Virus record (IMG/VR): IMGVR_UViG_3300026089_000002
Span: 1-51,683 of that record
DNA: 51,683 nt
Strand: one strand, 5' to 3'
Source of the DNA: a virus
This document shows positions 1 through 51,683 of this stretch, one piece after another (position 1 is the first letter of the stretch; every line of letters starts with the position of its first letter). The notes beneath the pieces were generated by a model. That model made no database searches, was not told where the DNA came from, and saw nothing but the letters and a program-made list of their open reading frames with translations. A program made the translations under genes and the position numbers.

Positions 1-108
1 GAGGTCGCGCTGGGGCTGGAATTGCCAGAGGTCGCGCTGTGGCTGGAATAGCCAGAGGTCGCGCTGGGGCTGGAATTGCCAGAGGTCGCGCTGGGGCTGG
101 AATAGCCA
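1..108. repeat. 27-bp tandem repeats, left end
   Basis: Four back-to-back 27-bp units start at 1, 28, 55 and 82, each beginning GAGGTCGCGCTG. They differ only at a few bases (ggg/gtg, aattg/aatag). They continue the array at the right end of the window and encode 9-residue Ser/Thr-rich repeats of a leftward gene. Confidence 0.95.
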
Positions 109-470
109 ACAGGCTTTCCCGGTTCATCCGGTTTCTTCTTAGCCGCAGTAATCAGAAACGAAACCCCTGCCGTGATAATCGCCTTGAGGGAGATTTTAGC
201 GGTCAAGGTGAGGGACGAGCAAACGCGCTTGCTGTCCTTTTCCGTTTCATCGGAAACACCTTGCGCCTTCACTTCCGCGTATTCGCTTTTGGCTGGCCCG
301 TAATAGCGGAGAACGTCCAGCGGATTTTCGCAGAAGTGCAAGCCTTTATTGCACAGCTTAATTTCGCCTTCGTGCTTGGTTTCTTTGCCGATCTCGAACT
401 GAATGCCGCGACAGGTTAAGCCCTTGTCGAAGCCTTTGTAGCCGATTACTGTTTTTGATTCATTGCTCAT
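1..470 (-). CDS. DUF7666-like repeat protein, N-terminal part (gene continues at window end)
   Basis: The ATG is at 470 on the minus strand. The first 120 residues contain GYKGFDKGLTCRGIQFEIG, then LCNKGLHFCENPLDVLRYYG and an EVKA..V stretch. This is the layout I associate with the DUF7666 family, found in phages, prophages and metagenomes and of unknown function. From residue about 121 the protein becomes 9-residue repeats of the type SATSG(N/Y/D)SS(P/H). The frame leaves the window at position 1 and resumes at 51683; a 14-base overlap of the ends keeps it open and gives about 320 residues. The leader carries an AAACTCCTA motif 21 bp upstream. The family call is from memory of the signature; the role is unknown, and surface display or adhesion is only a guess. 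Confidence 0.75.
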   Translation of the reverse strand, partial: MSNESKTVIGYKGFDKGLTCRGIQFEIGKETKHEGEIKLCNKGLHFCENPLDVLRYYGPAKSEYAEVKAQGVSDETEKDSKRVCSSLTLTAKISLKAIITAGVSFLITAAKKKPDEPGKPVGYSSPSATSGNSSPSATSGYSSHSATSGNSSPSAT

Positions 471-509
471 ATTTTCTGATTCTTTCTTTGTTAGGAGTTT
501 AATTGACTG

Positions 510-899
510 TTAGCTGATGAAAAGGGCTTGTCCGTTGTCGCGGAGGGTTTCCAAAACAGAGACGGTCTCGTATTGCGCGAAAATCCAACGCTCAAGGACG
601 GGCTGATGCCAGTCAACAACCGTCTTGTTTTCAGACCACCGGCCACAAGGAATTGAGCCATAAGGCCCGTTGTGGGTAACTTGGGGCTGGCCCAAAATCC
701 CCAGCATCGGCGCACTCGTCAAATCGCCCGTGACGCCTTCCGGTATCCATTGCAATTCCGAATTGCAAGTGAGACGTTCAAAGAAGTCCGTCATGGCCGA
801 ATCCGATTGAATTTCGGCGCACTCGAATAATTCAGCTTGCTCGTCCGCGTCAATGAGGATGGTGAGTGTTTTACGGTCTGGGCTGATGATGTGTCGCAT
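510..899 (-). CDS. Hypothetical phage protein, 129 aa
   Basis: The frame starts at an ATG (899) with GAAAGGA placed properly upstream on the minus strand, one of the few left-arm genes with a normal Shine-Dalgarno. The product is acidic, with a central segment WIPEGVTGDLTSAPMLGIL and a C-terminal stretch W.FAQYETVSVLETLRDNGQ. This resembles small conserved phage proteins I have seen without an assigned function. No catalytic motif, membrane segment or signal peptide is visible. It lies between the repeat protein gene and another small leftward gene, with a 24-base gap upstream. Confidence 0.7.
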   Translation of the reverse strand: MRHIISPDRKTLTILIDADEQAELFECAEIQSDSAMTDFFERLTCNSELQWIPEGVTGDLTSAPMLGILGQPQVTHNGPYGSIPCGRWSENKTVVDWHQPVLERWIFAQYETVSVLETLRDNGQALFIS

Positions 900-923
900 A
901 ATAATTTTCCTTTCGGTTGGGGG

Positions 924-1139
924 TTAATACAGCCTGACATTGTTTCCGGCAAAGTCAGTAATGGTTACTGGCGCATGGAAAATGGACGAACAGATTTGAA
1001 TCTCGGCGCACGTCTCGGAATCATAAACGCGCAAAACTCCGCGCACGATTTGAGGGTCTTTGACGGGCCTTCCGTTCACTTTCAGACCGTGGCGGTTTAT
1101 AATCCCGCGCAATAATTGGACGAACAATTTCAGTTTCAT
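924..1139 (-). CDS. Hypothetical small protein, 71 aa
   Basis: A leftward frame starts at an ATG at 1139. The product is basic in its first half (MKLKLFVQLLRGIINRHGLK) and predicted beta-rich afterwards. It has no recognised family and no clear Shine-Dalgarno. It is supported mainly by its position in a tightly packed co-directional gene string and by the absence of a better frame on either strand. Confidence 0.5.
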   Translation of the reverse strand: MKLKLFVQLLRGIINRHGLKVNGRPVKDPQIVRGVLRVYDSETCAEIQICSSIFHAPVTITDFAGNNVRLY

Positions 1140-1231
1140 AGTAGTTGATAAATTTCACCAGCGGATTGCTGGCGGGATTGCTCTATACATCCCGGCGCAC
1201 AAGGCGACAGGATGGTTGGGGTAATCGGGGT

Positions 1232-1537
1232 TTACTTCACCAAAACGGACACATACCAGTAGGAAGAATCCGCGCTTTCGGCGTCCTGCTCTACGCCAAT
1301 CTTTTCGAGGTAATCCGTCACGCTCGGCGACTTGCTGTAATCCGGGCAGGGGATGGTGGATGTTTCCCAGTCGTTTTGTGCCAACTGGTCAAGAGCATCC
1401 TCGAATGCTTCCTCTGCGGTCTCGCCGATGCCGGTTGCGACATCATCAAAACCCGTGTAGGAAGTCCCTTGGCCTTGGAAATAATCCGGCAGCATGATGC
1501 CATGCTCGCGGACGGAATAATCAGATACGGTTTTCAT
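1232..1537 (-). CDS. Hypothetical acidic protein, 101 aa
   Basis: The ATG at 1537 is preceded by AAAGGACTCCTATA, which combines a Shine-Dalgarno-like AAAGGA with the recurring CTCCTA motif. The product contains GIGETAEEAFEDALDQLAQNDW, a pattern seen in small phage proteins where a helix follows a short beta element. It ends YWYVSVLVK. It is soluble and has no known catalytic residues. Function unknown. Confidence 0.65.
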   Translation of the reverse strand: MKTVSDYSVREHGIMLPDYFQGQGTSYTGFDDVATGIGETAEEAFEDALDQLAQNDWETSTIPCPDYSKSPSVTDYLEKIGVEQDAESADSSYWYVSVLVK

Positions 1538-1618
1538 TATAGGAGTCCTTTCTCATTTCGGTTACTGGCCGAAAACTTGCGCCGGTCAAATCAATGACCG
1601 GCGCAAATTCGCTTCCAA

Positions 1619-2458
1619 TTACACCCAGTTAAGGGTGGTTGCAAGGCGCAGAATCTCGTCAAACCCGATTGTGTGGCATCCGGCCTTGACCGTATCGCGG
1701 GTAATTTCATCAATCTTAAAATCACCCACCCGGAAGGTCTCGCCGTTGCGCTTCCATCCAGCCTCACGTTTAGAAAGGCAAAACCGGAAGGCGAGATGGG
1801 CCGATTCAAGCGGGACACGCGCACCCTTGGAGGTCTCAAGGATTTGCTGGGTGTCAAAGATACTCGCCCGTAGCAACACCTTACTATAAGCGTAGGGAAT
1901 GCTCACCGTTTCGCCTGCCAGCCACTTTTGGACGGTCTCGGCGCATTGAGCCTCAAACTTCGCCGCCTTCCGCGCCTTGGCTTCCTGCTCGCGTTTTTCG
2001 TCACCCTTGGCCTTCTCTTTCAAGGCTTCCCAATTTGCCGGGACGGTGAAGCGAGTTTTGAATCCAAACCGCTCGCAAAAACGGTTGGCCTCCTCCACCT
2101 TGCGCGTGATGCCGTCCAAATGGTTTTGGACATTCCGCGCCTTGCTCGCCGATTTGACGAGACCGGAAATCTTAATGCCGTATTCTTTAACGTCCTGCCC
2201 GGACGGATTGCCCCGGACATCGGAGATATTGAAAACCGGCAAGTGATAGCAGGCTTGGCGGACATGCGAGCAATGCCGCTGAGTGGAGGAGGAGTAGGTT
2301 TTAGTGGTGAACAAAACCGCGCCTTTGTAATGCCGCGCTATGGGGAAATGCGTGCCATAGGAGTAGATGGTGTCACCCTCGAAATAAAAGTGGCTTCCTC
2401 GGCCACTTTCGCGGGATTGATTTGCCCACAAGTGGGCGATTTGCTTGTTGTTTGACAT
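1619..2458 (-). CDS. Conserved hypothetical protein, 279 aa (AHLWANQS...FYFEGDTIYSYG type)
   Basis: This is the largest gene of the left arm. The N-terminus reads IAHLWANQSRESGRGSHFYF, then EGDTIYSYGTHFPIARHYKG, then a TKTYSSSTQRH segment. I recognise this signature from uncharacterised proteins widespread in phages, plasmids and metagenomes. Residues about 100-170 form a Lys/Glu/Ala-rich helical stretch, and the C-terminus looks like a small DNA- or RNA-binding domain (FRVGDFKIDEITRDTVKAGC). No enzyme motif is evident. The start codon is directly preceded by an AAACTCCTA motif and there is no Shine-Dalgarno. Function unknown. Confidence 0.8.
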   Translation of the reverse strand: MSNNKQIAHLWANQSRESGRGSHFYFEGDTIYSYGTHFPIARHYKGAVLFTTKTYSSSTQRHCSHVRQACYHLPVFNISDVRGNPSGQDVKEYGIKISGLVKSASKARNVQNHLDGITRKVEEANRFCERFGFKTRFTVPANWEALKEKAKGDEKREQEAKARKAAKFEAQCAETVQKWLAGETVSIPYAYSKVLLRASIFDTQQILETSKGARVPLESAHLAFRFCLSKREAGWKRNGETFRVGDFKIDEITRDTVKAGCHTIGFDEILRLATTLNWV

Positions 2459-2552
2459 AGGAGTTTGATGTTTTAACTGCGTTTTTGTTTAGGAGTTTAG
2501 CGTCAAATTGCCAGCCCCAGCCTAAAGGCAACGGACGGCATTTGAGGCCGGT

Positions 2553-2813
2553 TTAAATCTTTGCTGGCTTATTCCAAGAGCAATCCGGCAGTTGATACCT
2601 TTCCACCCCAGCCGATTCAATAGCGGCAGAGACAGCCGCCAAAGACGGGTAGATTTTGCTCTTTCCCTGCTCATGGTCGTAACACGCGGCAGGAATTGAA
2701 CCGACGATAAAAAAATGCCCATGATAGGGATTCTTTGCGCCCTCATGTATAGGGTGGTTTATTTGCTGAATTGCGGTTGAATACCGCCCAGTAAACAGAG
2801 TTTTATTTTGCAT
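2553..2813 (-). CDS. Hypothetical protein, 86 aa
   Basis: The ATG at 2813 has two AAACTCCTA-type motifs in its leader (2819-2827 and 2839-2847). The product includes HPIHEGAKNPYHGHFFIVGS and an LAAVSAAIESAGVERY helix, suggesting a small mixed alpha/beta fold. No known family is recognised. It sits between the 279-residue gene and another small leftward gene. Confidence 0.65.
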   Translation of the reverse strand: MQNKTLFTGRYSTAIQQINHPIHEGAKNPYHGHFFIVGSIPAACYDHEQGKSKIYPSLAAVSAAIESAGVERYQLPDCSWNKPAKI

Positions 2814-2856
2814 ATTTTTAGGAGTTGAATTTACGGTTTAGGAGTTTGTTAGGAAA

Positions 2857-3117
2857 TTATTTGACGATCAAAATGGTGCAATCCACACAATCGCAGGGAA
2901 GGCCAAATTCGGGGGAATGCGTAAAGCTTCCCTCGTATTCACCGCAGGAAAAGATAACGTGTCCGCCCTTGGCGCGTGCTTCCTCGGTGAATTGGGAAAA
3001 CCATTCATCAATCGCCAAAATGTCGGCGTCCTCAATGCCGGATGAATCCGCGTTTACGAGGGTTGAAAGAGCGTAGGTAGGCACGCGCAAGCCAGTGTAT
3101 TCTGCTATAGTGGTCAT
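2857..3117 (-). CDS. Hypothetical acidic protein, 86 aa, possibly DUF6926-like
   Basis: The product has the pattern VPTYALSTLVNADSSGIEDA, then DEWFSQF, and a Cys-containing C-terminus (LPCDCVDCTILIV). The arrangement of ALS.LVNAD.SGI.D.D, a Trp and an aromatic C-terminal strand recalls the small phage/plasmid family DUF6926, but this is from memory and uncertain. An AAACTCCTA motif lies 8 bp upstream of the ATG. Confidence 0.65.
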   Translation of the reverse strand: MTTIAEYTGLRVPTYALSTLVNADSSGIEDADILAIDEWFSQFTEEARAKGGHVIFSCGEYEGSFTHSPEFGLPCDCVDCTILIVK

Positions 3118-3203
3118 AATTTGATAGGAGTTTATTGTTTACAGAGCGGGCGAGAAATTGCGCCCTTCCCATAAGGAAAGGCGCGATTTATGGCCGGGTA
3201 GGT

Positions 3204-3602
3204 TTATGTATTCTTGATGAAAAAATCGCCGTCTTGAGCCGATTTACGCAATTCGTCAGTGGGTTTTGAAAGCCACTTGTCGGCGAAGAAAATGGCGAGC
3301 TTCCGGGAAAGCTCAAGGCAATCGTTTGGGTAGCAGTTTTCAACATTTTCAGGCTTCACCCACCGTTCAAATGTTCCACCAAAACGCAAACTGACGCCAA
3401 TTACGACAAGGTAATTCTTGAGGTTTCCAAAATCAGGATCATTACCCTCGGCAATGCGGCCAATTACTCGCCCAATTTCAGTACGGCTTCCTTCCTTGAA
3501 AAACACAACGTCACCAAACTGCGCTTTGTATTTATCATACCCACTGCGCCAGTGATAGGGGAGTTGAACTTGCTTTTTATCAATTTTAACGTCAGTTCTC
3601 AT
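3204..3602 (-). CDS. Hypothetical protein, 132 aa, first gene of the left arm
   Basis: The ATG at 3602 is the start nearest the divergent control zone, so this should be the promoter-proximal gene of the leftward left-arm block. The product contains FGDVVFFKEGSRTEIGRVIG, a pattern like a small SH3-type beta barrel, then a helical C-terminus with LSRKLAIFFADKWL. No catalytic motif or membrane segment is seen. No Shine-Dalgarno is visible. Function unknown. Confidence 0.65.
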   Translation of the reverse strand: MRTDVKIDKKQVQLPYHWRSGYDKYKAQFGDVVFFKEGSRTEIGRVIGRIAEGNDPDFGNLKNYLVVIGVSLRFGGTFERWVKPENVENCYPNDCLELSRKLAIFFADKWLSKPTDELRKSAQDGDFFIKNT

Positions 3603-4102
3603 AGGTTTATAGACTCGCGATTACATCCGGGCTTGTCACCGGCAAGGATTTATTCCTTGGCTCGTTTACTTGCGTTCGGCTCGCGGTTGTTTTCCCAGTG
3701 GCGTATCAGGCCATTCCTCACGGAAGCGATCTAGCATATCTCGATGGAGTTTAATGACCCCCACCACTCACGGGTCAGTCAGTTTTGTGTTTGGATTGAC
3801 AGTCCAGACGGCTCACGGAGTCACCGGCAATCTCACGAGTTGCGGTGGGGGATTGCTTCCACCGTGAGAACAATATGTCACAAGGGGCTTGTGTGTGCAA
3901 TGATTATTTTCAATTCGAGCATACTTTTTTGTTATGCTCGATTTACGAGGTAAAACAAGGTTTGGTGTCAAGTGAAACTGGTGTTTTGGCGTCCCGGAAT
4001 GATGCCATTCAAGCCCCAGCCAAGAGCGGATCAATGGCCAGCCAATAGCCTTGCCGCATAACCGGAGTTGACCGGGAGCGGGTAATCTGTCACCTTGGCA
4101 AT
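3603..4102. other. Divergent, gene-poor control zone with hairpins and iteron-like repeats
   Basis: No convincing gene lies between the leftward start at 3602 and the rightward start at 4103. The zone holds: a hairpin CAAGGA/TCCTTG (3643-3659); an inverted repeat TGACCC/GGGTCA (3755-3760, 3772-3777); CTCACGG at 3767-3773 and 3812-3818, CTCACGA at 3832-3838 and the reverse CCGTGAG at 3862-3868; nested complementary pairs GCAATC/GATTGC (3827/3851) and CGGTGG/CCACCG (3843/3859); and the inverted repeat at 3915-3941. This composition fits a divergent promoter-operator region and possibly a replication origin, but no clear consensus promoter was seen for either direction. Confidence 0.55.
3915..3941. 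promoter_or_regulatory. 27-bp inverted repeat, operator-like element A
   Basis: TCGAGCATA and TATGCTCGA form perfect 9-bp arms around CTTTTTTGT. The inner 23 bp (3917-3939), read on the minus strand, match 19 of 23 positions of the element at 37958-37980, including a shared GAGCATAACAAA and AAGTAT. The site sits between divergent gene blocks, so it is a likely binding site for a phage regulator. Confidence 0.65.
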
Positions 4103-4588
4103 ATGCCGTTCATCACAAAGGAAAACACAAGGGAATTGGCTGCAAAAGCATTGCAGGCCAGAATGCACCGCAAGGAAGTCCTTAATCGCAAGGAAGTCCT
4201 GCTGGACGAATTGCTCGCCAAATTTGCAGCCACAAAAGAGCCTCCTATTGCTCAAGCATTGCCAAAACAGCCAGAGGATTACACGGGAGGTAGGCTGGCA
4301 CGCGTACGGAAGCAATTGGACGCTCTTGACGGTCTGATTGATGATGCCATGGCCGAGGGTGACTCAAAACGCCTTAAAGAGCTTTCTGAGGCCCAAAACC
4401 GATTGAGCGAGCAAGAGCGCATCATGGCCGGGAGACCGTTGCCCGGATCAAAGCGGCCCCAGAGCGAGCAAAGGGCAAGGGGATTTGCCAGCCTTAACGA
4501 CTCAATTGTGGCCCATGATCCCACTCCTCCCGCGTCACCTGCTCCGAATAACCCTACCAGCCTGTCAAGTGACAGTGTAAACCCTTGA
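4103..4588 (+). CDS. Hypothetical helical protein, 161 aa; possible small terminase subunit
   Basis: This is the first rightward gene after the control zone. The product is strongly helical and charged. The middle reads RLARVRKQLDALDGLIDDAM, then RLKELSEAQNRLSEQERI and MAGRPLPGSKRP. The last 30 residues are a low-complexity Pro/Ser/Asn tail. This RVR.QLD.LD...LAEAQ.RL.EQER..AGRPLPGS pattern recurs in uncharacterised proteins of metagenomic phages. Helical, DNA-binding and distantly upstream of TerL, it could serve as the small terminase, which is otherwise missing here. That is inference; no helix-turn-helix is clear. Confidence 0.6.
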   Translation: MPFITKENTRELAAKALQARMHRKEVLNRKEVLLDELLAKFAATKEPPIAQALPKQPEDYTGGRLARVRKQLDALDGLIDDAMAEGDSKRLKELSEAQNRLSEQERIMAGRPLPGSKRPQSEQRARGFASLNDSIVAHDPTPPASPAPNNPTSLSSDSVNP

Positions 4589-5060
4589 TGTTCAGCATAC
4601 ATAAGCTGGATTCGTACTAAACAGAAGTGATGTTGTGCGAAATGTGTGCAGGAAGCTACAGTTGCCCAGCGGATCACGCGGCAGGCTGGGGGATGGAAAG
4701 CATTCTTTTCTGGATGGCACCAGCGGACGGACACCCCACCACCCCTTTGACCGGCATAGCCGCGCACGCTCACGTAGCAGAGAATTTTGTTGGTTTCTGG
4801 AACTTTCTCGGTCTGCGTCCTGTCTGGTGGCCTATCCTCGTATTCAGTCCGAAAAACAGCGTGTATTTCTGACCAGCTTTTGATCCTTCCCGACCGTTGA
4901 CCATCCACGAAGGCTCGCTGGCGCGGGTTCACTTGGGTTGGAAGGGTGTCTTTGGAGGGTTCCGCCCTGTCTTTATCTGTATCTGTATGCGTTTGTCTTA
5001 CATTTTGTCTGGACAAAATAGTTCTTGACCTTTTGAGACAGTTCCGTAATTGTCTTGGAC
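4589..5060. other. Intergenic region upstream of the 5061 operon
   Basis: About 470 bases with no supported gene. Short frames on both strands lack Shine-Dalgarno sites, and the long minus frame here reads like shadow sequence. The distal 60 bases hold a palindrome (5002-5019) and a sigma70-like promoter (5025-5052). The proximal part (4590-4990) shows no repeat or hairpin that I can support. Confidence 0.5.
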
Positions 5061-5062
5061 AT
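5002..5062 (+). promoter_or_regulatory. Promoter with adjoining palindromic operator
   Basis: ATTTTGTC and GACAAAAT form a perfect 8-bp palindrome with a TG centre (5002-5019). It is followed by a -35-like TTGACC (5025-5030), a 16-bp spacer and a -10-like TAATTG (5047-5052). A related half-matched copy, TTGTCTTGGACA, overlaps the -10 and start region (5051-5062). The ATG is at 5061, so a transcript from this promoter would be essentially leaderless, or the true start lies elsewhere. Confidence 0.5.
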
Positions 5063-5504
5063 GAACGGATTTACATTGCTGTGGGGGAAGATTTTGAACT
5101 CGTCTTTGTGGGTTCAGGAGTCGAAGGAAACTCGCCTCGTTTGGATAGCTATGCTGGCGATGAAGGATTTCGAGGGGCGGATTCAGTCCTCGGTGGTTGG
5201 GTTGGCTGATCGGGCGAAGGTATCGCTAGACGAATGTCAGGAAGCATTGAGGGTTTTGACTTCACCGGATGCGAATGACACCAGCGGTGTCGAGCAGGGT
5301 CGAAGGGTGCGGGTGATTTCTGGAGGATGGGAGATTATCAACCACGACCTGTATCGTTTTTCGACTGAGACAAAGCGCGAGTTCTGGCGGCAGCAGAAGG
5401 CCGAGCAGCGAGCCAAGAAGGAGAAGGCTGAACGAAAGAAAAAACACGGGCTTGAGCATAAGCCGGTGCAACCAACAGCAGCAGAAAAGGAATACGATCA
5501 ATGA
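5061..5504 (+). CDS. Replication-organiser-like helix-turn-helix protein, 147 aa
   Basis: An in-frame TTG lies 6 bases upstream, but ATG is preferred. Residues about 8-90 follow a pattern common in phage genomes: FTLLWGKILNSSLW, then TRLVWIAMLAMKDFEGRIQS, then VGLADRAKVSLDECQEALR and a GGWEIINHDLYR strand. This is a winged-helix-like DnaD/replisome-organiser type N-domain, seen in many uncharacterised phage replication proteins. The C-terminal third is a Lys/Glu/Arg-rich helix. It starts the downstream gene string (ATGA overlap with the next gene) and is preceded by a palindrome and promoter. A role in loading host replication proteins is plausible but inferred. Confidence 0.6.
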   Translation: MNGFTLLWGKILNSSLWVQESKETRLVWIAMLAMKDFEGRIQSSVVGLADRAKVSLDECQEALRVLTSPDANDTSGVEQGRRVRVISGGWEIINHDLYRFSTETKREFWRQQKAEQRAKKEKAERKKKHGLEHKPVQPTAAEKEYDQ

Positions 5505-5815
5505 AATCCATGACCAAAATTCGCCGCAGCATTACCCGCTTCGAGCGGCTGGCCCAGACCCACTGCGGGTACGAGGAGTCAGTCGCAAAGGCCGTTGACT
5601 CCCGTTTCGATCTGGAAGATTTGATTCAGGGCGAGCTTCAGGTGCGGGACGAGGCTATCGCGTTTTGGAAGAAGAAGGCCGAGCAAAAAACGAATTTGCT
5701 GGAGGAATACCAGAAGGCAAAAACCGAAATGCCATCGTACGTTTCCCGCCCTGTGGTTATGGCTGGCAGACCTGATTTTCGTGGAGAACCCACCCCAGAA
5801 AGGCTGGCCCAGTGA
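5501..5815 (+). CDS. Hypothetical coiled-coil protein, 104 aa
   Basis: The ATG overlaps the preceding stop (ATGA), indicating translational coupling. The product is mostly helical with a coiled coil around residues 45-85 (EAIAFWKKKAEQKTNLLEEY), then a short Pro-rich tail. No known family. It lies between the replication-organiser-like gene and a small zinc-type gene. Confidence 0.6.
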   Translation: MKSMTKIRRSITRFERLAQTHCGYEESVAKAVDSRFDLEDLIQGELQVRDEAIAFWKKKAEQKTNLLEEYQKAKTEMPSYVSRPVVMAGRPDFRGEPTPERLAQ

Positions 5816-5982
5816 AAACCATTCGCAAAATAATCGCCTACTTCCGGCTCAATAAACGAATCGTCTGCGAGGAGTCGTCTGTCGGCAGGGATTACCACGA
5901 TTTAGAAGACAGCAACCTGTCTCACCCGTGTCATTTCACCACCCACAAATGCGTCCGCTGCGGAAAGGAGTTTTCGATATGA
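5812..5982 (+). CDS. Small CxxC protein, 56 aa, GTG start
   Basis: The GTG at 5812 overlaps the upstream stop. The product begins VKTIRKIIAYFRLNKRIVCE and ends HKCVRCGKEFSI, a single CxxC knuckle with nearby His/Cys (HPCHFTTHKC) that could bind zinc. The stop overlaps the next ATG (ATGA). The coupling at both ends supports it as a real gene. Function unknown. Confidence 0.65.
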   Translation: MKTIRKIIAYFRLNKRIVCEESSVGRDYHDLEDSNLSHPCHFTTHKCVRCGKEFSI

Positions 5983-6332
5983 GCCAATCAGGATGGATTG
6001 CAGTTGACCTCGATGGAACTCTTGCCCACTACGAAGGGTGGAAAGGCGTTGACCAAATCGGAGAGCCGGTACCACTGATGCTCTCGCGGGTCAAGGGGTG
6101 GTTGGCCGAAGGAAAGTCCGTGAAGATTTTTACCGCTCGCGTTCACGGGCATGGTGCGACCATCATTGGAAGCACGGAAAAAGTGGACGCCATTGGCCCA
6201 ATCGAAAAATGGTGCCAGAAACACATCGGCCAAGTTCTGACAGTGACCAATGTCAAAGACTTCGGCATGATCGAGCTTTGGGACGACCGAGCCATTCAAG
6301 TAAAAATGAATACCGGAGAGCGTGTGCCATGA
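5979..6332 (+). CDS. HAD-superfamily phosphatase-like protein, 117 aa
   Basis: ATG 5979 is chosen because GGAAAGGAG sits 7 bases upstream; a longer frame from 5928 lacks such a site. Motif I is VDLDGTL (residues 9-15, nucleophile Asp10 and acid Asp12), motif II is a Thr in KIFTAR (49-54), and motif IV is WDDRA (101-105). All the usual HAD catalytic residues are present in a minimal, cap-less length. Similar small HAD proteins in phages are thought to hydrolyse nucleotide or polynucleotide 3'-phosphates; the substrate here is unknown. The stop overlaps the next gene. Confidence 0.8.
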   Translation: MSQSGWIAVDLDGTLAHYEGWKGVDQIGEPVPLMLSRVKGWLAEGKSVKIFTARVHGHGATIIGSTEKVDAIGPIEKWCQKHIGQVLTVTNVKDFGMIELWDDRAIQVKMNTGERVP

Positions 6333-6535
6333 AACCCTTCCTCATCAACCTCCTCGGCATCGGCTACGAGTATGGCACCGTCCACACCGGAGACCAAACG
6401 GACACGACCGGAGCGCGGCGCAAACGCCTTCCGTTATTTCTTCACGGTAGGGTAGAGATTTTAATCGGACGTGGGGACACATGGATAGAAATAAACGAGG
6501 ACTGGTGGAAAAACTTTCAACCCGTGAAGGAATAA
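6329..6535 (+). CDS. Hypothetical protein, 68 aa
   Basis: ATGA overlap with the HAD gene. The product begins MKPFLINLLGIGYEYGTVHT and ends with a Trp-rich segment (GDTWIEINEDWWKNFQPV). A small beta-rich fold is likely. No family is recognised; it is supported by coupling and by the compact gene string. Confidence 0.6.
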   Translation: MKPFLINLLGIGYEYGTVHTGDQTDTTGARRKRLPLFLHGRVEILIGRGDTWIEINEDWWKNFQPVKE

Positions 6536-6539
6536 TTTT

Positions 6540-6755
6540 ATGACCCAGCCTGCCACCAACACTAACGATTTTGGAACCATCCAAATCCCTCACAACCACA
6601 ACGTCACTGGCACTTGCGGAGACTGCGGTGGCCCGATTATTTCTCCGATGATGTGGTCTGGAACGGGCCAGCCTTCGGAGCGTTGTATGAATTGTGGGAA
6701 ACGAGCGAAACCTTTGGCTCCGACCACTCCAATCCGTGAAATGTTTACCTCCTAA
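6540..6755 (+). CDS. Small zinc-ribbon-like protein, 71 aa
   Basis: Two Cys pairs, TCGDCGGP (residues 25-32) and CMNCGK (49-54), with a His-rich lead (IPHNHN), indicate a zinc ribbon. Such small phage proteins may act in transcription or as chaperones; the role is unknown. It shares its first residues (MTQPA) with the next gene product (MTQPS), but the rest differs. Confidence 0.6.
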   Translation: MTQPATNTNDFGTIQIPHNHNVTGTCGDCGGPIISPMMWSGTGQPSERCMNCGKRAKPLAPTTPIREMFTS

Positions 6756-6759
6756 TTTT

Positions 6760-7233
6760 ATGACCCAACCATCACAAGAATCAATCGAAGCTGCGGCCCA
6801 AGTGTGGTGCCGCGACGAGTGCAAGAAAATCATCATGGACACGACCCTCGCCTTCGCCTTTGCCGCCGTGCTGGACGAGCAAATCGAGAAGCGTGGAAAA
6901 CCGTGCGCGTTGCTAACCCACGAACAGCAGTCGCTCCTCAACTTCGAGCGCGACCTGCAAGACATCATCAACCGCTACTCCATCGAGAACGGCAGCGACA
7001 CGCCGGACTTCCTGCTGGCGCGTTACCTGACCGACTGCCTCAAGGCGTGGAATACCGGCGTGAAGGCGCGGGAGAAGTGGTATGGGCACGGGCCGAAGCC
7101 TTGTCCGGTGCCGATTGCCAACAACCCCAACTTTCAAATTGGAGACCCACCCGGATCAATCAGTTCTCTTGGAGGAATTGGAGGAACTGGAAAATACATG
7201 CCGTCAAATATCCCATCTAACTCCACGAAATAA
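6760..7233 (+). CDS. Hypothetical protein, 157 aa
   Basis: ATG 6760 follows the upstream stop by a few bases; an upstream in-frame start at 6694 would overlap the previous gene heavily and is not chosen. The product is helical with AAAQVWCRDECKKIIMDTTL and FERDLQDIINRYSIENGSDT, the latter typical of small early phage proteins. The C-terminal 25 residues are Gly/Pro/Ser-rich (ISSLGGIGGTGKYMP). GC content is higher than in its neighbours. Function unknown. Confidence 0.65.
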   Translation: MTQPSQESIEAAAQVWCRDECKKIIMDTTLAFAFAAVLDEQIEKRGKPCALLTHEQQSLLNFERDLQDIINRYSIENGSDTPDFLLARYLTDCLKAWNTGVKAREKWYGHGPKPCPVPIANNPNFQIGDPPGSISSLGGIGGTGKYMPSNIPSNSTK

Positions 7234-7234
7234 T

Positions 7235-7492
7235 ATGGGATCAATCTTTCCACCCGAAGTCTCCACGCCAGTCCTGAAAAGGATTGCCGAACTCGCCCTG
7301 TGCGACGAGGTATTTTACAAAAACCCCGCCGACCCGATGGACGTTTACGGTGGTGCCGCGCTGATTTTCTGGAAATACGGTCAAAGCATTCAGGTCAGGA
7401 TGCACTCACTCGATCCGAAAAACACGCTGCCGGAAGCAATCAAGAACGCGAAGGCGTGGTTCGCCAAAGTTGAGGAGGAGATGCTCGGATGA
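7235..7492 (+). CDS. Hypothetical protein, 85 aa
   Basis: The ATG at 7235 gives a product with helix-strand-helix character (MDVYGGAALIFWKYGQSIQV, then AIKNAKAWFAKVEEEMLG). No motif or membrane segment. The stop overlaps the next ATG (ATGA), so the gene is part of the coupled early string. Confidence 0.6.
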   Translation: MGSIFPPEVSTPVLKRIAELALCDEVFYKNPADPMDVYGGAALIFWKYGQSIQVRMHSLDPKNTLPEAIKNAKAWFAKVEEEMLG

Positions 7493-7677
7493 AACGCAGA
7501 GTGGTAAAATTCAAGCATCCAGTGACCGGAGTAATCCACACCTTCGCCAGCGCAGTTTGGAAAAGCGATGAGCAATTTGAACTCGCCGTCAGGGATATGG
7601 TTCAGAAATTTCAGCGTGAAGGATTCACTCAGAAGGAACTGATTTCTGACCGTCTGGAGGAGGTAACAATTCCATGA
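7489..7677 (+). CDS. Hypothetical basic protein, 62 aa
   Basis: ATGA-coupled on both sides. The product begins MKRRVVKFKHPVTGVIHTFA and has an amphipathic helix (ELAVRDMVQKFQREGF). Small, basic, no known family. Confidence 0.6.
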   Translation: MKRRVVKFKHPVTGVIHTFASAVWKSDEQFELAVRDMVQKFQREGFTQKELISDRLEEVTIP

Positions 7678-7769
7678 TTGACTCAAATGACATCATCGGA
7701 CTCTGCGCCTGCATGGTGATAATCGTCGTGTTGATTTTGCTGCTTGGCAAGAAGGGTGGTGACGATTGA
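7674..7769 (+). CDS. 31-residue single-pass membrane peptide
   Basis: The ATG overlaps the upstream stop. The peptide has a short polar head (MIDSNDIIGLCA), one hydrophobic helix (CMVIIVVLILLLG, residues about 12-24) and a basic/acidic tail. The coupling on both sides supports translation. The topology fits a small inner-membrane effector; function unknown. Confidence 0.55.
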   Translation: MIDSNDIIGLCACMVIIVVLILLLGKKGGDD

Positions 7770-7918
7770 AAAAGAAAATCTGCTGCTTTTTCGGCTGGCA
7801 CAAGTGGCGCAGTCAGTCCGGTAATTTTATCTGCACAAACGGATGTGGAGAAACCACCCTAATTTGGTGGGAGTGTATTCACTGCGCTAAAAACAAACTG
7901 AAATTTATTGGACACTGA
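7766..7918 (+). CDS. Small Cys-rich protein, 50 aa, TTG start
   Basis: The TTG at 7766 overlaps the preceding stop (TTGA). The product has paired cysteines (ICC, CTNGCGE, CIHC) separated by Trp-rich strands (GWHKWRSQSGNFI), consistent with a small zinc-binding fold. No other start in this frame precedes the first Cys. Function unknown. Confidence 0.55.
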   Translation: MKKKICCFFGWHKWRSQSGNFICTNGCGETTLIWWECIHCAKNKLKFIGH

Positions 7919-7921
7919 TTT

Positions 7922-8095
7922 ATGGGATTCCACCCAAACAGCAGCATTCAAATTCTTCGATGCACCAACCCAAGGAAGATAAAAGTTAATTGGGTATGCG
8001 ATGTGACCGGATGGCACGAAAAGGAATTTGAGTGGGAACAAGAGGACGAGATTGTTAAATTTGTGACCCAACTTTTCAAAGAGAGAGCGATGTAA
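7922..8095 (+). CDS. Hypothetical protein, 57 aa
   Basis: The ATG follows the previous stop by three bases. The product contains ILRCTNPRKIKVNWVCDVTG, then an acidic helix (EFEWEQEDEIVKFVTQLFKE). Small alpha/beta protein without a known family; supported by tight spacing in the gene string. Confidence 0.55.
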   Translation: MGFHPNSSIQILRCTNPRKIKVNWVCDVTGWHEKEFEWEQEDEIVKFVTQLFKERAM

Positions 8096-8098
8096 TTT

Positions 8099-8419
8099 AT
8101 GAACGACCGACCTGCAATTCTGTATGTGCCAAAATCCAAAGCTGTCGAGCGCGATGGACGCTACGGAAAGTTCCTCTGCCTCTCCTTCAAGGCCAAGGAA
8201 CTGCGCGACTTTATCAACGAACACGTTAATGCCGATGGCTACATCAACTTGAACGTGTCGCCGCGAAAGCAGCTTGGGGAATACGGTGACAGCCATAGTA
8301 TAAGTTTAAATCAGTGGAAACCGACTCCGCGTGACGGCGCGCCGAGGTCGTCCGCGCCTGCGGAGCCTGACCCGCCGCCGGCAACGGGTGAGGAAGAATC
8401 CGATCCTGTACCATTTTGA
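8099..8419 (+). CDS. Conserved phage protein with SSB-like acidic C-terminal tip, 106 aa
   Basis: The product starts MNDRPAILYVPKSKAVERDG and continues with a beta-rich core (KFLCLSFKAKELRDFINEHV, then GYINLNVSPRK). I recall this pattern from small phage proteins without assigned function. The tail is Pro/Ala-rich and ends EEESDPVPF. This mimics the D/E-rich ...IPF tip by which bacterial single-stranded DNA-binding proteins recruit repair and replication partners. A ssDNA-binding or SSB-mimic role is therefore possible, but there is no clear OB-fold by eye. The position among early replication-type genes fits. Confidence 0.6.
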   Translation: MNDRPAILYVPKSKAVERDGRYGKFLCLSFKAKELRDFINEHVNADGYINLNVSPRKQLGEYGDSHSISLNQWKPTPRDGAPRSSAPAEPDPPPATGEEESDPVPF

Positions 8420-8658
8420 TTGACACCATGTTATGCCTGCATCCATTACCTCGAACCGTCTGTATCCCCGGTGGCCGTTGGTGCAGCCTGTGTGGGTCGT
8501 TCCAATCCTACAAAGAGGGAAAGATGCAGCCATGGCATCGTCCGAAGGAAACCCGCGAAGAAAAGCTGGCCAAACAAGGACTGCATGGATTTCTAGTCGG
8601 GCAACGCGCACAATTAACCAAGCCGATGCCATTGATTCGTAGGCCGGAAAGGTATTAA
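8416..8658 (+). CDS. Hypothetical small protein, 80 aa
   Basis: A TTG at 8416 overlaps the upstream stop (TTGA); ATG 8428 is the alternative. The product has a Cys pair (RWCSLCGSF) near residue 22 and a basic helical part (HRPKETREEKLAKQGLHGF). It immediately precedes the terminase gene. A single zinc knuckle is possible. Function unknown. Confidence 0.55.
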   Translation: MIDTMLCLHPLPRTVCIPGGRWCSLCGSFQSYKEGKMQPWHRPKETREEKLAKQGLHGFLVGQRAQLTKPMPLIRRPERY

Positions 8659-8666
8659 ATCCTTTT

Positions 8667-10400
8667 GTGCCAGAAATAAACACATACGGACTGCGGCTCA
8701 AGCCCAACGTCCTAGACGCCGCCAACGCGCAACTCCTGATCGAACTCGAATGCTTCAAATCAGGCCGGACGCATGAGCAGGGAGGGCTTGGAAAATACGC
8801 CCATTTCCGAAACGTCTGCAAATTTCTCTGGCCGAACCTCCAGTGGCATCCGTGGATGGAGTGGTCGTGCCGGTCGCTGTGTGAGAATGAAACAAATGCG
8901 TTTGCCGGTTGCGCGACCGCAAGCAAAACGTACATGGCGGGCGTTTTCGCAATGGCGTTCTGGGCGGCAGACCCAAAGCACACCTCTGTTGTGTTGACAA
9001 CAACGACAGGGAAAATGGTTCGCCGCCGCATCTGGCCCATCATCCAGCAGCTTTACGATGAGCAACCACAATTCCCCGGCAACATGGTGGATTCCAAGAC
9101 CACTTTGCAGGCGGTGAAGGGCGATGACAAAAACGGCATATTCGGAATCGCCGTCGGTGATGGGCCTGTGGAGAAAGCGGTCGCAAACATCAAAGGTGTC
9201 CACAATAAACGGATGCTAGTCGTGATTGACGAGGCTACCGACACCCCGGAGGCCATCTTTCGTGCGCTGCCCAACCTGCAAAAAGGGTGCGAGGACTTCC
9301 GACTGCTAATTATCGGCAATCCCACCTCTCACATGGACTGCCACGGACGACTCTGTGAGCCAAAAGACGGCTGGAACTCAATCAGTGTCGAGGATGAGGA
9401 GTGGGATATTCGCGGAGTCCCTGAGTGGGGCATTGATTCAGGTGTCTGTCTCCATTTCGACGGTGAAAAATCGCCCAACGTGAAGCTGGGAGAAGACAAA
9501 TGGAAGTTTATCTACACCAATCGAGACCTCGCCAAAGTGCAGGCCCAGCCGGGGGCGCGTGAAACCGTCCCCTACTGGCGTGAGACGAGAGGATTCTGGA
9601 CGCCGGACGGGATTTGCCGGACAATTTTCAGCGAAGCCCTGATCCAGAAGTATAACGGCACCGGGAAACTGACTTTTTTCTCCAGCGCGATACCGATTTC
9701 TGCGCTCGACCCTGCTTTTGGCGGGGACAAATGTATTTTAAGGTTCGCCCTACTTGGCGACTTGCCGGACGGTCGAACCGCTATTCAGTTGACGGAATCC
9801 ATCAATATCCAGATTAAAGCGACGAGTAAAGATCCAATTCACTACCAAATCGCCTACAAAGTAATCGAGGAGTGCAAAAAACGCGGCATCGAACCAAAAA
9901 ACTTCGCCATGGATACGACTGGAGAGGGCGGCGGGACGGCGGACATCATCTGCAAAGAGTGGAACGATGGAAAGCAGAACGTGGAAATCCATCGAGTCGA
10001 GTTTGGTGGTGCGCCATCAACCATGCCAGTCAGTCGAGTTGACGCCACTCCAGCCAAAGACAGATACGACCGAAAAGTGACCGAGCTTTATTATTCCTGC
10101 CGGAATTTCCTTATGGGAGGACAACTTGGAGGGCTGAACAAGGATGAATGTATCCAGTTTTGCAGCAGGGAGTATTCGGACGAGAATAAAAAAATCAAAC
10201 TCGATACCAAAAAAGAATGTCGAAAAAAAATAGGTCGCTCTCCAGATGATGCGGATAGCGCGGTTGTCCTGATAGATTTAGCCAGATCGAAGGGAGCAGT
10301 CGCAGGAACCAAGGTTCCGATTGCCGGAAACGGGTCGTGGAAAGAGTTTGCAAGAAAAGCCAATCAGGTGTATGCCAACGTAACGTATGGTGATGCCTGA
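8667..10400 (+). CDS. Terminase large subunit (TerL), 577 aa
   Basis: This is the ATP-driven DNA-packaging motor with a headful or end-cutting nuclease. The start is GTG. ATPase: a deviant Walker A GCATASKTY (81-89), Walker B VVIDEA (185-190) with catalytic Glu189, and a coupling-type TTTTGK (111-116). C-terminal RNase-H-like nuclease: ALDPAFGGD (acid at about 348), AMDTTGEGGG (about 416) and SPDDADS (about 527-530), giving three acids as expected. Length is normal for the family. It starts the packaging and head block, with a 3-base gap to the next gene. A small terminase is not obvious nearby. Confidence 0.93.
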   Translation: MPEINTYGLRLKPNVLDAANAQLLIELECFKSGRTHEQGGLGKYAHFRNVCKFLWPNLQWHPWMEWSCRSLCENETNAFAGCATASKTYMAGVFAMAFWAADPKHTSVVLTTTTGKMVRRRIWPIIQQLYDEQPQFPGNMVDSKTTLQAVKGDDKNGIFGIAVGDGPVEKAVANIKGVHNKRMLVVIDEATDTPEAIFRALPNLQKGCEDFRLLIIGNPTSHMDCHGRLCEPKDGWNSISVEDEEWDIRGVPEWGIDSGVCLHFDGEKSPNVKLGEDKWKFIYTNRDLAKVQAQPGARETVPYWRETRGFWTPDGICRTIFSEALIQKYNGTGKLTFFSSAIPISALDPAFGGDKCILRFALLGDLPDGRTAIQLTESINIQIKATSKDPIHYQIAYKVIEECKKRGIEPKNFAMDTTGEGGGTADIICKEWNDGKQNVEIHRVEFGGAPSTMPVSRVDATPAKDRYDRKVTELYYSCRNFLMGGQLGGLNKDECIQFCSREYSDENKKIKLDTKKECRKKIGRSPDDADSAVVLIDLARSKGAVAGTKVPIAGNGSWKEFARKANQVYANVTYGDA

Positions 10401-10403
10401 GAT

Positions 10404-10877
10404 ATGCTGACCGTTATCCACAAGACGAAAGTTCCGGCTGGTGGTCAATTCGTTTATATTGACCCGGACAGCGGGCTACGAATGGAGCATCCCTTTTTCG
10501 CGCAACTCATGGAGAACGCCCGGAAGCATCGGGAGGTGAACAATTATCCCATCGGCCTTGAGTGGCGGCATCAATTCGAGGCGAACGTGTGCCAGAACAC
10601 GCCCGTCCCCGGCCTGTGCGTGGATATAGAGCTTCCGTCCATGCTGGCCCGCGCCGGACACCTGATGAAAGCGGTCACTGATTTCGCGCTCTCTGGATTC
10701 AAGACCTGCACCTACGAACAGGTAGCCGAACGACAGAGGATTTGCGAGGGTTGTCCATACTGGGGTGGTGCTGCTGGTGGACTTGTTTTCATCGCCTGTG
10801 GAAAATGCGGATGCACCCGAATCAAGCTCGCTCTCGCCACCGAAAAATGTCCGAAAGATAAATGGCCCGTGTTATGA
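10404..10877 (+). CDS. Cys-rich conserved protein between terminase and portal, 157 aa
   Basis: The N-terminal part is soluble with mixed structure. The C-terminal 45 residues carry six cysteines: RICEGCPYW (114/117), ACGKCGC (132/135/137) and EKCPKDKW (149). This is a rubredoxin-like metal-binding knuckle that I have seen in uncharacterised proteins next to phage packaging genes. Its stop overlaps the portal ATG. Role unknown; a structural or packaging accessory is likely by position. Confidence 0.65.
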   Translation: MLTVIHKTKVPAGGQFVYIDPDSGLRMEHPFFAQLMENARKHREVNNYPIGLEWRHQFEANVCQNTPVPGLCVDIELPSMLARAGHLMKAVTDFALSGFKTCTYEQVAERQRICEGCPYWGGAAGGLVFIACGKCGCTRIKLALATEKCPKDKWPVL

Positions 10878-13180
10878 CAGACTCAACCTCACTCATCGAA
10901 AACCCATCCGGGTATGACGGACTTAAAAACCTTCAACAGCCGGACGCAACGCCGCCCGAAACTCGAATTTCCTCCGCCGCACAAGCGCAGCAAATGGTCG
11001 CCCGCGCTGTCCTTGCGGACTGGCCGCGTGACGCGAAGCGGGCCAAGGTGAAGGGGTTGGTGGACGGAAATCCACCCTACCGTCAGGCTGACCTTGAGGC
11101 CGCAGGCAACGCCGACCGCTGCAATGTGAACTGGCGATCCACCGAGTCCTACCTCAACGCCGCGCTCACCGCCTTCTACGATATTTTTTCCGAGTCGCCC
11201 ACTTATGCCACCGTCATTCTCGACACTCCGAACCACGGAGACAGAGTGGACAAGAGCCGGATTGCGACCGAGGAGTTTGACCGGCTGCAACGCCGGGAAT
11301 CCTCTTTCGATTACAACATGCAGCTTTCCCAGAACGACATGGTTCTGTACGGCAGCGGGCCGATGTATTTCCCAGACCACGTTGATTGGAGGCCGAGGGC
11401 GTTTCAGCACAAAGACCTGCTGGTGCCGGAAAACGCCAAGAGCAACACCGACCTGTGGGAGTGGTGTGCCGTCCGCATGGCCTACCTGCCACATGAGATT
11501 TACGCCTACATTATGAACGAGGAGTCCGCAACCCAGATGGGTTGGGATGTGGAGGCGACCAAGCAGGCCATTATGGAGGCCCACCCTGAATATGCCCAAG
11601 GCGGAAATTACCTGAACTGGGAATGGGTTCAGCAGCAGGTCAAAAACAATTCATATCTTTGGGCCGCGCAGTCAAATAAAGTTTTCGTTTCCCATGTTTA
11701 TTTCCGCGAGTTCCCGACCGAGGGCGCAGTTGAGGGCAAGATTTCCCACGTTATCGTCGTTGAAAATTACGGTCAGGAGAAATCCGAGACCGGAGACGAG
11801 GATTTCCTGTTCCAGAAAATCGGACAATTCGACAACTGGAATGAGGTGATGCACCCGATGTATTACGATCACGGCGGCGGCGGCCAGCACCACTCCGTCA
11901 CCGGCATGGGTGTTAAAATGTTTGCCGCCATGGAATACCAGAATCGCCTGCTCTGCAATCTGGCCGATAAATCTTTCGCTCCGAAGATCATGTTCAAGGC
12001 GTCCACGGCGGAATCCGAGCAAACGCTTTCCATCGCCAACATGGGCGAGTTTGGGTTAATCCCGTCAGGATTTGATGCCGTGCAGATGCCGGTCAATCCC
12101 CTGATGCAGGACGGCCTTTTGTTCAACCGAACACTGACCTCGATGCTCGCCTCAAACCTGAGCCAATACCGGCAGGACTTGGAGCAGGAGAGCGGAAACC
12201 CAATCACCGCAACCGAGGCCCAAATCCGATCCTCACAGCAGGCCAGCCTTGGCAAGACACAACTGAACCGCTACTACGAACAGCTGGACTTCATGTACGC
12301 GGAGAAGTTCAAACGCGCTACGAATCCGAACCTGAGCGAAAAATTGCCGGGAGGAAAAGAAGCGATGGAATTTCAGGAGCGTTGCCGCAAGCGCGGCGTC
12401 ACCATTGAAGATTTACAAAAGGTGGAGTCGGTCAAAGCCACGCGCATTGTCGGCCAAGGCAGTCAATTCCTCCGCCAGCAGTCTCTCGAATTTATCCTCG
12501 GCCTCGTCCAGTCATTGCCGGAAGATGGCCGCACCCATTTGATGCAGGACGTGATTGCGGCCCGCGCCGGACAATCCTCGGTCGCACGCTACTATCCGAA
12601 TCCTGCTTCGATGCAAAAGCCCGGAGAACAGGAAGAACGCGCCAGCAACCAGATTTGCGACATGAAGAACGGGATTCCGGCTCAGGTCAATTCTACCCAG
12701 AACGCCGTCATCTTCTGCCAAGCCTATCTCACGGCGGCTTCGTCTGCCCTCCAGAGCATTCAGCAGGGGGGAAATCCTATGGAAGTTTTGTCCTTCCTCG
12801 AACTCTGCGGTCAGGCCATCGCCGCGCAACTCCAGCGAATCAGTAACGACCCGACCAGAAAACTCGTCGTGCGCGTGTTGGGCGACCAGTTCCACAAAAT
12901 CGCCGGTCTCACCGATCAGCTTAAACAGCATCTCCAGCAGCAGGCCAAAGCCAAACAGCAACAGCAGGCCCAACTTGAGCAAGACCAGCAGCAGCAAAAC
13001 GGGCAGTTGCAACTCCAAGCCGCCAAGACCAAGGCTGACATCGGTATGAAGGGCGCGAAGGCGCAGCAGCAGATGAAAATAAATCAGGAGAAGCACGACC
13101 AGCAACTTTCCATCCACGATGCAACGGCGGCGGCAGAGATTCGCCGCAAGAACCTTCAATCAAAGGAGAAACCCGTATGA
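10874..13180 (+). CDS. Portal (head-tail connector) protein, 768 aa
   Basis: ATG 10874 is preferred to 10862 because it forms an ATGA overlap with the upstream stop. The core has LSQNDMVLYGSGPMYFPDHV and DLLVPENAKSNTDLWEWCAV, then YLPHEIYAY, typical of large podovirus-type portals. A mid region includes HPMYYDHGGGGQHHSVTGMG. The last 110 residues are a Gln-rich helix (QQQAKAKQQQQAQLEQDQQQ), like the barrel or crown of some portals. It forms the dodecameric DNA channel at a capsid vertex. Position right after TerL supports the call. Confidence 0.85.
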   Translation: MTDSTSLIENPSGYDGLKNLQQPDATPPETRISSAAQAQQMVARAVLADWPRDAKRAKVKGLVDGNPPYRQADLEAAGNADRCNVNWRSTESYLNAALTAFYDIFSESPTYATVILDTPNHGDRVDKSRIATEEFDRLQRRESSFDYNMQLSQNDMVLYGSGPMYFPDHVDWRPRAFQHKDLLVPENAKSNTDLWEWCAVRMAYLPHEIYAYIMNEESATQMGWDVEATKQAIMEAHPEYAQGGNYLNWEWVQQQVKNNSYLWAAQSNKVFVSHVYFREFPTEGAVEGKISHVIVVENYGQEKSETGDEDFLFQKIGQFDNWNEVMHPMYYDHGGGGQHHSVTGMGVKMFAAMEYQNRLLCNLADKSFAPKIMFKASTAESEQTLSIANMGEFGLIPSGFDAVQMPVNPLMQDGLLFNRTLTSMLASNLSQYRQDLEQESGNPITATEAQIRSSQQASLGKTQLNRYYEQLDFMYAEKFKRATNPNLSEKLPGGKEAMEFQERCRKRGVTIEDLQKVESVKATRIVGQGSQFLRQQSLEFILGLVQSLPEDGRTHLMQDVIAARAGQSSVARYYPNPASMQKPGEQEERASNQICDMKNGIPAQVNSTQNAVIFCQAYLTAASSALQSIQQGGNPMEVLSFLELCGQAIAAQLQRISNDPTRKLVVRVLGDQFHKIAGLTDQLKQHLQQQAKAKQQQQAQLEQDQQQQNGQLQLQAAKTKADIGMKGAKAQQQMKINQEKHDQQLSIHDATAAAEIRRKNLQSKEKPV

Positions 13181-13359
13181 GTAAAAACTGGATAGCTGGG
13201 GCCATAAAACACTCCGGCTCATTGCATAAAACCCTCGGTGTCCCGATGGGTTCCAAAATTCCACACGCCGCACTCGCCAAAGCAGCGCACAGCCCGAACC
13301 AGACGACCGCACGGAGGGCGAGACTGGCAATGACTCTCGGCCACATGCGGTCAAAATAA
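13177..13359 (+). CDS. Small basic protein, 60 aa (conserved next to phage portal genes)
   Basis: ATGA overlap with the portal gene. The product reads NWIAGAIKHSGSLHKTLGVP, then GSKIPHAALAKAA and RARLAMTLGHMRSK. This short, very basic pattern (GAIK.PG.L...LGV..G.KIP...L..AA) recurs as a small uncharacterised protein in many metagenomic phages. DNA binding or a minor virion role is possible; not established. Confidence 0.65.
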   Translation: MSKNWIAGAIKHSGSLHKTLGVPMGSKIPHAALAKAAHSPNQTTARRARLAMTLGHMRSK

Positions 13360-13398
13360 ATCTTTACAATACCGTTTAAGTCACACATATTCGGTTGC

Positions 13399-13575
13399 GT
13401 GACTCAATTTACCAAGAAACTTCGACTGTGGCGAGGGTTGAGAACCCAATCGCAAGCCGCGCTCACGCTAGGAGTCCCCATCGGAACTTATCGCGGCTGG
13501 GAATCCGGTCGTCATCTACCACCTGATATGGGAATGGAGTCAATCAAGGATGCTATGAAAAAGGCAAAGCGATGA
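13399..13575 (+). CDS. Minimal Cro/XRE-type helix-turn-helix protein, 58 aa, GTG start
   Basis: The GTG at 13399 opens a frame reading LRLWRGLRTQSQAALTLGVP, then GTYRGWESGRHLPP. This is a classic XRE helix-turn-helix (QSQAALTLGV..GTYRGWESGR) with almost nothing else. The stop overlaps the next ATG. The arms AGTCAC (13379-13384) and GTGACT (13399-13404) form an inverted repeat spanning the start, suggesting self-regulation. A DNA-binding regulator inside the head operon is unexpected. Confidence 0.65.
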   Translation: MTQFTKKLRLWRGLRTQSQAALTLGVPIGTYRGWESGRHLPPDMGMESIKDAMKKAKR

Positions 13576-13922
13576 GTTGGTCTATCGGATATGATGAAAA
13601 ATGGAAACGTGACATTGGTTACGCAGTTCCTGCATTGTGTGATTTTCCAGAATGCAATGTGGAAATAGACCGAGGGCTGGCTTTTGTGTGTGGTGGAGAG
13701 CCGTTTGGTGGAGAGCATGGATGTGGATTGTATTTCTGCGGAAAACACCATCCCCATGTTGAACATCACCTCTGCGAAAGATGTAGAGATGGCCTTTCTC
13801 CGTTTGTGGCAAAACAAGACATCCAAGAATGGATAAAGCACAAACTTAAAGACCCAAGTTGGGAGGCGTGGAGGTTGGAAAATAAAGAGAGCGTATTGGA
13901 AATGGAGAAGCAATTAAAATGA
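13572..13922 (+). CDS. Cys/His-rich probable zinc-binding protein, 116 aa
   Basis: The ATG overlaps the HTH gene stop. The middle reads ALCDFPECNVEIDRGLAFVC, then HGCGLYFCGKHHPHVEHHLC and ERCRDG. It has eight or more Cys and several His in a double zinc-finger arrangement like bacterial CxxC...HxxH proteins. The C-terminal third is helical and charged. It may interact with nucleic acid or protein; unknown. Coupled to its neighbours by overlaps. Confidence 0.65.
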   Translation: MSWSIGYDEKWKRDIGYAVPALCDFPECNVEIDRGLAFVCGGEPFGGEHGCGLYFCGKHHPHVEHHLCERCRDGLSPFVAKQDIQEWIKHKLKDPSWEAWRLENKESVLEMEKQLK

Positions 13923-14323
13923 CCGAAGAAATAAATATGCAAGACCTTGGAACGCGCTGGGTGCTTCTGTTCGAGAAGTGCATCAAGGAGCGCGACTTTA
14001 AAACCGCTCGCACCCTGTTCCACGATGAGGTGATTTATATGGGCATGAGCGACCCATCGGTAATCCACAAGGCCGACGAACTCGCCCAACGCGATTGGCA
14101 GGACGACTGGTTTGGCCGAGTGCAATTCAACTTCGACATCAAGAACTCCCAAATCGCGCCGTTCGGAAACACCTGTCTGATTTGCGTGTCCTTCGAGAAC
14201 CATTCCCGCATTCACGGTGCGCCCAAGCAGTTCGGCAACTGCACCTTTTTCCTCGTCCTGTTCCGCGAGCATCTGCTCTGCATTCACGCCCACCTGACCG
14301 AGACCAGCCGAATCTTCGCATGA
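13919..14323 (+). CDS. SnoaL/NTF2-like small protein, 134 aa
   Basis: The product has the NTF2-type order: helices (RWVLLFEKCIKERDFKTART), a segment LFHDEVIYMGMSDPSVIHKA, then a curved beta-sheet with GNTCLICVSFENHSRIHGA and FFLVLFREHLLCIHAHLTE. The length (about 130) and pattern match SnoaL-like or DUF4440-like cone-shaped folds used as enzymes or binding proteins. It directly precedes the carbohydrate cassette (ATGA overlaps), so a role with that cassette is likely. The substrate is unknown. Confidence 0.55.
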   Translation: MTEEINMQDLGTRWVLLFEKCIKERDFKTARTLFHDEVIYMGMSDPSVIHKADELAQRDWQDDWFGRVQFNFDIKNSQIAPFGNTCLICVSFENHSRIHGAPKQFGNCTFFLVLFREHLLCIHAHLTETSRIFA

Positions 14324-15363
14324 TTCAAGAGCCAAAAATCGGAATCAGATTTCCCGCCACGCGCCTTGAGAATTTCAAGGAGAGATGGATGGGTGGGCGC
14401 AATTTTACCTTCGTGCAAGAGCTTGGCGCATTCGAGCCGGAAGGAATCCACGACCAAAAAGGCTGGCAGGGCGGATTCTATAAATTCCCCGACGAGGACG
14501 ACTTGGTGATTTATTTCAACGCTGGAATCGTGCAATACCGTGACCGGACAATTCTGGTGACAAGAAAAATGTGCGGCAGCTATATGCGGGACGCCAAGAA
14601 TGAAATCTGGTTTTGGGACTTGGTGAATAACGTGCCGACAAACGGGCGCAAGGTCATCTTCGGAACCATCTACGGTGCCGAGGAGCATGAGGACGCCCGC
14701 GCCATTATCTTCAAGGGAGACGTTCTGCTTTCCTGCTGCAATTTCATGCAGGGTAAAACCTTCGCCCATCAGATTATCGCCCGTGTGAATAACCAGTATC
14801 AGGCCAAGGTGCCGATTCATCCTGCCTACGGGAAAAACGGGCGTAACATAATGTCAAACACGGGACATGAGAAAAACTGGCTGTGGTTCGACCATGGCGG
14901 CGAGCTTCATTGCATCTACCTTTCTTGGCCGCACACGATTTTCAAAATGATTGGGGCGACCATCACCGAGGAGTTTGTCACCCATCCAAACATCGGGCAT
15001 CCGAACTATGGCGAGGTTCGGGGCGGCACTCCACCAGTCCGAGTCGGTGACGAGTATTTCAGCTTTTTCCATAGCTCGATGCCGTTCCGTGAAGGCAAGC
15101 GTAGGTATTTCATGGGGGCTTATGCGTTCGAGGCCAAGCCTCCGTTCAAAATGACGCGCATCACCATGAAGCCGCTGCTCTGCGGAAGCTGGTGCGATCC
15201 TCGCCGTGAAGGATTCCCACTGGTCGTGTTCCCTTGCGGTGCGCTATTCAACGGCACCGACTGGCACGTTGTCGGTGGCTGTAACGACTGCTGTGTTTTC
15301 TGGACAAAGGTTCCCCATCAGGAAATGCTGTCACTGATGACAAAAATACCGGAGGTCGGATAA
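14320..15363 (+). CDS. GH130-like five-bladed beta-propeller protein, 347 aa
   Basis: ATG 14320 overlaps the upstream stop; a longer frame starting at 14095 runs through the previous gene and is rejected. Segments typical of GH130 glycoside phosphorylase/hydrolase propellers are visible: VRVGDEYFSFFHSSM (about 240-254), then MGAYAFEAKPPFKMTRI with PLLCGSWCD, and FPCGALFNGTDWHVVGGC (about 305-322) in place of the family's FPxG..YYGaaD. Catalytic identity cannot be confirmed. It may bind or cleave mannosides or serve as a glycan-handling virion protein. It lies with two glycosyltransferases and a methyltransferase. Confidence 0.5.
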   Translation: MIQEPKIGIRFPATRLENFKERWMGGRNFTFVQELGAFEPEGIHDQKGWQGGFYKFPDEDDLVIYFNAGIVQYRDRTILVTRKMCGSYMRDAKNEIWFWDLVNNVPTNGRKVIFGTIYGAEEHEDARAIIFKGDVLLSCCNFMQGKTFAHQIIARVNNQYQAKVPIHPAYGKNGRNIMSNTGHEKNWLWFDHGGELHCIYLSWPHTIFKMIGATITEEFVTHPNIGHPNYGEVRGGTPPVRVGDEYFSFFHSSMPFREGKRRYFMGAYAFEAKPPFKMTRITMKPLLCGSWCDPRREGFPLVVFPCGALFNGTDWHVVGGCNDCCVFWTKVPHQEMLSLMTKIPEVG

Positions 15364-16304
15364 TGCACCTCACAATTTGCTACGGGACTGGTCGGAAGGA
15401 ATGTTTAGCCAAGTGGTTTTTCCAATCACTCGCCAGAGAACTCGCCTCCACTCCACTCGATGTTTCCATCGTCATCGTGGACTACTGGGCCGAGTCCGAG
15501 GGTCGGATGGATTATTGGGCTAAGTGCGCCGATGGTGTTTCCATTCCATACAAAGTTGTGCCACCAAAGCCGACCGTGTGGCAGGGCAAGCATCGCCTGA
15601 CCAGCGTGGATTATTTCGCCGCCGCCAACACGCGCAACACCGCTCTCTGCCACGCGCCGGACGGATATATTTGCCACGTTGACGACCTGAGCATTCTGAT
15701 GCCGGGATTCCTGAACGCTGTCAAAGAGGCGATGGATGGTGGCTACATCGTTTTCGGTGCCTACAAGAAAATGTGCAAGATGGTCGTGGAAAACGGAAAC
15801 CTCGCCTCCCATGAGCCGTTCACACCCGGAGTGGACACGCGCTGGAAGCACGGCAAGGAGGGCGGGAAGATTGTCGCTGCTGGAAGCTGGCTCTACGGCT
15901 GTTCGATGGCCGCGCCGGTTGAAGCATTGCTCAAAATCAACGGCTGGGACGAGCGTTGCGACTGCCGTGGTCAGGGCGCGGAAGATTATTGCACCGGAAT
16001 CATTTTGGAGCGGGCTGGATACCCGATGTTTTATGACCTGCGAATGCTGACCTACGAGAGCGAGGAGCATCACCACATTGAGCCGCCGTTGAAGCGCGAG
16101 ATTCCTGTTGTCCCCGGAAAGAAAGACGCCACCCACGAAATGCTGGCCTTCGTGATGAATCCGAACGCGACCGTCTGCCCGAATTATTTCGATCTGGGCG
16201 GAATCCGTGCGCTCCGTGAAAAGATTTTGCGCGGAGAACCGTTTCCCCCGTGCGGAATACCGGAACACTGCTGGTATTCAGGCACCCCACTTCGAGAATT
16301 ATGA
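15363..16304 (+). CDS. GT-A fold glycosyltransferase, 313 aa
   Basis: The ATG is at the last base of the previous stop (TAATG). A Rossmann-like start (LDVSIVIVDYW), then NTRNTALCHAPDGYICHVDD (metal-binding Asp pair at about 103-104) and a C-terminal INGWDERCDCRGQGAEDYC (about 193-209) match GT-A enzymes whose acceptor loop is G(W/F)DE...GxGxEDxd (the glycosyltransferase 7 C-terminal type). It should transfer a sugar from a nucleotide donor. The acceptor may be a phage virion glycan or host surface sugar; not determinable. Confidence 0.7.
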   Translation: MHLTICYGTGRKECLAKWFFQSLARELASTPLDVSIVIVDYWAESEGRMDYWAKCADGVSIPYKVVPPKPTVWQGKHRLTSVDYFAAANTRNTALCHAPDGYICHVDDLSILMPGFLNAVKEAMDGGYIVFGAYKKMCKMVVENGNLASHEPFTPGVDTRWKHGKEGGKIVAAGSWLYGCSMAAPVEALLKINGWDERCDCRGQGAEDYCTGIILERAGYPMFYDLRMLTYESEEHHHIEPPLKREIPVVPGKKDATHEMLAFVMNPNATVCPNYFDLGGIRALREKILRGEPFPPCGIPEHCWYSGTPLREL

Positions 16305-16939
16305 ACCCGATAAAAACTCTCACGGAAATTACTGAGTTGCTGCCGAGGCTGACCGGATGGTGCAGCGAGCGCAAGGCTTTGGCTCTGGCGATTTCCGTGT
16401 ACGCCAACCGCCCTCTGGTCGGTGTGGAGATTGGCGTCTGGGCGGGTCGGTCTCTGTTTCCTGTCGCTATGGCAATGCGGGATTTGGGTAAGGGAATAAT
16501 CCATGCCGTTGACCCGTGGAGTCCGAATGCCTCAGTCGAGGGTTACGACAAGGCGAACGCCGACTGGTGGGGCAGTAAGGCGAACCACGATGTCGCCTAT
16601 AAACAATTCCTGAGCGCAGTCGTTTCCACCGGCACCACGGCGCACATCGAGGTTCATCGCTGCAAGAGTGACGCCTTCGATCCGCCCAACGAAATTGATT
16701 ACCTCCATGTGGACGGGCAGCACACTGAGCAGGCAATCAAAGACGTAAAACGGTTTGCGGCCAAGGTTCGTATTGGTGGATTGGTTTTTATGGATGACAT
16801 CCACTGGTTCCTCGATGGAGAGCAAAAGCGGTTCGAGGTGCTGAAAGCGGTGGACGAACTGACCGAGATCGGATTCAAAATGCTTTACACGCTCGAAGGC
16901 GGAACCGATGACGGAGCCATGTTTCAAAGGATAAAATGA
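16301..16939 (+). CDS. Class I SAM-dependent methyltransferase, 212 aa
   Basis: ATG 16301 overlaps the upstream stop; a longer frame from 16250 would read into the previous gene. The SAM-binding motif I is VGVEIGVWAGRSLF (about 39-52), motif II GIIHAVDPW, and DYLHVDGQHTEQAIKDVKRF (about 133-152) matches the Methyltransf_24 group, which often modifies sugars. VRIGGLVFMDDIHW follows. Between two glycosyltransferase genes, it probably O-methylates a glycan. Confidence 0.75.
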   Translation: MNPIKTLTEITELLPRLTGWCSERKALALAISVYANRPLVGVEIGVWAGRSLFPVAMAMRDLGKGIIHAVDPWSPNASVEGYDKANADWWGSKANHDVAYKQFLSAVVSTGTTAHIEVHRCKSDAFDPPNEIDYLHVDGQHTEQAIKDVKRFAAKVRIGGLVFMDDIHWFLDGEQKRFEVLKAVDELTEIGFKMLYTLEGGTDDGAMFQRIK

Positions 16940-17499
16940 TTTGCTCGATTTTAATTCCAAGCCGGATGCGGCCCGTGAAGCTCAAGCGGGCCATCGAGTC
17001 TATTCGCGCCACCGCAGACAACCCTGACCAAATCGAAATCTTGGTTCGCCTGCACAGCGACGATGCCAACAGCGTCCCGTTTTTTCACACCGATGGAAAC
17101 CTGCGGGTTTTTGTCGGGCCACCGGAGAAATATAAAAACCTCCATAAAATGTATGACATGCTGGCGAAAGAGGCGAAGGGTCGCTGGGTATGGATTTTGA
17201 ATGACGACATGGAGTTCCGTGGAAAAGGATGGGACACGCAACTCGCCGCCATGAAAGACGGGCTTGTTCAGCCTGAAACAAACCGGCTAAATACCTCCAC
17301 CTACACACACAACCAAGACGGGCCTTTTCCTTGCGTGCCGAATCAATGCTGGACAAAATATGGACACACTGAACTTGGTGATGGCGCGTGTGTTGACCAA
17401 TGGCTGTTCGGGCTTTTGGTTCGTCAGGCCGGATGGCCGGTGTATTTTCTGAACGGAATCGAAATCTGGCACGACCGGGAAGGAGACAATAAGGACTGA
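16936..17499 (+). CDS. GT2-like glycosyltransferase, 187 aa
   Basis: ATGA overlap with the methyltransferase gene. The start ICSILIPSRMRPVKLKRAIE is the typical GT2 beta-strand plus helix, and WVWILNDDMEFRGKGW (about 84-99) contains the DxD-type metal site. The C-terminal part includes ELGDGACVDQWLFGLLVRQA and VYFLNGIEIWHDR. It is short for GT2 but complete. It ends the four-gene carbohydrate cassette. Confidence 0.7.
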   Translation: MICSILIPSRMRPVKLKRAIESIRATADNPDQIEILVRLHSDDANSVPFFHTDGNLRVFVGPPEKYKNLHKMYDMLAKEAKGRWVWILNDDMEFRGKGWDTQLAAMKDGLVQPETNRLNTSTYTHNQDGPFPCVPNQCWTKYGHTELGDGACVDQWLFGLLVRQAGWPVYFLNGIEIWHDREGDNKD

Positions 17500-17852
17500 T
17501 GAATATTTTTAACTGGTTCAAGAAAAATCCCGATCCGAAGATTCAGATTGTCACCAAATCTGTTGACAGTCTCACGCTGCACGAATGGAGAGCCATCCCC
17601 GGTCTGGTTAGTGAGGCCATGAGGATTGAGGCATTACCGGGATTCTCTGGAATGGTGGCTGTGCTGGCGAACGAATGCCCTCACAATTACACCGCAGGCG
17701 CGCTTGACGCCACGGCAGCAATCCGGCAGCTTGGTCGGATCGAGGGATACCAGCTTGCGCTGAACAATCTCGCGCTGATGGCGAAGCCAGTGGCGCACCG
17801 AAAACAAATCGAGGCGGTATTTGAACCTCCTCCTGAACCAAAGAAAGCCTGA
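17499..17852 (+). CDS. Hypothetical head-region protein, 117 aa
   Basis: The ATG overlaps the upstream stop. The product begins MNIFNWFKKNPDPKIQIVTK, includes an amphipathic helix with LGRIEGYQLALNNLALMAKP and ends in a Pro/Lys tail. This IEGYxxALNNL helix before a scaffold gene is a recurring pattern in metagenomic short-tailed phages. No enzymatic motif. A structural accessory is likely. Confidence 0.6.
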   Translation: MNIFNWFKKNPDPKIQIVTKSVDSLTLHEWRAIPGLVSEAMRIEALPGFSGMVAVLANECPHNYTAGALDATAAIRQLGRIEGYQLALNNLALMAKPVAHRKQIEAVFEPPPEPKKA

Positions 17853-17855
17853 CCT

Positions 17856-19025
17856 ATGCCCGAAGCACCCGCCGCCACTGGAGTTCTCCCCGAAGGAGAA
17901 ATCGCCGATGACTCGATTATTTCACCGATGCTCGCCAAGCTGACCGAGTTGATGCCGAAGCAACCGGACGAGAAAAAGGATGAAGCCAACCCTCCTCCAC
18001 CACCCAAGAAAGACGATGCTCCGCCCGCACCAAAAAAAGATGACGCGCCACCGCCCCCGCCCGCGCCGGACGACATTGAGTTGAAAAACGCCAGCCCGAA
18101 GGCGAAGGAGGCTTTCAACCTCATCAAAAAAGATCGGGACACGTTCAAGGGTCAGGCCGTCGAGAAGGACAAGACCATCGCCAAGCTCACCGCCGATCTC
18201 GCCGCCGCCAAGGGCGCACAGGACATCAAGGCGCACCCCGAATACGCCGCTCTCGCCAAGGAGCGCGATGAACTGGACGCCCGACTCCGTATTGCCTCGG
18301 TGGAACGCCACCCAAAGTTTCAGGCCCATTTCACCAAGGCTTTCGGTGATGCCGCGAATCTCGCCAAGGATGCGGTAGGCAAGGACAACGCCGCGAAGGT
18401 GGAAAAGATTCTCCAGATGCCGGACGGCGAGGCTCGTCAGGACGCGCTCGAAGCCATGGCCGCAGAATTGTCCCCGCTCAAGCAGGGGCAACTCGCCAAC
18501 GCCCTAACCGACTGGCGGCGGGCCGAGGCCGAGAAGAATTCGGAACTCGCCCGCGCTGGCGAGAGCTTTGAAAAACTTCAAGCCGATGAAAAGGCCCGTG
18601 GCGAGAACGCCTCGAAGCAGAACCTCGAAAAACGCCAAGCTGTTGCCGCGACTGCGCTCAAAATCGCCAGCGGGTTCGACGCCTTCAAAACCATCGAAGG
18701 CGATGACGCGCATAACGCGGAAATCGCCGGTAACGAGGCGTTCGTGAAGTCGTTTTTCTTGGGCAAAGTGCCGGACAATATCCTGCCGTCCATTCCGGTC
18801 ATGGTCGTCGAGGGGATGCACATGAAGAACAAGGTGATCCCCGCGCTCAAGTCCGACATCGAGCGGCTGAACAAAGTCATCGAGGGATACACCAAGGGTT
18901 CCCCCGGACTGCCGAAGGGTGGCGACACCAAGCCCGCGCCTGCTGGAAATCCGTCCACCAAGAACGTGGACGGCACCCAAAAGACCTTCCTCCAAGTCTA
19001 TGAAGAAAACGCGCCGAAAAATTAA
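17856..19025 (+). CDS. Putative scaffolding protein, 389 aa
   Basis: This is the standard position directly before the capsid gene. The N-terminus is acidic, then Pro/Lys/Asp-rich low complexity at about residues 42-72. A long Ala/Lys/Glu-rich helical core follows (KDTFKGQAVEKDK-like coils, LGKVPDNILPSIPVM later), with a short basic C-terminal region (TKNVDGTQKTFLQVYEENAP). Composition and context fit an internal scaffold whose C-terminus binds the coat protein. No protease domain is seen. The stop is followed by the capsid promoter. Confidence 0.75.
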   Translation: MPEAPAATGVLPEGEIADDSIISPMLAKLTELMPKQPDEKKDEANPPPPPKKDDAPPAPKKDDAPPPPPAPDDIELKNASPKAKEAFNLIKKDRDTFKGQAVEKDKTIAKLTADLAAAKGAQDIKAHPEYAALAKERDELDARLRIASVERHPKFQAHFTKAFGDAANLAKDAVGKDNAAKVEKILQMPDGEARQDALEAMAAELSPLKQGQLANALTDWRRAEAEKNSELARAGESFEKLQADEKARGENASKQNLEKRQAVAATALKIASGFDAFKTIEGDDAHNAEIAGNEAFVKSFFLGKVPDNILPSIPVMVVEGMHMKNKVIPALKSDIERLNKVIEGYTKGSPGLPKGGDTKPAPAGNPSTKNVDGTQKTFLQVYEENAPKN

Positions 19026-19028
19026 CCA

Positions 19029-19057
19029 TTGACAGACCTGTGCATTTATCGTAATAG
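19029..19057 (+). promoter_or_regulatory. Strong sigma70-type promoter of the capsid gene
   Basis: TTGACA (19029-19034), a 17-bp spacer and TAATAG (19052-19057) form a near-consensus promoter immediately after the scaffold stop codon. Transcription would begin near 19064, giving a 5' leader of about 200 nt before the capsid ATG. It allows extra capsid mRNA independent of the upstream operon. Confidence 0.7.
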
Positions 19058-19063
19058 TTCAAT

Positions 19064-19267
19064 CAACGTGACGGACATCGTTTAAATAAGCCTAGCAGCG
19101 CGTCAGCGATAACGATACCGAAACGGCGGCTACAGAAGTCTCGTTCCAGCCGCAAACGAGCATGGCCTGAGAGTTCGGTTTGGCCTTCCGGAAGAAACAA
19201 GTGAAAGACTCGCACCCTTTGTGGGTGGGGTTGGACACATAGATTTTTTTCAGAAAGACAAACTGTT
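19064..19267 (+). promoter_or_regulatory. Structured 5' leader of the capsid gene with pseudoknot-type pairing
   Basis: A closing helix ACCGAA/TTCGGT (19117-19122 with 19174-19179) encloses interleaved pairs GCGGCT/AGCCGC (19126-19131 with 19148-19153) and CTCGTT/AACGAG (19140-19145 with 19155-19160). Their order is that of an H-type pseudoknot or two mutually exclusive hairpins. A palindrome CTTCCGGAAG (19185-19194) and a hairpin CACCC/GGGTG (19213-19227) follow. No Shine-Dalgarno is evident before the ATG at 19268, so the structure may control translation or RNA stability. Confidence 0.55.
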
Positions 19268-20497
19268 ATGGCCTGCGCAACACCATTTGATGCGTTCCGT
19301 CTCGCAACGGAATCGCTCCCCAACGAAGTTTATAAGAAAGCCGCCTACCGCTCGGTGTGGCTCAACCTCATCCCCCGTGAAGAATACCCGATGGGTACCG
19401 GACTCGTTCAGTCCGTTTTCACCATAGGCCGATCCATGCCGACCACGGACGAACCGGCTTTTACCGCCATCACCACCAAGACCGGCCAGACCTTCACCGG
19501 AACTTGTGGCGACACCTACGAAGCGGTGCCTGTCGGTTTCAATGAATCCACCTACGGCCCGGAACAGTTCGCGTGGCGCGGGCCGGAAGTCTGTCAGGAC
19601 GACCTGATTTACAACCACAAGGCCGCGCAGTTCCTCGCCGCCTACATCCCGGCGATCACGAAGAACACCGAAACCTCCATCAGCAACCGCATGGCCGCGA
19701 TCTACGCCCACTACTCCCCAAAGTCTGTGGCGACCTCCAGCTATCCGACTGTCGCTGGCGGCACGGGAGCACCCCCAACCTCGCCCAACCTCACCTTGAC
19801 CCAATCCACCATGGAATTGAGCCAAGAAATGTTGGACACCACGGCGAACGAACTCAGCCAGAACGGTGCCACCGACCCGAACTCGGACGGTTGGATTCAA
19901 CTCGGAGAAGACGGCCCAATCTACCCGCTCTACATCGGGCAGCAGATGAGCCAACGACTGCTGTTGGACAACGCCGAAATCCGCGCCGATTACCGCAACG
20001 CCTACATGGGCGCAGGCGAAGCCAACCCGCTGCTCAAGCGGCTGGGCGCGACCCGCGTTATCCGCAACTTCCGCCATGTCATCAACCTGTTCCCGCCCCG
20101 CTACACTTACGCGGATGGCGCATACACTCGCGTCCCAACGTGGATTATGCCTAACGCCACAAAGGGTCAGGAAGCGGAAATCAATCCGGCGTATCTCGCG
20201 GCGGATTACGAAGGTGCCTATGTGCTGACGCCGTGGGTTTTCCGGTCGCAGATTGTGAAGCCTGTCAACTCGGCGGCTGGCCTGTCTTGGCCCCCGAAGT
20301 CGTACGCCGGGGAATGGCAGTTCATTGTGGGTGGAAACTTGATTAACGATCCGCCCTGTTTTGACCCCCAGCAGAAGCTAGGTTGCCACTTCGCGTCGTA
20401 CAAACACGCTCCAAAACCCATCTTTCCTGAGTATGGCCGATTGATTATTTACAAGCGTTGCCTCGCCCGTAATCTTGGGGGCGTGACTTGCAGTTGA
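19268..20497 (+). CDS. Putative major capsid protein, 409 aa
   Basis: The call rests on position (after portal and scaffold), on its own strong promoter and leader, and on size. The product begins MACATPFDAFRLATESLPNE and has segments such as NMRWRGP-like AWRGPEVCQDDLIYNHKAAQ, a long helix with LSQEMLDTTANELSQ, and a C-terminal VTPW-type strand region (YVLTPWVFRSQIV). The fold cannot be proven by eye, but nothing else in the head block qualifies. It has several Cys. A strong bidirectional hairpin terminator follows. Confidence 0.75.
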   Translation: MACATPFDAFRLATESLPNEVYKKAAYRSVWLNLIPREEYPMGTGLVQSVFTIGRSMPTTDEPAFTAITTKTGQTFTGTCGDTYEAVPVGFNESTYGPEQFAWRGPEVCQDDLIYNHKAAQFLAAYIPAITKNTETSISNRMAAIYAHYSPKSVATSSYPTVAGGTGAPPTSPNLTLTQSTMELSQEMLDTTANELSQNGATDPNSDGWIQLGEDGPIYPLYIGQQMSQRLLLDNAEIRADYRNAYMGAGEANPLLKRLGATRVIRNFRHVINLFPPRYTYADGAYTRVPTWIMPNATKGQEAEINPAYLAADYEGAYVLTPWVFRSQIVKPVNSAAGLSWPPKSYAGEWQFIVGGNLINDPPCFDPQQKLGCHFASYKHAPKPIFPEYGRLIIYKRCLARNLGGVTCS

Positions 20498-20511
20498 TGC
20501 TTGACAAGTGA

Positions 20512-20997
20512 TTACACGCCCGCAGGGGGTTGATTCTCCCTGCGGGCCTTTCTCAGATAGTAACCTTTATTTTGATTATGATTGACACAAATACGACACG
20601 ATCTCCAAGGAACGCCACCGCGCCCCTTGCGCCAAATCGTATTCGCCTCGTCGTATGGGTGTCCCTTTGGGCAGTGTGTTTTTCTGCGGTGGTGGTCAGC
20701 ATTTTCTCCGCGAGTCATCAGTCGAAGATGGTTCGGGTTCACGCAACTGGTGTTTCGGCATTCGTGGTCAACCGTCATGTCGTCGGGGATGTCTCCCTTG
20801 AACAGCATGAACGAAGCGCGATGAGCGTATTCCTTTTTCCGGCCAGTCGGATACCACATGGTAAACTGGCCGTATCCGTGGTCGTTTTTCCATTCGGTGT
20901 AATTCCAGCAACCGTTTTCCATCAGTTGAATTTTCTCAGCAAACCGGACATGGACATCGCGGCGTTTACGAATTTGGGTGGGGATAGGTCTTGGCAT
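20512..20997 (-). CDS. Free-standing HNH endonuclease, 161 aa
   Basis: ATG at 20997 (MPRPIPTQIRKRR) is chosen; the frame could extend to a GTG at 21063 with no Shine-Dalgarno in either case. NGCWNY (28-33), EYAHRASF, VDHECRNTSCVNPNHLRLM (76-94, catalytic His78 and Asn/His88-90) and HCPKGHPY with a second C..C pair (134-137) are those of phage HNH_3-type homing nucleases with a zinc tail. It is antisense to the surrounding late genes, a hallmark of a mobile intronless endonuclease inserted after the capsid gene. Confidence 0.85.
   Translation of the reverse strand: MPRPIPTQIRKRRDVHVRFAEKIQLMENGCWNYTEWKNDHGYGQFTMWYPTGRKKEYAHRASFMLFKGDIPDDMTVDHECRNTSCVNPNHLRLMTRGENADHHRRKTHCPKGHPYDEANTIWRKGRGGVPWRSCRICVNHNQNKGYYLRKARRENQPPAGV
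20518..20553. terminator. Intrinsic terminator after the capsid gene
   Basis: GCCCGCAGGG (20518-20527) and CCCTGCGGGC (20538-20547) form a perfect 10-bp stem with a 10-nt loop, followed by CTTTCT. It ends capsid transcripts. The hairpin also encodes the last residues (PPAG) of the leftward HNH gene. Confidence 0.8.
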
Positions 20998-21170
20998 AAT
21001 TTTGAAGCAAACAACCCGCGCTCCAAAAGTAAAGCCGCCGACAGAAAGGCGCAGTTGGAACACGGGTCGTTAAATTATTTTCTGTCATATAAACTTCGTG
21101 AGGTCGAGGGCTTTAAACCCGACTTCTGCCCAAACCGTATCGCCACCATCCACCAAACACAAGGAAAAAT

Positions 21171-21428
21171 ATGTCCAAGCTGATTGAATTTGAGCCGCCC
21201 AAAGGCTTTGAAATGCCCGAAGGCGTTGAGGCCGACAAGGAATTTTCCGCCATGGTGGAATTGCGTATGGGCAAAGACGGGAAGCTTTGCCTGCTCGAAG
21301 TCGAGGGTAATCCCATGCCCGGATATACTGACGACGATGCTGATGAGGGCGAAAAAAACCCGCACGGCGAGAGCGATTTCGCCTACAAGTATCAAACCGC
21401 GATGGCCGGGACTCCTCCCGACCAATAG
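21171..21428 (+). CDS. Hypothetical acidic protein, 85 aa
   Basis: AAGGAAAAAT precedes the ATG, a good Shine-Dalgarno. The product reads LIEFEPPKGFEMPEGVEADK, then beta strands (LRMGKDGKLCLLEVEGNPMP) and an Asp/Glu-rich segment. Small single-domain protein in the head-to-tail junction; decoration or cement functions are possible by position only. Confidence 0.6.
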   Translation: MSKLIEFEPPKGFEMPEGVEADKEFSAMVELRMGKDGKLCLLEVEGNPMPGYTDDDADEGEKNPHGESDFAYKYQTAMAGTPPDQ

Positions 21429-21433
21429 ATTTT

Positions 21434-21619
21434 ATGAGCCAGCCGGACTTTTACCCGGAAGGCACCGAGCCTCGCCGCGACGACACCAAGCCGAAGGTTT
21501 GGAAGAAAATCCTTGGCGAGATTCAGAACCGTGTTGGGGCTGACCCAGCCAATGATCCTCGGCGCGACGACACCTACCGCATGACGAGGGAGAAAATTAA
21601 CAAGGCACTGAACGTATGA
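21434..21619 (+). CDS. Short protein with PDFYxxGxxPRRxDT tag, 61 aa
   Basis: The product starts MSQPDFYPEGTEPRRDDTKP and continues VWKKILGEIQNRVG; a second PRRDDT occurs at about residue 43. The next gene product starts with the same tag (PDFYTDGHTPRRTDT...KIL). The shared tag suggests a common docking peptide to another virion part. No other domain. Confidence 0.6.
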   Translation: MSQPDFYPEGTEPRRDDTKPKVWKKILGEIQNRVGADPANDPRRDDTYRMTREKINKALNV

Positions 21620-21873
21620 GCGCATCACCTGATTTTTACACAGACGGCCACACGCCGCGCCGAACGGACACTGAGCTTGTCGTGGCGCAAAAGATTCTTG
21701 GTTGCCTTATTGACGGAGGTGGTGGAGGCGGAGGCGGAAGCGGGCTGGCCGGTTCTGGCGCACCAGAAGGCGTTGTGACGGCACCACCCGGAACAACCTA
21801 TTTAGATACGGACACTGATTTCTTTTACGTCAAAGCAACTGGCACCGGAAACACTGGTTGGATTATTCACTAA
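21616..21873 (+). CDS. Tagged protein with polyglycine linker, 85 aa
   Basis: The ATG overlaps the upstream stop. The N-terminal tag is MSASPDFYTDGHTPRRTDT, then VVAQKILGCLIDG, a run of eight glycines, and a small C-terminal beta part with YLDTDTDFFYVKATGTGNTG. That last segment is like the connector repeats at the start of phage fibres (TDTGNFYIKV..T.GWI type). It looks like a flexible adaptor that joins a docking peptide to a fibre-type domain. Confidence 0.6.
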   Translation: MSASPDFYTDGHTPRRTDTELVVAQKILGCLIDGGGGGGGGSGLAGSGAPEGVVTAPPGTTYLDTDTDFFYVKATGTGNTGWIIH

Positions 21874-21877
21874 TTTT

Positions 21878-23149
21878 ATGAAAAAAATCATCACCGCACT
21901 ACTGTTCGTCGCGCTCGCCTTCGGATGTGCCGCGCAAAGTAAATTCATTGACATCAACGCTACCGGAACGGTTGCTGCGAATAATATTCGCATGACCAAT
22001 GGGGCTTCAAATGGAAAGGTTGCGACCTCTGATACTGCTGGAAATGTATCATGGCAAACGGCCAGTGGCGGCTCCTTCGTCGGACTGACGAACCAAACGC
22101 TTCAATTTACAAACCATCTAAGCACCACTACCAACGGATGGTATCCAATAATTTTGGGTGATTATTCTATGGCTGGAACCTGCACGATCACCATAACGAA
22201 TGGCGTGACCGCACCGCAAACGTGGACGTTTAACTACAGCGCAGACGTATCAGATAACGGCACTTTAGACCAAAATTCTCATGGGTATTCAGTGGGCAAT
22301 CCGAACGCAGATTCTCGAATTATCATAGCGGCACGCACCACGACAGACGAGGGTGGGCAGGTTGCGGTTGATATTCATTTCGACGATTTATTTGCGTCAA
22401 CAAACGTCTGCATTTTAATTTCTGGTCAGAATCCCGGCAGAATCAGCTTTGCCAATGACGACGATTTGACGAGTTTAATTGCCACATTAACCCCGTCAAC
22501 GGCGCTTGGATTCAGCACCAGCGGAAGCGTAAATGTGGGCGGGACGGTAACTGCGGGAGTATTCAGTGGTGACGGTTCGCAGTTGATTAACGTTCAAGCT
22601 GCCACGTTAGATTCTGGGGGTGACTATGTAGCAAGTTCCATTACAGCAAGTTTCACTGGCCCGTTAAGTGGCAATGCTGATACGGCAACGACAGCGATTT
22701 CGGCAACAACAGCAGCAACCGCAGGTTCGGCAATGTCCGCTTCTCAATTAAACGATTCAGGTAATGCGACAGCACTTGACGCAGGCAGTTCTGCTACAGT
22801 GATTCAAGTCTTGGCAGGACATAATTTGGCTGGTGACGGTTCTGGTTTAACCAATATTCCACCGACAGCCGGCTTATCAGGCATCGCCTTCACCAATGCA
22901 ACGATTGATTTCGGCTCTATAGGGGCTGGGCTATTTGCAAATTCGGCAGTGGATTTGATTAATGCGACAACGAACATGGCTTTTTTTGTTTCGCCGGTTC
23001 TGACCGACCTCAGTATTAGCAACATGAACTTCATGGCGTTCTGCTCCACCAACGGCACCGTCAGGGTGAGAGCTTTTAATCACAATACGATCAACGCCTC
23101 TGACCCACCTTCAACTGTTTTTAATATTTTCGGGTTCTCTGTGAAATAA
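21878..23149 (+). CDS. Exported fibre-like protein with signal peptide, 423 aa
   Basis: The first 19 residues (MKKIITALLFVALAFGCAAQ) form a Sec-type signal peptide with a lipobox-like AFGC. The mature part is Thr/Ser/Gly/Asn-rich and beta-repetitive. It includes GDGSQLINVQA (about 231) and GDGSGLTNIPPTAGLSG (about 318), the repeat type of fibre shafts and bacterial adhesins. A signal peptide is unusual for a virion protein. It could instead be a phage-encoded surface lipoprotein made during infection. It sits between tagged adaptors and the receiver-domain gene. Confidence 0.7.
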   Translation: MKKIITALLFVALAFGCAAQSKFIDINATGTVAANNIRMTNGASNGKVATSDTAGNVSWQTASGGSFVGLTNQTLQFTNHLSTTTNGWYPIILGDYSMAGTCTITITNGVTAPQTWTFNYSADVSDNGTLDQNSHGYSVGNPNADSRIIIAARTTTDEGGQVAVDIHFDDLFASTNVCILISGQNPGRISFANDDDLTSLIATLTPSTALGFSTSGSVNVGGTVTAGVFSGDGSQLINVQAATLDSGGDYVASSITASFTGPLSGNADTATTAISATTAATAGSAMSASQLNDSGNATALDAGSSATVIQVLAGHNLAGDGSGLTNIPPTAGLSGIAFTNATIDFGSIGAGLFANSAVDLINATTNMAFFVSPVLTDLSISNMNFMAFCSTNGTVRVRAFNHNTINASDPPSTVFNIFGFSVK

Positions 23150-23572
23150 ATGAACCAGGCCGACGACATCCGAACCGCGATTGACCGGATCTGCGACCGG
23201 TTAAAACGTCGGCCCCATGTTCTCATCGTCGAAGATGAGGAAGGCGCTCGTGATTTGTTTGCCGCTTGGTTTAAATCCATCCGCTACGCCGTTAGCAAGG
23301 CCGGCTCAACCCAGGAAGCCATCGCTTTTTTAAAATCAAACCCCTGTATTGACGTGGTGTGGCTCGACTTGAAGATGCCGGAAGAATCTGGCATTGGCGT
23401 TTTGCAGTTCGCCAAGGACACTGGCTTGAATGTTCCGATCATTGTCGTGACCGGGCATACGGATGAAGGTGTTCATGCTGAGTGCATGGAGCTTGGCGCT
23501 ATCGGGGTGGTTCGAAAACCGAATAACCTTGAGGAAATAAAGGAAATCGTTCAAAGATTCGACATTAAATGA
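23150..23572 (+). CDS. Stand-alone response-regulator receiver (CheY-like) domain, 140 aa
   Basis: All canonical receiver residues are present: the acidic pair in LIVEDEE (28/29), phospho-acceptor Asp73 in VWLDLKMPEESG, Thr101 in VVTGH and Lys123 in VRKP. An N-terminal helix of 20 residues precedes the domain, and there is no output domain. It should accept phosphate from a histidine kinase. The frame starts immediately after the fibre gene stop and its stop overlaps the next ATG, so it is expressed with tail genes. A phage receiver here could interfere with host signalling or be packaged; both are inference. Confidence 0.85.
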   Translation: MNQADDIRTAIDRICDRLKRRPHVLIVEDEEGARDLFAAWFKSIRYAVSKAGSTQEAIAFLKSNPCIDVVWLDLKMPEESGIGVLQFAKDTGLNVPIIVVTGHTDEGVHAECMELGAIGVVRKPNNLEEIKEIVQRFDIK

Positions 23573-23835
23573 GCGAAGACATCCAAAAACAAGTGACCGA
23601 GATTCGTGAGATTCTTGGTGGAACAATGCACGAAAAGGGACTCGTCCATGTCGTGCGCGAATTGGTCATAATCACCCACGGTGATAGCGAGACGAGCAAG
23701 ATTGGACTGATTGACAGGATGAGCCAAATGGAACATAAGGATGACCGGAGAACGGGTTGGATTTCTGGTGCCGTCTGGGTCGCCGGATTGGTCGGGATTG
23801 GTATTGGCTGGGCGATTTCTTACTGGCACCATTGA
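23569..23835 (+). CDS. Small C-terminally anchored membrane protein, 88 aa (holin/XhlA-like topology)
   Basis: ATGA overlap with the receiver gene. The first 60 residues are a soluble helix (DIQKQVTEIREILGGTMHEK, then LIDRMSQMEHKDDRR), followed by one membrane helix (WISGAVWVAGLVGIGIGWAI, about 64-83). This coiled coil plus C-terminal anchor resembles XhlA-type or class III holin partners. A lysis role is plausible, but an unrelated membrane anchor is equally possible. Confidence 0.6.
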   Translation: MSEDIQKQVTEIREILGGTMHEKGLVHVVRELVIITHGDSETSKIGLIDRMSQMEHKDDRRTGWISGAVWVAGLVGIGIGWAISYWHH

Positions 23836-23838
23836 GAT

Positions 23839-24180
23839 ATGAATTTTCAGCACGAAATAAACGAAGTGATTGACGCTGGCAGCGGCGTTCACGGCCTGTT
23901 CGTCCAGCTTGGAATTTGGCGGGCGCAGTTTGTTCTGTACGTGCCTATGATTAACGGGTGGCTCCAGCGCAAGATGACCGAGGCTCTGGATTATTCCCCT
24001 GTCATCACCAACGACATCGTTAATTACAAGAGCTATAAAACGGCGGCGTTCATAATCCAGTTCTGCTCTGGCATACGTCTTCCAAACGCGGATTCGCTCA
24101 AGTTGCATGAGGTAAAAAAGAAAGAGGAGTTTGAAACTGCGATGCGTGTGAACCCTAATCCTCCACCGAAAGCACCATAA
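23839..24180 (+). CDS. Hypothetical protein, 113 aa
   Basis: The product includes LFVQLGIWRAQFVLYVPMIN and SYKTAAFIIQFCSGIRLPNA, moderately hydrophobic amphipathic segments, then a charged helix (KLHEVKKKEEFETAMRV) and a Pro tail. No family is recognised. It is tightly packed between the anchored protein and the collagen-like fibre gene. Confidence 0.55.
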   Translation: MNFQHEINEVIDAGSGVHGLFVQLGIWRAQFVLYVPMINGWLQRKMTEALDYSPVITNDIVNYKSYKTAAFIIQFCSGIRLPNADSLKLHEVKKKEEFETAMRVNPNPPPKAP

Positions 24181-25412
24181 TGCAAGCCATCCCACAACCA
24201 GCCGATTGCTGCTCGACGTGTCCCGACCCCTCGCTTGGACAGATTCCCGGCCCTCAAGGGCCAGCGGGAACAAATGGCACGAATGGCACCGATGGAAAGA
24301 ACGCCTACACACTTCTGACTGAGGGATTCACTATGCCAGCAGCCGGTGCTGACATTCTCGTATCTGTTGTGGATAGCAACTGGATGATGGACTCGGCGGG
24401 GGAAATAGTGATCGTGGATTTCGCTGGATATTTTATCGTAGTGGACTGGGTTGACCCGACCTCAGTTGTGCTGAGGAATGCTTCCAATGGCACCACTACC
24501 TATATCACGAATGCGGCGGCAGGAACAGCTATTCCAAATTCCTCGAAAGTTTCTCCGGCAGGAATGCAAGGGATAAGCGGAAGTCTTACTGGAACTTTGG
24601 CCGGTCAAGTTGCAGGATCGCCAACATCGAATACGATTGTGGCTCTGACATTAAAAGGGGATTTGTTGGTTGGGGCTGGCGCGAGTGCGGCATCACGACT
24701 TGGAGTTGGGGCGAATGGCACTCGGCCTGTAGCGGATTCAACGCAGACGCTCGGAGTGGGGTGGGGCAAGGTGAATATCGCCTCAACCGCAGAGGTCACA
24801 GGAATACTTCCACTAAATCAGGGTGGGACTGGGGCAACAACTGCCACCACCGCTCGCGCTGCTTTGGGCATACCAACCCCAAGCATGGCTACACAAGTTC
24901 CAAGTGCGGTCGTAATTACTGGTGGCTCAATTTCAGGTCTTTCTCCTGCTTTACCAATAGCCAGTGGCGGAACTGGTGCATCAAACGCCTCAACTGCCCG
25001 TCAAAATCTTGGAATTTTGGGTGGATATGGAATCTTGGGATCGCGGGTTAATGACCCGTCACTCCCCGGTGCTGGCGTGAACACGGAGGTTACAGGTGAT
25101 TATCCTATGGGAATGCTTTCGGCGTCATATATTATTGACAAGGTTATCATCGTGAACGCAGATGGAAGCACCAGCGCGGCAGTGATTCCTTTTGGCGGCC
25201 TATTCTCCGGTGCATCTGGTGGAGGAACAGCAATTTGTGCAAACCAAACACTTGCTGGATTAACTGCTGGATCAAAATTCAAACTTCTGACTCAGCAGGC
25301 AATTACTGGAACTGACGCATTAACTTTTTCCAGCTTGAATTTCAACATCGCAACTGCCAGCACTTCTGCTGGATATATTGATGTTTATGTTATGGGTTGG
25401 AAGCTGGACTGA
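24180..25412 (+). CDS. Collagen-like tail fibre protein, 410 aa
   Basis: After a Cys-containing head (CCSTCPDPS) comes a collagen-type Gly-X-Y run GPQGPAGTNGTNGTDG (about 24-39). Two copies of the classic fibre motif follow: LPLNQGGTGATTATTARAAL (about 209-228) and PIASGGTGASNASTARQNLG (about 259-278), known from P2 gpH- and T4-type fibres. The C-terminus is beta-rich (FNIATASTSAGYIDVYVMG). It likely forms trimeric fibres for receptor binding. Confidence 0.8.
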   Translation: MQAIPQPADCCSTCPDPSLGQIPGPQGPAGTNGTNGTDGKNAYTLLTEGFTMPAAGADILVSVVDSNWMMDSAGEIVIVDFAGYFIVVDWVDPTSVVLRNASNGTTTYITNAAAGTAIPNSSKVSPAGMQGISGSLTGTLAGQVAGSPTSNTIVALTLKGDLLVGAGASAASRLGVGANGTRPVADSTQTLGVGWGKVNIASTAEVTGILPLNQGGTGATTATTARAALGIPTPSMATQVPSAVVITGGSISGLSPALPIASGGTGASNASTARQNLGILGGYGILGSRVNDPSLPGAGVNTEVTGDYPMGMLSASYIIDKVIIVNADGSTSAAVIPFGGLFSGASGGGTAICANQTLAGLTAGSKFKLLTQQAITGTDALTFSSLNFNIATASTSAGYIDVYVMGWKLD

Positions 25413-25416
25413 TGAC

Positions 25417-27468
25417 ATGGAAATCGAAAACAAAGTTGTCAAAGACGGGTTTATCTCGCTCGAAGGCGGGATAGATTCCGGTCGTGCGCCGAACCTCATT
25501 GACCGCAATGAGGGCGCGTTCGCCATCAACACAACTTTTCGAGGTGGGTTCGCCACTTGTCGCCCCGGCTGGTCGAAGGTTCCTTTCACTTTTCAAGACG
25601 ATGACGATGCAGTTATGGTGGACGGAAGATTTCAGGTAGCCTCGATTTACGAGCCGGACACTGGAACAGGATTCCTTTCCGCCGCCATCAACGGACTCCT
25701 CTACAAAATCTCCGTGGACGGAAACGTGCAGAACATTTCCATCGCCAACAATCCGAACTCGTCCCTGCTTCGCCAAGGCTGGATGGCTCAGGCCGAAAAC
25801 TTTCTCGTCGTTCAGGACGGACAATCGAAGCCGATTTTGTTCGATGGTTCATCCTCCCGCCGCGCTGCTGACAATGAGGTGCCTGTTGGTTTTGAAATGA
25901 CGGTGGTAATGGGTCGCCTATGGGTTGCCAGTGGACGCGAATACGTGGCCGGTGACATTGTGGGAGGGCCGAGCGGAACGCGCTCTGACGGGTTTAGGGA
26001 CGCCATCATCAAATTCACCGAGAACACCTTTCTGACAGAGGGCGGCACGTTTTCCGTCCCGCTCCAATCCGGCCCAATCAACGTGATGGCCTACACCGCG
26101 AACATTAACACGGTTCTGGGTCAGGGCGAACTCGTCATCGGCACTCCCAATGCCATTTTCACCACCATCGTTCCGCCCGACCGAACAACTTGGAAAACGA
26201 CCACGCAACCGCTCCAGACCATCGCCCAAATCTCTTTCGGGCCGCAGGGCCAGTTGAATCAATGCCTCGTCAATGGCGACCTATGGTATCGCTCTCAGGA
26301 CGGATACCGAAGCCTGATTATGGCGGTGAGAAATTTCAACGCCGGATGGGGAAACACTCCGATGAGCAAAGAGATGAACCGCATCATCGCGCTCGATGAC
26401 CCGTCTCTGCTGCAATACGGCAGTATGGTTAATTTCGACAACCGGCTGCTCGGCACCGTGTCTCCCATAATGACCGACCATGGCTGCACTCATCGCGGTC
26501 TCGCCGTCCTCGATTTCGATTTGGTGAGTTCGATGAAACAGCGGTCGCAACCGGCGTGGGAGGGATTATGGACTGGCATCAATATCCTGCAAATCCTTCA
26601 AGGCAATTTCGACGGCGTGTCACGCTGCTTCGCCTTCGCCCTGAGTGCAACGAATAAAATCGAGCTTTGGGAGCTTTCCAAGAGCGCAAGATTCGACTCG
26701 GTTGGCACTACCCAGAAACGCATCGTTTGGGATGTGGAAGGCGCGAGCTATCCCTTTGGCGACCCGTTTGGCCTAAAACAACTCAACGGCGGAGACCTGA
26801 CCGTTGACCGCATGGCTGGCGAGGTGGACATAACCGTGAGCTTCCGGCCAGACCAGCACCCGTTCTGGACGTTCTGGCAATCCATCAACCTTTGTTCCAC
26901 TGACAGAAATTGCAAAACGAATTTGATTTCAAATGCAATTTATGATGAGTTTTCCCAATACACACTACTCGACGAACTGCACACCCCTGTTCTGTCCGCA
27001 GGCGTCAGTTACTATTATTTTGATGAGAATGATGGAGTGAACAGCCGTTCACTGCAAAACCATGGGGTGACAGTTCCGAACGGATCGCTCTTTGTGGCCG
27101 AGGCTGATTGCTTCCTTGTGGGTGATGATTTTATCGCAGGCGCGGCTGTGACGGCAGTTATCTGCCAAGCCACAACCATTCCCAATACCGACCCATGCCA
27201 GCAACCCCTCGATTACAAGTTGCAATACCGGCCCAAGATTCGACTGCTCCAACCGCCCGACGATTGCAATGAGGTTTTAGGAGTTCCGATTCGCAATGGC
27301 TACGAGTTTCAGCCACGTATCCAAATCCAAGGCTACTGCCGGATTAAACAATTCCGCATGAAGGCGTTGGTTATGGATGAAATTCCGACCGCAGAATGCT
27401 TGCCTCCTGAGTCGTGTAAATCATTGACAGGATGCGATGACAGTCCATATTCATATACGAGCGAATAA
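25417..27468 (+). CDS. Large virion protein, possible tail nozzle, 683 aa
   Basis: ATG 25417 (MEIENKVVKDGFISL) is chosen over an upstream in-frame ATG at 25378 that overlaps the fibre gene. The start EGGIDSGRAPNLIDRNEGAF, then FRGGFATCRPGWSKV resembles the opening of podovirus nozzle/stabilisation proteins, whose N-terminal strand reads G.N....P..I...E......V....G....RPG. Later segments show repeated beta-propeller-like blades (LNQCLVNGDLWYRSQDGYRS). The C-terminal 100 residues are Cys-rich. Size and position fit a T7 gp12-type nozzle, by analogy only. Confidence 0.55.
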   Translation: MEIENKVVKDGFISLEGGIDSGRAPNLIDRNEGAFAINTTFRGGFATCRPGWSKVPFTFQDDDDAVMVDGRFQVASIYEPDTGTGFLSAAINGLLYKISVDGNVQNISIANNPNSSLLRQGWMAQAENFLVVQDGQSKPILFDGSSSRRAADNEVPVGFEMTVVMGRLWVASGREYVAGDIVGGPSGTRSDGFRDAIIKFTENTFLTEGGTFSVPLQSGPINVMAYTANINTVLGQGELVIGTPNAIFTTIVPPDRTTWKTTTQPLQTIAQISFGPQGQLNQCLVNGDLWYRSQDGYRSLIMAVRNFNAGWGNTPMSKEMNRIIALDDPSLLQYGSMVNFDNRLLGTVSPIMTDHGCTHRGLAVLDFDLVSSMKQRSQPAWEGLWTGINILQILQGNFDGVSRCFAFALSATNKIELWELSKSARFDSVGTTQKRIVWDVEGASYPFGDPFGLKQLNGGDLTVDRMAGEVDITVSFRPDQHPFWTFWQSINLCSTDRNCKTNLISNAIYDEFSQYTLLDELHTPVLSAGVSYYYFDENDGVNSRSLQNHGVTVPNGSLFVAEADCFLVGDDFIAGAAVTAVICQATTIPNTDPCQQPLDYKLQYRPKIRLLQPPDDCNEVLGVPIRNGYEFQPRIQIQGYCRIKQFRMKALVMDEIPTAECLPPESCKSLTGCDDSPYSYTSE

Positions 27469-27471
27469 TTT

Positions 27472-28194
27472 ATGCAAGATTCACCGATTAAATTTATTTC
27501 GACGACCCTTCCAGAAGGGACTTGCTACACCACGGAACAAATGCGGTTCAATGGATTCGCTGCGGCTTTGCAGGGATTTTTTCCGGGAAACGTCACGCTA
27601 TGGAATTACGGCAACTCCGTCCCCACCGCTGACAATCAGGACAAGCCTTGGCTGCGCCTGAACGCGAACGGAAGTCTCGACCGAGTTTACATTTATTTCA
27701 ACGGCAACTGGGTCTCTCCGCACGCAATTCAGGACAACGCGTATGTGGCGATTTGGACGAGCGACCTGACATCGCTCGCCTTATTCGATGGAGGTGACAA
27801 TAACGCTCCCGGAGATGCGTCTGGGCCAATGTGGGAAGAAGTGGTTGCGTTGCGGGCCAAGTTCCCTCTCGGTGCCGGAACACTTCCCAGCACAACCGTT
27901 GTCGCCATTGGCGAAACTGGCGGGGAAGAAAATCACACGCTCCTTTTGCCGGAAGTGCCGAAGCACCAGCACGCCGTTGGCACTGGCTCTGGGCAGGCCG
28001 GAAATAACACGGAATACATTGGTGTCACCGGAAGCGGCAGCACGACCGCGCTGACAACTGCCGTGCTGCATCAATCGAACACCACCTACACGGGTGGCGC
28101 GGCTGATGGCTCGACCACTCCGCACAACACCATGCCTCCGTATTTAGGTGTTACCTACATACGGCGTTCGAGCCGGATTTTTTATAAGGTATGA
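27472..28194 (+). CDS. Tail fibre with collar-type tip, 240 aa
   Basis: The N-terminal half contains a PWLRLNANGSLDRVYIYFNG adaptor. The C-terminal half has the phage tail-collar signature LPEVPKHQHAVGTGSG (160-175, metal-binding HQH at 165-167), a Gly/Thr/Ser-rich insertion, and NTMPPYLGVTYIRR near the end. In known fibres this domain coordinates iron through HxH motifs. It is probably a receptor-binding or baseplate-like tip protein. Confidence 0.8.
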   Translation: MQDSPIKFISTTLPEGTCYTTEQMRFNGFAAALQGFFPGNVTLWNYGNSVPTADNQDKPWLRLNANGSLDRVYIYFNGNWVSPHAIQDNAYVAIWTSDLTSLALFDGGDNNAPGDASGPMWEEVVALRAKFPLGAGTLPSTTVVAIGETGGEENHTLLLPEVPKHQHAVGTGSGQAGNNTEYIGVTGSGSTTALTTAVLHQSNTTYTGGAADGSTTPHNTMPPYLGVTYIRRSSRIFYKV

Positions 28195-29204
28195 ACCGTT
28201 CAACTCTTGGAACAGCCAAAGACCCTGCATCTGGAATTTCCAGAGTGCTTGGGCTTTGTGCTATCGACCCTCGTTTCACCTCATATGTCAATGAGGCCCA
28301 AGAAATCCTTTTGCCGCAGGGTAAGTGGAGGGGTACGTATCAGGAGTTCCGTATATGCACCTGCAACGGGTGTCTGACTTGGCCGCGTGAAATTCTCACG
28401 ATTGAGCAGGCGGCGGTGTGCGATCAGCCTATCACAATCAGGAACCAGTGGTATAGCTACCTCCCATTTGGCCCCGGAATACAGGGCAAGAAAAATGTGG
28501 TCAAAGGATTGCCACTGATTGACCGCGGTGAAGCCTGCACGTTCGCCGATATGATCGGCATCGTAAGCAAGATCAAGGTCTATGCCGATGTCGCCGAGGC
28601 TGCTGGGTCGAAGATTCTTTTGCAGGGCAACGACGAGAACGGGAACTGGATTCGCACCCTCGTTTCTGGCGAGTGGGTGGACGGGGAATACGTCACCATC
28701 TCGACCACGCCGACTCTCTCGACGCATATTTTCTCCAGTCTCGTCAGCGTTCAAAAGCCGCTGACCAACGGCGCGGTTCGCCTTTACGCCTACGACACTG
28801 TTCTGCTCACGCAATACGCCATCGCTATTTATCAGCCGGATGAACTGCTGCCGGTTTATCGTCGCAGCTTCATCCCCGGCCTCGACCGAGTGAAAGGGAC
28901 GTGTTGCTCAAACCCGCCAACGCCGACGAATGTAAAGCCCGTCAGGGTCATGGCAAAACTTCGCTACATTCCAGCTCGACTCGACACCGATTTTCTGTTA
29001 ATCAGCAACATACCGGCTTTGAAAAACATGTGCCAGAGCATCAGAAAGCGTGAGGCGAACCTATTCGCCGAGGCTGATGCGTGGGAAGCGAAGGCGGTGA
29101 AGCTGTTGCGACAGGAGTTGGCGGAATACCTTGGCGATGGTGCGATTGTGCCAATTCGCATGACAAACCCGTATCAAGTCGGGGCTGTGGAAAATTTAGT
29201 ATAA
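28191..29204 (+). CDS. Conserved virion protein, 337 aa (head-tail adaptor region)
   Basis: The ATG overlaps the upstream stop. The signature YVNEAQEILLPQGKW, FRICTCNGCLTWPREIL, CDQPITIRNQWYSYLPFGPG, LIDRGEACTF and GSKILLQGNDENGNWIRTLV recurs in large numbers of uncharacterised short-tailed metagenomic phages. It falls in the region where T7-like phages keep adaptor or tubular proteins. It is soluble, with several Cys in the N-terminal part. Exact role unknown. Confidence 0.65.
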   Translation: MNRSTLGTAKDPASGISRVLGLCAIDPRFTSYVNEAQEILLPQGKWRGTYQEFRICTCNGCLTWPREILTIEQAAVCDQPITIRNQWYSYLPFGPGIQGKKNVVKGLPLIDRGEACTFADMIGIVSKIKVYADVAEAAGSKILLQGNDENGNWIRTLVSGEWVDGEYVTISTTPTLSTHIFSSLVSVQKPLTNGAVRLYAYDTVLLTQYAIAIYQPDELLPVYRRSFIPGLDRVKGTCCSNPPTPTNVKPVRVMAKLRYIPARLDTDFLLISNIPALKNMCQSIRKREANLFAEADAWEAKAVKLLRQELAEYLGDGAIVPIRMTNPYQVGAVENLV

Positions 29205-29216
29205 CACACAAAATTT

Positions 29217-29984
29217 ATGCCCGGAAGTGTAGGCTCTGGCCTTAACAGTATTGCGGGAGATGTGATCGGTGGGTTCTTCACGGACACGCCGGACATGCCC
29301 GCCGCGCCCCACGTCAACCTTGGCGACTCTCAGAAAACGGCGATTACTTCCAACCTCGCCAACATGACTGATGCCGAAAGGCTTGCCAGCGGCACGAACG
29401 ATTTTAATTTTGAACAGTTGCACAAGCAGCTTGGCGAAGCCATCCCCGGATACAACGACATCATCAAGGGTCAGTCTGATATTTTGCAGAGCGAATTGAA
29501 GGGTGAACTTCCGCAGGACGTGCAAGACCAAATCCAAAGAAATTCCGCTGTAAAAGCTCTTTACGGCGGCTTTGCGGGTGGTGGGATGGAGAGAAATCTC
29601 ACCGCCCGCGACTTGGGATTAACCTCGCTCCAGTTGACCAATACCGCTCTCGATTCCGCTTCGCGCTGGATGTCCAACGTCAAGAGCATGGCGACCGCTC
29701 CGCTGTTTAATCTTTCCTCGATGTTCATTTCACCTGAGCAGCAGTTTAACGCTGACTGGATGAACGCCACCTCGTCCTTCCAGCGCAACTGGGCAAACAA
29801 TCAGATGATTACCAACGCCAGCAACGCTTCGACGCGGGCGATTGGAAACATCCTTGGTGACACTGTGAACGAGGCCCAATCAATTTACGGGAGCGGAATG
29901 TTTGGAGGAGGGGGAAGTCCGGCAGCGGGAGGTTCAGCCGGATTAAACACCAACATGGTAACAGGCGGATCAATGACGTTTTAA
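29217..29984 (+). CDS. Putative internal virion protein, 255 aa
   Basis: The product is Gly/Ala/Ser/Asn-rich with a small hydrophobic start (GSGLNSIAGDVIGGFF), helical middle (FNFEQLHKQLGEAIPGYNDI) and a Gly-rich C-terminus (MFGGGGSPAAGGSAG). It precedes two larger proteins in the order small-medium-giant, as in the T7 ejection set gp14-gp15-gp16. That analogy is the sole basis for the call. Confidence 0.55.
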   Translation: MPGSVGSGLNSIAGDVIGGFFTDTPDMPAAPHVNLGDSQKTAITSNLANMTDAERLASGTNDFNFEQLHKQLGEAIPGYNDIIKGQSDILQSELKGELPQDVQDQIQRNSAVKALYGGFAGGGMERNLTARDLGLTSLQLTNTALDSASRWMSNVKSMATAPLFNLSSMFISPEQQFNADWMNATSSFQRNWANNQMITNASNASTRAIGNILGDTVNEAQSIYGSGMFGGGGSPAAGGSAGLNTNMVTGGSMTF

Positions 29985-29987
29985 TTT

Positions 29988-31076
29988 ATGGACATTTTTG
30001 GTTCAACCGCAACGCCGAGATGGATAGACCCCGACCAGCAAAATCGGGAGTGGAGAAGTCAATATCTGTCGGAAGATCAGGCCCAGACCCAGAAGGCTCT
30101 TGGCTTCGGTCGCCTTGCGCTTGAGCAACAACAGCAGGCGTTGAATGAGAAGGTGCAGGGCGTGGCGATGGTGGGGCAGGGCTATCGGAACCAGATTGCC
30201 CAGCGCGATTTGGCGAACACCGCCGATGACCAAACGCTCTACACGGATTCGGTCAAGGAATTGAACACGCCGGAAGATTGGCTCAACGCCGAGATGCCAG
30301 CGTTCAAGACTTCGCAATTCACGCAGCAATGGCTCAAGGGCCGAGACACAGCCGCACAGACGCTCTCCGGTGCCGCCATCAAGTCCACGCAGGCGACTTC
30401 CCTTGCCACCATCGCCCAGATGAAGGCGAAGCGGATTTCCGATGCTGACGCCGCGTTCAAAGTGACCGGCATCAATCCCTACAAGGTGGACGAGGATACG
30501 GGCGACATTGAATTTGACGGTCACGGGCTACCCATCGTTGACCCTGACGCCTTCACCTCTGCCACACAGAAGATGGCCGAGATTGCCCAAAAACGCGCAG
30601 TCGAGGTGCGGCAAGCTGGGCCGGAAATTACCTCCGCAGGCCGGGAACGTGTTGCCACTATCAATGCCGATGCTCGCCGGGACGTAGCCGACATCGCCGC
30701 CGATTGGCACACGCAAATCGCCACGGCAAAGAATCAGTCCCAGATTGACCAGACGGCGATGAAGCTGAACCGTTACGCCGACACATTTTTCAACGACATT
30801 GACAAGCAGGCGTTCAAAGAGCAGTCCACGGCGATTGCCCACGACACTGCCACGCCGATTGCCGAGCGGAGCCGCCAACTGAACGCGCTCAAGGAGAAAT
30901 ACAAGAACGCGCACCGGAACGAGCAACCCGCCCCCGCCGCCCAGCCTGCGGCGACCAACGCGCCAGCCGGACAGGACGACGAGGCTGCAAAAGCCTTGGC
31001 CGCAATCAAATCAGGCAAAGACCCTGACGCAGTTCGGGCCTTGTATAAAAAGAAAACTGGTAAAGACTTACCGTAA
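29988..31076 (+). CDS. Putative internal virion protein, 362 aa
   Basis: Highly helical, Gln/Ala/Lys-rich (EDQAQTQKALGFGRLALEQQ, then LKGRDTAAQTLSGAAIKS) with a Pro/Ala linker near the C-terminus (EQPAPAAQPAATNAPAG). A Lys/Asp C-terminal cap follows (KDPDAVRALYKKKTGKDL). Its stop overlaps the start of the giant gene (TAATG). Middle member of the ejection-like trio. Confidence 0.55.
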   Translation: MDIFGSTATPRWIDPDQQNREWRSQYLSEDQAQTQKALGFGRLALEQQQQALNEKVQGVAMVGQGYRNQIAQRDLANTADDQTLYTDSVKELNTPEDWLNAEMPAFKTSQFTQQWLKGRDTAAQTLSGAAIKSTQATSLATIAQMKAKRISDADAAFKVTGINPYKVDEDTGDIEFDGHGLPIVDPDAFTSATQKMAEIAQKRAVEVRQAGPEITSAGRERVATINADARRDVADIAADWHTQIATAKNQSQIDQTAMKLNRYADTFFNDIDKQAFKEQSTAIAHDTATPIAERSRQLNALKEKYKNAHRNEQPAPAAQPAATNAPAGQDDEAAKALAAIKSGKDPDAVRALYKKKTGKDLP

Positions 31077-34000
31077 TGACTGCCGCAGATGATTATGCCG
31101 CATTACCAGACGTAAAGCCCGCCAAAGACGATTACTCGTCACTGCCGGATGCGAACGATTATTCCCGACTCCCTGACGCCAAGCCGCAAGACGGCGTGAC
31201 CGAGGCTCCAGCCTTCCAATGGTCAAAGACCGGAACGCCCATCACTCAGGACTCCAACCGTGAACCTATCGCCCGCGACGACAACTCTGGCGACCTTGCC
31301 GTTATCAACACGCTCGAAGGTGGTCTGAAAGCACTCGCCAGAATACCGGAGGCAATCGCTTCAATACCGGCAATCGTCCAGAACGCAATTCAGGGAGCGA
31401 ATTACGCCATAGGCACAACGAAAGTGCCGCCCAATGATTTCAAAATGGCCGAGGATAAGCCGCTACTGGAGGATGAATTTTACCACCCCGAAATCCCAAC
31501 CAAGCAAGTTATGTCTATGCTTGGCTACGGTGCAGAGGGCCAAGAAATCGCTGGCGGTTATTCCAAGTCCATCCTGAAACAAATTGCCGGATTAACCTCG
31601 CCGAAGATGCTTATGGCCGCGCCCGTGGCGGCAGAGGAAGGAATTGCTGGCAATATCATGCGGACTGCCTTTGGTGAGTCCATGGTGACAGCGGTGCCGG
31701 AAGCTGCGGCCAAGGCTGGCACGGCGTCAGTGGAAGGGACGCCAGAGGAGCGGGGCGCGGCTTACGCTGACTTGGGCGCGACGACTTTGCTTCCGATCGC
31801 CATGGTTGTCCACGCTGCCGCAGCGAACAAGGCACCGCTTACTGCTGCCGCGCTTGCTGAGTCTGCCGACAAGCCAAAAATTCTCATGTCGCAGGACGAC
31901 CCGACAATTCCACGAACCCCAGCCAAAGATGCCACCGATGCCGAACTCGCGGCCCGTGGTGCACAAGTCGCCCAAATCGTCACCCAAGACCCGTCCCGAC
32001 TCCAAGAGCACGCCGCTGAGATTGACGAGATTCACGACGAAATCCAGAAGCGTTTGAAGAAAAACGAACTCGAATCTGACCGTCAGCGCGAGGCTGAAAT
32101 CAGCGCACGGATGAAGGATATTCAGGACAACCATTTGGACGAACTCCTCGACGCCGACCATCCCATCACAAAAGAACACACCGCGCTCTTTGGTGAGATG
32201 GAGGACTTGAAGAATAAATACGAAGGCCAAAAACCGAGCGATGTCACGACTGAGGATGAGTCAAAACAGAGCTTGGTCATCAACCTTTCCGCCGCCACCG
32301 ACAAGATTCCCGGCCTGCAAAAATTGAAGGACGAGGCCAAGGCGGGGGACGCCAGCGCAGGTAGCCTTTTGAGCGACATTGCCACCGACCATATTCGCCA
32401 CCTCCTCTCTGGCACGGACGCCGAGATTGAACATTCGCCGACCACTGGTGTCTATGGTGGTGATTATGAGCCATCTGTTCGGCTCAAGGTGACGTTCGAT
32501 CAGGCTGATGAAAAACATGTCATGGCGGCATTGGCGAAGTTCTCTGACAATTTCGAGCAGGAGCAGATTCATGTTCGCGGAGACGCCGCTGATGGCACGG
32601 GTATCGAGCATGATTACGGTGATGGGAGCTACAACACTCCCGCCTACCGCATAAAACTGAACAAGCCGCTGACGCCAGTCGAGGTTGAGAAGCTGTCAAA
32701 AGATTCCGGCTTGTATGGAATGACGATGGATGGTAACTTGCTCGAAGCCTACTATGTTGGCGATCCGAGAAACGAAAGCGAAATAAATGAATTTGAGTCC
32801 AATTTCAGAAAAGCCATTGCATCCCTTGGCAGCGATGCACAACCGCATGATTTCTCACTTCAAAGACTTAGGGTTTACGGTAAAGGAAAGGGTGCCATCC
32901 CGTACGGGGAAATTAGTGGCGACATTCGTCCCGCGCCGGGGAGTGCAAACATCATCGCCCAGCGAATTGCCGCCCGCCTCGCCGCCCGCGAAGTAAAGCC
33001 TGAGCCTGCCGCGCCCAAGATGACCCCGAAGCAGGGGCGTCTCCAGACCAAGATTGCTGAACTCTACGGCAAGATGCGGGACATGGCGTTGGGCGACCCA
33101 AAGGTTCGACGCGCCTACAGCGAACTCGCCGCTGAACTCGTTCACCAATACAAGGGGCTTCCAATCCGGGTTGAGTTTTACCCAGAGAAGGGCGCGGAAC
33201 CTTACAAAAACTCTGCTGAGATGCGGAAGGACATTTCGGACAACAATCACCTTTTCATTTACCGCACCACCCCGGACTCGTTTGGCCCCAAGGGAGTTGA
33301 TTACACCGGCCATCCTCTGTTGGAGGATTCTGGCTTCAAGGACGCCAAAGGGAATCCAATGCTGGTCAACGACCTGCTCCGCGCCGTCCACGATTATTAT
33401 GCTCACACGATGACCAAAGCGGAGTTCGGCCCGCTGGGTGAGGAGGCAGCGTGGAAAGCTCACATGAGCATGACCCGAAGCCCTTGGGCGCGTTGGGCCT
33501 TGACCAGTGAAACCCGTGGTCAAAATTCCTACGTCAATTTCGGGCCGGATGCGGAATGGAACCGGACGCACAAATCGGAAACCAAATACGCGCCTCAAAA
33601 GGTTGACCTGCTACCTGTCAAATACGCCATGACCGGCGACAAGGTGATGGATGCTGAGATGCGCCAGATTGCCGCTGAGAAAACGCCCAAACCTGCCTCA
33701 GCGCAAGAATCCACCCTTGGGGTTAATGAAGGCGCACTCGGAGAACTGGGTATGGGTGGAGCAAAGGCTGGCGAGTTCACGCCCAGCGGTCAGGATTTCG
33801 TTTCCAATATGTTCGCCGCCATTGACAAGGAGCGGAAGGAGATGGGCAAGCCGCCGATGCCGGAAACGAAAACGCGCACTTGGGACGAGGACAATCAGAG
33901 GGCGTTGGCGACGATGAATCGTGACCCGAACTGGATTCCAAATCTCATTCGTGAGGTGACGGACAATCCACGCCCACTCCTCTCATGGGAAAACGCCGGT

Positions 34001-37000
34001 CTTGTTTGGCAGCGCAATTTCTGGAAGGCCGAGGCGAACAATGCCTTGATGCGGATTAACCGCGCCTTCGAGGACGGCAGGGATGGTGACTTGGTGCAGG
34101 CCAAGATTGACGCCGCACGGTTCGAGGACAATCTGGACGCTTTGGACAAGGCTGTTGGTCGAAACGGAACCGGAAGCGAGGCTGGACGGTCGTTACAGGC
34201 GCAGAAGATGGCCGCAGGCGAGGACTTCACGCTCGTTGAGATGCGAATGAAGAAGCGGGCCGCGCAGGAAGGCCGACCACTGACGCCTGAGCAGGAAAAG
34301 GAAGTTTCGGACGCACACGCGGAGATCGAGAAAACTCAAAAGGCACTCGACGAGCATGAGGCGCAGAAGCAGCAGAAGGCGTCTGAGGCCGAGGTTGATA
34401 AAAAGGTCGAGGAGATAAAGGCCCAGCCGAAAGAGACGCCTGAAATCCCGTCCTATATCATCAAGGTCGCCGAGAAGATTATCTCCCGACTCGACAAGCG
34501 GGCTGATGCTGCCCGCGCCAGAATCAAGGAACGCATGGGCCGCACCTCGGCTGGAATTGACCCAACCGTGCTACTCGACCTCGCCGACATCGGGGCGTCC
34601 CATCTCGGCCATGTCGGACTCGATTTCGCTAAGTGGTCAACTAAGATGGTTGATGAATTTGGCGATTTCGTTAAGCCGCATTTGCAGGAAGTTTTCGACG
34701 CCAGCAAGAAGATTGTGGACAAGGAGGCTGACGCCATCCCCAACAAGCGCACGGGTGACAAGGTTAAGCGCGCAGTCAAACAGATGGACGTTAATGAGCG
34801 TCTGGACGTAACCAAGAAGCGAATTGCCGAGAAGGTGAAAGAGGGTAAATCCAAAGAGATTTCAGTGGACGCTCAGAAGCTCGCCCGAATCTTCATCGAG
34901 CAGGGCGTGAAAGGTCGTGACGCAATCGTGGATGCCGTCCACGGTGTCCTCAAGGAATCCATGCCGGACATCACGCGCAGAGACACGATGGACGCCATCT
35001 CAGGCTACGGTGATTTTAAACAGCTTTCCAAGGACGCCATCAGCGTTGAATTGCGCGACATCAAAGGCCAGTTGCAAAACGTGGCGAAGCTGGAGGACAT
35101 CGAGGGCCGAGTCCCGCCACAGAAAACTGGCGTCGAACGGCGTGTTCCGAGCGACGAGGAACGCAGGCTGATTAAGTTGGTCAACGAGGCAAAGCGGAAA
35201 TATGGCATTGTCGTAACCGACACTGAAACGCAACTCACCTCTGCGCTACAGGCCAGAAAAACGTATTACAAAAATCAAATCGCCGACCTGCAAGCGCAGA
35301 TTGATGCCAAGGAGAAAACCATCAAGTCGAAGTCTCCCTCTCCGACCGATCCTGAATTGGAGGCGTTGAAGGTGAAGCGGAACGAGGTTAAGGCTGAGTT
35401 TGACAAGCAGTTCAACACCGAGTCCGAACGGCAGGCGTCAAACCTCGCCGCGCTCAAGACGCGCCTCGCCAAACGCACCAAGGAATTACAGGACAAGCTC
35501 GCTGCGGGAGATTTCACCACCAAGCCGAGGATTCCGACCAAGCTTGACGAGGAGGCGATGAAGCTCAAGGCTGAGAACGAACGCGCCAAGACCGAATTTC
35601 GCCGTGGACTGCTGGCCGACCAGATGAAGAACCGAACAGGTTTCGAGAAAATGGCTGACGGACTCGCCAAATGGCGCAGGTTTTCCATCCTATCCGGGCC
35701 TGCCACGCTCGCCAAGCTCACCGGGGCCGCAATCCTTCGCCTCGGCATAACTCCCATCGAGGAAGGCATTGGTGCGGGCATCTCTAAGGTCATTCCCGAT
35801 GTGGCCGACAAAGCCCCACGGCACGGAGGAGGAAGTCTTGCCGTCGAAATCAAGGCGTTGACCCAAGGGTTGATGAAGGGAATTGATGACGCTGGCAAAA
35901 CGCTCAAGACCGGCAGTAGCGACCTCGACATGCTTTTCGGTCGGGAGAAGTTACAGGCAAAAAGCTGGCTGGACATCGCCGGAAATATCCACGGAATGCT
36001 CAAGGCACCTGTGAAGCGTGTCGAATTTGAGCGGTCACTGGAGAAGCGAATGCAGCAGGCCGCAGCGCACGGGATTGATGTCACCGACCCTCTGGTGCAA
36101 ACGAGCTTAATGGGTAAAGCGATGATTGAAGCCATGAAAGAGTCTGCATACACAGACGCGCAGAGGGCTATTTTTATGCAAGATAACCGAGTGGTGGCTG
36201 CATATAAAGCGTGGCTTAGTGGGTTGGAAAGAGCCGATAAATTGGACAAGAAAACTGGGCGAGTTCCGATTGGTAGTAAAACTTTGGCCACAGCATCTAA
36301 AATATTGCTTCCAATCGTAAAAGTGCCGACGAATATCGCGGCTGAAACAATGGAGTATGCCACAGGAGCGGCAACAGGGTCGGGGAGGCTGTCCAGTTCT
36401 GTATGGAATCAAATCAAAACAGATAAAACTGGATTCATAGCTTCAAATTTGGACAAGCTGTGGAAAACAGCGACAGGAAATGCAGAGCTTGGTCAGGCGT
36501 ACAGTGATGCCATGAAATCTCTCTCTGCGGAGGAGGCGGATTTGATAATGCGAAACTTGAAGAAAGGACTTCTTGGAAATGCGGTCATGCTGCTTGGTTT
36601 TTTCGCACCGCAAATGTTTGGTGGATATTATCAGCGTGGGGAAAAAAGACCAGAAGGTGATTTGAAATATGGCGAAGTGAAGATTGCCGGACACACGATT
36701 CCGTCAATGTATGTCCACAATCCCACTGTTGATGTGGGCCATTTAGGATCAACGACAGCGCGAGTGTCGGATTCAAAGCTGAACAAAAAGGATTTGGAAA
36801 AACAAGGGATTGGTAGCGGTATAATGGCTGGTCTAATGGGTGTTGGCGGAGAGGTTCCGTTCATTCGAGAAATGGCTGAGATTTCAAAGACGCTAGACCC
36901 TTCGTCGCGTGGTGCTTTTTGGGGCGAACTCGCTAAAACCACGCTCGTTCCAAAGCTCTCCGACTGGATTGCCCAGCAGACCGACACCAACGCCAAAGGC

Positions 37001-37093
37001 GAGGTCATCAAGCGCAAGCCGAACAGCGTCATGCAGCACATTGAAACCTCGATCCCAGGACTGCGGAAGAACGTGCCGGAAGCTAAAAAATAA
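31076..37093 (+). CDS. Giant virion/polyvalent protein, 2005 aa
   Basis: The N-terminus carries three short repeats DDYAALPD, DDYSSLPD and NDYSRLPD (about 6-35), common at the start of large phage ejection proteins. Around 768-824 it has LRAVHDYYAHTMTKAEFGPL and TSETRGQNSYVNFG. I associate this block with large polyvalent protein-associated domains that ride into the host with phage DNA; its activity is unproven. Charged coiled coils fill about 1060-1530. Hydrophobic helices lie near 1540-1570 and 1831-1850 (NAVMLLGFFAPQMFGGYY). No transglycosylase motif is obvious. It is probably injected at infection. Confidence 0.65.
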   Translation: MTAADDYAALPDVKPAKDDYSSLPDANDYSRLPDAKPQDGVTEAPAFQWSKTGTPITQDSNREPIARDDNSGDLAVINTLEGGLKALARIPEAIASIPAIVQNAIQGANYAIGTTKVPPNDFKMAEDKPLLEDEFYHPEIPTKQVMSMLGYGAEGQEIAGGYSKSILKQIAGLTSPKMLMAAPVAAEEGIAGNIMRTAFGESMVTAVPEAAAKAGTASVEGTPEERGAAYADLGATTLLPIAMVVHAAAANKAPLTAAALAESADKPKILMSQDDPTIPRTPAKDATDAELAARGAQVAQIVTQDPSRLQEHAAEIDEIHDEIQKRLKKNELESDRQREAEISARMKDIQDNHLDELLDADHPITKEHTALFGEMEDLKNKYEGQKPSDVTTEDESKQSLVINLSAATDKIPGLQKLKDEAKAGDASAGSLLSDIATDHIRHLLSGTDAEIEHSPTTGVYGGDYEPSVRLKVTFDQADEKHVMAALAKFSDNFEQEQIHVRGDAADGTGIEHDYGDGSYNTPAYRIKLNKPLTPVEVEKLSKDSGLYGMTMDGNLLEAYYVGDPRNESEINEFESNFRKAIASLGSDAQPHDFSLQRLRVYGKGKGAIPYGEISGDIRPAPGSANIIAQRIAARLAAREVKPEPAAPKMTPKQGRLQTKIAELYGKMRDMALGDPKVRRAYSELAAELVHQYKGLPIRVEFYPEKGAEPYKNSAEMRKDISDNNHLFIYRTTPDSFGPKGVDYTGHPLLEDSGFKDAKGNPMLVNDLLRAVHDYYAHTMTKAEFGPLGEEAAWKAHMSMTRSPWARWALTSETRGQNSYVNFGPDAEWNRTHKSETKYAPQKVDLLPVKYAMTGDKVMDAEMRQIAAEKTPKPASAQESTLGVNEGALGELGMGGAKAGEFTPSGQDFVSNMFAAIDKERKEMGKPPMPETKTRTWDEDNQRALATMNRDPNWIPNLIREVTDNPRPLLSWENAGLVWQRNFWKAEANNALMRINRAFEDGRDGDLVQAKIDAARFEDNLDALDKAVGRNGTGSEAGRSLQAQKMAAGEDFTLVEMRMKKRAAQEGRPLTPEQEKEVSDAHAEIEKTQKALDEHEAQKQQKASEAEVDKKVEEIKAQPKETPEIPSYIIKVAEKIISRLDKRADAARARIKERMGRTSAGIDPTVLLDLADIGASHLGHVGLDFAKWSTKMVDEFGDFVKPHLQEVFDASKKIVDKEADAIPNKRTGDKVKRAVKQMDVNERLDVTKKRIAEKVKEGKSKEISVDAQKLARIFIEQGVKGRDAIVDAVHGVLKESMPDITRRDTMDAISGYGDFKQLSKDAISVELRDIKGQLQNVAKLEDIEGRVPPQKTGVERRVPSDEERRLIKLVNEAKRKYGIVVTDTETQLTSALQARKTYYKNQIADLQAQIDAKEKTIKSKSPSPTDPELEALKVKRNEVKAEFDKQFNTESERQASNLAALKTRLAKRTKELQDKLAAGDFTTKPRIPTKLDEEAMKLKAENERAKTEFRRGLLADQMKNRTGFEKMADGLAKWRRFSILSGPATLAKLTGAAILRLGITPIEEGIGAGISKVIPDVADKAPRHGGGSLAVEIKALTQGLMKGIDDAGKTLKTGSSDLDMLFGREKLQAKSWLDIAGNIHGMLKAPVKRVEFERSLEKRMQQAAAHGIDVTDPLVQTSLMGKAMIEAMKESAYTDAQRAIFMQDNRVVAAYKAWLSGLERADKLDKKTGRVPIGSKTLATASKILLPIVKVPTNIAAETMEYATGAATGSGRLSSSVWNQIKTDKTGFIASNLDKLWKTATGNAELGQAYSDAMKSLSAEEADLIMRNLKKGLLGNAVMLLGFFAPQMFGGYYQRGEKRPEGDLKYGEVKIAGHTIPSMYVHNPTVDVGHLGSTTARVSDSKLNKKDLEKQGIGSGIMAGLMGVGGEVPFIREMAEISKTLDPSSRGAFWGELAKTTLVPKLSDWIAQQTDTNAKGEVIKRKPNSVMQHIETSIPGLRKNVPEAKK

Positions 37094-37166
37094 ACACTTG
37101 CCAAAAGTGCGTGAGTCGAGCAATGTTGCCTCTCAATCGTTATGCCAACAAAATTCTAATATCACC

Positions 37167-37631
37167 ATGAAAAAGACATTCGCACTCATTCTATTCACCG
37201 TATCACTCATTGCCTTCGCCGGTTGCTCTGGCGGCTGCAAATCGCACCTCGAAGCTGGCGGGGCTTACGCCCAAGTCACCACCAACGCTGACGGCACGAC
37301 CAACGTGGTCTCCGACCTCCCGTTTGAAATCGCCGACCAGTCCTACAAAACCGCTTACGACATCGTGGACGGTGTTCTGGCCTACGAGCGAAACAACCGA
37401 CCTGCGCTGCTCGCCATCTCGCCCAAGTTCAAATCTGACCTCGACAAGATTCGACCGACTGTCAAGGACGTTGACCACCGCTGGGCAGTCGCACGGCAGG
37501 CTTACAAGATGGGGCCATCGCCAACCGGCCTGCAAGACATCGCCGGTATCCTCGCTGAGTTCCAGCGACTCGTCCCTGTTGCCCTCGCCGCCCGCGCCAA
37601 CGCGCCAGCCGTTCCGTCACCAGTCAAATAA
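37167..37631 (+). CDS. Phage lipoprotein, 154 aa
   Basis: ATG 37167 is chosen because the next residues form a lipoprotein signal peptide, MKKTFALILFTVSLIAFAGC, with Cys20 as the lipidation site; a longer frame from 36909 overlaps the giant gene and is rejected. The mature part is soluble (DLPFEIADQSYKTAYDIVDG, then a helix with YERNNRPALLAISPKFK). It could be an o-spanin-like or surface-exclusion lipoprotein, but it is longer than typical Rz1 proteins and no partner spanin is identified. Confidence 0.7.
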   Translation: MKKTFALILFTVSLIAFAGCSGGCKSHLEAGGAYAQVTTNADGTTNVVSDLPFEIADQSYKTAYDIVDGVLAYERNNRPALLAISPKFKSDLDKIRPTVKDVDHRWAVARQAYKMGPSPTGLQDIAGILAEFQRLVPVALAARANAPAVPSPVK

Positions 37632-37655
37632 TCAACCATCAACGAAAGAACTATT

Positions 37656-37874
37656 ATGCCCGTAGCTGCAATCGTATCCTTCATCCAACTCGCCATCAAA
37701 GCCGCGCCGACCGTCGAGGCGATTTACGCTGATGGCAAAGCTCTCATCGCGTCCCTGTTCGGGGCCGGTCTCATCACCAAGAAAACACAGGACGACCTGA
37801 TGTCTTGGGCTGACGCGCACCAAGCCGCTGTCCTCGCTGGCGTCACGCCTCCTGAGTTCAACGTCGAAGCTTAA
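37656..37874 (+). CDS. Small hydrophobic/amphipathic protein, 72 aa
   Basis: The product starts MPVAAIVSFIQLAIKAAPTV and has a second amphipathic part (IASLFGAGLITKKTQDDLMS). It is the last gene of the late operon before an intrinsic terminator. It may be a small membrane-active (holin-like) protein, but the hydrophobic segments are weak. Function unsure. Confidence 0.6.
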   Translation: MPVAAIVSFIQLAIKAAPTVEAIYADGKALIASLFGAGLITKKTQDDLMSWADAHQAAVLAGVTPPEFNVEA

Positions 37875-37892
37875 TCCAAGGCTCGCTACCTC

Positions 37893-37926
37893 ACCCTCGC
37901 TGCCAGAAATGGTGGCGAGGGTTTTT
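37893..37926 (+). terminator. Intrinsic terminator of the late operon
   Basis: ACCCTCGCTGCC and GGTGGCGAGGGT pair over 12 positions (two G.U wobbles) around an AGAAAT loop, followed by TTTTT (37922-37926). It closes the 8.7-37.9 kb transcription block. Confidence 0.85.
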
Positions 37927-37934
37927 GCTTAATT

Positions 37935-37980
37935 TGAGTATGCTTTTTAGGCATACTGAGCATAACAAATAAGTATAGTA
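37935..37980 (+). promoter_or_regulatory. Two adjacent 23-bp operator-like elements B1 and B2
   Basis: B1 (37935-37957) has perfect 7-bp arms AGTATGC/GCATACT. B2 (37958-37980), abutting it, reads GAGCATAACAAATAAGTATA and on. B2 matches 19/23 bases of the element at 3917-3939 read on the opposite strand; B1 matches about 16/23 of the same element. They lie just downstream of the terminator and upstream of the XRE gene, the likely regulator. Confidence 0.65.
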
Positions 37981-37997
37981 GAACACAAAATAAACCA

Positions 37998-38025
37998 TTG
38001 ACGGTTGCTATCAACGAATGATAGC
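37998..38025 (+). promoter_or_regulatory. Promoter-proximal inverted repeat at the XRE gene start
   Basis: TTGACG (37998-38003) could be a -35 box; only a weak -10 (TGATAG, 38019-38024) follows. GCTATCA (38007-38013) and TGATAGC (38019-38025) form a perfect inverted repeat with a 5-bp centre overlapping the first ATG, consistent with self-regulation by the encoded HTH protein. Confidence 0.4.
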
Positions 38026-38212
38026 CTTCATGGAGATGAACGAAATAAACATTCCGGCAGTTTTAAAGGCGTGGAGAAAACGCCGCAAGTTAAGTCAGCA
38101 ATCCGCTGCAATATTCCTCCAAGTTTCCATTAGCACTTTGCAAAAATGGGAACAGGGAGTCACTGAGCCGGGATGCTTGGCCGCGCAATACATCGTAAAC
38201 AAGTGTAAATAA
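38018..38212 (+). CDS. Cro/XRE-type transcriptional regulator, up to 64 aa
   Basis: Three in-frame ATGs (38018, 38030, 38036) precede the fold; if the inverted repeat overlaps the promoter, one of the later starts is used. The helix-turn-helix is plain: VLKAWRKRRKLSQQSAAIFL then VSISTLQKWEQGVTEPG. There is no C-terminal oligomerisation domain. It heads the recombination operon. It lies next to the 23-bp elements, which recur in the divergent control zone, so it may coordinate both regions. This is inference. Confidence 0.75.
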   Translation: MIAFMEMNEINIPAVLKAWRKRRKLSQQSAAIFLQVSISTLQKWEQGVTEPGCLAAQYIVNKCK

Positions 38213-38217
38213 AACCT

Positions 38218-38595
38218 ATGCCTACTACCCGACCACTCCAGCGCAACATGGAGGTTTTCTTCCGCAAGGAAGCTGTCACCGAGAACACGAAGCCTAACGC
38301 CATTTTCATTCGCTATACGGACACGGTTCTGTATGGAGAAGAAATCGTTGAGATTGATTATTGCGGCGAGACTTGGCTGGTGAAAGAGTCCGAAGCGTTG
38401 AACATCGGTCAGGCCATGATTAAGCTGGCGCAGAAGCTCCACGCTGAGACCGAGGCCGCGAAGCTGACTCTCACCAAAGACGACCCGGAGGCTAAAATCA
38501 CGCAAGACCGTTTGGCCAGCCGCCTCGCCATCTCCGTCAGCACATTGGCCAGCCGCCTCGCCATCATCAAAACTTTCCTTCCTAAAACACAATAA
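38218..38595 (+). CDS. Hypothetical protein, 125 aa, with duplicated C-terminal segment
   Basis: The first two thirds form a mixed fold (FIRYTDTVLYGEEIVEIDYC, then WLVKESEALNIGQAMIKLAQ). The C-terminus has the internal repeat LASRLAISVS / LASRLAIIKT encoded by a 21-base direct repeat 33 bases apart. Function unknown. Confidence 0.6.
   Translation: MPTTRPLQRNMEVFFRKEAVTENTKPNAIFIRYTDTVLYGEEIVEIDYCGETWLVKESEALNIGQAMIKLAQKLHAETEAAKLTLTKDDPEAKITQDRLASRLAISVSTLASRLAIIKTFLPKTQ
38512..38565 (+). repeat. 21-bp direct repeat, 33-bp period, inside a gene
   Basis: TTGGCCAGCCGCCTCGCCAT plus C occurs at 38512-38532 and 38545-38565. The in-frame spacing adds 11 residues, so it looks like a recent slippage duplication in the C-terminal coding region. 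Confidence 0.85.
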
Positions 38596-38607
38596 TTTAC
38601 ACACCCC

Positions 38608-38838
38608 AAAAGGGGTTTGGCAGCAATGATGAAAAACACAAACAACGAGACGTGTAATAAAGCAAGTGCCGGATACCTGTTCGGCAGATTGTTCAGGACG
38701 TTTGCCGGGAGCGGATCGTTAGCTACGGTGCCGCGTGTTCGTAAAACCCAGTTGTCCGGTAGGCATATCGGCTGGCTGGCAAAACCGGATATGTTGTTTA
38801 TGGGAATAATCGCCAAGTGCCAAACCCCGCCTTTAATT
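38608..38838 (+). ncRNA. Candidate structured RNA with 11-bp closing helix
   Basis: GGGGTTTGGCA (38612-38622) and TGCCAAACCCC (38818-38828) pair perfectly across about 195 bases. Inside lie TGCCG/CGGCA (38667/38682), GCGG/CCGC with CGT/ACG above it (38711/38731 and 38717/38725), and TCCGGT/ACCGGA (38755/38784), extendable by a plus-strand G.U and a U-A. An immediate CCCC-AAAA-GGGG hairpin (38604-38615) competes with the closing helix. A frame across it (38617-38862) exists but lacks a convincing start. It lies between two co-directional genes. Identity unknown. Confidence 0.4.
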
Positions 38839-38872
38839 TTCCTCCCTAAACCTCAACAATAGAAAGACACCT

Positions 38873-39022
38873 ATGCCCGAAAAATCCGAACAGTCCGAAA
38901 CGCAGAAGGCTATTCTCAACCGCGCCCGTGCGGTCGTGAAGATCATCGGCCTCATTGACCAACTCGACGCCGAAGGCAAAGCTGAAATCAGCAAATACGT
39001 CACGGCACCTCCGAAGCAGTAA
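38873..39022 (+). CDS. Hypothetical helical protein, 49 aa
   Basis: The ATG follows AGAAAGACACCT, a weak Shine-Dalgarno region. The product MPEKSEQSETQKAILNRARA continues into one amphipathic helix (VVKIIGLIDQLDAEGKAEIS). It may be a small accessory of the ATPase encoded 36 bases downstream. No family known. Confidence 0.55.
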   Translation: MPEKSEQSETQKAILNRARAVVKIIGLIDQLDAEGKAEISKYVTAPPKQ

Positions 39023-39057
39023 TCCCGCGCCGTGGCGGATTCCACGGCAATACTTTT

Positions 39058-40026
39058 ATGGAATCACAATTCAAAATAACTCCAGCCACTCGGTCGGGCG
39101 TCAAAGCCCTGATTGGAATGTATGGCAAGAGCGGGGGCGGCAAGACGCTGACGGCACTTTATGTCGCCAGAGGTCTTGTCGGCCCCGCTGGTCGCATCAC
39201 CTTGATTGACTCGGAAAATGGTCGCGGGTCTATTTACGCCGACATCGTGCCGGGAGGCTATCACACCCTTGCGCTCGATGCTCCTTTTTCCCCGATGCGT
39301 TACGAGGACGCCATAGTTGCGGCGGAGGCTGTTTCTGATGTTGTCGTGATTGATTCGCTATCACATGAATGGTCTGGAGAGGGTGGCGTCCTTGATTGGG
39401 CCGATGCCGAACTGGAGAAGATGGGCGGCGGCGACAACAATAAAATGCGCTCTTGGATCAAGCCGAAGATGGCGCACAAGATGATGATTCAGCGGCTACT
39501 CCGAACCAAATGCGCTCTGATTTGCTGCCTGCGCGGTGAGGAAAAGACGCACCTGACCAAGCCTGAGCCGGGACAAAAGGCCAAGGTCATCACCGACGAA
39601 TTTTCCACCACCCTGTTCGACCCGCGTTTCATCTTCGAGATGCTGCTCAACTTCGAGGTCGTGGCGCACAACGGCGAGGGTGGCTATGCCATCCCGCGCA
39701 AAATCACCCACCCATCCATTAAGGCGATTCTTCCGAAGGAGAACGAACAAATGGGCGAAGCTTTCGGTGCCGCGCTCGCCAAGTGGTGCCTGTCGGCTGG
39801 CGCACCTACCACCGGCAAAACGATTGACCCTCTGAAAGCCCTCAAGACCCAACTGTGGAACGCGACCGTGAAAGTCCACGGCAACGATGCTTCTCGCAAG
39901 CCGGAACTCGTCCAGTATCTTGTGGACGAAAACATCATGTATCCCGACGAAACCCTCGAAACATTAACCGCCGACCGGCTAAAAACCGTGATCGAAAAAG
40001 CGACTGCTAAACTCGCCACTAAATAA
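39058..40026 (+). CDS. Sak4-like/AAA-type recombination ATPase, 322 aa
   Basis: Walker A GKSGGGKT (23-30) and Walker B DVVVIDS (94-100) sit in a RecA-like core. The order IGMYGKSGGGKTLTALYVAR, then LIDSENGRGSIY, then LSHEW (101-105) matches phage AAA_24/Sak4 single-strand annealing recombinases. The C-terminal 90 residues are helical and probably bind partners. It promotes annealing or strand exchange with the exonuclease encoded two genes later. Frames abut (1 base) the SbcC-like gene. Confidence 0.8.
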   Translation: MESQFKITPATRSGVKALIGMYGKSGGGKTLTALYVARGLVGPAGRITLIDSENGRGSIYADIVPGGYHTLALDAPFSPMRYEDAIVAAEAVSDVVVIDSLSHEWSGEGGVLDWADAELEKMGGGDNNKMRSWIKPKMAHKMMIQRLLRTKCALICCLRGEEKTHLTKPEPGQKAKVITDEFSTTLFDPRFIFEMLLNFEVVAHNGEGGYAIPRKITHPSIKAILPKENEQMGEAFGAALAKWCLSAGAPTTGKTIDPLKALKTQLWNATVKVHGNDASRKPELVQYLVDENIMYPDETLETLTADRLKTVIEKATAKLATK

Positions 40027-40027
40027 A

Positions 40028-41422
40028 ATGAAAGTCACAAAACTCATTATCAAAAACATCGGCATGATCGCCGACACTTCTATTGACCTCAACAAGCCGC
40101 TGCTGCTTTTCTATGGGCAGATTCGCCAAGGCAAATCCACCATCCTCAACGCCGTCCGCTGGGTCTGTGGCGGGGAGTTTCCGGGCGACATCATTCGCCA
40201 CGGCGAGAAGGAGGCTAAGGTGGAGCTACACATTGACGGCGGCATGATTTCACGTTCGTGGTATAAGGCCAAGGATGAAACCACCAAGGCCCGGAGCGTT
40301 GTTTTCGTGCGCGATGGAAAGCCAGTCAATTCGCCCGTGTCCGAAATCAAGCGGCTGCTGAATCCATTTCTGCTCGACCAAGACCACCTTAAAAACATGA
40401 ACGAGGCAGAGCGCAAGGCGTTTTTCATTGACCTGCTGGGCGCGGACACCAAAGACCTCGACACTGAACTTTTCGAGAGTGAGCGCAAGGCCAGCGAGCT
40501 TCGGTCGAAGATTTCCGGCTATGGGGAAATTGATTTGGTCGAAGTGCTGCCGGTGGATGTGACTGCCCTGCAATCCGAACTGGAATCAAAGCGGACGGCG
40601 TGGCGCATGGAAAAGGCCGGTCTGGAGTCCAATCTGGAGGCTATCCGCAAGGGCCATGAAGATTCGCTCCATAAGCTCGGAGAAAAGAACGAGGCGATTC
40701 GCACCCACAACTCGACTTGTGACCGGGGGCATGAAACCCTCAAGACGATTGCTTTGGAAATCACCGAACTTGAAGGCAAGATCGCCGCGCTCCGCGATAA
40801 GCAGCAAAAAACGAATGACTGGCTGAAAGAAAATCCTCGGCGCGAACTGATCCCCGCCATCACCTCGCCGGACACGACCGAATTGCGTTCCAAGATTTCA
40901 TCCGAGCCGGACTTCTCCGCGCTGGAATCGAGCATCAGCAACGCCGCCGCCCAAAACGTCCGGGCCGAACAGTTCGCCAAGAACAAGGTTCGCTCCGAGG
41001 CTAAAAAGGCTGATGAGGCCGAGTTGACGAAGCGCGAAGCTCGCCAGCGTGAAATTAAGGGTGAACGCCGCGCCAAGCTCAAGACCATATCCGAGTCCTG
41101 CGGAATCAAAGAATTGTCCTTCGATGACGCCGGGAACTTCACCTACCAATCCTGCCAGTCTGGAATGCTCTCAACCTCTCAGGTTATGCAGCTTTCCGCC
41201 GAACTGTCCGGCCTTTACCCGGATGGGTTTGGCGTCGAACTCCTCGACCGTGCCGAGTCTCTTGGTCGATCGATCTTTGACTACACCAAGCTGGCCGAGG
41301 CGCACAAGTCCACGATCCTCGCCACCATCGTTGGCGAGCGTCCGACCAACGTGCCGGAAAATATCGGTGTGTTTGTGGTCTCTGACGGCAAGGTTATCCC
41401 GGCTGAGAAAGGAGTGGAATAA
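40028..41422 (+). CDS. SbcC/RecF-like coiled-coil ATPase, 464 aa
   Basis: The start LIIKNIGMIADTSIDL and Walker A GQIRQGKST (30-38) in front of LNAVRWVCGG are those of SMC/RecF/SbcC N-termini. Residues about 150-350 form a long coiled coil with a central break; the C-terminal lobe has LSTSQVMQLSAEL (signature-like) and VFVVSDGKVIP. There is no separate SbcD nuclease. It likely handles DNA ends for the recombination module. The stop and the next ATG overlap by one base. Confidence 0.75.
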   Translation: MKVTKLIIKNIGMIADTSIDLNKPLLLFYGQIRQGKSTILNAVRWVCGGEFPGDIIRHGEKEAKVELHIDGGMISRSWYKAKDETTKARSVVFVRDGKPVNSPVSEIKRLLNPFLLDQDHLKNMNEAERKAFFIDLLGADTKDLDTELFESERKASELRSKISGYGEIDLVEVLPVDVTALQSELESKRTAWRMEKAGLESNLEAIRKGHEDSLHKLGEKNEAIRTHNSTCDRGHETLKTIALEITELEGKIAALRDKQQKTNDWLKENPRRELIPAITSPDTTELRSKISSEPDFSALESSISNAAAQNVRAEQFAKNKVRSEAKKADEAELTKREARQREIKGERRAKLKTISESCGIKELSFDDAGNFTYQSCQSGMLSTSQVMQLSAELSGLYPDGFGVELLDRAESLGRSIFDYTKLAEAHKSTILATIVGERPTNVPENIGVFVVSDGKVIPAEKGVE

Positions 41423-42426
41423 TGCTCTCCGAGTGCAAAATAATTCCGGGCAACACCAGCCATGACGCCTACGCCAGCCAACCGGAAGGCGTCACACGCG
41501 GCCACCCTGATTTCGTGATGTCCCGCTCCGAACTGGTGGAGTTTTTCGTCAACGCGAACAAGTGGCGGGTTGGTGTTCGGAAAGAATCCACGGAGGCTAT
41601 GACATGGGGAACGCTGATGGACTGCTACCTGACCTGCCCTGACCGTTTTGACGACCTTTTCGCCGTCAAACCCGACACCTATCCAGCCGCCGATGGCACC
41701 GACAAAAAGTGGTCTGGGAACGCCAATTTCTGCAAGGAATGGGCGGAGGAAAATTCCGACAAGGAAATTATCTCATCGGATGACGTTCTGGAGGCTCAGA
41801 AAGCCCTCGCCGCCATCAAAGCCTCTCCAGACGTAGCGGAAGTGTTCGCCATCAGCCGGAAACAGGTCATGGTGGCCGGTATCTGGACGGACAAGGCCAC
41901 CGGCATCAGAATCCCGCTCCGTGCGCTCCTAGACCTCGTTCCTGACGCCAAACACCCTGACTGGGGCGGCGACATCGGGGATAGCAAAACGGCGCGTAAC
42001 GGCAATCCGGCGAAGTGGGACAGGGTTTGTGACGATGGGGGATATGATTTTCAGGCCGCGCTATACCTCGATATGTTCAACGCCGCCACCGGAGAGGGCC
42101 GGGAAGGGTTTATTTACTGCATTCAGGAGAACGAGCCGCCATACCATGTAACCACGCCGATTCCCGGCCTTTCACCGGAGTTCATCACCTTTGGCCGGAT
42201 GAAATATATGTCGGCATTGGCTTATTACGCCGAGTGCCTGCGCCGGAATGTTTGGCCGGGATATTCACCGGCAGGATTCATCATCGGTAAAAAGCAGATG
42301 ATCGGGCCGGAAAACCTGTGGGCGTTCAAGCAGCACAACGACACCGGAATGCTGGCCGAGAGATTTGGCGAAGCTCGGATTGCGCCACCGGAAAATAAAC
42401 CGTTTGTCAGCGAAACCCCAACATGA
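41422..42426 (+). CDS. RecE-like PD-(D/E)XK exonuclease, 334 aa
   Basis: Order and motifs follow the exonuclease VIII family (DUF3799/PDDEXK_1): WGTLMDCYLTCPDRF (62-76), RKQVMVAGIW, LRALLDLVPD (166-175, catalytic Asp171), DIGDSKTARNG (184-194, Asp/Ser/Lys) and DFQAALYLDMF (209-219, the conserved Gln helix). It degrades the 5' strand of duplex DNA to give 3' tails for the Sak4-like ATPase. All core residues are present. Confidence 0.8.
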   Translation: MLSECKIIPGNTSHDAYASQPEGVTRGHPDFVMSRSELVEFFVNANKWRVGVRKESTEAMTWGTLMDCYLTCPDRFDDLFAVKPDTYPAADGTDKKWSGNANFCKEWAEENSDKEIISSDDVLEAQKALAAIKASPDVAEVFAISRKQVMVAGIWTDKATGIRIPLRALLDLVPDAKHPDWGGDIGDSKTARNGNPAKWDRVCDDGGYDFQAALYLDMFNAATGEGREGFIYCIQENEPPYHVTTPIPGLSPEFITFGRMKYMSALAYYAECLRRNVWPGYSPAGFIIGKKQMIGPENLWAFKQHNDTGMLAERFGEARIAPPENKPFVSETPT

Positions 42427-42524
42427 CCACCCTCCGAGCCATCTTCAACCTCGCCGTGCTAACCGTCATCGCGTGGCTTTATGGCGATGATGACCGTGCA
42501 GAAAACGACTCGAACAACTCCTAA
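42423..42524 (+). CDS. 33-residue membrane peptide
   Basis: ATGA overlap with the exonuclease gene. The peptide has one hydrophobic helix (LRAIFNLAVLTVIAWLYG, about 4-21) and an acidic tail. Small and coupled; a real translated peptide is likely but the role is unknown. Confidence 0.5.
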   Translation: MTTLRAIFNLAVLTVIAWLYGDDDRAENDSNNS

Positions 42525-42527
42525 AAT

Positions 42528-43343
42528 ATGAAGCTGAAAACAATCAAGAAACTCATCGCCTCCAAGTTTGATGCTTGGGCGAACTCCATCACCGACGAAT
42601 CACTCCGCAAAATGGTCATGGAAAACACCATCATCACGGGCGGCTCAATCGTCTCGCTGCTGACCGGCGAGGAGGTCAACGACTTCGACCTCTACTTTCG
42701 CAATCGGGCAACCTGCGCTGCCGTGGCGAAATACTATGCCAAATTCTTTCCGAACGATGTCAGCATCAGAGAGGATGAGGATGGGCGCATCAGTATCCGC
42801 GTCACGCCCAACCTGATTTACAAAGGCGAGGAAGAAGCGTCCGACGAGTCGCCCATCGCCGCCGAGGGTAAAGACCCTGAGTTCAAGCCGATTTTCATGT
42901 CCTCGAACGCCATCACACTCTCGGACAAAATCCAGATCGTCGTGCGCTTCTTCGGTGAGCCTGAGCAAATCCACGCCAACTATGATTTTATCCATTGCAC
43001 CTGTTATTGGAGTTCGTGGGATAACGAATTGGTGACTCCGGTCAAAGCCCTGACCTCGATTATGACCAAGGAGTTGTTTTATGTCGGCAGCAAATACCCG
43101 CTCTGCTCGATGATTCGGATTCGCAAGTTCATCGCCCGAAAGTGGACGATTAGCGCAGGCCAGATGCTCAAAATCATGCTCCAGATGAACGAGCTTGACC
43201 TGCTCGACCTGCCCACGCTTCAAGACCAGCTTGTCGGCGTGGACTCGGCTTACTTCGCGCAACTCATCGAGGCTTTGCAGTCGGTTGATCCTGCCAAGCT
43301 GAACGCCTCCTACATCGCGGAAATCATTGACCGGATTTTCTGA
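42528..43343 (+). CDS. Pol-beta-superfamily nucleotidyltransferase-like protein, 271 aa
   Basis: ITGGSIVSLLTGEEVNDFDL (36-55) is the classic GG(S/T)..(9-13)..DxD core, with Asp52 and Asp54 as metal ligands and YF following. A third acid could be in NYDFIHCTCYW. The C-terminal half is helical (FIARKWTISAGQMLKIMLQM). Similar NTases occur in many phages next to replication genes and are unassigned. It may transfer a nucleotide to RNA or a host target; not determined. Confidence 0.75.
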   Translation: MKLKTIKKLIASKFDAWANSITDESLRKMVMENTIITGGSIVSLLTGEEVNDFDLYFRNRATCAAVAKYYAKFFPNDVSIREDEDGRISIRVTPNLIYKGEEEASDESPIAAEGKDPEFKPIFMSSNAITLSDKIQIVVRFFGEPEQIHANYDFIHCTCYWSSWDNELVTPVKALTSIMTKELFYVGSKYPLCSMIRIRKFIARKWTISAGQMLKIMLQMNELDLLDLPTLQDQLVGVDSAYFAQLIEALQSVDPAKLNASYIAEIIDRIF

Positions 43344-43344
43344 T

Positions 43345-43776
43345 ATGACCTCGATAAACGAAAACGTCAATGCCTTACTCATGGCGCATTGTGCCGCCAC
43401 CGGCATCAACACACCGCTGACCTTTGCGAGTGAGCGGTGGCTACTTGCCGCGCATTGCGAGGGCGTGACCCCAGAGGATGTTCGCCTGTCAGTCCAATGG
43501 CGCAGGCAGAAGAACAAAGGCCAAGAGGCGCGGTATCAGAAACCAATTTCGTTGAGCCGGATGTTTTCGAGCGAGGAGGCTATCGCCTGCGTTGTGGAGG
43601 AGTCGGCGGAAATGAAAGCTCGCCAGCGCAAGGTCGTCGTGCCGCAGGGCCGCGCCGATGTGTTACGCGCCACCGGCAGGAACGACGAGACCGTGGACGG
43701 AAAGCCTGCCAAGGACAACATCGTTTCTATGGCTGATAACAAACTAATACAAGACCTTCGCCGAGCAGCCTCTTAA
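43345..43776 (+). CDS. Hypothetical helical protein, 143 aa
   Basis: ATG 43345 is chosen over an upstream in-frame start inside the previous gene. The region TFASERWLLAAHCEGVTPED, VRLSVQWRRQKNKGQEARYQ and PISLSRMF matches a recurring phage protein type in recombination/replication modules (a helix bundle ending in a linker). The C-terminal 50 residues are low complexity. Possible replication accessory. Confidence 0.6.
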   Translation: MTSINENVNALLMAHCAATGINTPLTFASERWLLAAHCEGVTPEDVRLSVQWRRQKNKGQEARYQKPISLSRMFSSEEAIACVVEESAEMKARQRKVVVPQGRADVLRATGRNDETVDGKPAKDNIVSMADNKLIQDLRRAAS

Positions 43777-43789
43777 GATTGAAATAATT

Positions 43790-44095
43790 ATGACCGAGAA
43801 ACCGAAATACCGCAGGCTGAGATTTGGGGAAGTAATTCTAAAAACTGATCGCGTTAAACGCGGTGATGAAATGTGTCAGATTGACCTGAGCATAGGGCAA
43901 AAGGTTGTTCATCGAGTTTTCTACCGTCCGATCAAGCCCAGCGCCAGAGAGGCAAAGTCGCTGGCTCAACGGGCGTATGAGGTTCGATGCCGTGCGGCTA
44001 GGATTAACGCGAAATGGAGTGAGCTTGGAGGTAATGCCCAAAAAGGCTGGCAATCCGCCGTGCGCTTCGTCCAGCGTCACGAAAGGAGTAAATAA
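43790..44095 (+). CDS. Hypothetical basic protein, 101 aa
   Basis: The product is Arg/Lys-rich (PKYRRLRFGEVILKTDRVKR) with a beta-rich first half and a helical second half (AQRAYEVRCRAARINAKWSE). It may bind nucleic acid. No family recognised. It is followed directly (no gap) by the next ATG. Confidence 0.6.
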   Translation: MTEKPKYRRLRFGEVILKTDRVKRGDEMCQIDLSIGQKVVHRVFYRPIKPSAREAKSLAQRAYEVRCRAARINAKWSELGGNAQKGWQSAVRFVQRHERSK

Positions 44096-44524
44096 ATGAG
44101 CGAGCAAGAATTGAAAAATAGAGATTTGGATAAATGGATTCATGCCCACGTCATGCACGCCGATGAATTTGTCGGCCTTAAAAAAAGAGGTGTATGGTAT
44201 CGCCCTAACGCTTCTGGTTATACGAGCGATCAACGATTGGCGGGTCGTTATACCCGTGATGAAGCAAAGCGGTATGAATATCCGCACGACGAGCCAGTGA
44301 CCATACACGAATTTGAGCCACAAAATTACACCACCAACCCCGCCGATGCCATGGCCGTCCTTGAGAAGTGCGCGCTCAAGGGCGATGTGACCATAAGCGC
44401 GACTTCAAAAGGCGACTTTTTCTATTGCCAGAATTCCGATGAAGACATGCCTGTAATTGAGTCGAAAACATTACCTTTGTGCATCGCGCAGTTCGCCAAA
44501 GCCCTCTTCACCGCCAAGCCCTGA
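44096..44524 (+). CDS. Phage ABA-sandwich-like protein, 142 aa
   Basis: AAAGGAGTAAATAA precedes the ATG, a good site. The N-terminal half (EFVGLKKRGVWYRPNASGYT) and the C-terminal segment YTTNPADAMAVLEKCALKGD, then VTISATSKGDFFYCQ and TLPLCIAQFAKALF match the small phage ABA-sandwich (BC1872-type) domain pattern, which is common in tailed phages and of unknown function. Confidence 0.6.
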   Translation: MSEQELKNRDLDKWIHAHVMHADEFVGLKKRGVWYRPNASGYTSDQRLAGRYTRDEAKRYEYPHDEPVTIHEFEPQNYTTNPADAMAVLEKCALKGDVTISATSKGDFFYCQNSDEDMPVIESKTLPLCIAQFAKALFTAKP

Positions 44525-44527
44525 GTT

Positions 44528-44788
44528 ATGAAAACAAAATTAGCAATTATTTGGGACGGATTAAAGCTTCGTCCGCGATACGGAATGAACACCCGAGAAT
44601 GGGCGGTGTTGTCCTCCTATCACCCGATTACATCCGTTACTTGGCTGTGGGCCTTGTATTGGAACAAAGGTAATCTGACAACACCGTTGACGTTTCAATA
44701 CGACGACAAATATTTAAAGTGTTGCGGATTTTCAGCACCTATAATCGGACATTTGAGCTTTCGCTGGCAGTCAAAAGTTGCTCAATAA
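44528..44788 (+). CDS. Hypothetical protein, 86 aa
   Basis: The product includes MNTREWAVLSSYHPITSVTW, LWALYWNKGNL and LKCCGFSAPIIGHLSFRW, moderately hydrophobic but without a clear membrane helix. Base composition is lower in GC than in its neighbours. Function unknown. Confidence 0.55.
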   Translation: MKTKLAIIWDGLKLRPRYGMNTREWAVLSSYHPITSVTWLWALYWNKGNLTTPLTFQYDDKYLKCCGFSAPIIGHLSFRWQSKVAQ

Positions 44789-44792
44789 ACCC

Positions 44793-45260
44793 GTGAACGT
44801 CACCCGCGAACAATTTCAAGAGATGGAAGAACGACTGGCCAAAGGACGCGCCAAGAAGCATATTTTTATTGTGGCCGATGCTCCGCTTCACGATGCCGCG
44901 CACATGCTCAAAGAATACCATGAAAATCACCATAACCCTCAACGGCTACGTGCCAGCATCGAACAACCGTCTCAACGGCCAACATTGGAGCCATCACCTG
45001 AAAGAGAAGAATCGCGCCAGAGATGCCCTGAACGACGCCATTTGCACCGCTATCGAATCACCTACACAGTTTACGCAGTTCGACCAATGGACTTCGACAA
45101 TATCGCAATCAAAAAAATCCAAGACGAACTCGTGCATCAAAACTTCCTGCCCGAAGACAACTGGAAAGTCCTTGAAGGCACCGTGAGAAGCCGCAAGGCC
45201 AAAACCAAAGCAGAACAGCGCACCGTGATCGAAATAGAAACCCTGACCGAACCAAAATAA
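44793..45260 (+). CDS. Small hypothetical protein running in frame into the RusA C-terminal coding region
   Basis: The GTG at 44793 gives a helical N-terminal part (VNVTREQFQEMEERLAKGRA, then KKHIFIVADAPLHDAAHML) of about 45 residues that looks like a genuine small phage protein. The frame then stays open through a low-quality stretch (RLRASIEQPSQRPTLEPSPE) and enters the C-terminal half of a RusA-type resolvase. The original gene probably ended shortly after 44940, before or at a one-base lesion. The composite length is likely an artefact of that lesion. Confidence 0.45.
   Translation: MNVTREQFQEMEERLAKGRAKKHIFIVADAPLHDAAHMLKEYHENHHNPQRLRASIEQPSQRPTLEPSPEREESRQRCPERRHLHRYRITYTVYAVRPMDFDNIAIKKIQDELVHQNFLPEDNWKVLEGTVRSRKAKTKAEQRTVIEIETLTEPK
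44920..45260 (+). pseudogene. RusA-like Holliday-junction resolvase, frame-disrupted
   Basis: The ATG at 44920 (MKITITLNGYVPASNNRLNG, then QHWSHHLKEKNRARDALNDA) is a typical RusA N-terminus. The catalytic part YTVYAVRPMDFDNIAIKKI and LVHQNFLPEDNWKVLEGTV, ending TVIEIETL, lies in the -1 frame. A single missing base, or a -1 ribosomal shift, between about 44990 and 45060 would join them into a complete 110-115-residue RusA with both acid motifs. No canonical slippery heptamer lies in that interval. The run of seven A at 45111-45117 comes after the first catalytic motif and cannot restore it. Confidence 0.75.
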
Positions 45261-45262
45261 TT

Positions 45263-45802
45263 ATGAGCAATATTGATTATCCATTTGAAATCGCCACCCT
45301 CCGCGCCGAAGTCGAGCGGCTGCAAACAACCTGTGCGGAACTCACTACTGACGGCAACGCAATCACGCTGGCATCAAATCTAGCCAAGGTGAGCATTGAG
45401 AATCAGCAGTTGAAAGAGCAACTCGCCGACACGCAGCAACAGCTTGAGCTGGTGCTAACCGTATTGAAAGACGTTCAGCCTCGTTTTAATGAGCTTTTCA
45501 ATTATCTCAGGGAGCAAGAAGGCGATGCGTGGAGTCAGGATTTTACCGAATGTCAAAAAGCTATTGCCGCCGTCCTGAAAGGCACGCCTTCGACGGTGAC
45601 GGGCATGGTTCACGTTGACGGTGAGTTGGTTAAGGCGATGGAAACGGCAATAAAAAACTGTCGAGGGCCAGTCTATTACGCCACGATTGCTGATAAAAAA
45701 GACACTGATTGGTCTGCTGCTTATAAGGAAACTGAGAGTGTTCTTAAAATGCTCACCACCGCCCGCGCCTCATCGACCGAGAAACAATCTCCCCGCCAGT
45801 AA
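45263..45802 (+). CDS. Coiled-coil protein, 179 aa
   Basis: Residues about 8-75 form a leucine/glutamine heptad coil (TLRAEVERLQTTCAELTTDG, then NQQLKEQLADTQQQLELVLT). The C-terminal half is globular, with GMVHVDGELVKAMETAIKNC. Oligomeric protein of unknown role. The low gap to the RusA region suggests co-translation. Confidence 0.65.
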   Translation: MSNIDYPFEIATLRAEVERLQTTCAELTTDGNAITLASNLAKVSIENQQLKEQLADTQQQLELVLTVLKDVQPRFNELFNYLREQEGDAWSQDFTECQKAIAAVLKGTPSTVTGMVHVDGELVKAMETAIKNCRGPVYYATIADKKDTDWSAAYKETESVLKMLTTARASSTEKQSPRQ

Positions 45803-45816
45803 CGGGGCTTAATACC

Positions 45817-46104
45817 ATGAGCGCACAACATCACCATCCAGAAGATGAATCATTGATTAGACGGTTTATTGACGAATGTGCTGGAACGGCACCGCGTCAA
45901 TATCCATTGGGCCGACTGTCGCATGACGACCACGGCGAAACGGCGTTTGCCATTGCCGCAGACAAAGATAATAAAATCGTTCGTATCCAGTTTTCTAAGC
46001 CGATGGACTGGCTTGGGCTTGATGCCGTTTCAGCACGCAAATTGGCAATCATGCTGAACGAAAAGGCCAACGAAATTTGCCCGCCACAAACGATTCCAAG
46101 CTAA
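45817..46104 (+). CDS. Hypothetical protein, 95 aa
   Basis: The product has a His-rich start (MSAQHHHPEDESLIRRF), then GRLSHDDHGETAFAIAADKD, and a C-terminal helix (AVSARKLAIMLNEKANEI). The pattern of a small sheet followed by a helix is common in phage effectors. Function unknown. Confidence 0.6.
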   Translation: MSAQHHHPEDESLIRRFIDECAGTAPRQYPLGRLSHDDHGETAFAIAADKDNKIVRIQFSKPMDWLGLDAVSARKLAIMLNEKANEICPPQTIPS

Positions 46105-46151
46105 CCACACCGTAGCCGGAAGTGACTAACGGCGAGAAACCTGAATAGATT

Positions 46152-46619
46152 ATGAGCTACTATTGCGACAATCCGAGAGAGCATCGGCGCGAAGGTGAGC
46201 GCGACTTTGAACGGCGCGGGCACCCTGACCGAGAGCAATACCGAAATCCGTTTGATGATTGCTCCCGCCATTACACCGAAGGCTACGATACGGCCCGTCG
46301 GGAAGAAGAACGGCGGCAAGAGCGCATGGAGGAACAACGTCAAGAAGAAGCACGGGCAGAACGCCGCCGTGCTGAATATCGGCATCAAGAGGAATTGGAA
46401 CGCCAGCAATCCGAAGAAGAATACTACCGCCAAATGGAGCAGCAAGAAAACGAGTTTCACAATCTCGAATACGCCATGGCTGAAAAGAATCATTACGACC
46501 AGCTTGCCCGAAGCTATCTTGTAGGACTTCATTGGTCGCCAAAACGCGCCCGTAAATGGCTACGAAGAAAAAACATTCCACTCACCACCCCACCCCAACA
46601 ACCTGATGGAAAGGATTGA
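46152..46619 (+). CDS. Arg/Glu/Gln-rich helical protein, 155 aa
   Basis: After a Cys-containing start (MSYYCDNPREHRREGERDFE) comes a long single charged helix (EEERRQERMEEQRQEEARAE, then YRHQEELERQQSEEEYYRQM), and a basic C-terminus (HWSPKRARKWLRRKN). It resembles structural or RNA-associated helical proteins. Function unknown. Confidence 0.65.
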   Translation: MSYYCDNPREHRREGERDFERRGHPDREQYRNPFDDCSRHYTEGYDTARREEERRQERMEEQRQEEARAERRRAEYRHQEELERQQSEEEYYRQMEQQENEFHNLEYAMAEKNHYDQLARSYLVGLHWSPKRARKWLRRKNIPLTTPPQQPDGKD

Positions 46620-46620
46620 C

Positions 46621-46839
46621 ATGACCAAGCGAAATGTGATGACCAGAGAAAAATTTGATGCCACCATTCGAGCCAGTCTCGGTGGAAATTATGACGCGAT
46701 GATTGTTGTAGCTGCTCTTTACAGTAGCATTTATGGAGAGATGCCAAAGATTGGCCTATCGGGAGCGCAAGCGCAATTTGTCGCGCAACTGCTTGCTGAT
46801 ATGCCAACAGTCGTCAAACCAAAGGAGAAAAAGAAGTGA
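46621..46839 (+). CDS. Hypothetical protein, 72 aa
   Basis: ATG 46621 is preferred to 46606 because GGAAAGGA lies 6 bases upstream. The product is helical with VVAALYSSIYGEMPKIGLSG and a Lys-rich end (KPKEKKK). Its stop overlaps the GTG of the next gene. Function unknown. Confidence 0.6.
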   Translation: MTKRNVMTREKFDATIRASLGGNYDAMIVVAALYSSIYGEMPKIGLSGAQAQFVAQLLADMPTVVKPKEKKK

Positions 46840-47039
46840 AACCTTGCTCTTGTGGTTCAGTGACATTTATCAGGACAACACCCGTGCGCGGATTGTGGAC
46901 TGAGATTTTAACCATCCAAGAAGATGGGAGAATTAAAATCGAGGGAGTTGGTGACAGCGTGCGGAATAATGGAACTCCAAAAACCGTCATCTGTGACGAA
47001 TGCAAAAAACGCCATCCAAATCCAGATTACACTCCCTGA
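46836..47039 (+). CDS. Small zinc-ribbon-like protein, 67 aa, GTG start
   Basis: The GTG overlaps the upstream stop. Cys motifs PCSCGS (3-8) and ICDECKKRH (52-60) flank a beta-rich core (LWTEILTIQEDGRIKIEGVG), the layout of a zinc ribbon. Possible transcription-related small protein. Confidence 0.6.
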   Translation: MKPCSCGSVTFIRTTPVRGLWTEILTIQEDGRIKIEGVGDSVRNNGTPKTVICDECKKRHPNPDYTP

Positions 47040-47058
47040 CCAACCAACCGAAAAGACC

Positions 47059-47250
47059 ATGAAAAATAAGACCAAGACGACAGTGAATTACCGAACTCAA
47101 TTCAAATCAACTCGTCAGTGGGAATTTTATAGCGATGATTCAACGCTGAAAATTGCCCGACTGGTCGCCGCCGCGAGGCATGAATTTGACGGATTGAAAG
47201 TCCGAATCATCCGTATCGCCACCACCACAAAAACAAGGATCGTCAAATAG
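47059..47250 (+). CDS. Hypothetical basic protein, 63 aa
   Basis: The ATG (MKNKTKTTVNYRTQFKSTRQ) is internal to a longer frame, chosen to avoid overlap with the previous gene. The product continues WEFYSDDSTLKIARLVAAAR and ends with basic strands (VRIIRIATTTKTRIVK). A small strand-helix-strand fold is likely. Confidence 0.5.
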   Translation: MKNKTKTTVNYRTQFKSTRQWEFYSDDSTLKIARLVAAARHEFDGLKVRIIRIATTTKTRIVK

Positions 47251-47273
47251 ACGAATTGAACCATTGAAAATTT

Positions 47274-47480
47274 ATGAAACCAATGACCCTTAAACACTGG
47301 ATAATGCTGATAACCGGCATCATCTTTTCACAGACTGCCCTCTGGCTTGGCTGCTACATCACACACCCAATGCCTGAAAGCCATTGGGCATATTACCCAA
47401 CCTCGATGGATGCTTGGTCGCTTGGATTCACCGGAGTTGCATTAACCGCAACATCAATCCTTTCTCGCGTAAACTGGTAG
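47274..47480 (+). CDS. Two-helix membrane protein, 68 aa
   Basis: Two hydrophobic segments, WIMLITGIIFSQTALWLGCY (about 9-28) and SLGFTGVALTATSILS (about 49-64), with a short loop. The size and topology fit a class II holin or a small membrane effector, but it is placed with recombination-type genes, not late genes. Function unknown. Confidence 0.6.
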   Translation: MKPMTLKHWIMLITGIIFSQTALWLGCYITHPMPESHWAYYPTSMDAWSLGFTGVALTATSILSRVNW

Positions 47481-47509
47481 ATTGACCACCCACCGCGACA
47501 AGGGAATTG

Positions 47510-47686
47510 ATGACCAATCCTAAAACATGGCAGGAAGTAGCCGAGGCTGTGCTGAGGGGCACGTACGATGGCGGGATGACGGACTCGTTCCGCGAGTCTC
47601 TTGAGATCGGACTGCGGGCTACTGGCGGGGTGAGGTGTGACGAAGCGATTGAATATCTTGGAAGGAGAAGGAAGAAATCACGATGA
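47510..47686 (+). CDS. Hypothetical helical protein, 58 aa
   Basis: AGGGA lies just upstream of the ATG. The product TWQEVAEAVLRGTYDGGMTD then SFRESLEIGLRATGG suggests a small helical domain of the kind seen in phage regulators. Its stop overlaps the next ATG (ATGA). Confidence 0.55.
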   Translation: MTNPKTWQEVAEAVLRGTYDGGMTDSFRESLEIGLRATGGVRCDEAIEYLGRRRKKSR

Positions 47687-48123
47687 TAACAAAAAAAGTA
47701 AACCGATACTGGTGCGAGTTCTGTAAAAAGACCGGAGGATCGGCAGGACACATGAAGCGGCACGAATCAGGATGCACTAAGAATCCAAATCGGATTTGTA
47801 AAATGTGCCAGCACATCGAGGGTGGCGTAGATCAAAAATCGATTGCCGAGTTGATCGCTTTACTTCCTGACGCCTCAAAGCTTCCACACTGGACGAATGA
47901 GATTGATGGCCAAATTTGGTTGAACTCTGACGCCAATCCGATTGTGAATGCGGCATTGCCAGCACTACGAGCCGCTGCAAACGACTGCCCTGCTTGCATA
48001 ATGGCCGCGCTACGTCAGGCTAAAATACCAGTCAGCATTGCTTCGGACTTTGATTACAAAAAAGAAGTGGAGAAGGTTTGGGAGTTGGTTCGGGATGCCA
48101 ACGGTGAAGGGAGGCACCCGTGA
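47683..48123 (+). CDS. Zinc-finger protein, 146 aa
   Basis: The N-terminus is a C2H2-like finger YWCEFCKKTGGSAGHMKRHE (10-29), followed by a second Cys/His pair ICKMCQHIEGG (38-48). A helical C-terminal half includes NDCPACIMAALRQAKIPVS, a third Cys pair that may complete a second zinc site. Probably binds DNA. The stop overlaps the GTG of the next gene. Confidence 0.65.
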   Translation: MITKKVNRYWCEFCKKTGGSAGHMKRHESGCTKNPNRICKMCQHIEGGVDQKSIAELIALLPDASKLPHWTNEIDGQIWLNSDANPIVNAALPALRAAANDCPACIMAALRQAKIPVSIASDFDYKKEVEKVWELVRDANGEGRHP

Positions 48124-48479
48124 ACGCCGACGAGAAGCTCGATGAGGTTTTGGTCGCCCAGCTTTGGTGGAAGCCCAGCCAGATGCGCGATGTTGCGGTG
48201 GGGATCGTGGAGAGCATGTTGCGCCTCGGCGTGGCGTATCCCGATGAGGTCAGCCTGCCGGTACTGGTGAAGGAAGATAAAAATACAATCGGGAGCGCGT
48301 GGCGTTCTTTGCGGAAGATGGGGCTGGTGAAGGAGACTGGGGTGTGGAGGAGAAGTGGAACCGAAGCTGCCCATGGAAGAAGGATTTTTCAATACGCCGT
48401 TGCGAGCTACCCGCTGGCGCGTTCGTTCTTAGCGAGGAATGGTGCGCCGACCAAGGTCATGCAGCAGGAGTTGTTTTAG
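48120..48479 (+). CDS. Winged-helix-like protein ending in a clamp-binding-like motif, 119 aa, GTG start
   Basis: The middle reads DEVSLPVLVKEDKNTIGSAW, then RSLRKMGLVKETGVWRRSGT, a winged-helix arrangement (helix, turn, helix, wing). The last five residues QQELF resemble the QxxLF motif that binds the beta sliding clamp. Together these suggest a DNA-bound factor touching the host replisome. It is the last gene of the operon. The stop codon lies within a helix of the following structured segment. Confidence 0.55.
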   Translation: MNADEKLDEVLVAQLWWKPSQMRDVAVGIVESMLRLGVAYPDEVSLPVLVKEDKNTIGSAWRSLRKMGLVKETGVWRRSGTEAAHGRRIFQYAVASYPLARSFLARNGAPTKVMQQELF

Positions 48480-48880
48480 CATTACCCTTACGGCTGGGTA
48501 GCAATGCTTGTAGCATCGGTGATTAAAACAAAAGGATAGAACAGAGAGCAGAAGAACCCCTCGAAGTAGAAACGTGGATTAACCTGCATAAAGTGAGGGG
48601 ACAGGCGCACAAGTTGGCTTTCCACCGGAAGTAAGGTCGGAAAAGAAAACCACAGTCCACCAGTTCAGCTATGACACTCGGCTGGTTACGGGTAGCGGCT
48701 GAACCGCAATTAAACACTGATGGACTGACGTTTTCTTTTTCACCACGACCGGGAGCGGGGTTCGTCCTCCATCCGTGGGGGTTCACGTAGGTTCCGCGCT
48801 CGCATCGCTAACCGCAGCACCCCACGAATGAGGCCCGCGCATGTTTCGGAAAACTTATGTCACAAAGCCGGATTGTGTAA
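48473..48880 (+). ncRNA. Large structured RNA candidate, about 400 nt, unknown class
   Basis: This is a convergent gap with many strong pairings: GTTTTA/TAAAAC (48473/48524) enclosing GCATTACCC with GGGT and AATGC (48479-48507, 3-nt bulge); CCCCTC/GAGGGG (48557/48595); TTCC/GGAA (48620/48627); GGTC/GACC (48635/48747), a 12-bp stem 48639-48650 with 48730-48741 (one G.U), a 2x2 internal loop, CAGTCCA/TGGACTG (48653/48721) and inner GTTCAGC/GCTGAAC (48663/48698); CGTGGGG/CCCCACG (48774/48820) around GGTT/AACC (48790/48810); CACAA/TTGTG (48861/48873). The wobble pairs favour the plus strand. There is no supported gene and no T-run terminator. Confidence 0.5.
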
Positions 48881-48881
48881 A

Positions 48882-49397
48882 TCAAATTGAGTATCTGTTG
48901 TGGGAGCAGTGGCAAAAGAACATCCATTCAATATCAGTAAGCGGCCTCCGAATCCGTCTGCGTTCGGCCACGAATTGATTTTTCTTCCATGGCATCTCTC
49001 TCTTGCTGCGGATTGCCCTTTGAGCAATCAGGCGTTGTCGTGCGCCCTTAAATTCATTCAAAATACTAATCCACTCTTGATGCCTCTCAGCCCTTGAAAC
49101 TTTAATTCTGGTGGATCGCCAAATTTGGCGGGCGATATTGGTTTTTATCTTGCGCGTTTTCTCGATAACCTTGTGAACCTGTGTGTGGCAAGATCGGCAA
49201 AGAGTTCTTAAATCCCCCGCATTAGCCTCAAAAAGATTTCGGTAAATAACATGGTGGACATCGTTACTGGAATCTTCCTTTCCACACAGGACGCACCTGC
49301 CTTTATCTATGGCTAGTCGTCGAATGCGAAGGTTTTGCCAATGCTCAGATTTGAGGTAAACATTCCGGTAATATGCTTGGCGCAACGATATAGACAT
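48882..49397 (-). CDS. HNH endonuclease, 171 aa
   Basis: ATG at 49397 (MSISLRQAYYRNVYLKSEHW) is preferred; a TTG at 49445 lacks support. The fold is canonical: CVLCGKE (35-41), DVHHVIYRNLF (46-56, catalytic His pair 48/49), then DLRTLCRSCHTQVH (62-75) as the second zinc/HNH half. The C-terminal 90 residues are basic and probably bind DNA. Leftward, at the boundary with the structured segment, it is likely a mobile free-standing nuclease. Confidence 0.85.
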   Translation of the reverse strand: MSISLRQAYYRNVYLKSEHWQNLRIRRLAIDKGRCVLCGKEDSSNDVHHVIYRNLFEANAGDLRTLCRSCHTQVHKVIEKTRKIKTNIARQIWRSTRIKVSRAERHQEWISILNEFKGARQRLIAQRAIRSKREMPWKKNQFVAERRRIRRPLTDIEWMFFCHCSHNRYSI

Positions 49398-49531
49398 AAT
49401 CCATGGCGTCCGACCGTAGTGCGGAAAGAATTGGAGTCCTCCCAATCGAACGCCATGGAAAAATTGCTTCTTGCCGCACTACCGGCTCGAACGTCACGAA
49501 TCTGCACCATCTCGGCGCATGGGTCAAGGAT

Positions 49532-49726
49532 TTATTTTCCCGCCATCACCGCCAGCCAAACGGCGAGGGCGAGGAGGGCGCAGACTGCTATTCCAATAAG
49601 AAAGCCCTCGTAACGGGCGATCTGACACCGCACCGCGCACAGACGGGCGTTCATGCGGTCTTGCTCGATTAAGTCCAGCCTGAGCTTCATTGCGGCCCGT
49701 TGTGGGTCATGGATGATTGGGGTCAT
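49532..49726 (-). CDS. Small C-terminally anchored membrane protein, 64 aa
   Basis: ATG at 49726 is chosen because AGGAGG lies 4 bases upstream; the frame extends further but without such a site. A helical head (DPQRAAMKLRLDLIEQDRMN) is followed by one membrane helix (GFLIGIAVCALLALAVWLAV, about 42-61). The orientation could be N-in. It overlaps the upstream gene by four bases. Holin-like or superinfection-related roles are possible; unknown. Confidence 0.65.
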   Translation of the reverse strand: MTPIIHDPQRAAMKLRLDLIEQDRMNARLCAVRCQIARYEGFLIGIAVCALLALAVWLAVMAGK

Positions 49727-50337
49727 GTGGCCTCCTGTTCGCTCACGGTTCGCAGTAATCCGATCCATGTTAGGAGTGGTCTTTTGATTCCAGTGAAGGT
49801 GTCCTCCTCAAAAACAACCACCTTGCCATTCACCAAGCCGAAGGCTTTTGTTGAGTCGGCAGGATGCTTGGCTGGGTCAATAGAAAGCAGCCCGACAAGC
49901 TTGCCGGTCTTTTCACTCCATGCGCCATAAAACTTCGTGCCGCCTTTTTTACGGCCTTCATCAATGGCAAGGAGCTTCAAAAAAGGCACATTGCGCGTTT
50001 GAATTGGAGTAATCGGGGTCGTGGAATAGCGGAAGAAATCCATGAAACCCTTGTTGTAAAACGACTGTGCAATCCTACAAAAAGAATCAAACTTTTCGAC
50101 AGTTGGAAATCCGTTTTCAATCTCATTGACCAAACCCGCAGCTTCCTTGGAGCTGGTATCACGATGAAATTCAGAAACGGCTTTCTCTGCATCGTCAAGA
50201 GCCTTGTGTGGAGCGGCTCTGATTGACATCCACTCAGCTTCCAACGCATTCACTTTTTTAGAATACGGAGCATCAATGGCGTTTAGATTTTCGCGGCACG
50301 ATTGCACCTCGGCGGTGAGTTGTTCCAATGATTTCAC
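49723..50337 (-). CDS. Hypothetical coiled-coil plus beta-domain protein, 204 aa, GTG start
   Basis: GTG at 50337 is supported by GGAGG with a 5-base spacer. Residues 1-60 form a coiled coil (SLEQLTAEVQSCRENLNAID, then NALEAEWMSI). The rest is a beta-rich domain with GRKKGGTKFYGAWSEKTGKL and GLVNGKVVVFEEDTFTGIKR. The stop overlaps the next gene's ATG. No known family. Confidence 0.7.
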   Translation of the reverse strand: MKSLEQLTAEVQSCRENLNAIDAPYSKKVNALEAEWMSIRAAPHKALDDAEKAVSEFHRDTSSKEAAGLVNEIENGFPTVEKFDSFCRIAQSFYNKGFMDFFRYSTTPITPIQTRNVPFLKLLAIDEGRKKGGTKFYGAWSEKTGKLVGLLSIDPAKHPADSTKAFGLVNGKVVVFEEDTFTGIKRPLLTWIGLLRTVSEQEAT

Positions 50338-50534
50338 AAAACACCTCCAGACCGGCGCAAGTCCTCCGCCTCTTTGGAGAGCTTGTTCCGCCTTCGCGCC
50401 TCCTGACCCTTGAGGGCGATGGCGCGGTAGTATTCCGGCCCGCCCCGGCGTTTGGCTGGCCCTTTGGTGGCCCCGCCAATTCGCCCGTTGTCAGCGAACA
50501 GGGTTATCGGTTTTTTACAGTGTGGGCAGTTCAT
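50334..50534 (-). CDS. Small basic protein with CxxC knuckle, 66 aa
   Basis: ATG at 50534 has AAGGAGG upstream. MNCPHCKKPITLF gives one zinc-type knuckle, then a Gly/Lys/Arg-rich body (GRIGGATKGPAKRRGGPEYY, then QEARRRNKLSKEAEDLRR). A small nucleic-acid-binding protein is likely. Overlaps both neighbours by four bases. Confidence 0.65.
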   Translation of the reverse strand: MNCPHCKKPITLFADNGRIGGATKGPAKRRGGPEYYRAIALKGQEARRRNKLSKEAEDLRRSGGVL

Positions 50535-50689
50535 TGGGCCTCCTTGAATACGGCTTGGCAGAGAATGGTGGCCTCCTCGGTGGAATCCGAAAACGGATGT
50601 CCGTAAAGGTGCCACCCATCGGCCAGCATTTTGTTAATTTGGTCGCTGAGATTGTCAGCAGACTTTCCGGTTACGAGTTTGTATTTCAT
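50531..50689 (-). CDS. DUF1737-like protein, 52 aa
   Basis: ATG at 50689 follows AAAGGAGTGTTGA, a strong site. The product MKYKLVTGKSADNLSDQINK, then MLADGWHLYGHPFSD and ATILCQAVF matches the compact DUF1737 pattern (y..v.g.s...L...v...l..GW...G......qa). That family is found in phages and bacteria, function unknown. Confidence 0.65.
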   Translation of the reverse strand: MKYKLVTGKSADNLSDQINKMLADGWHLYGHPFSDSTEEATILCQAVFKEAQ

Positions 50690-50713
50690 TTCAACACTCC
50701 TTTCATCTGGGGT

Positions 50714-51151
50714 TTAGAACGTGTGTTTGCTGGCTTCGCGCTCGTCTGATTGCAGGTCGGCCAGCTCCCTCTGCTTGGTGGCAATCTCCTCCTCGTCTTT
50801 GTCCTCCTCGGCCTCCAAGGTTTCGATTTCCTTTTCCAAGTCGGCGATTTGCTCGTCCAGATTTCCGGTGAACTCGTCGCGGGCCGCGTCCACATCGGCC
50901 TTGTCGTAATACTCGTTTCCGATCTCGACAAGGTTCTCCTCGGTGCCGGTATAATCCGCCACGCCACAACGGTAATCCGTTGGCAGCATTTCCTTGAGGA
51001 CATTCGACGGCGTGAGGTATTGGAACGGCCCGCCCACACTGTCAAAGCTGTAAAGCTCGTCCAACATATCGTCAAACCGCGCTTCCACATCCACCGCGCC
51101 ACACTCGGCGGTGACATGGGCGATGAGTTTTTGGATGATTTCTGATTTCAT
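50714..51151 (-). CDS. Acidic hypothetical protein with C-terminal coiled coil, 145 aa
   Basis: ATG at 51151 follows GAAAGGAATAAAA. The N-terminal 80 residues are globular (FDDMLDELYSFDSVGGPFQY, then PTDYRCGVADYTGTEENLVE). Residues about 95-135 are an acidic coiled coil (LDEQIADLEKEIETLEAEED). The composition is typical of early phage host-interaction proteins; role unknown. Confidence 0.65.
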   Translation of the reverse strand: MKSEIIQKLIAHVTAECGAVDVEARFDDMLDELYSFDSVGGPFQYLTPSNVLKEMLPTDYRCGVADYTGTEENLVEIGNEYYDKADVDAARDEFTGNLDEQIADLEKEIETLEAEEDKDEEEIATKQRELADLQSDEREASKHTF

Positions 51152-51176
51152 TTTTATTCCTTTCTATTGTTGACTG

Positions 51177-51683
51177 TTATTCCGCCTTGACGAACTTGCC
51201 GTCGATGAGCTTGTAAAACGTGTCGGCCTTGATTTCCTTGCCGTCCACTTTGACCGTTTTGACCGTCTTAACATTTCCTTCCGAATCGTATTCGGAAAGC
51301 ACCAGCCAGTTTCCAACTGTGCTTTTTGCCGTTGCCTCTCGGCCAATCGCGCAAGCGATGGAATTTTTTCCAGAGGTCGCGCTGGGGCTGGAATTGCCAG
51401 AGGTCGCGCTGGGGCTGGAATTGCCAGAGGTCGCGCTGGGGCTGGAATTGCCAGAGGTCGCGCTGGGGCTGGAATCGCCAGAGGTCGCGCTGGGGCTGGA
51501 ATAGCCAGAGGTCGCGCTGTGGCTGGAATAGCCAGAGGTCGCGCTGGGGCTGTAATCGCCAGAGGTCGCGCTGGGGCTGGAATTGCCAGAGGTCGCGCTG
51601 GGGCTGGAATTGCCAGAGGTCGCGCTGTGGCTGGAATAGCCAGAGGTCGCGCTGGGGCTGGAATTGCCAGAGGTCGCGCTGGG
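51177..51683 (-). CDS. DUF7666-like repeat protein, C-terminal part
   Basis: This is the continuation of the gene starting at 470. The repeats run from the window end to 51373, then residues KNSIACAIGREATAKSTVG, NWLVLSEYDSEGNVKTVK and DTFYKLIDGKFVKAE end at TAA (51177-51179). The post-repeat NSIA.AIG..A.A....G stretch resembles the turn repeats of YadA-type adhesin heads. The last 40 residues are a small beta domain. Repeat number may be wrong because assembly of near-identical 27-bp units is unreliable. Confidence 0.75.
   Translation of the reverse strand, partial: PSATSGNSSPSATSGYSSHSATSGNSSPSATSGNSSPSATSGDYSPSATSGYSSHSATSGYSSPSATSGDSSPSATSGNSSPSATSGNSSPSATSGNSSPSATSGKNSIACAIGREATAKSTVGNWLVLSEYDSEGNVKTVKTVKVDGKEIKADTFYKLIDGKFVKAE
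51373..51683. repeat. 27-bp tandem repeats, right end
   Basis: Eleven full units (starts 51373, 51400, 51427 and so on to 51643) and 14 bases of a twelfth at 51670-51683. The final 14 bases are identical to the first 14 of the window, so about 15 units in total if the ends overlap. Units vary at three positions that change the coded residues N/Y/D and P/H. Confidence 0.95.

Follow-up and report, generated by a model that had tools for sequence, protein, structure and literature searches.

Why should a phage keep a set of carbohydrate-active genes in the midst of the genes for its head? The question is raised by a 51,683-base IMG/VR virus record of an uncultured phage, analysed here over its whole length (the window), in which six overlapping genes (13919-17852) sit between a putative portal gene and a putative scaffold gene. 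A sequence-only reading had described a carbohydrate cassette inserted into a head operon, whose products could build and methylate a glycan on the virion or else remodel the sugars of the host surface. We find that the proposed enzyme classes hold, that the cassette is one of several fillings of an exchangeable slot, and that decoration of the virion is its probable function.

Results

Overlapping genes between the putative portal and scaffold

From 13399 to 17852 the end of every gene runs 4 or 1 bases into the start of the following one, all genes given coordinates here being on the plus strand, and the open reading frames lie where the sequence-only reading had placed them. The left edge of this run, outside the cassette, is formed by a 58-residue protein that looks helix-turn-helix-like by eye (13399-13575), followed by a 116-residue Cys/His-rich protein without a function call (13572-13922; PHROG 18518, E 6e-35). 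The cassette itself comprises a weakly SnoaL/DUF4440-like protein (13919-14323), a GH130-type five-bladed propeller (14320-15363), the GT-A glycosyltransferase gtA (15363-16304), a class I O-methyltransferase (16301-16939), a second glycosyltransferase, gtB (16936-17499), and g117, a small conserved protein that also has no function call (17499-17852). Base composition gives no signal of recent import for the cassette, which is no outlier in the window; only the 116-residue gene is, with a GC of 0.439 and a GC3 of 0.385 against a GC of 0.53 for the window.

The putative portal (10862-13180) precedes this run, and the putative scaffold (17856-19025) and putative major capsid protein (19268-20497), the latter a candidate acceptor for a glycan, follow it. 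Searches of Pfam, PHROGs and PDB profiles, fewer of them in the case of the scaffold, gave no support for these three names, and it is therefore from gene order that the head-operon genes take their labels. The terminase has typical motifs by eye and weakly matches 'Gene 2 protein' chains (E 0.083), which we take to be the Sf6 terminase. With portal and scaffold named in this way, the coupling of the cassette genes and their position between the two stand as originally described.

A GH130-type propeller with a conserved mannose site

The product of 14320-15363 scores 23.4 bits against Pfam GH130 (PF04041), or 23.6 in a six-frame search, below the gathering cut-off of 26, and we therefore call it GH130-type instead of filing it as a member of GH130. 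Its AF2 model (pLDDT 82.4, pTM 0.83) is a five-bladed beta-propeller whose top solved matches are all GH130-type (best 5b0q, Z 27.1, rmsd 3.0 over 274 residues), compared with a Z of 22.9 to 6q4z and below for GT108 and of 19.6 or less for GH43. In a PDB search the profile of the propeller family matches Listeria Lin0857, a 1,2-beta-mannobiose phosphorylase (E 4.1e-13), together with Thermoanaerobacter phosphorylases and the mannoside synthase Uhgb_MS; GT108 chains are absent from the result. Profile and structure searches alike thus lead to GH130-type enzymes, not to the non-carbohydrate family that had been named in advance as fatal to a glycan pathway.

Most GH130 members characterised so far phosphorolyse or hydrolyse mannosides, and in characterised enzymes an Asn/Asp/Asp triad recognises mannose (PMC4264767, PMC4599007). 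The phage protein shares this triad, like the five-bladed propeller, with GH130 and GT108: among 21 viral clusters formed at 80% identity, Asn67 (assigned by alignment to Lin0857) is present in 20/20, Asp125 in 20/20 and Asp323 in 19/19 of those that have the position. Glu124, Arg127, Lys185-Asn186-Trp187 and His251 are likewise unchanged in 20 of the 20 clusters having them, and a Glu beside the catalytic Asp is also what the GH130_NC group has. In the EDPR motif Ala replaces Pro in the window propeller, as it does in Lin0857. Besides their low Pfam score, the viral propellers appear, from HMM alignments, to differ from the aligned GH130 phosphorylases at one basic position of the putative phosphate site, where those enzymes have K/R and the viral residue is variable (E232 in the window); R234, K185-N186-W187 and H251-S252 are conserved and family-specific. 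Propeller and methyltransferase are fused as one reading frame in one locus (L015). Giant-virus proteins with the same fold bear the names LicD/FKTN, alpha-1,3-fucosyltransferase and WcaK, which point to glycan building, although such names may describe other domains of these long proteins.

The partner enzymes

No Pfam family matches gtA, whose model (pLDDT 88.7) has a GT-A fold and is closest to K4 chondroitin polymerase (Z 21.4), with polypeptide GalNAc-transferases among the next-best structures (Z about 17). Its DXD-like motif (VDD, residues 106-108) and ED motif (GAED, residues 205-208) contain D107, D108 and D208, invariant in 10/10 alignment rows. The second transferase, gtB, with NDD at 89-91, is marginally over the cut-off for Glycos_transf_2 (PF00535; 23.9 versus 23.3 bits). 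The glycosyltransferases are therefore of the GT-A type and not of unrelated folds, the second outcome that had been named as fatal.

The methyltransferase belongs to Methyltransf_24 (PF13578; 55.2 bits against a cut-off of 26.3), and the best solved match to its profile is 6g7d (E 2.3e-9). This structure is, we presume, mycobacterial MeT1, a methylmannoside methyltransferase. The activity of MeT1 is described in a published account (PMC9883506). Propeller, transferases and sugar-type methyltransferase are thus confirmed as classes by Pfam and structure models, and the SnoaL-like assignment survives as a similarity of 22.8 bits that falls below the Pfam cut-off of 25.2. The latter protein has no PDB profile match and is rare among the loci retrieved, occurring on 2 further contigs at 3 loci downstream of the putative portal (L155, and L010/L099 on one contig). 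A simple hydropathy scan of the cassette genes found no 19-residue window above 1.30 and hence no membrane segments.

Relatives and selection

The propeller profile matches at least 306 viral contigs, of which 80 were kept; because these loci had been chosen by the propeller, a second selection by the putative portal was also made (227 contigs, 80 kept). Median dN/dS values among relatives are 0.082 (propeller), 0.064 (methyltransferase), 0.071 (gtA, 11 pairs) and 0.063 (putative portal), from randomly drawn, non-independent pairs of proteins that are 85-98% identical. Purifying selection acts strongly on the cassette, about as strictly as on the putative portal, and with medians this low its genes are far beyond chance.

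Searches of 50,697 phage records by tblastn with the propeller, gtA, the methyltransferase, the putative portal and the putative capsid gave no matches, and the sole match of gtB was a weak one to Pelagibacter phage HTVC008M. No cultured relative of this phage lineage was found by tblastn. Titles and abstract openings concerning GH130 with phage or viral auxiliary genes, glycosyltransferases and methyltransferases between portal and scaffold, virion glycosylation and Corndog held no account of the lineage.

An exchangeable slot between the portal and g117

Among 116 loci with both a putative portal and a putative scaffold, 92 have the propeller between the two, 13 have less than 600 bp there and 11 have other content; the 55 portal-selected loci taken alone divide into 33, 11 and 11. 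Since some contigs contribute two or more loci, cluster counts are preferable. Grouped at 90% portal identity, the loci form 25 clusters, with the GH130 cassette in 12, less than 600 bp in 6 and other content in 7, and the 20 clusters that have a portal-selected member divide into 8, 5 and 7. In L018, counted among the six near-empty clusters, the cassette lies between the terminase and the putative portal, so that five clusters are empty in the full sense. The right border of the slot is g117, which precedes the putative scaffold in 24/25 clusters. The survey of related phages thus recovers the same cassette at the same junction in 12 of the 25 clusters, and other content or hardly any in the other 13.

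Even the shared cassette varies, the methyltransferase being present in 11 and gtA in 8 of the 12 propeller-bearing representatives. A sugar-binding-DXD glycosyltransferase adjoins the propeller in one slot (L152) and GT25 occurs in two (L158 and L100); elsewhere the slot has two sulfotransferases, an FkbM methyltransferase and a 557-residue protein without a Pfam match (L102), a radical SAM protein (L020), or 1.25 kb with no recognised enzyme (L097). A two-gene pair fills it in five clusters (L135, L112, L131, L119 and L123). We do not claim these pairs as glycosyltransferases on their likeness by eye; the two that were tested (L135 and L112) had no Pfam match.

On the portal tree, in which the rooting and several branches are uncertain, the five slot labels need 7 changes where the least possible is 4, whereas 200 shufflings of the labels gave a mean of 11.7 and never as few as 7; slot contents therefore partly follow descent and yet have changed repeatedly. 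Well-supported branches force at least two changes of the GH130 label. The cassette was not found elsewhere in 16 records of cassette-free relatives, many of them probably fragments, in a set of searches of which two were without a positive control and the Glycos_transf_2 search had controls that gave matches. The description of the cassette as inserted is therefore right as to insertion, but this was no one-off event, as relatives fill the slot differently or leave it nearly empty. What is new is the exchangeable slot between portal and g117, together with the regular presence of a GH130-like enzyme in phages, whose fold recurs in giant-virus proteins named as glycan enzymes.

Discussion

Carbohydrate genes in this position have a published precedent. 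In cluster O mycobacteriophages such as Corndog, the interval from portal to protease contains an O-methyltransferase gene and three of glycosyltransferase type, for which the authors of the cluster O study proposed a role in capsid modification (PMC4351075). Two further texts state that the capsid and tail tube of Corndog or its cluster are glycosylated, both citing a 2023 study (PMC11600133, PMC12363180). The annotated cluster O record ON260829 has the O-methyltransferase and glycosyltransferase-type genes directly after the portal and before the protease and capsid. Like Corndog and Idergollasper, the phage of the window thus carries such genes after the portal, here a gene-order label, and before protease, scaffold or capsid genes; both methyltransferases are Methyltransf_24, and GT25 is present in both settings. 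Virion glycoproteins have been reported for cluster O. Unlike the window, cluster O has no GH130-type enzyme among these genes and belongs to a different phage lineage, the exchange of the slot among relatives being seen here. Profile comparisons of the cluster O methyltransferase and glycosyltransferases with the window proteins gave E-values of 0.092, 0.38 and 0.3, with only the Pfam family of the methyltransferase in common. The sequences are thus not convincingly related beyond that family, which points to a convergent or very old placement of like genes.

Viral glycosyltransferases are also joined by methyltransferase genes in chlorovirus PBCV-1, where A064R and A061L take part in building the methylated glycan that the major capsid protein carries (PMC9614988). 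PBCV-1 differs from the phage in being a eukaryotic virus with a rhamnose-bearing N-glycan. A third parallel comes from two clusters of Chlamydiae MAGs (L094 and L096), in which GT25, a Methyltransf_24-type methyltransferase and a GH130-type propeller adjoin each other, an arrangement also seen in those phage loci that have a GT25. The chlamydial proteins, unlike those of the phage cassette, start with signal-peptide-like stretches (by eye), and a gene-profile search found no phage head genes in either locus. L096 also holds a BclA-like collagen protein and a GT92. It was this vicinity of GT25 and a collagen protein that suggested the collagen-like tail-fibre protein g410 as an acceptor, an idea that we dropped, short Gly-X-Y runs occurring in g410 both with and without the cassette.

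The enzyme classes, the coupling and the position make a pathway that builds and methylates a glycan possible. Taking the genes, folds, mannose-site residues, selection, gene order and exchange as observed, we infer a late, co-translated glycan-modification cassette that would make a short, methylated and probably mannose-containing glycan. The acceptor of this glycan would be a protein of the virion, most likely of the head, modified while particles assemble in the cytoplasm. Attachment and extension of the sugars would fall to the GT-A enzymes; the GH130-type propeller would form or trim a linkage of beta-mannoside type, and a hydroxyl would be capped by the class I methyltransferase. The methylated-mannose part of the proposal draws on the fold, the residues and one profile match, to 6g7d, presumed to be MeT1, and it may be read with corresponding caution. 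A non-systematic look identified no nucleotide-sugar synthesis gene. As a whole, glycosylation of the virion with methylation is the explanation that we hold to be probable, though well short of assured, and the exchange of the slot would let the coat sugar change from one relative to another.

Could the cassette act on something other than the virion? It might remodel host surface polysaccharide late in infection, so as to block adsorption to debris and superinfection or to ease release, with the propeller trimming mannosides; GH130 enzymes are described as degrading mannosides (PMC4599007), and some relatives have GT25/LPS-type and sulfotransferase genes in their slot. The hydropathy scan speaks against export or anchoring, soluble cytoplasmic transferases cannot get to the outer surface unaided, the cassette sits among head genes, and no integrase was found in the record, which may be incomplete. 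Of the two targets that the sequence-only reading had offered, the virion is thus favoured over the host surface, because of a published precedent for the position and the enzyme classes (PMC4351075, PMC12363180), the missing membrane segments and the missing integrase; we regard host-surface remodelling as unlikely.

A soluble methylated mannoside for storage, osmotic balance or signalling, with the propeller as a phosphorylase, is another conceivable product, comparable with Leishmania mannogen or mycobacterial methylmannose polysaccharide. The match of the methyltransferase to 6g7d would suit it, and GH130/GT108 include mannogen transferase/phosphorylases (PMC8950772), but the gene position and the exchange with unrelated glycan genes suit coat decoration better, and a phage without a detected integrase would have no obvious benefit from such a compound, which makes this a quite improbable role. 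Phage glycosyltransferases often act on DNA (PMC12619734), and base hypermodification against restriction would be a familiar use for them. We find this hard to credit for the present cassette: a GH130-type mannoside enzyme and sulfotransferases fit poorly with it, and the record, although possibly incomplete, has no thymidylate-synthase-family gene in a search whose control matched 9/14.

Decoration of the virion thus being our preferred reading, a more far-reaching scenario may be sketched, which we advance tentatively and would not yet bet on. The region between portal and scaffold may be a glycotype locus of a large uncultured phage lineage, a site where whole glycan pathways (GH130-type enzyme with glycosyltransferases and methyltransferase, sulfotransferase with FkbM, the two-gene pair) are swapped so that coat sugars switch in the manner of bacterial capsule types, and the GH130-type proteins may form a viral mannoside synthase family of their own, with a fold common to giant viruses. 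As GH130, GT108 and mannoside synthase have one fold, the addition of a GH130-type family that probably works in glycan construction would be of interest to CAZyme classification. If virion glycosylation is indeed what the cassette provides, the slot would offer a clear locus for testing the roles of phage coat sugars in adsorption, grazing, stability and defence, and capsid glycosylation would be widespread and changeable among environmental tailed phages and not a curiosity of mycobacteriophages.

The left edge of the slot, the junction between the putative portal gene and g117 that holds the glycan-gene cassette in the window, is occupied by a gene (13572-13922) for a 116-aa Cys/His-rich protein of PHROG 18518. 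Since its GC content (0.439) and GC3 (0.385) lie far below those of its neighbours, it is possible that this gene arrived there recently. Slot content in relatives takes other forms. The cassette's GT-A glycosyltransferase gene, gtA, lies inside the slot on the opposite strand in L126 (11244-12251, for example), L128 and L173, and a radical SAM protein with a weak B12-binding match stands at the head of the slot in L020 (4149-5558). Proteins of about 430 aa are encoded close to the portal end in L100 (9997-11280), L104 (11402-12703) and L105 (11652-12953); by eye they appear to be related to one another, and a Pfam search with the L105 protein returned no match.

In L004, L008, L118, L127 and other relatives, the putative capsid gene follows the putative scaffold gene at a distance of one to several kb and is encoded on the minus strand, an arrangement that differs from the window's. 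Directly past the window's putative capsid gene lies a minus-strand ORF of 183 aa (20512-21063) that, by eye, resembles an HNH endonuclease. Further along, a 2005-aa protein (31076-37093) has a PHROG match to DarB-like antirestriction proteins (E 3.3e-10).

In L015, GH130-type propeller and methyltransferase profiles both match a single 616-aa ORF (6154-8004). Two clusters from Chlamydiae MAGs, L096 (1-8516) and L094 (2-3067), encode GT25, a methyltransferase and a GH130-type propeller, and L096 also carries a BclA-like collagen protein and GT92. Perhaps this Chlamydiae gene set constitutes a surface-glycoprotein pathway.
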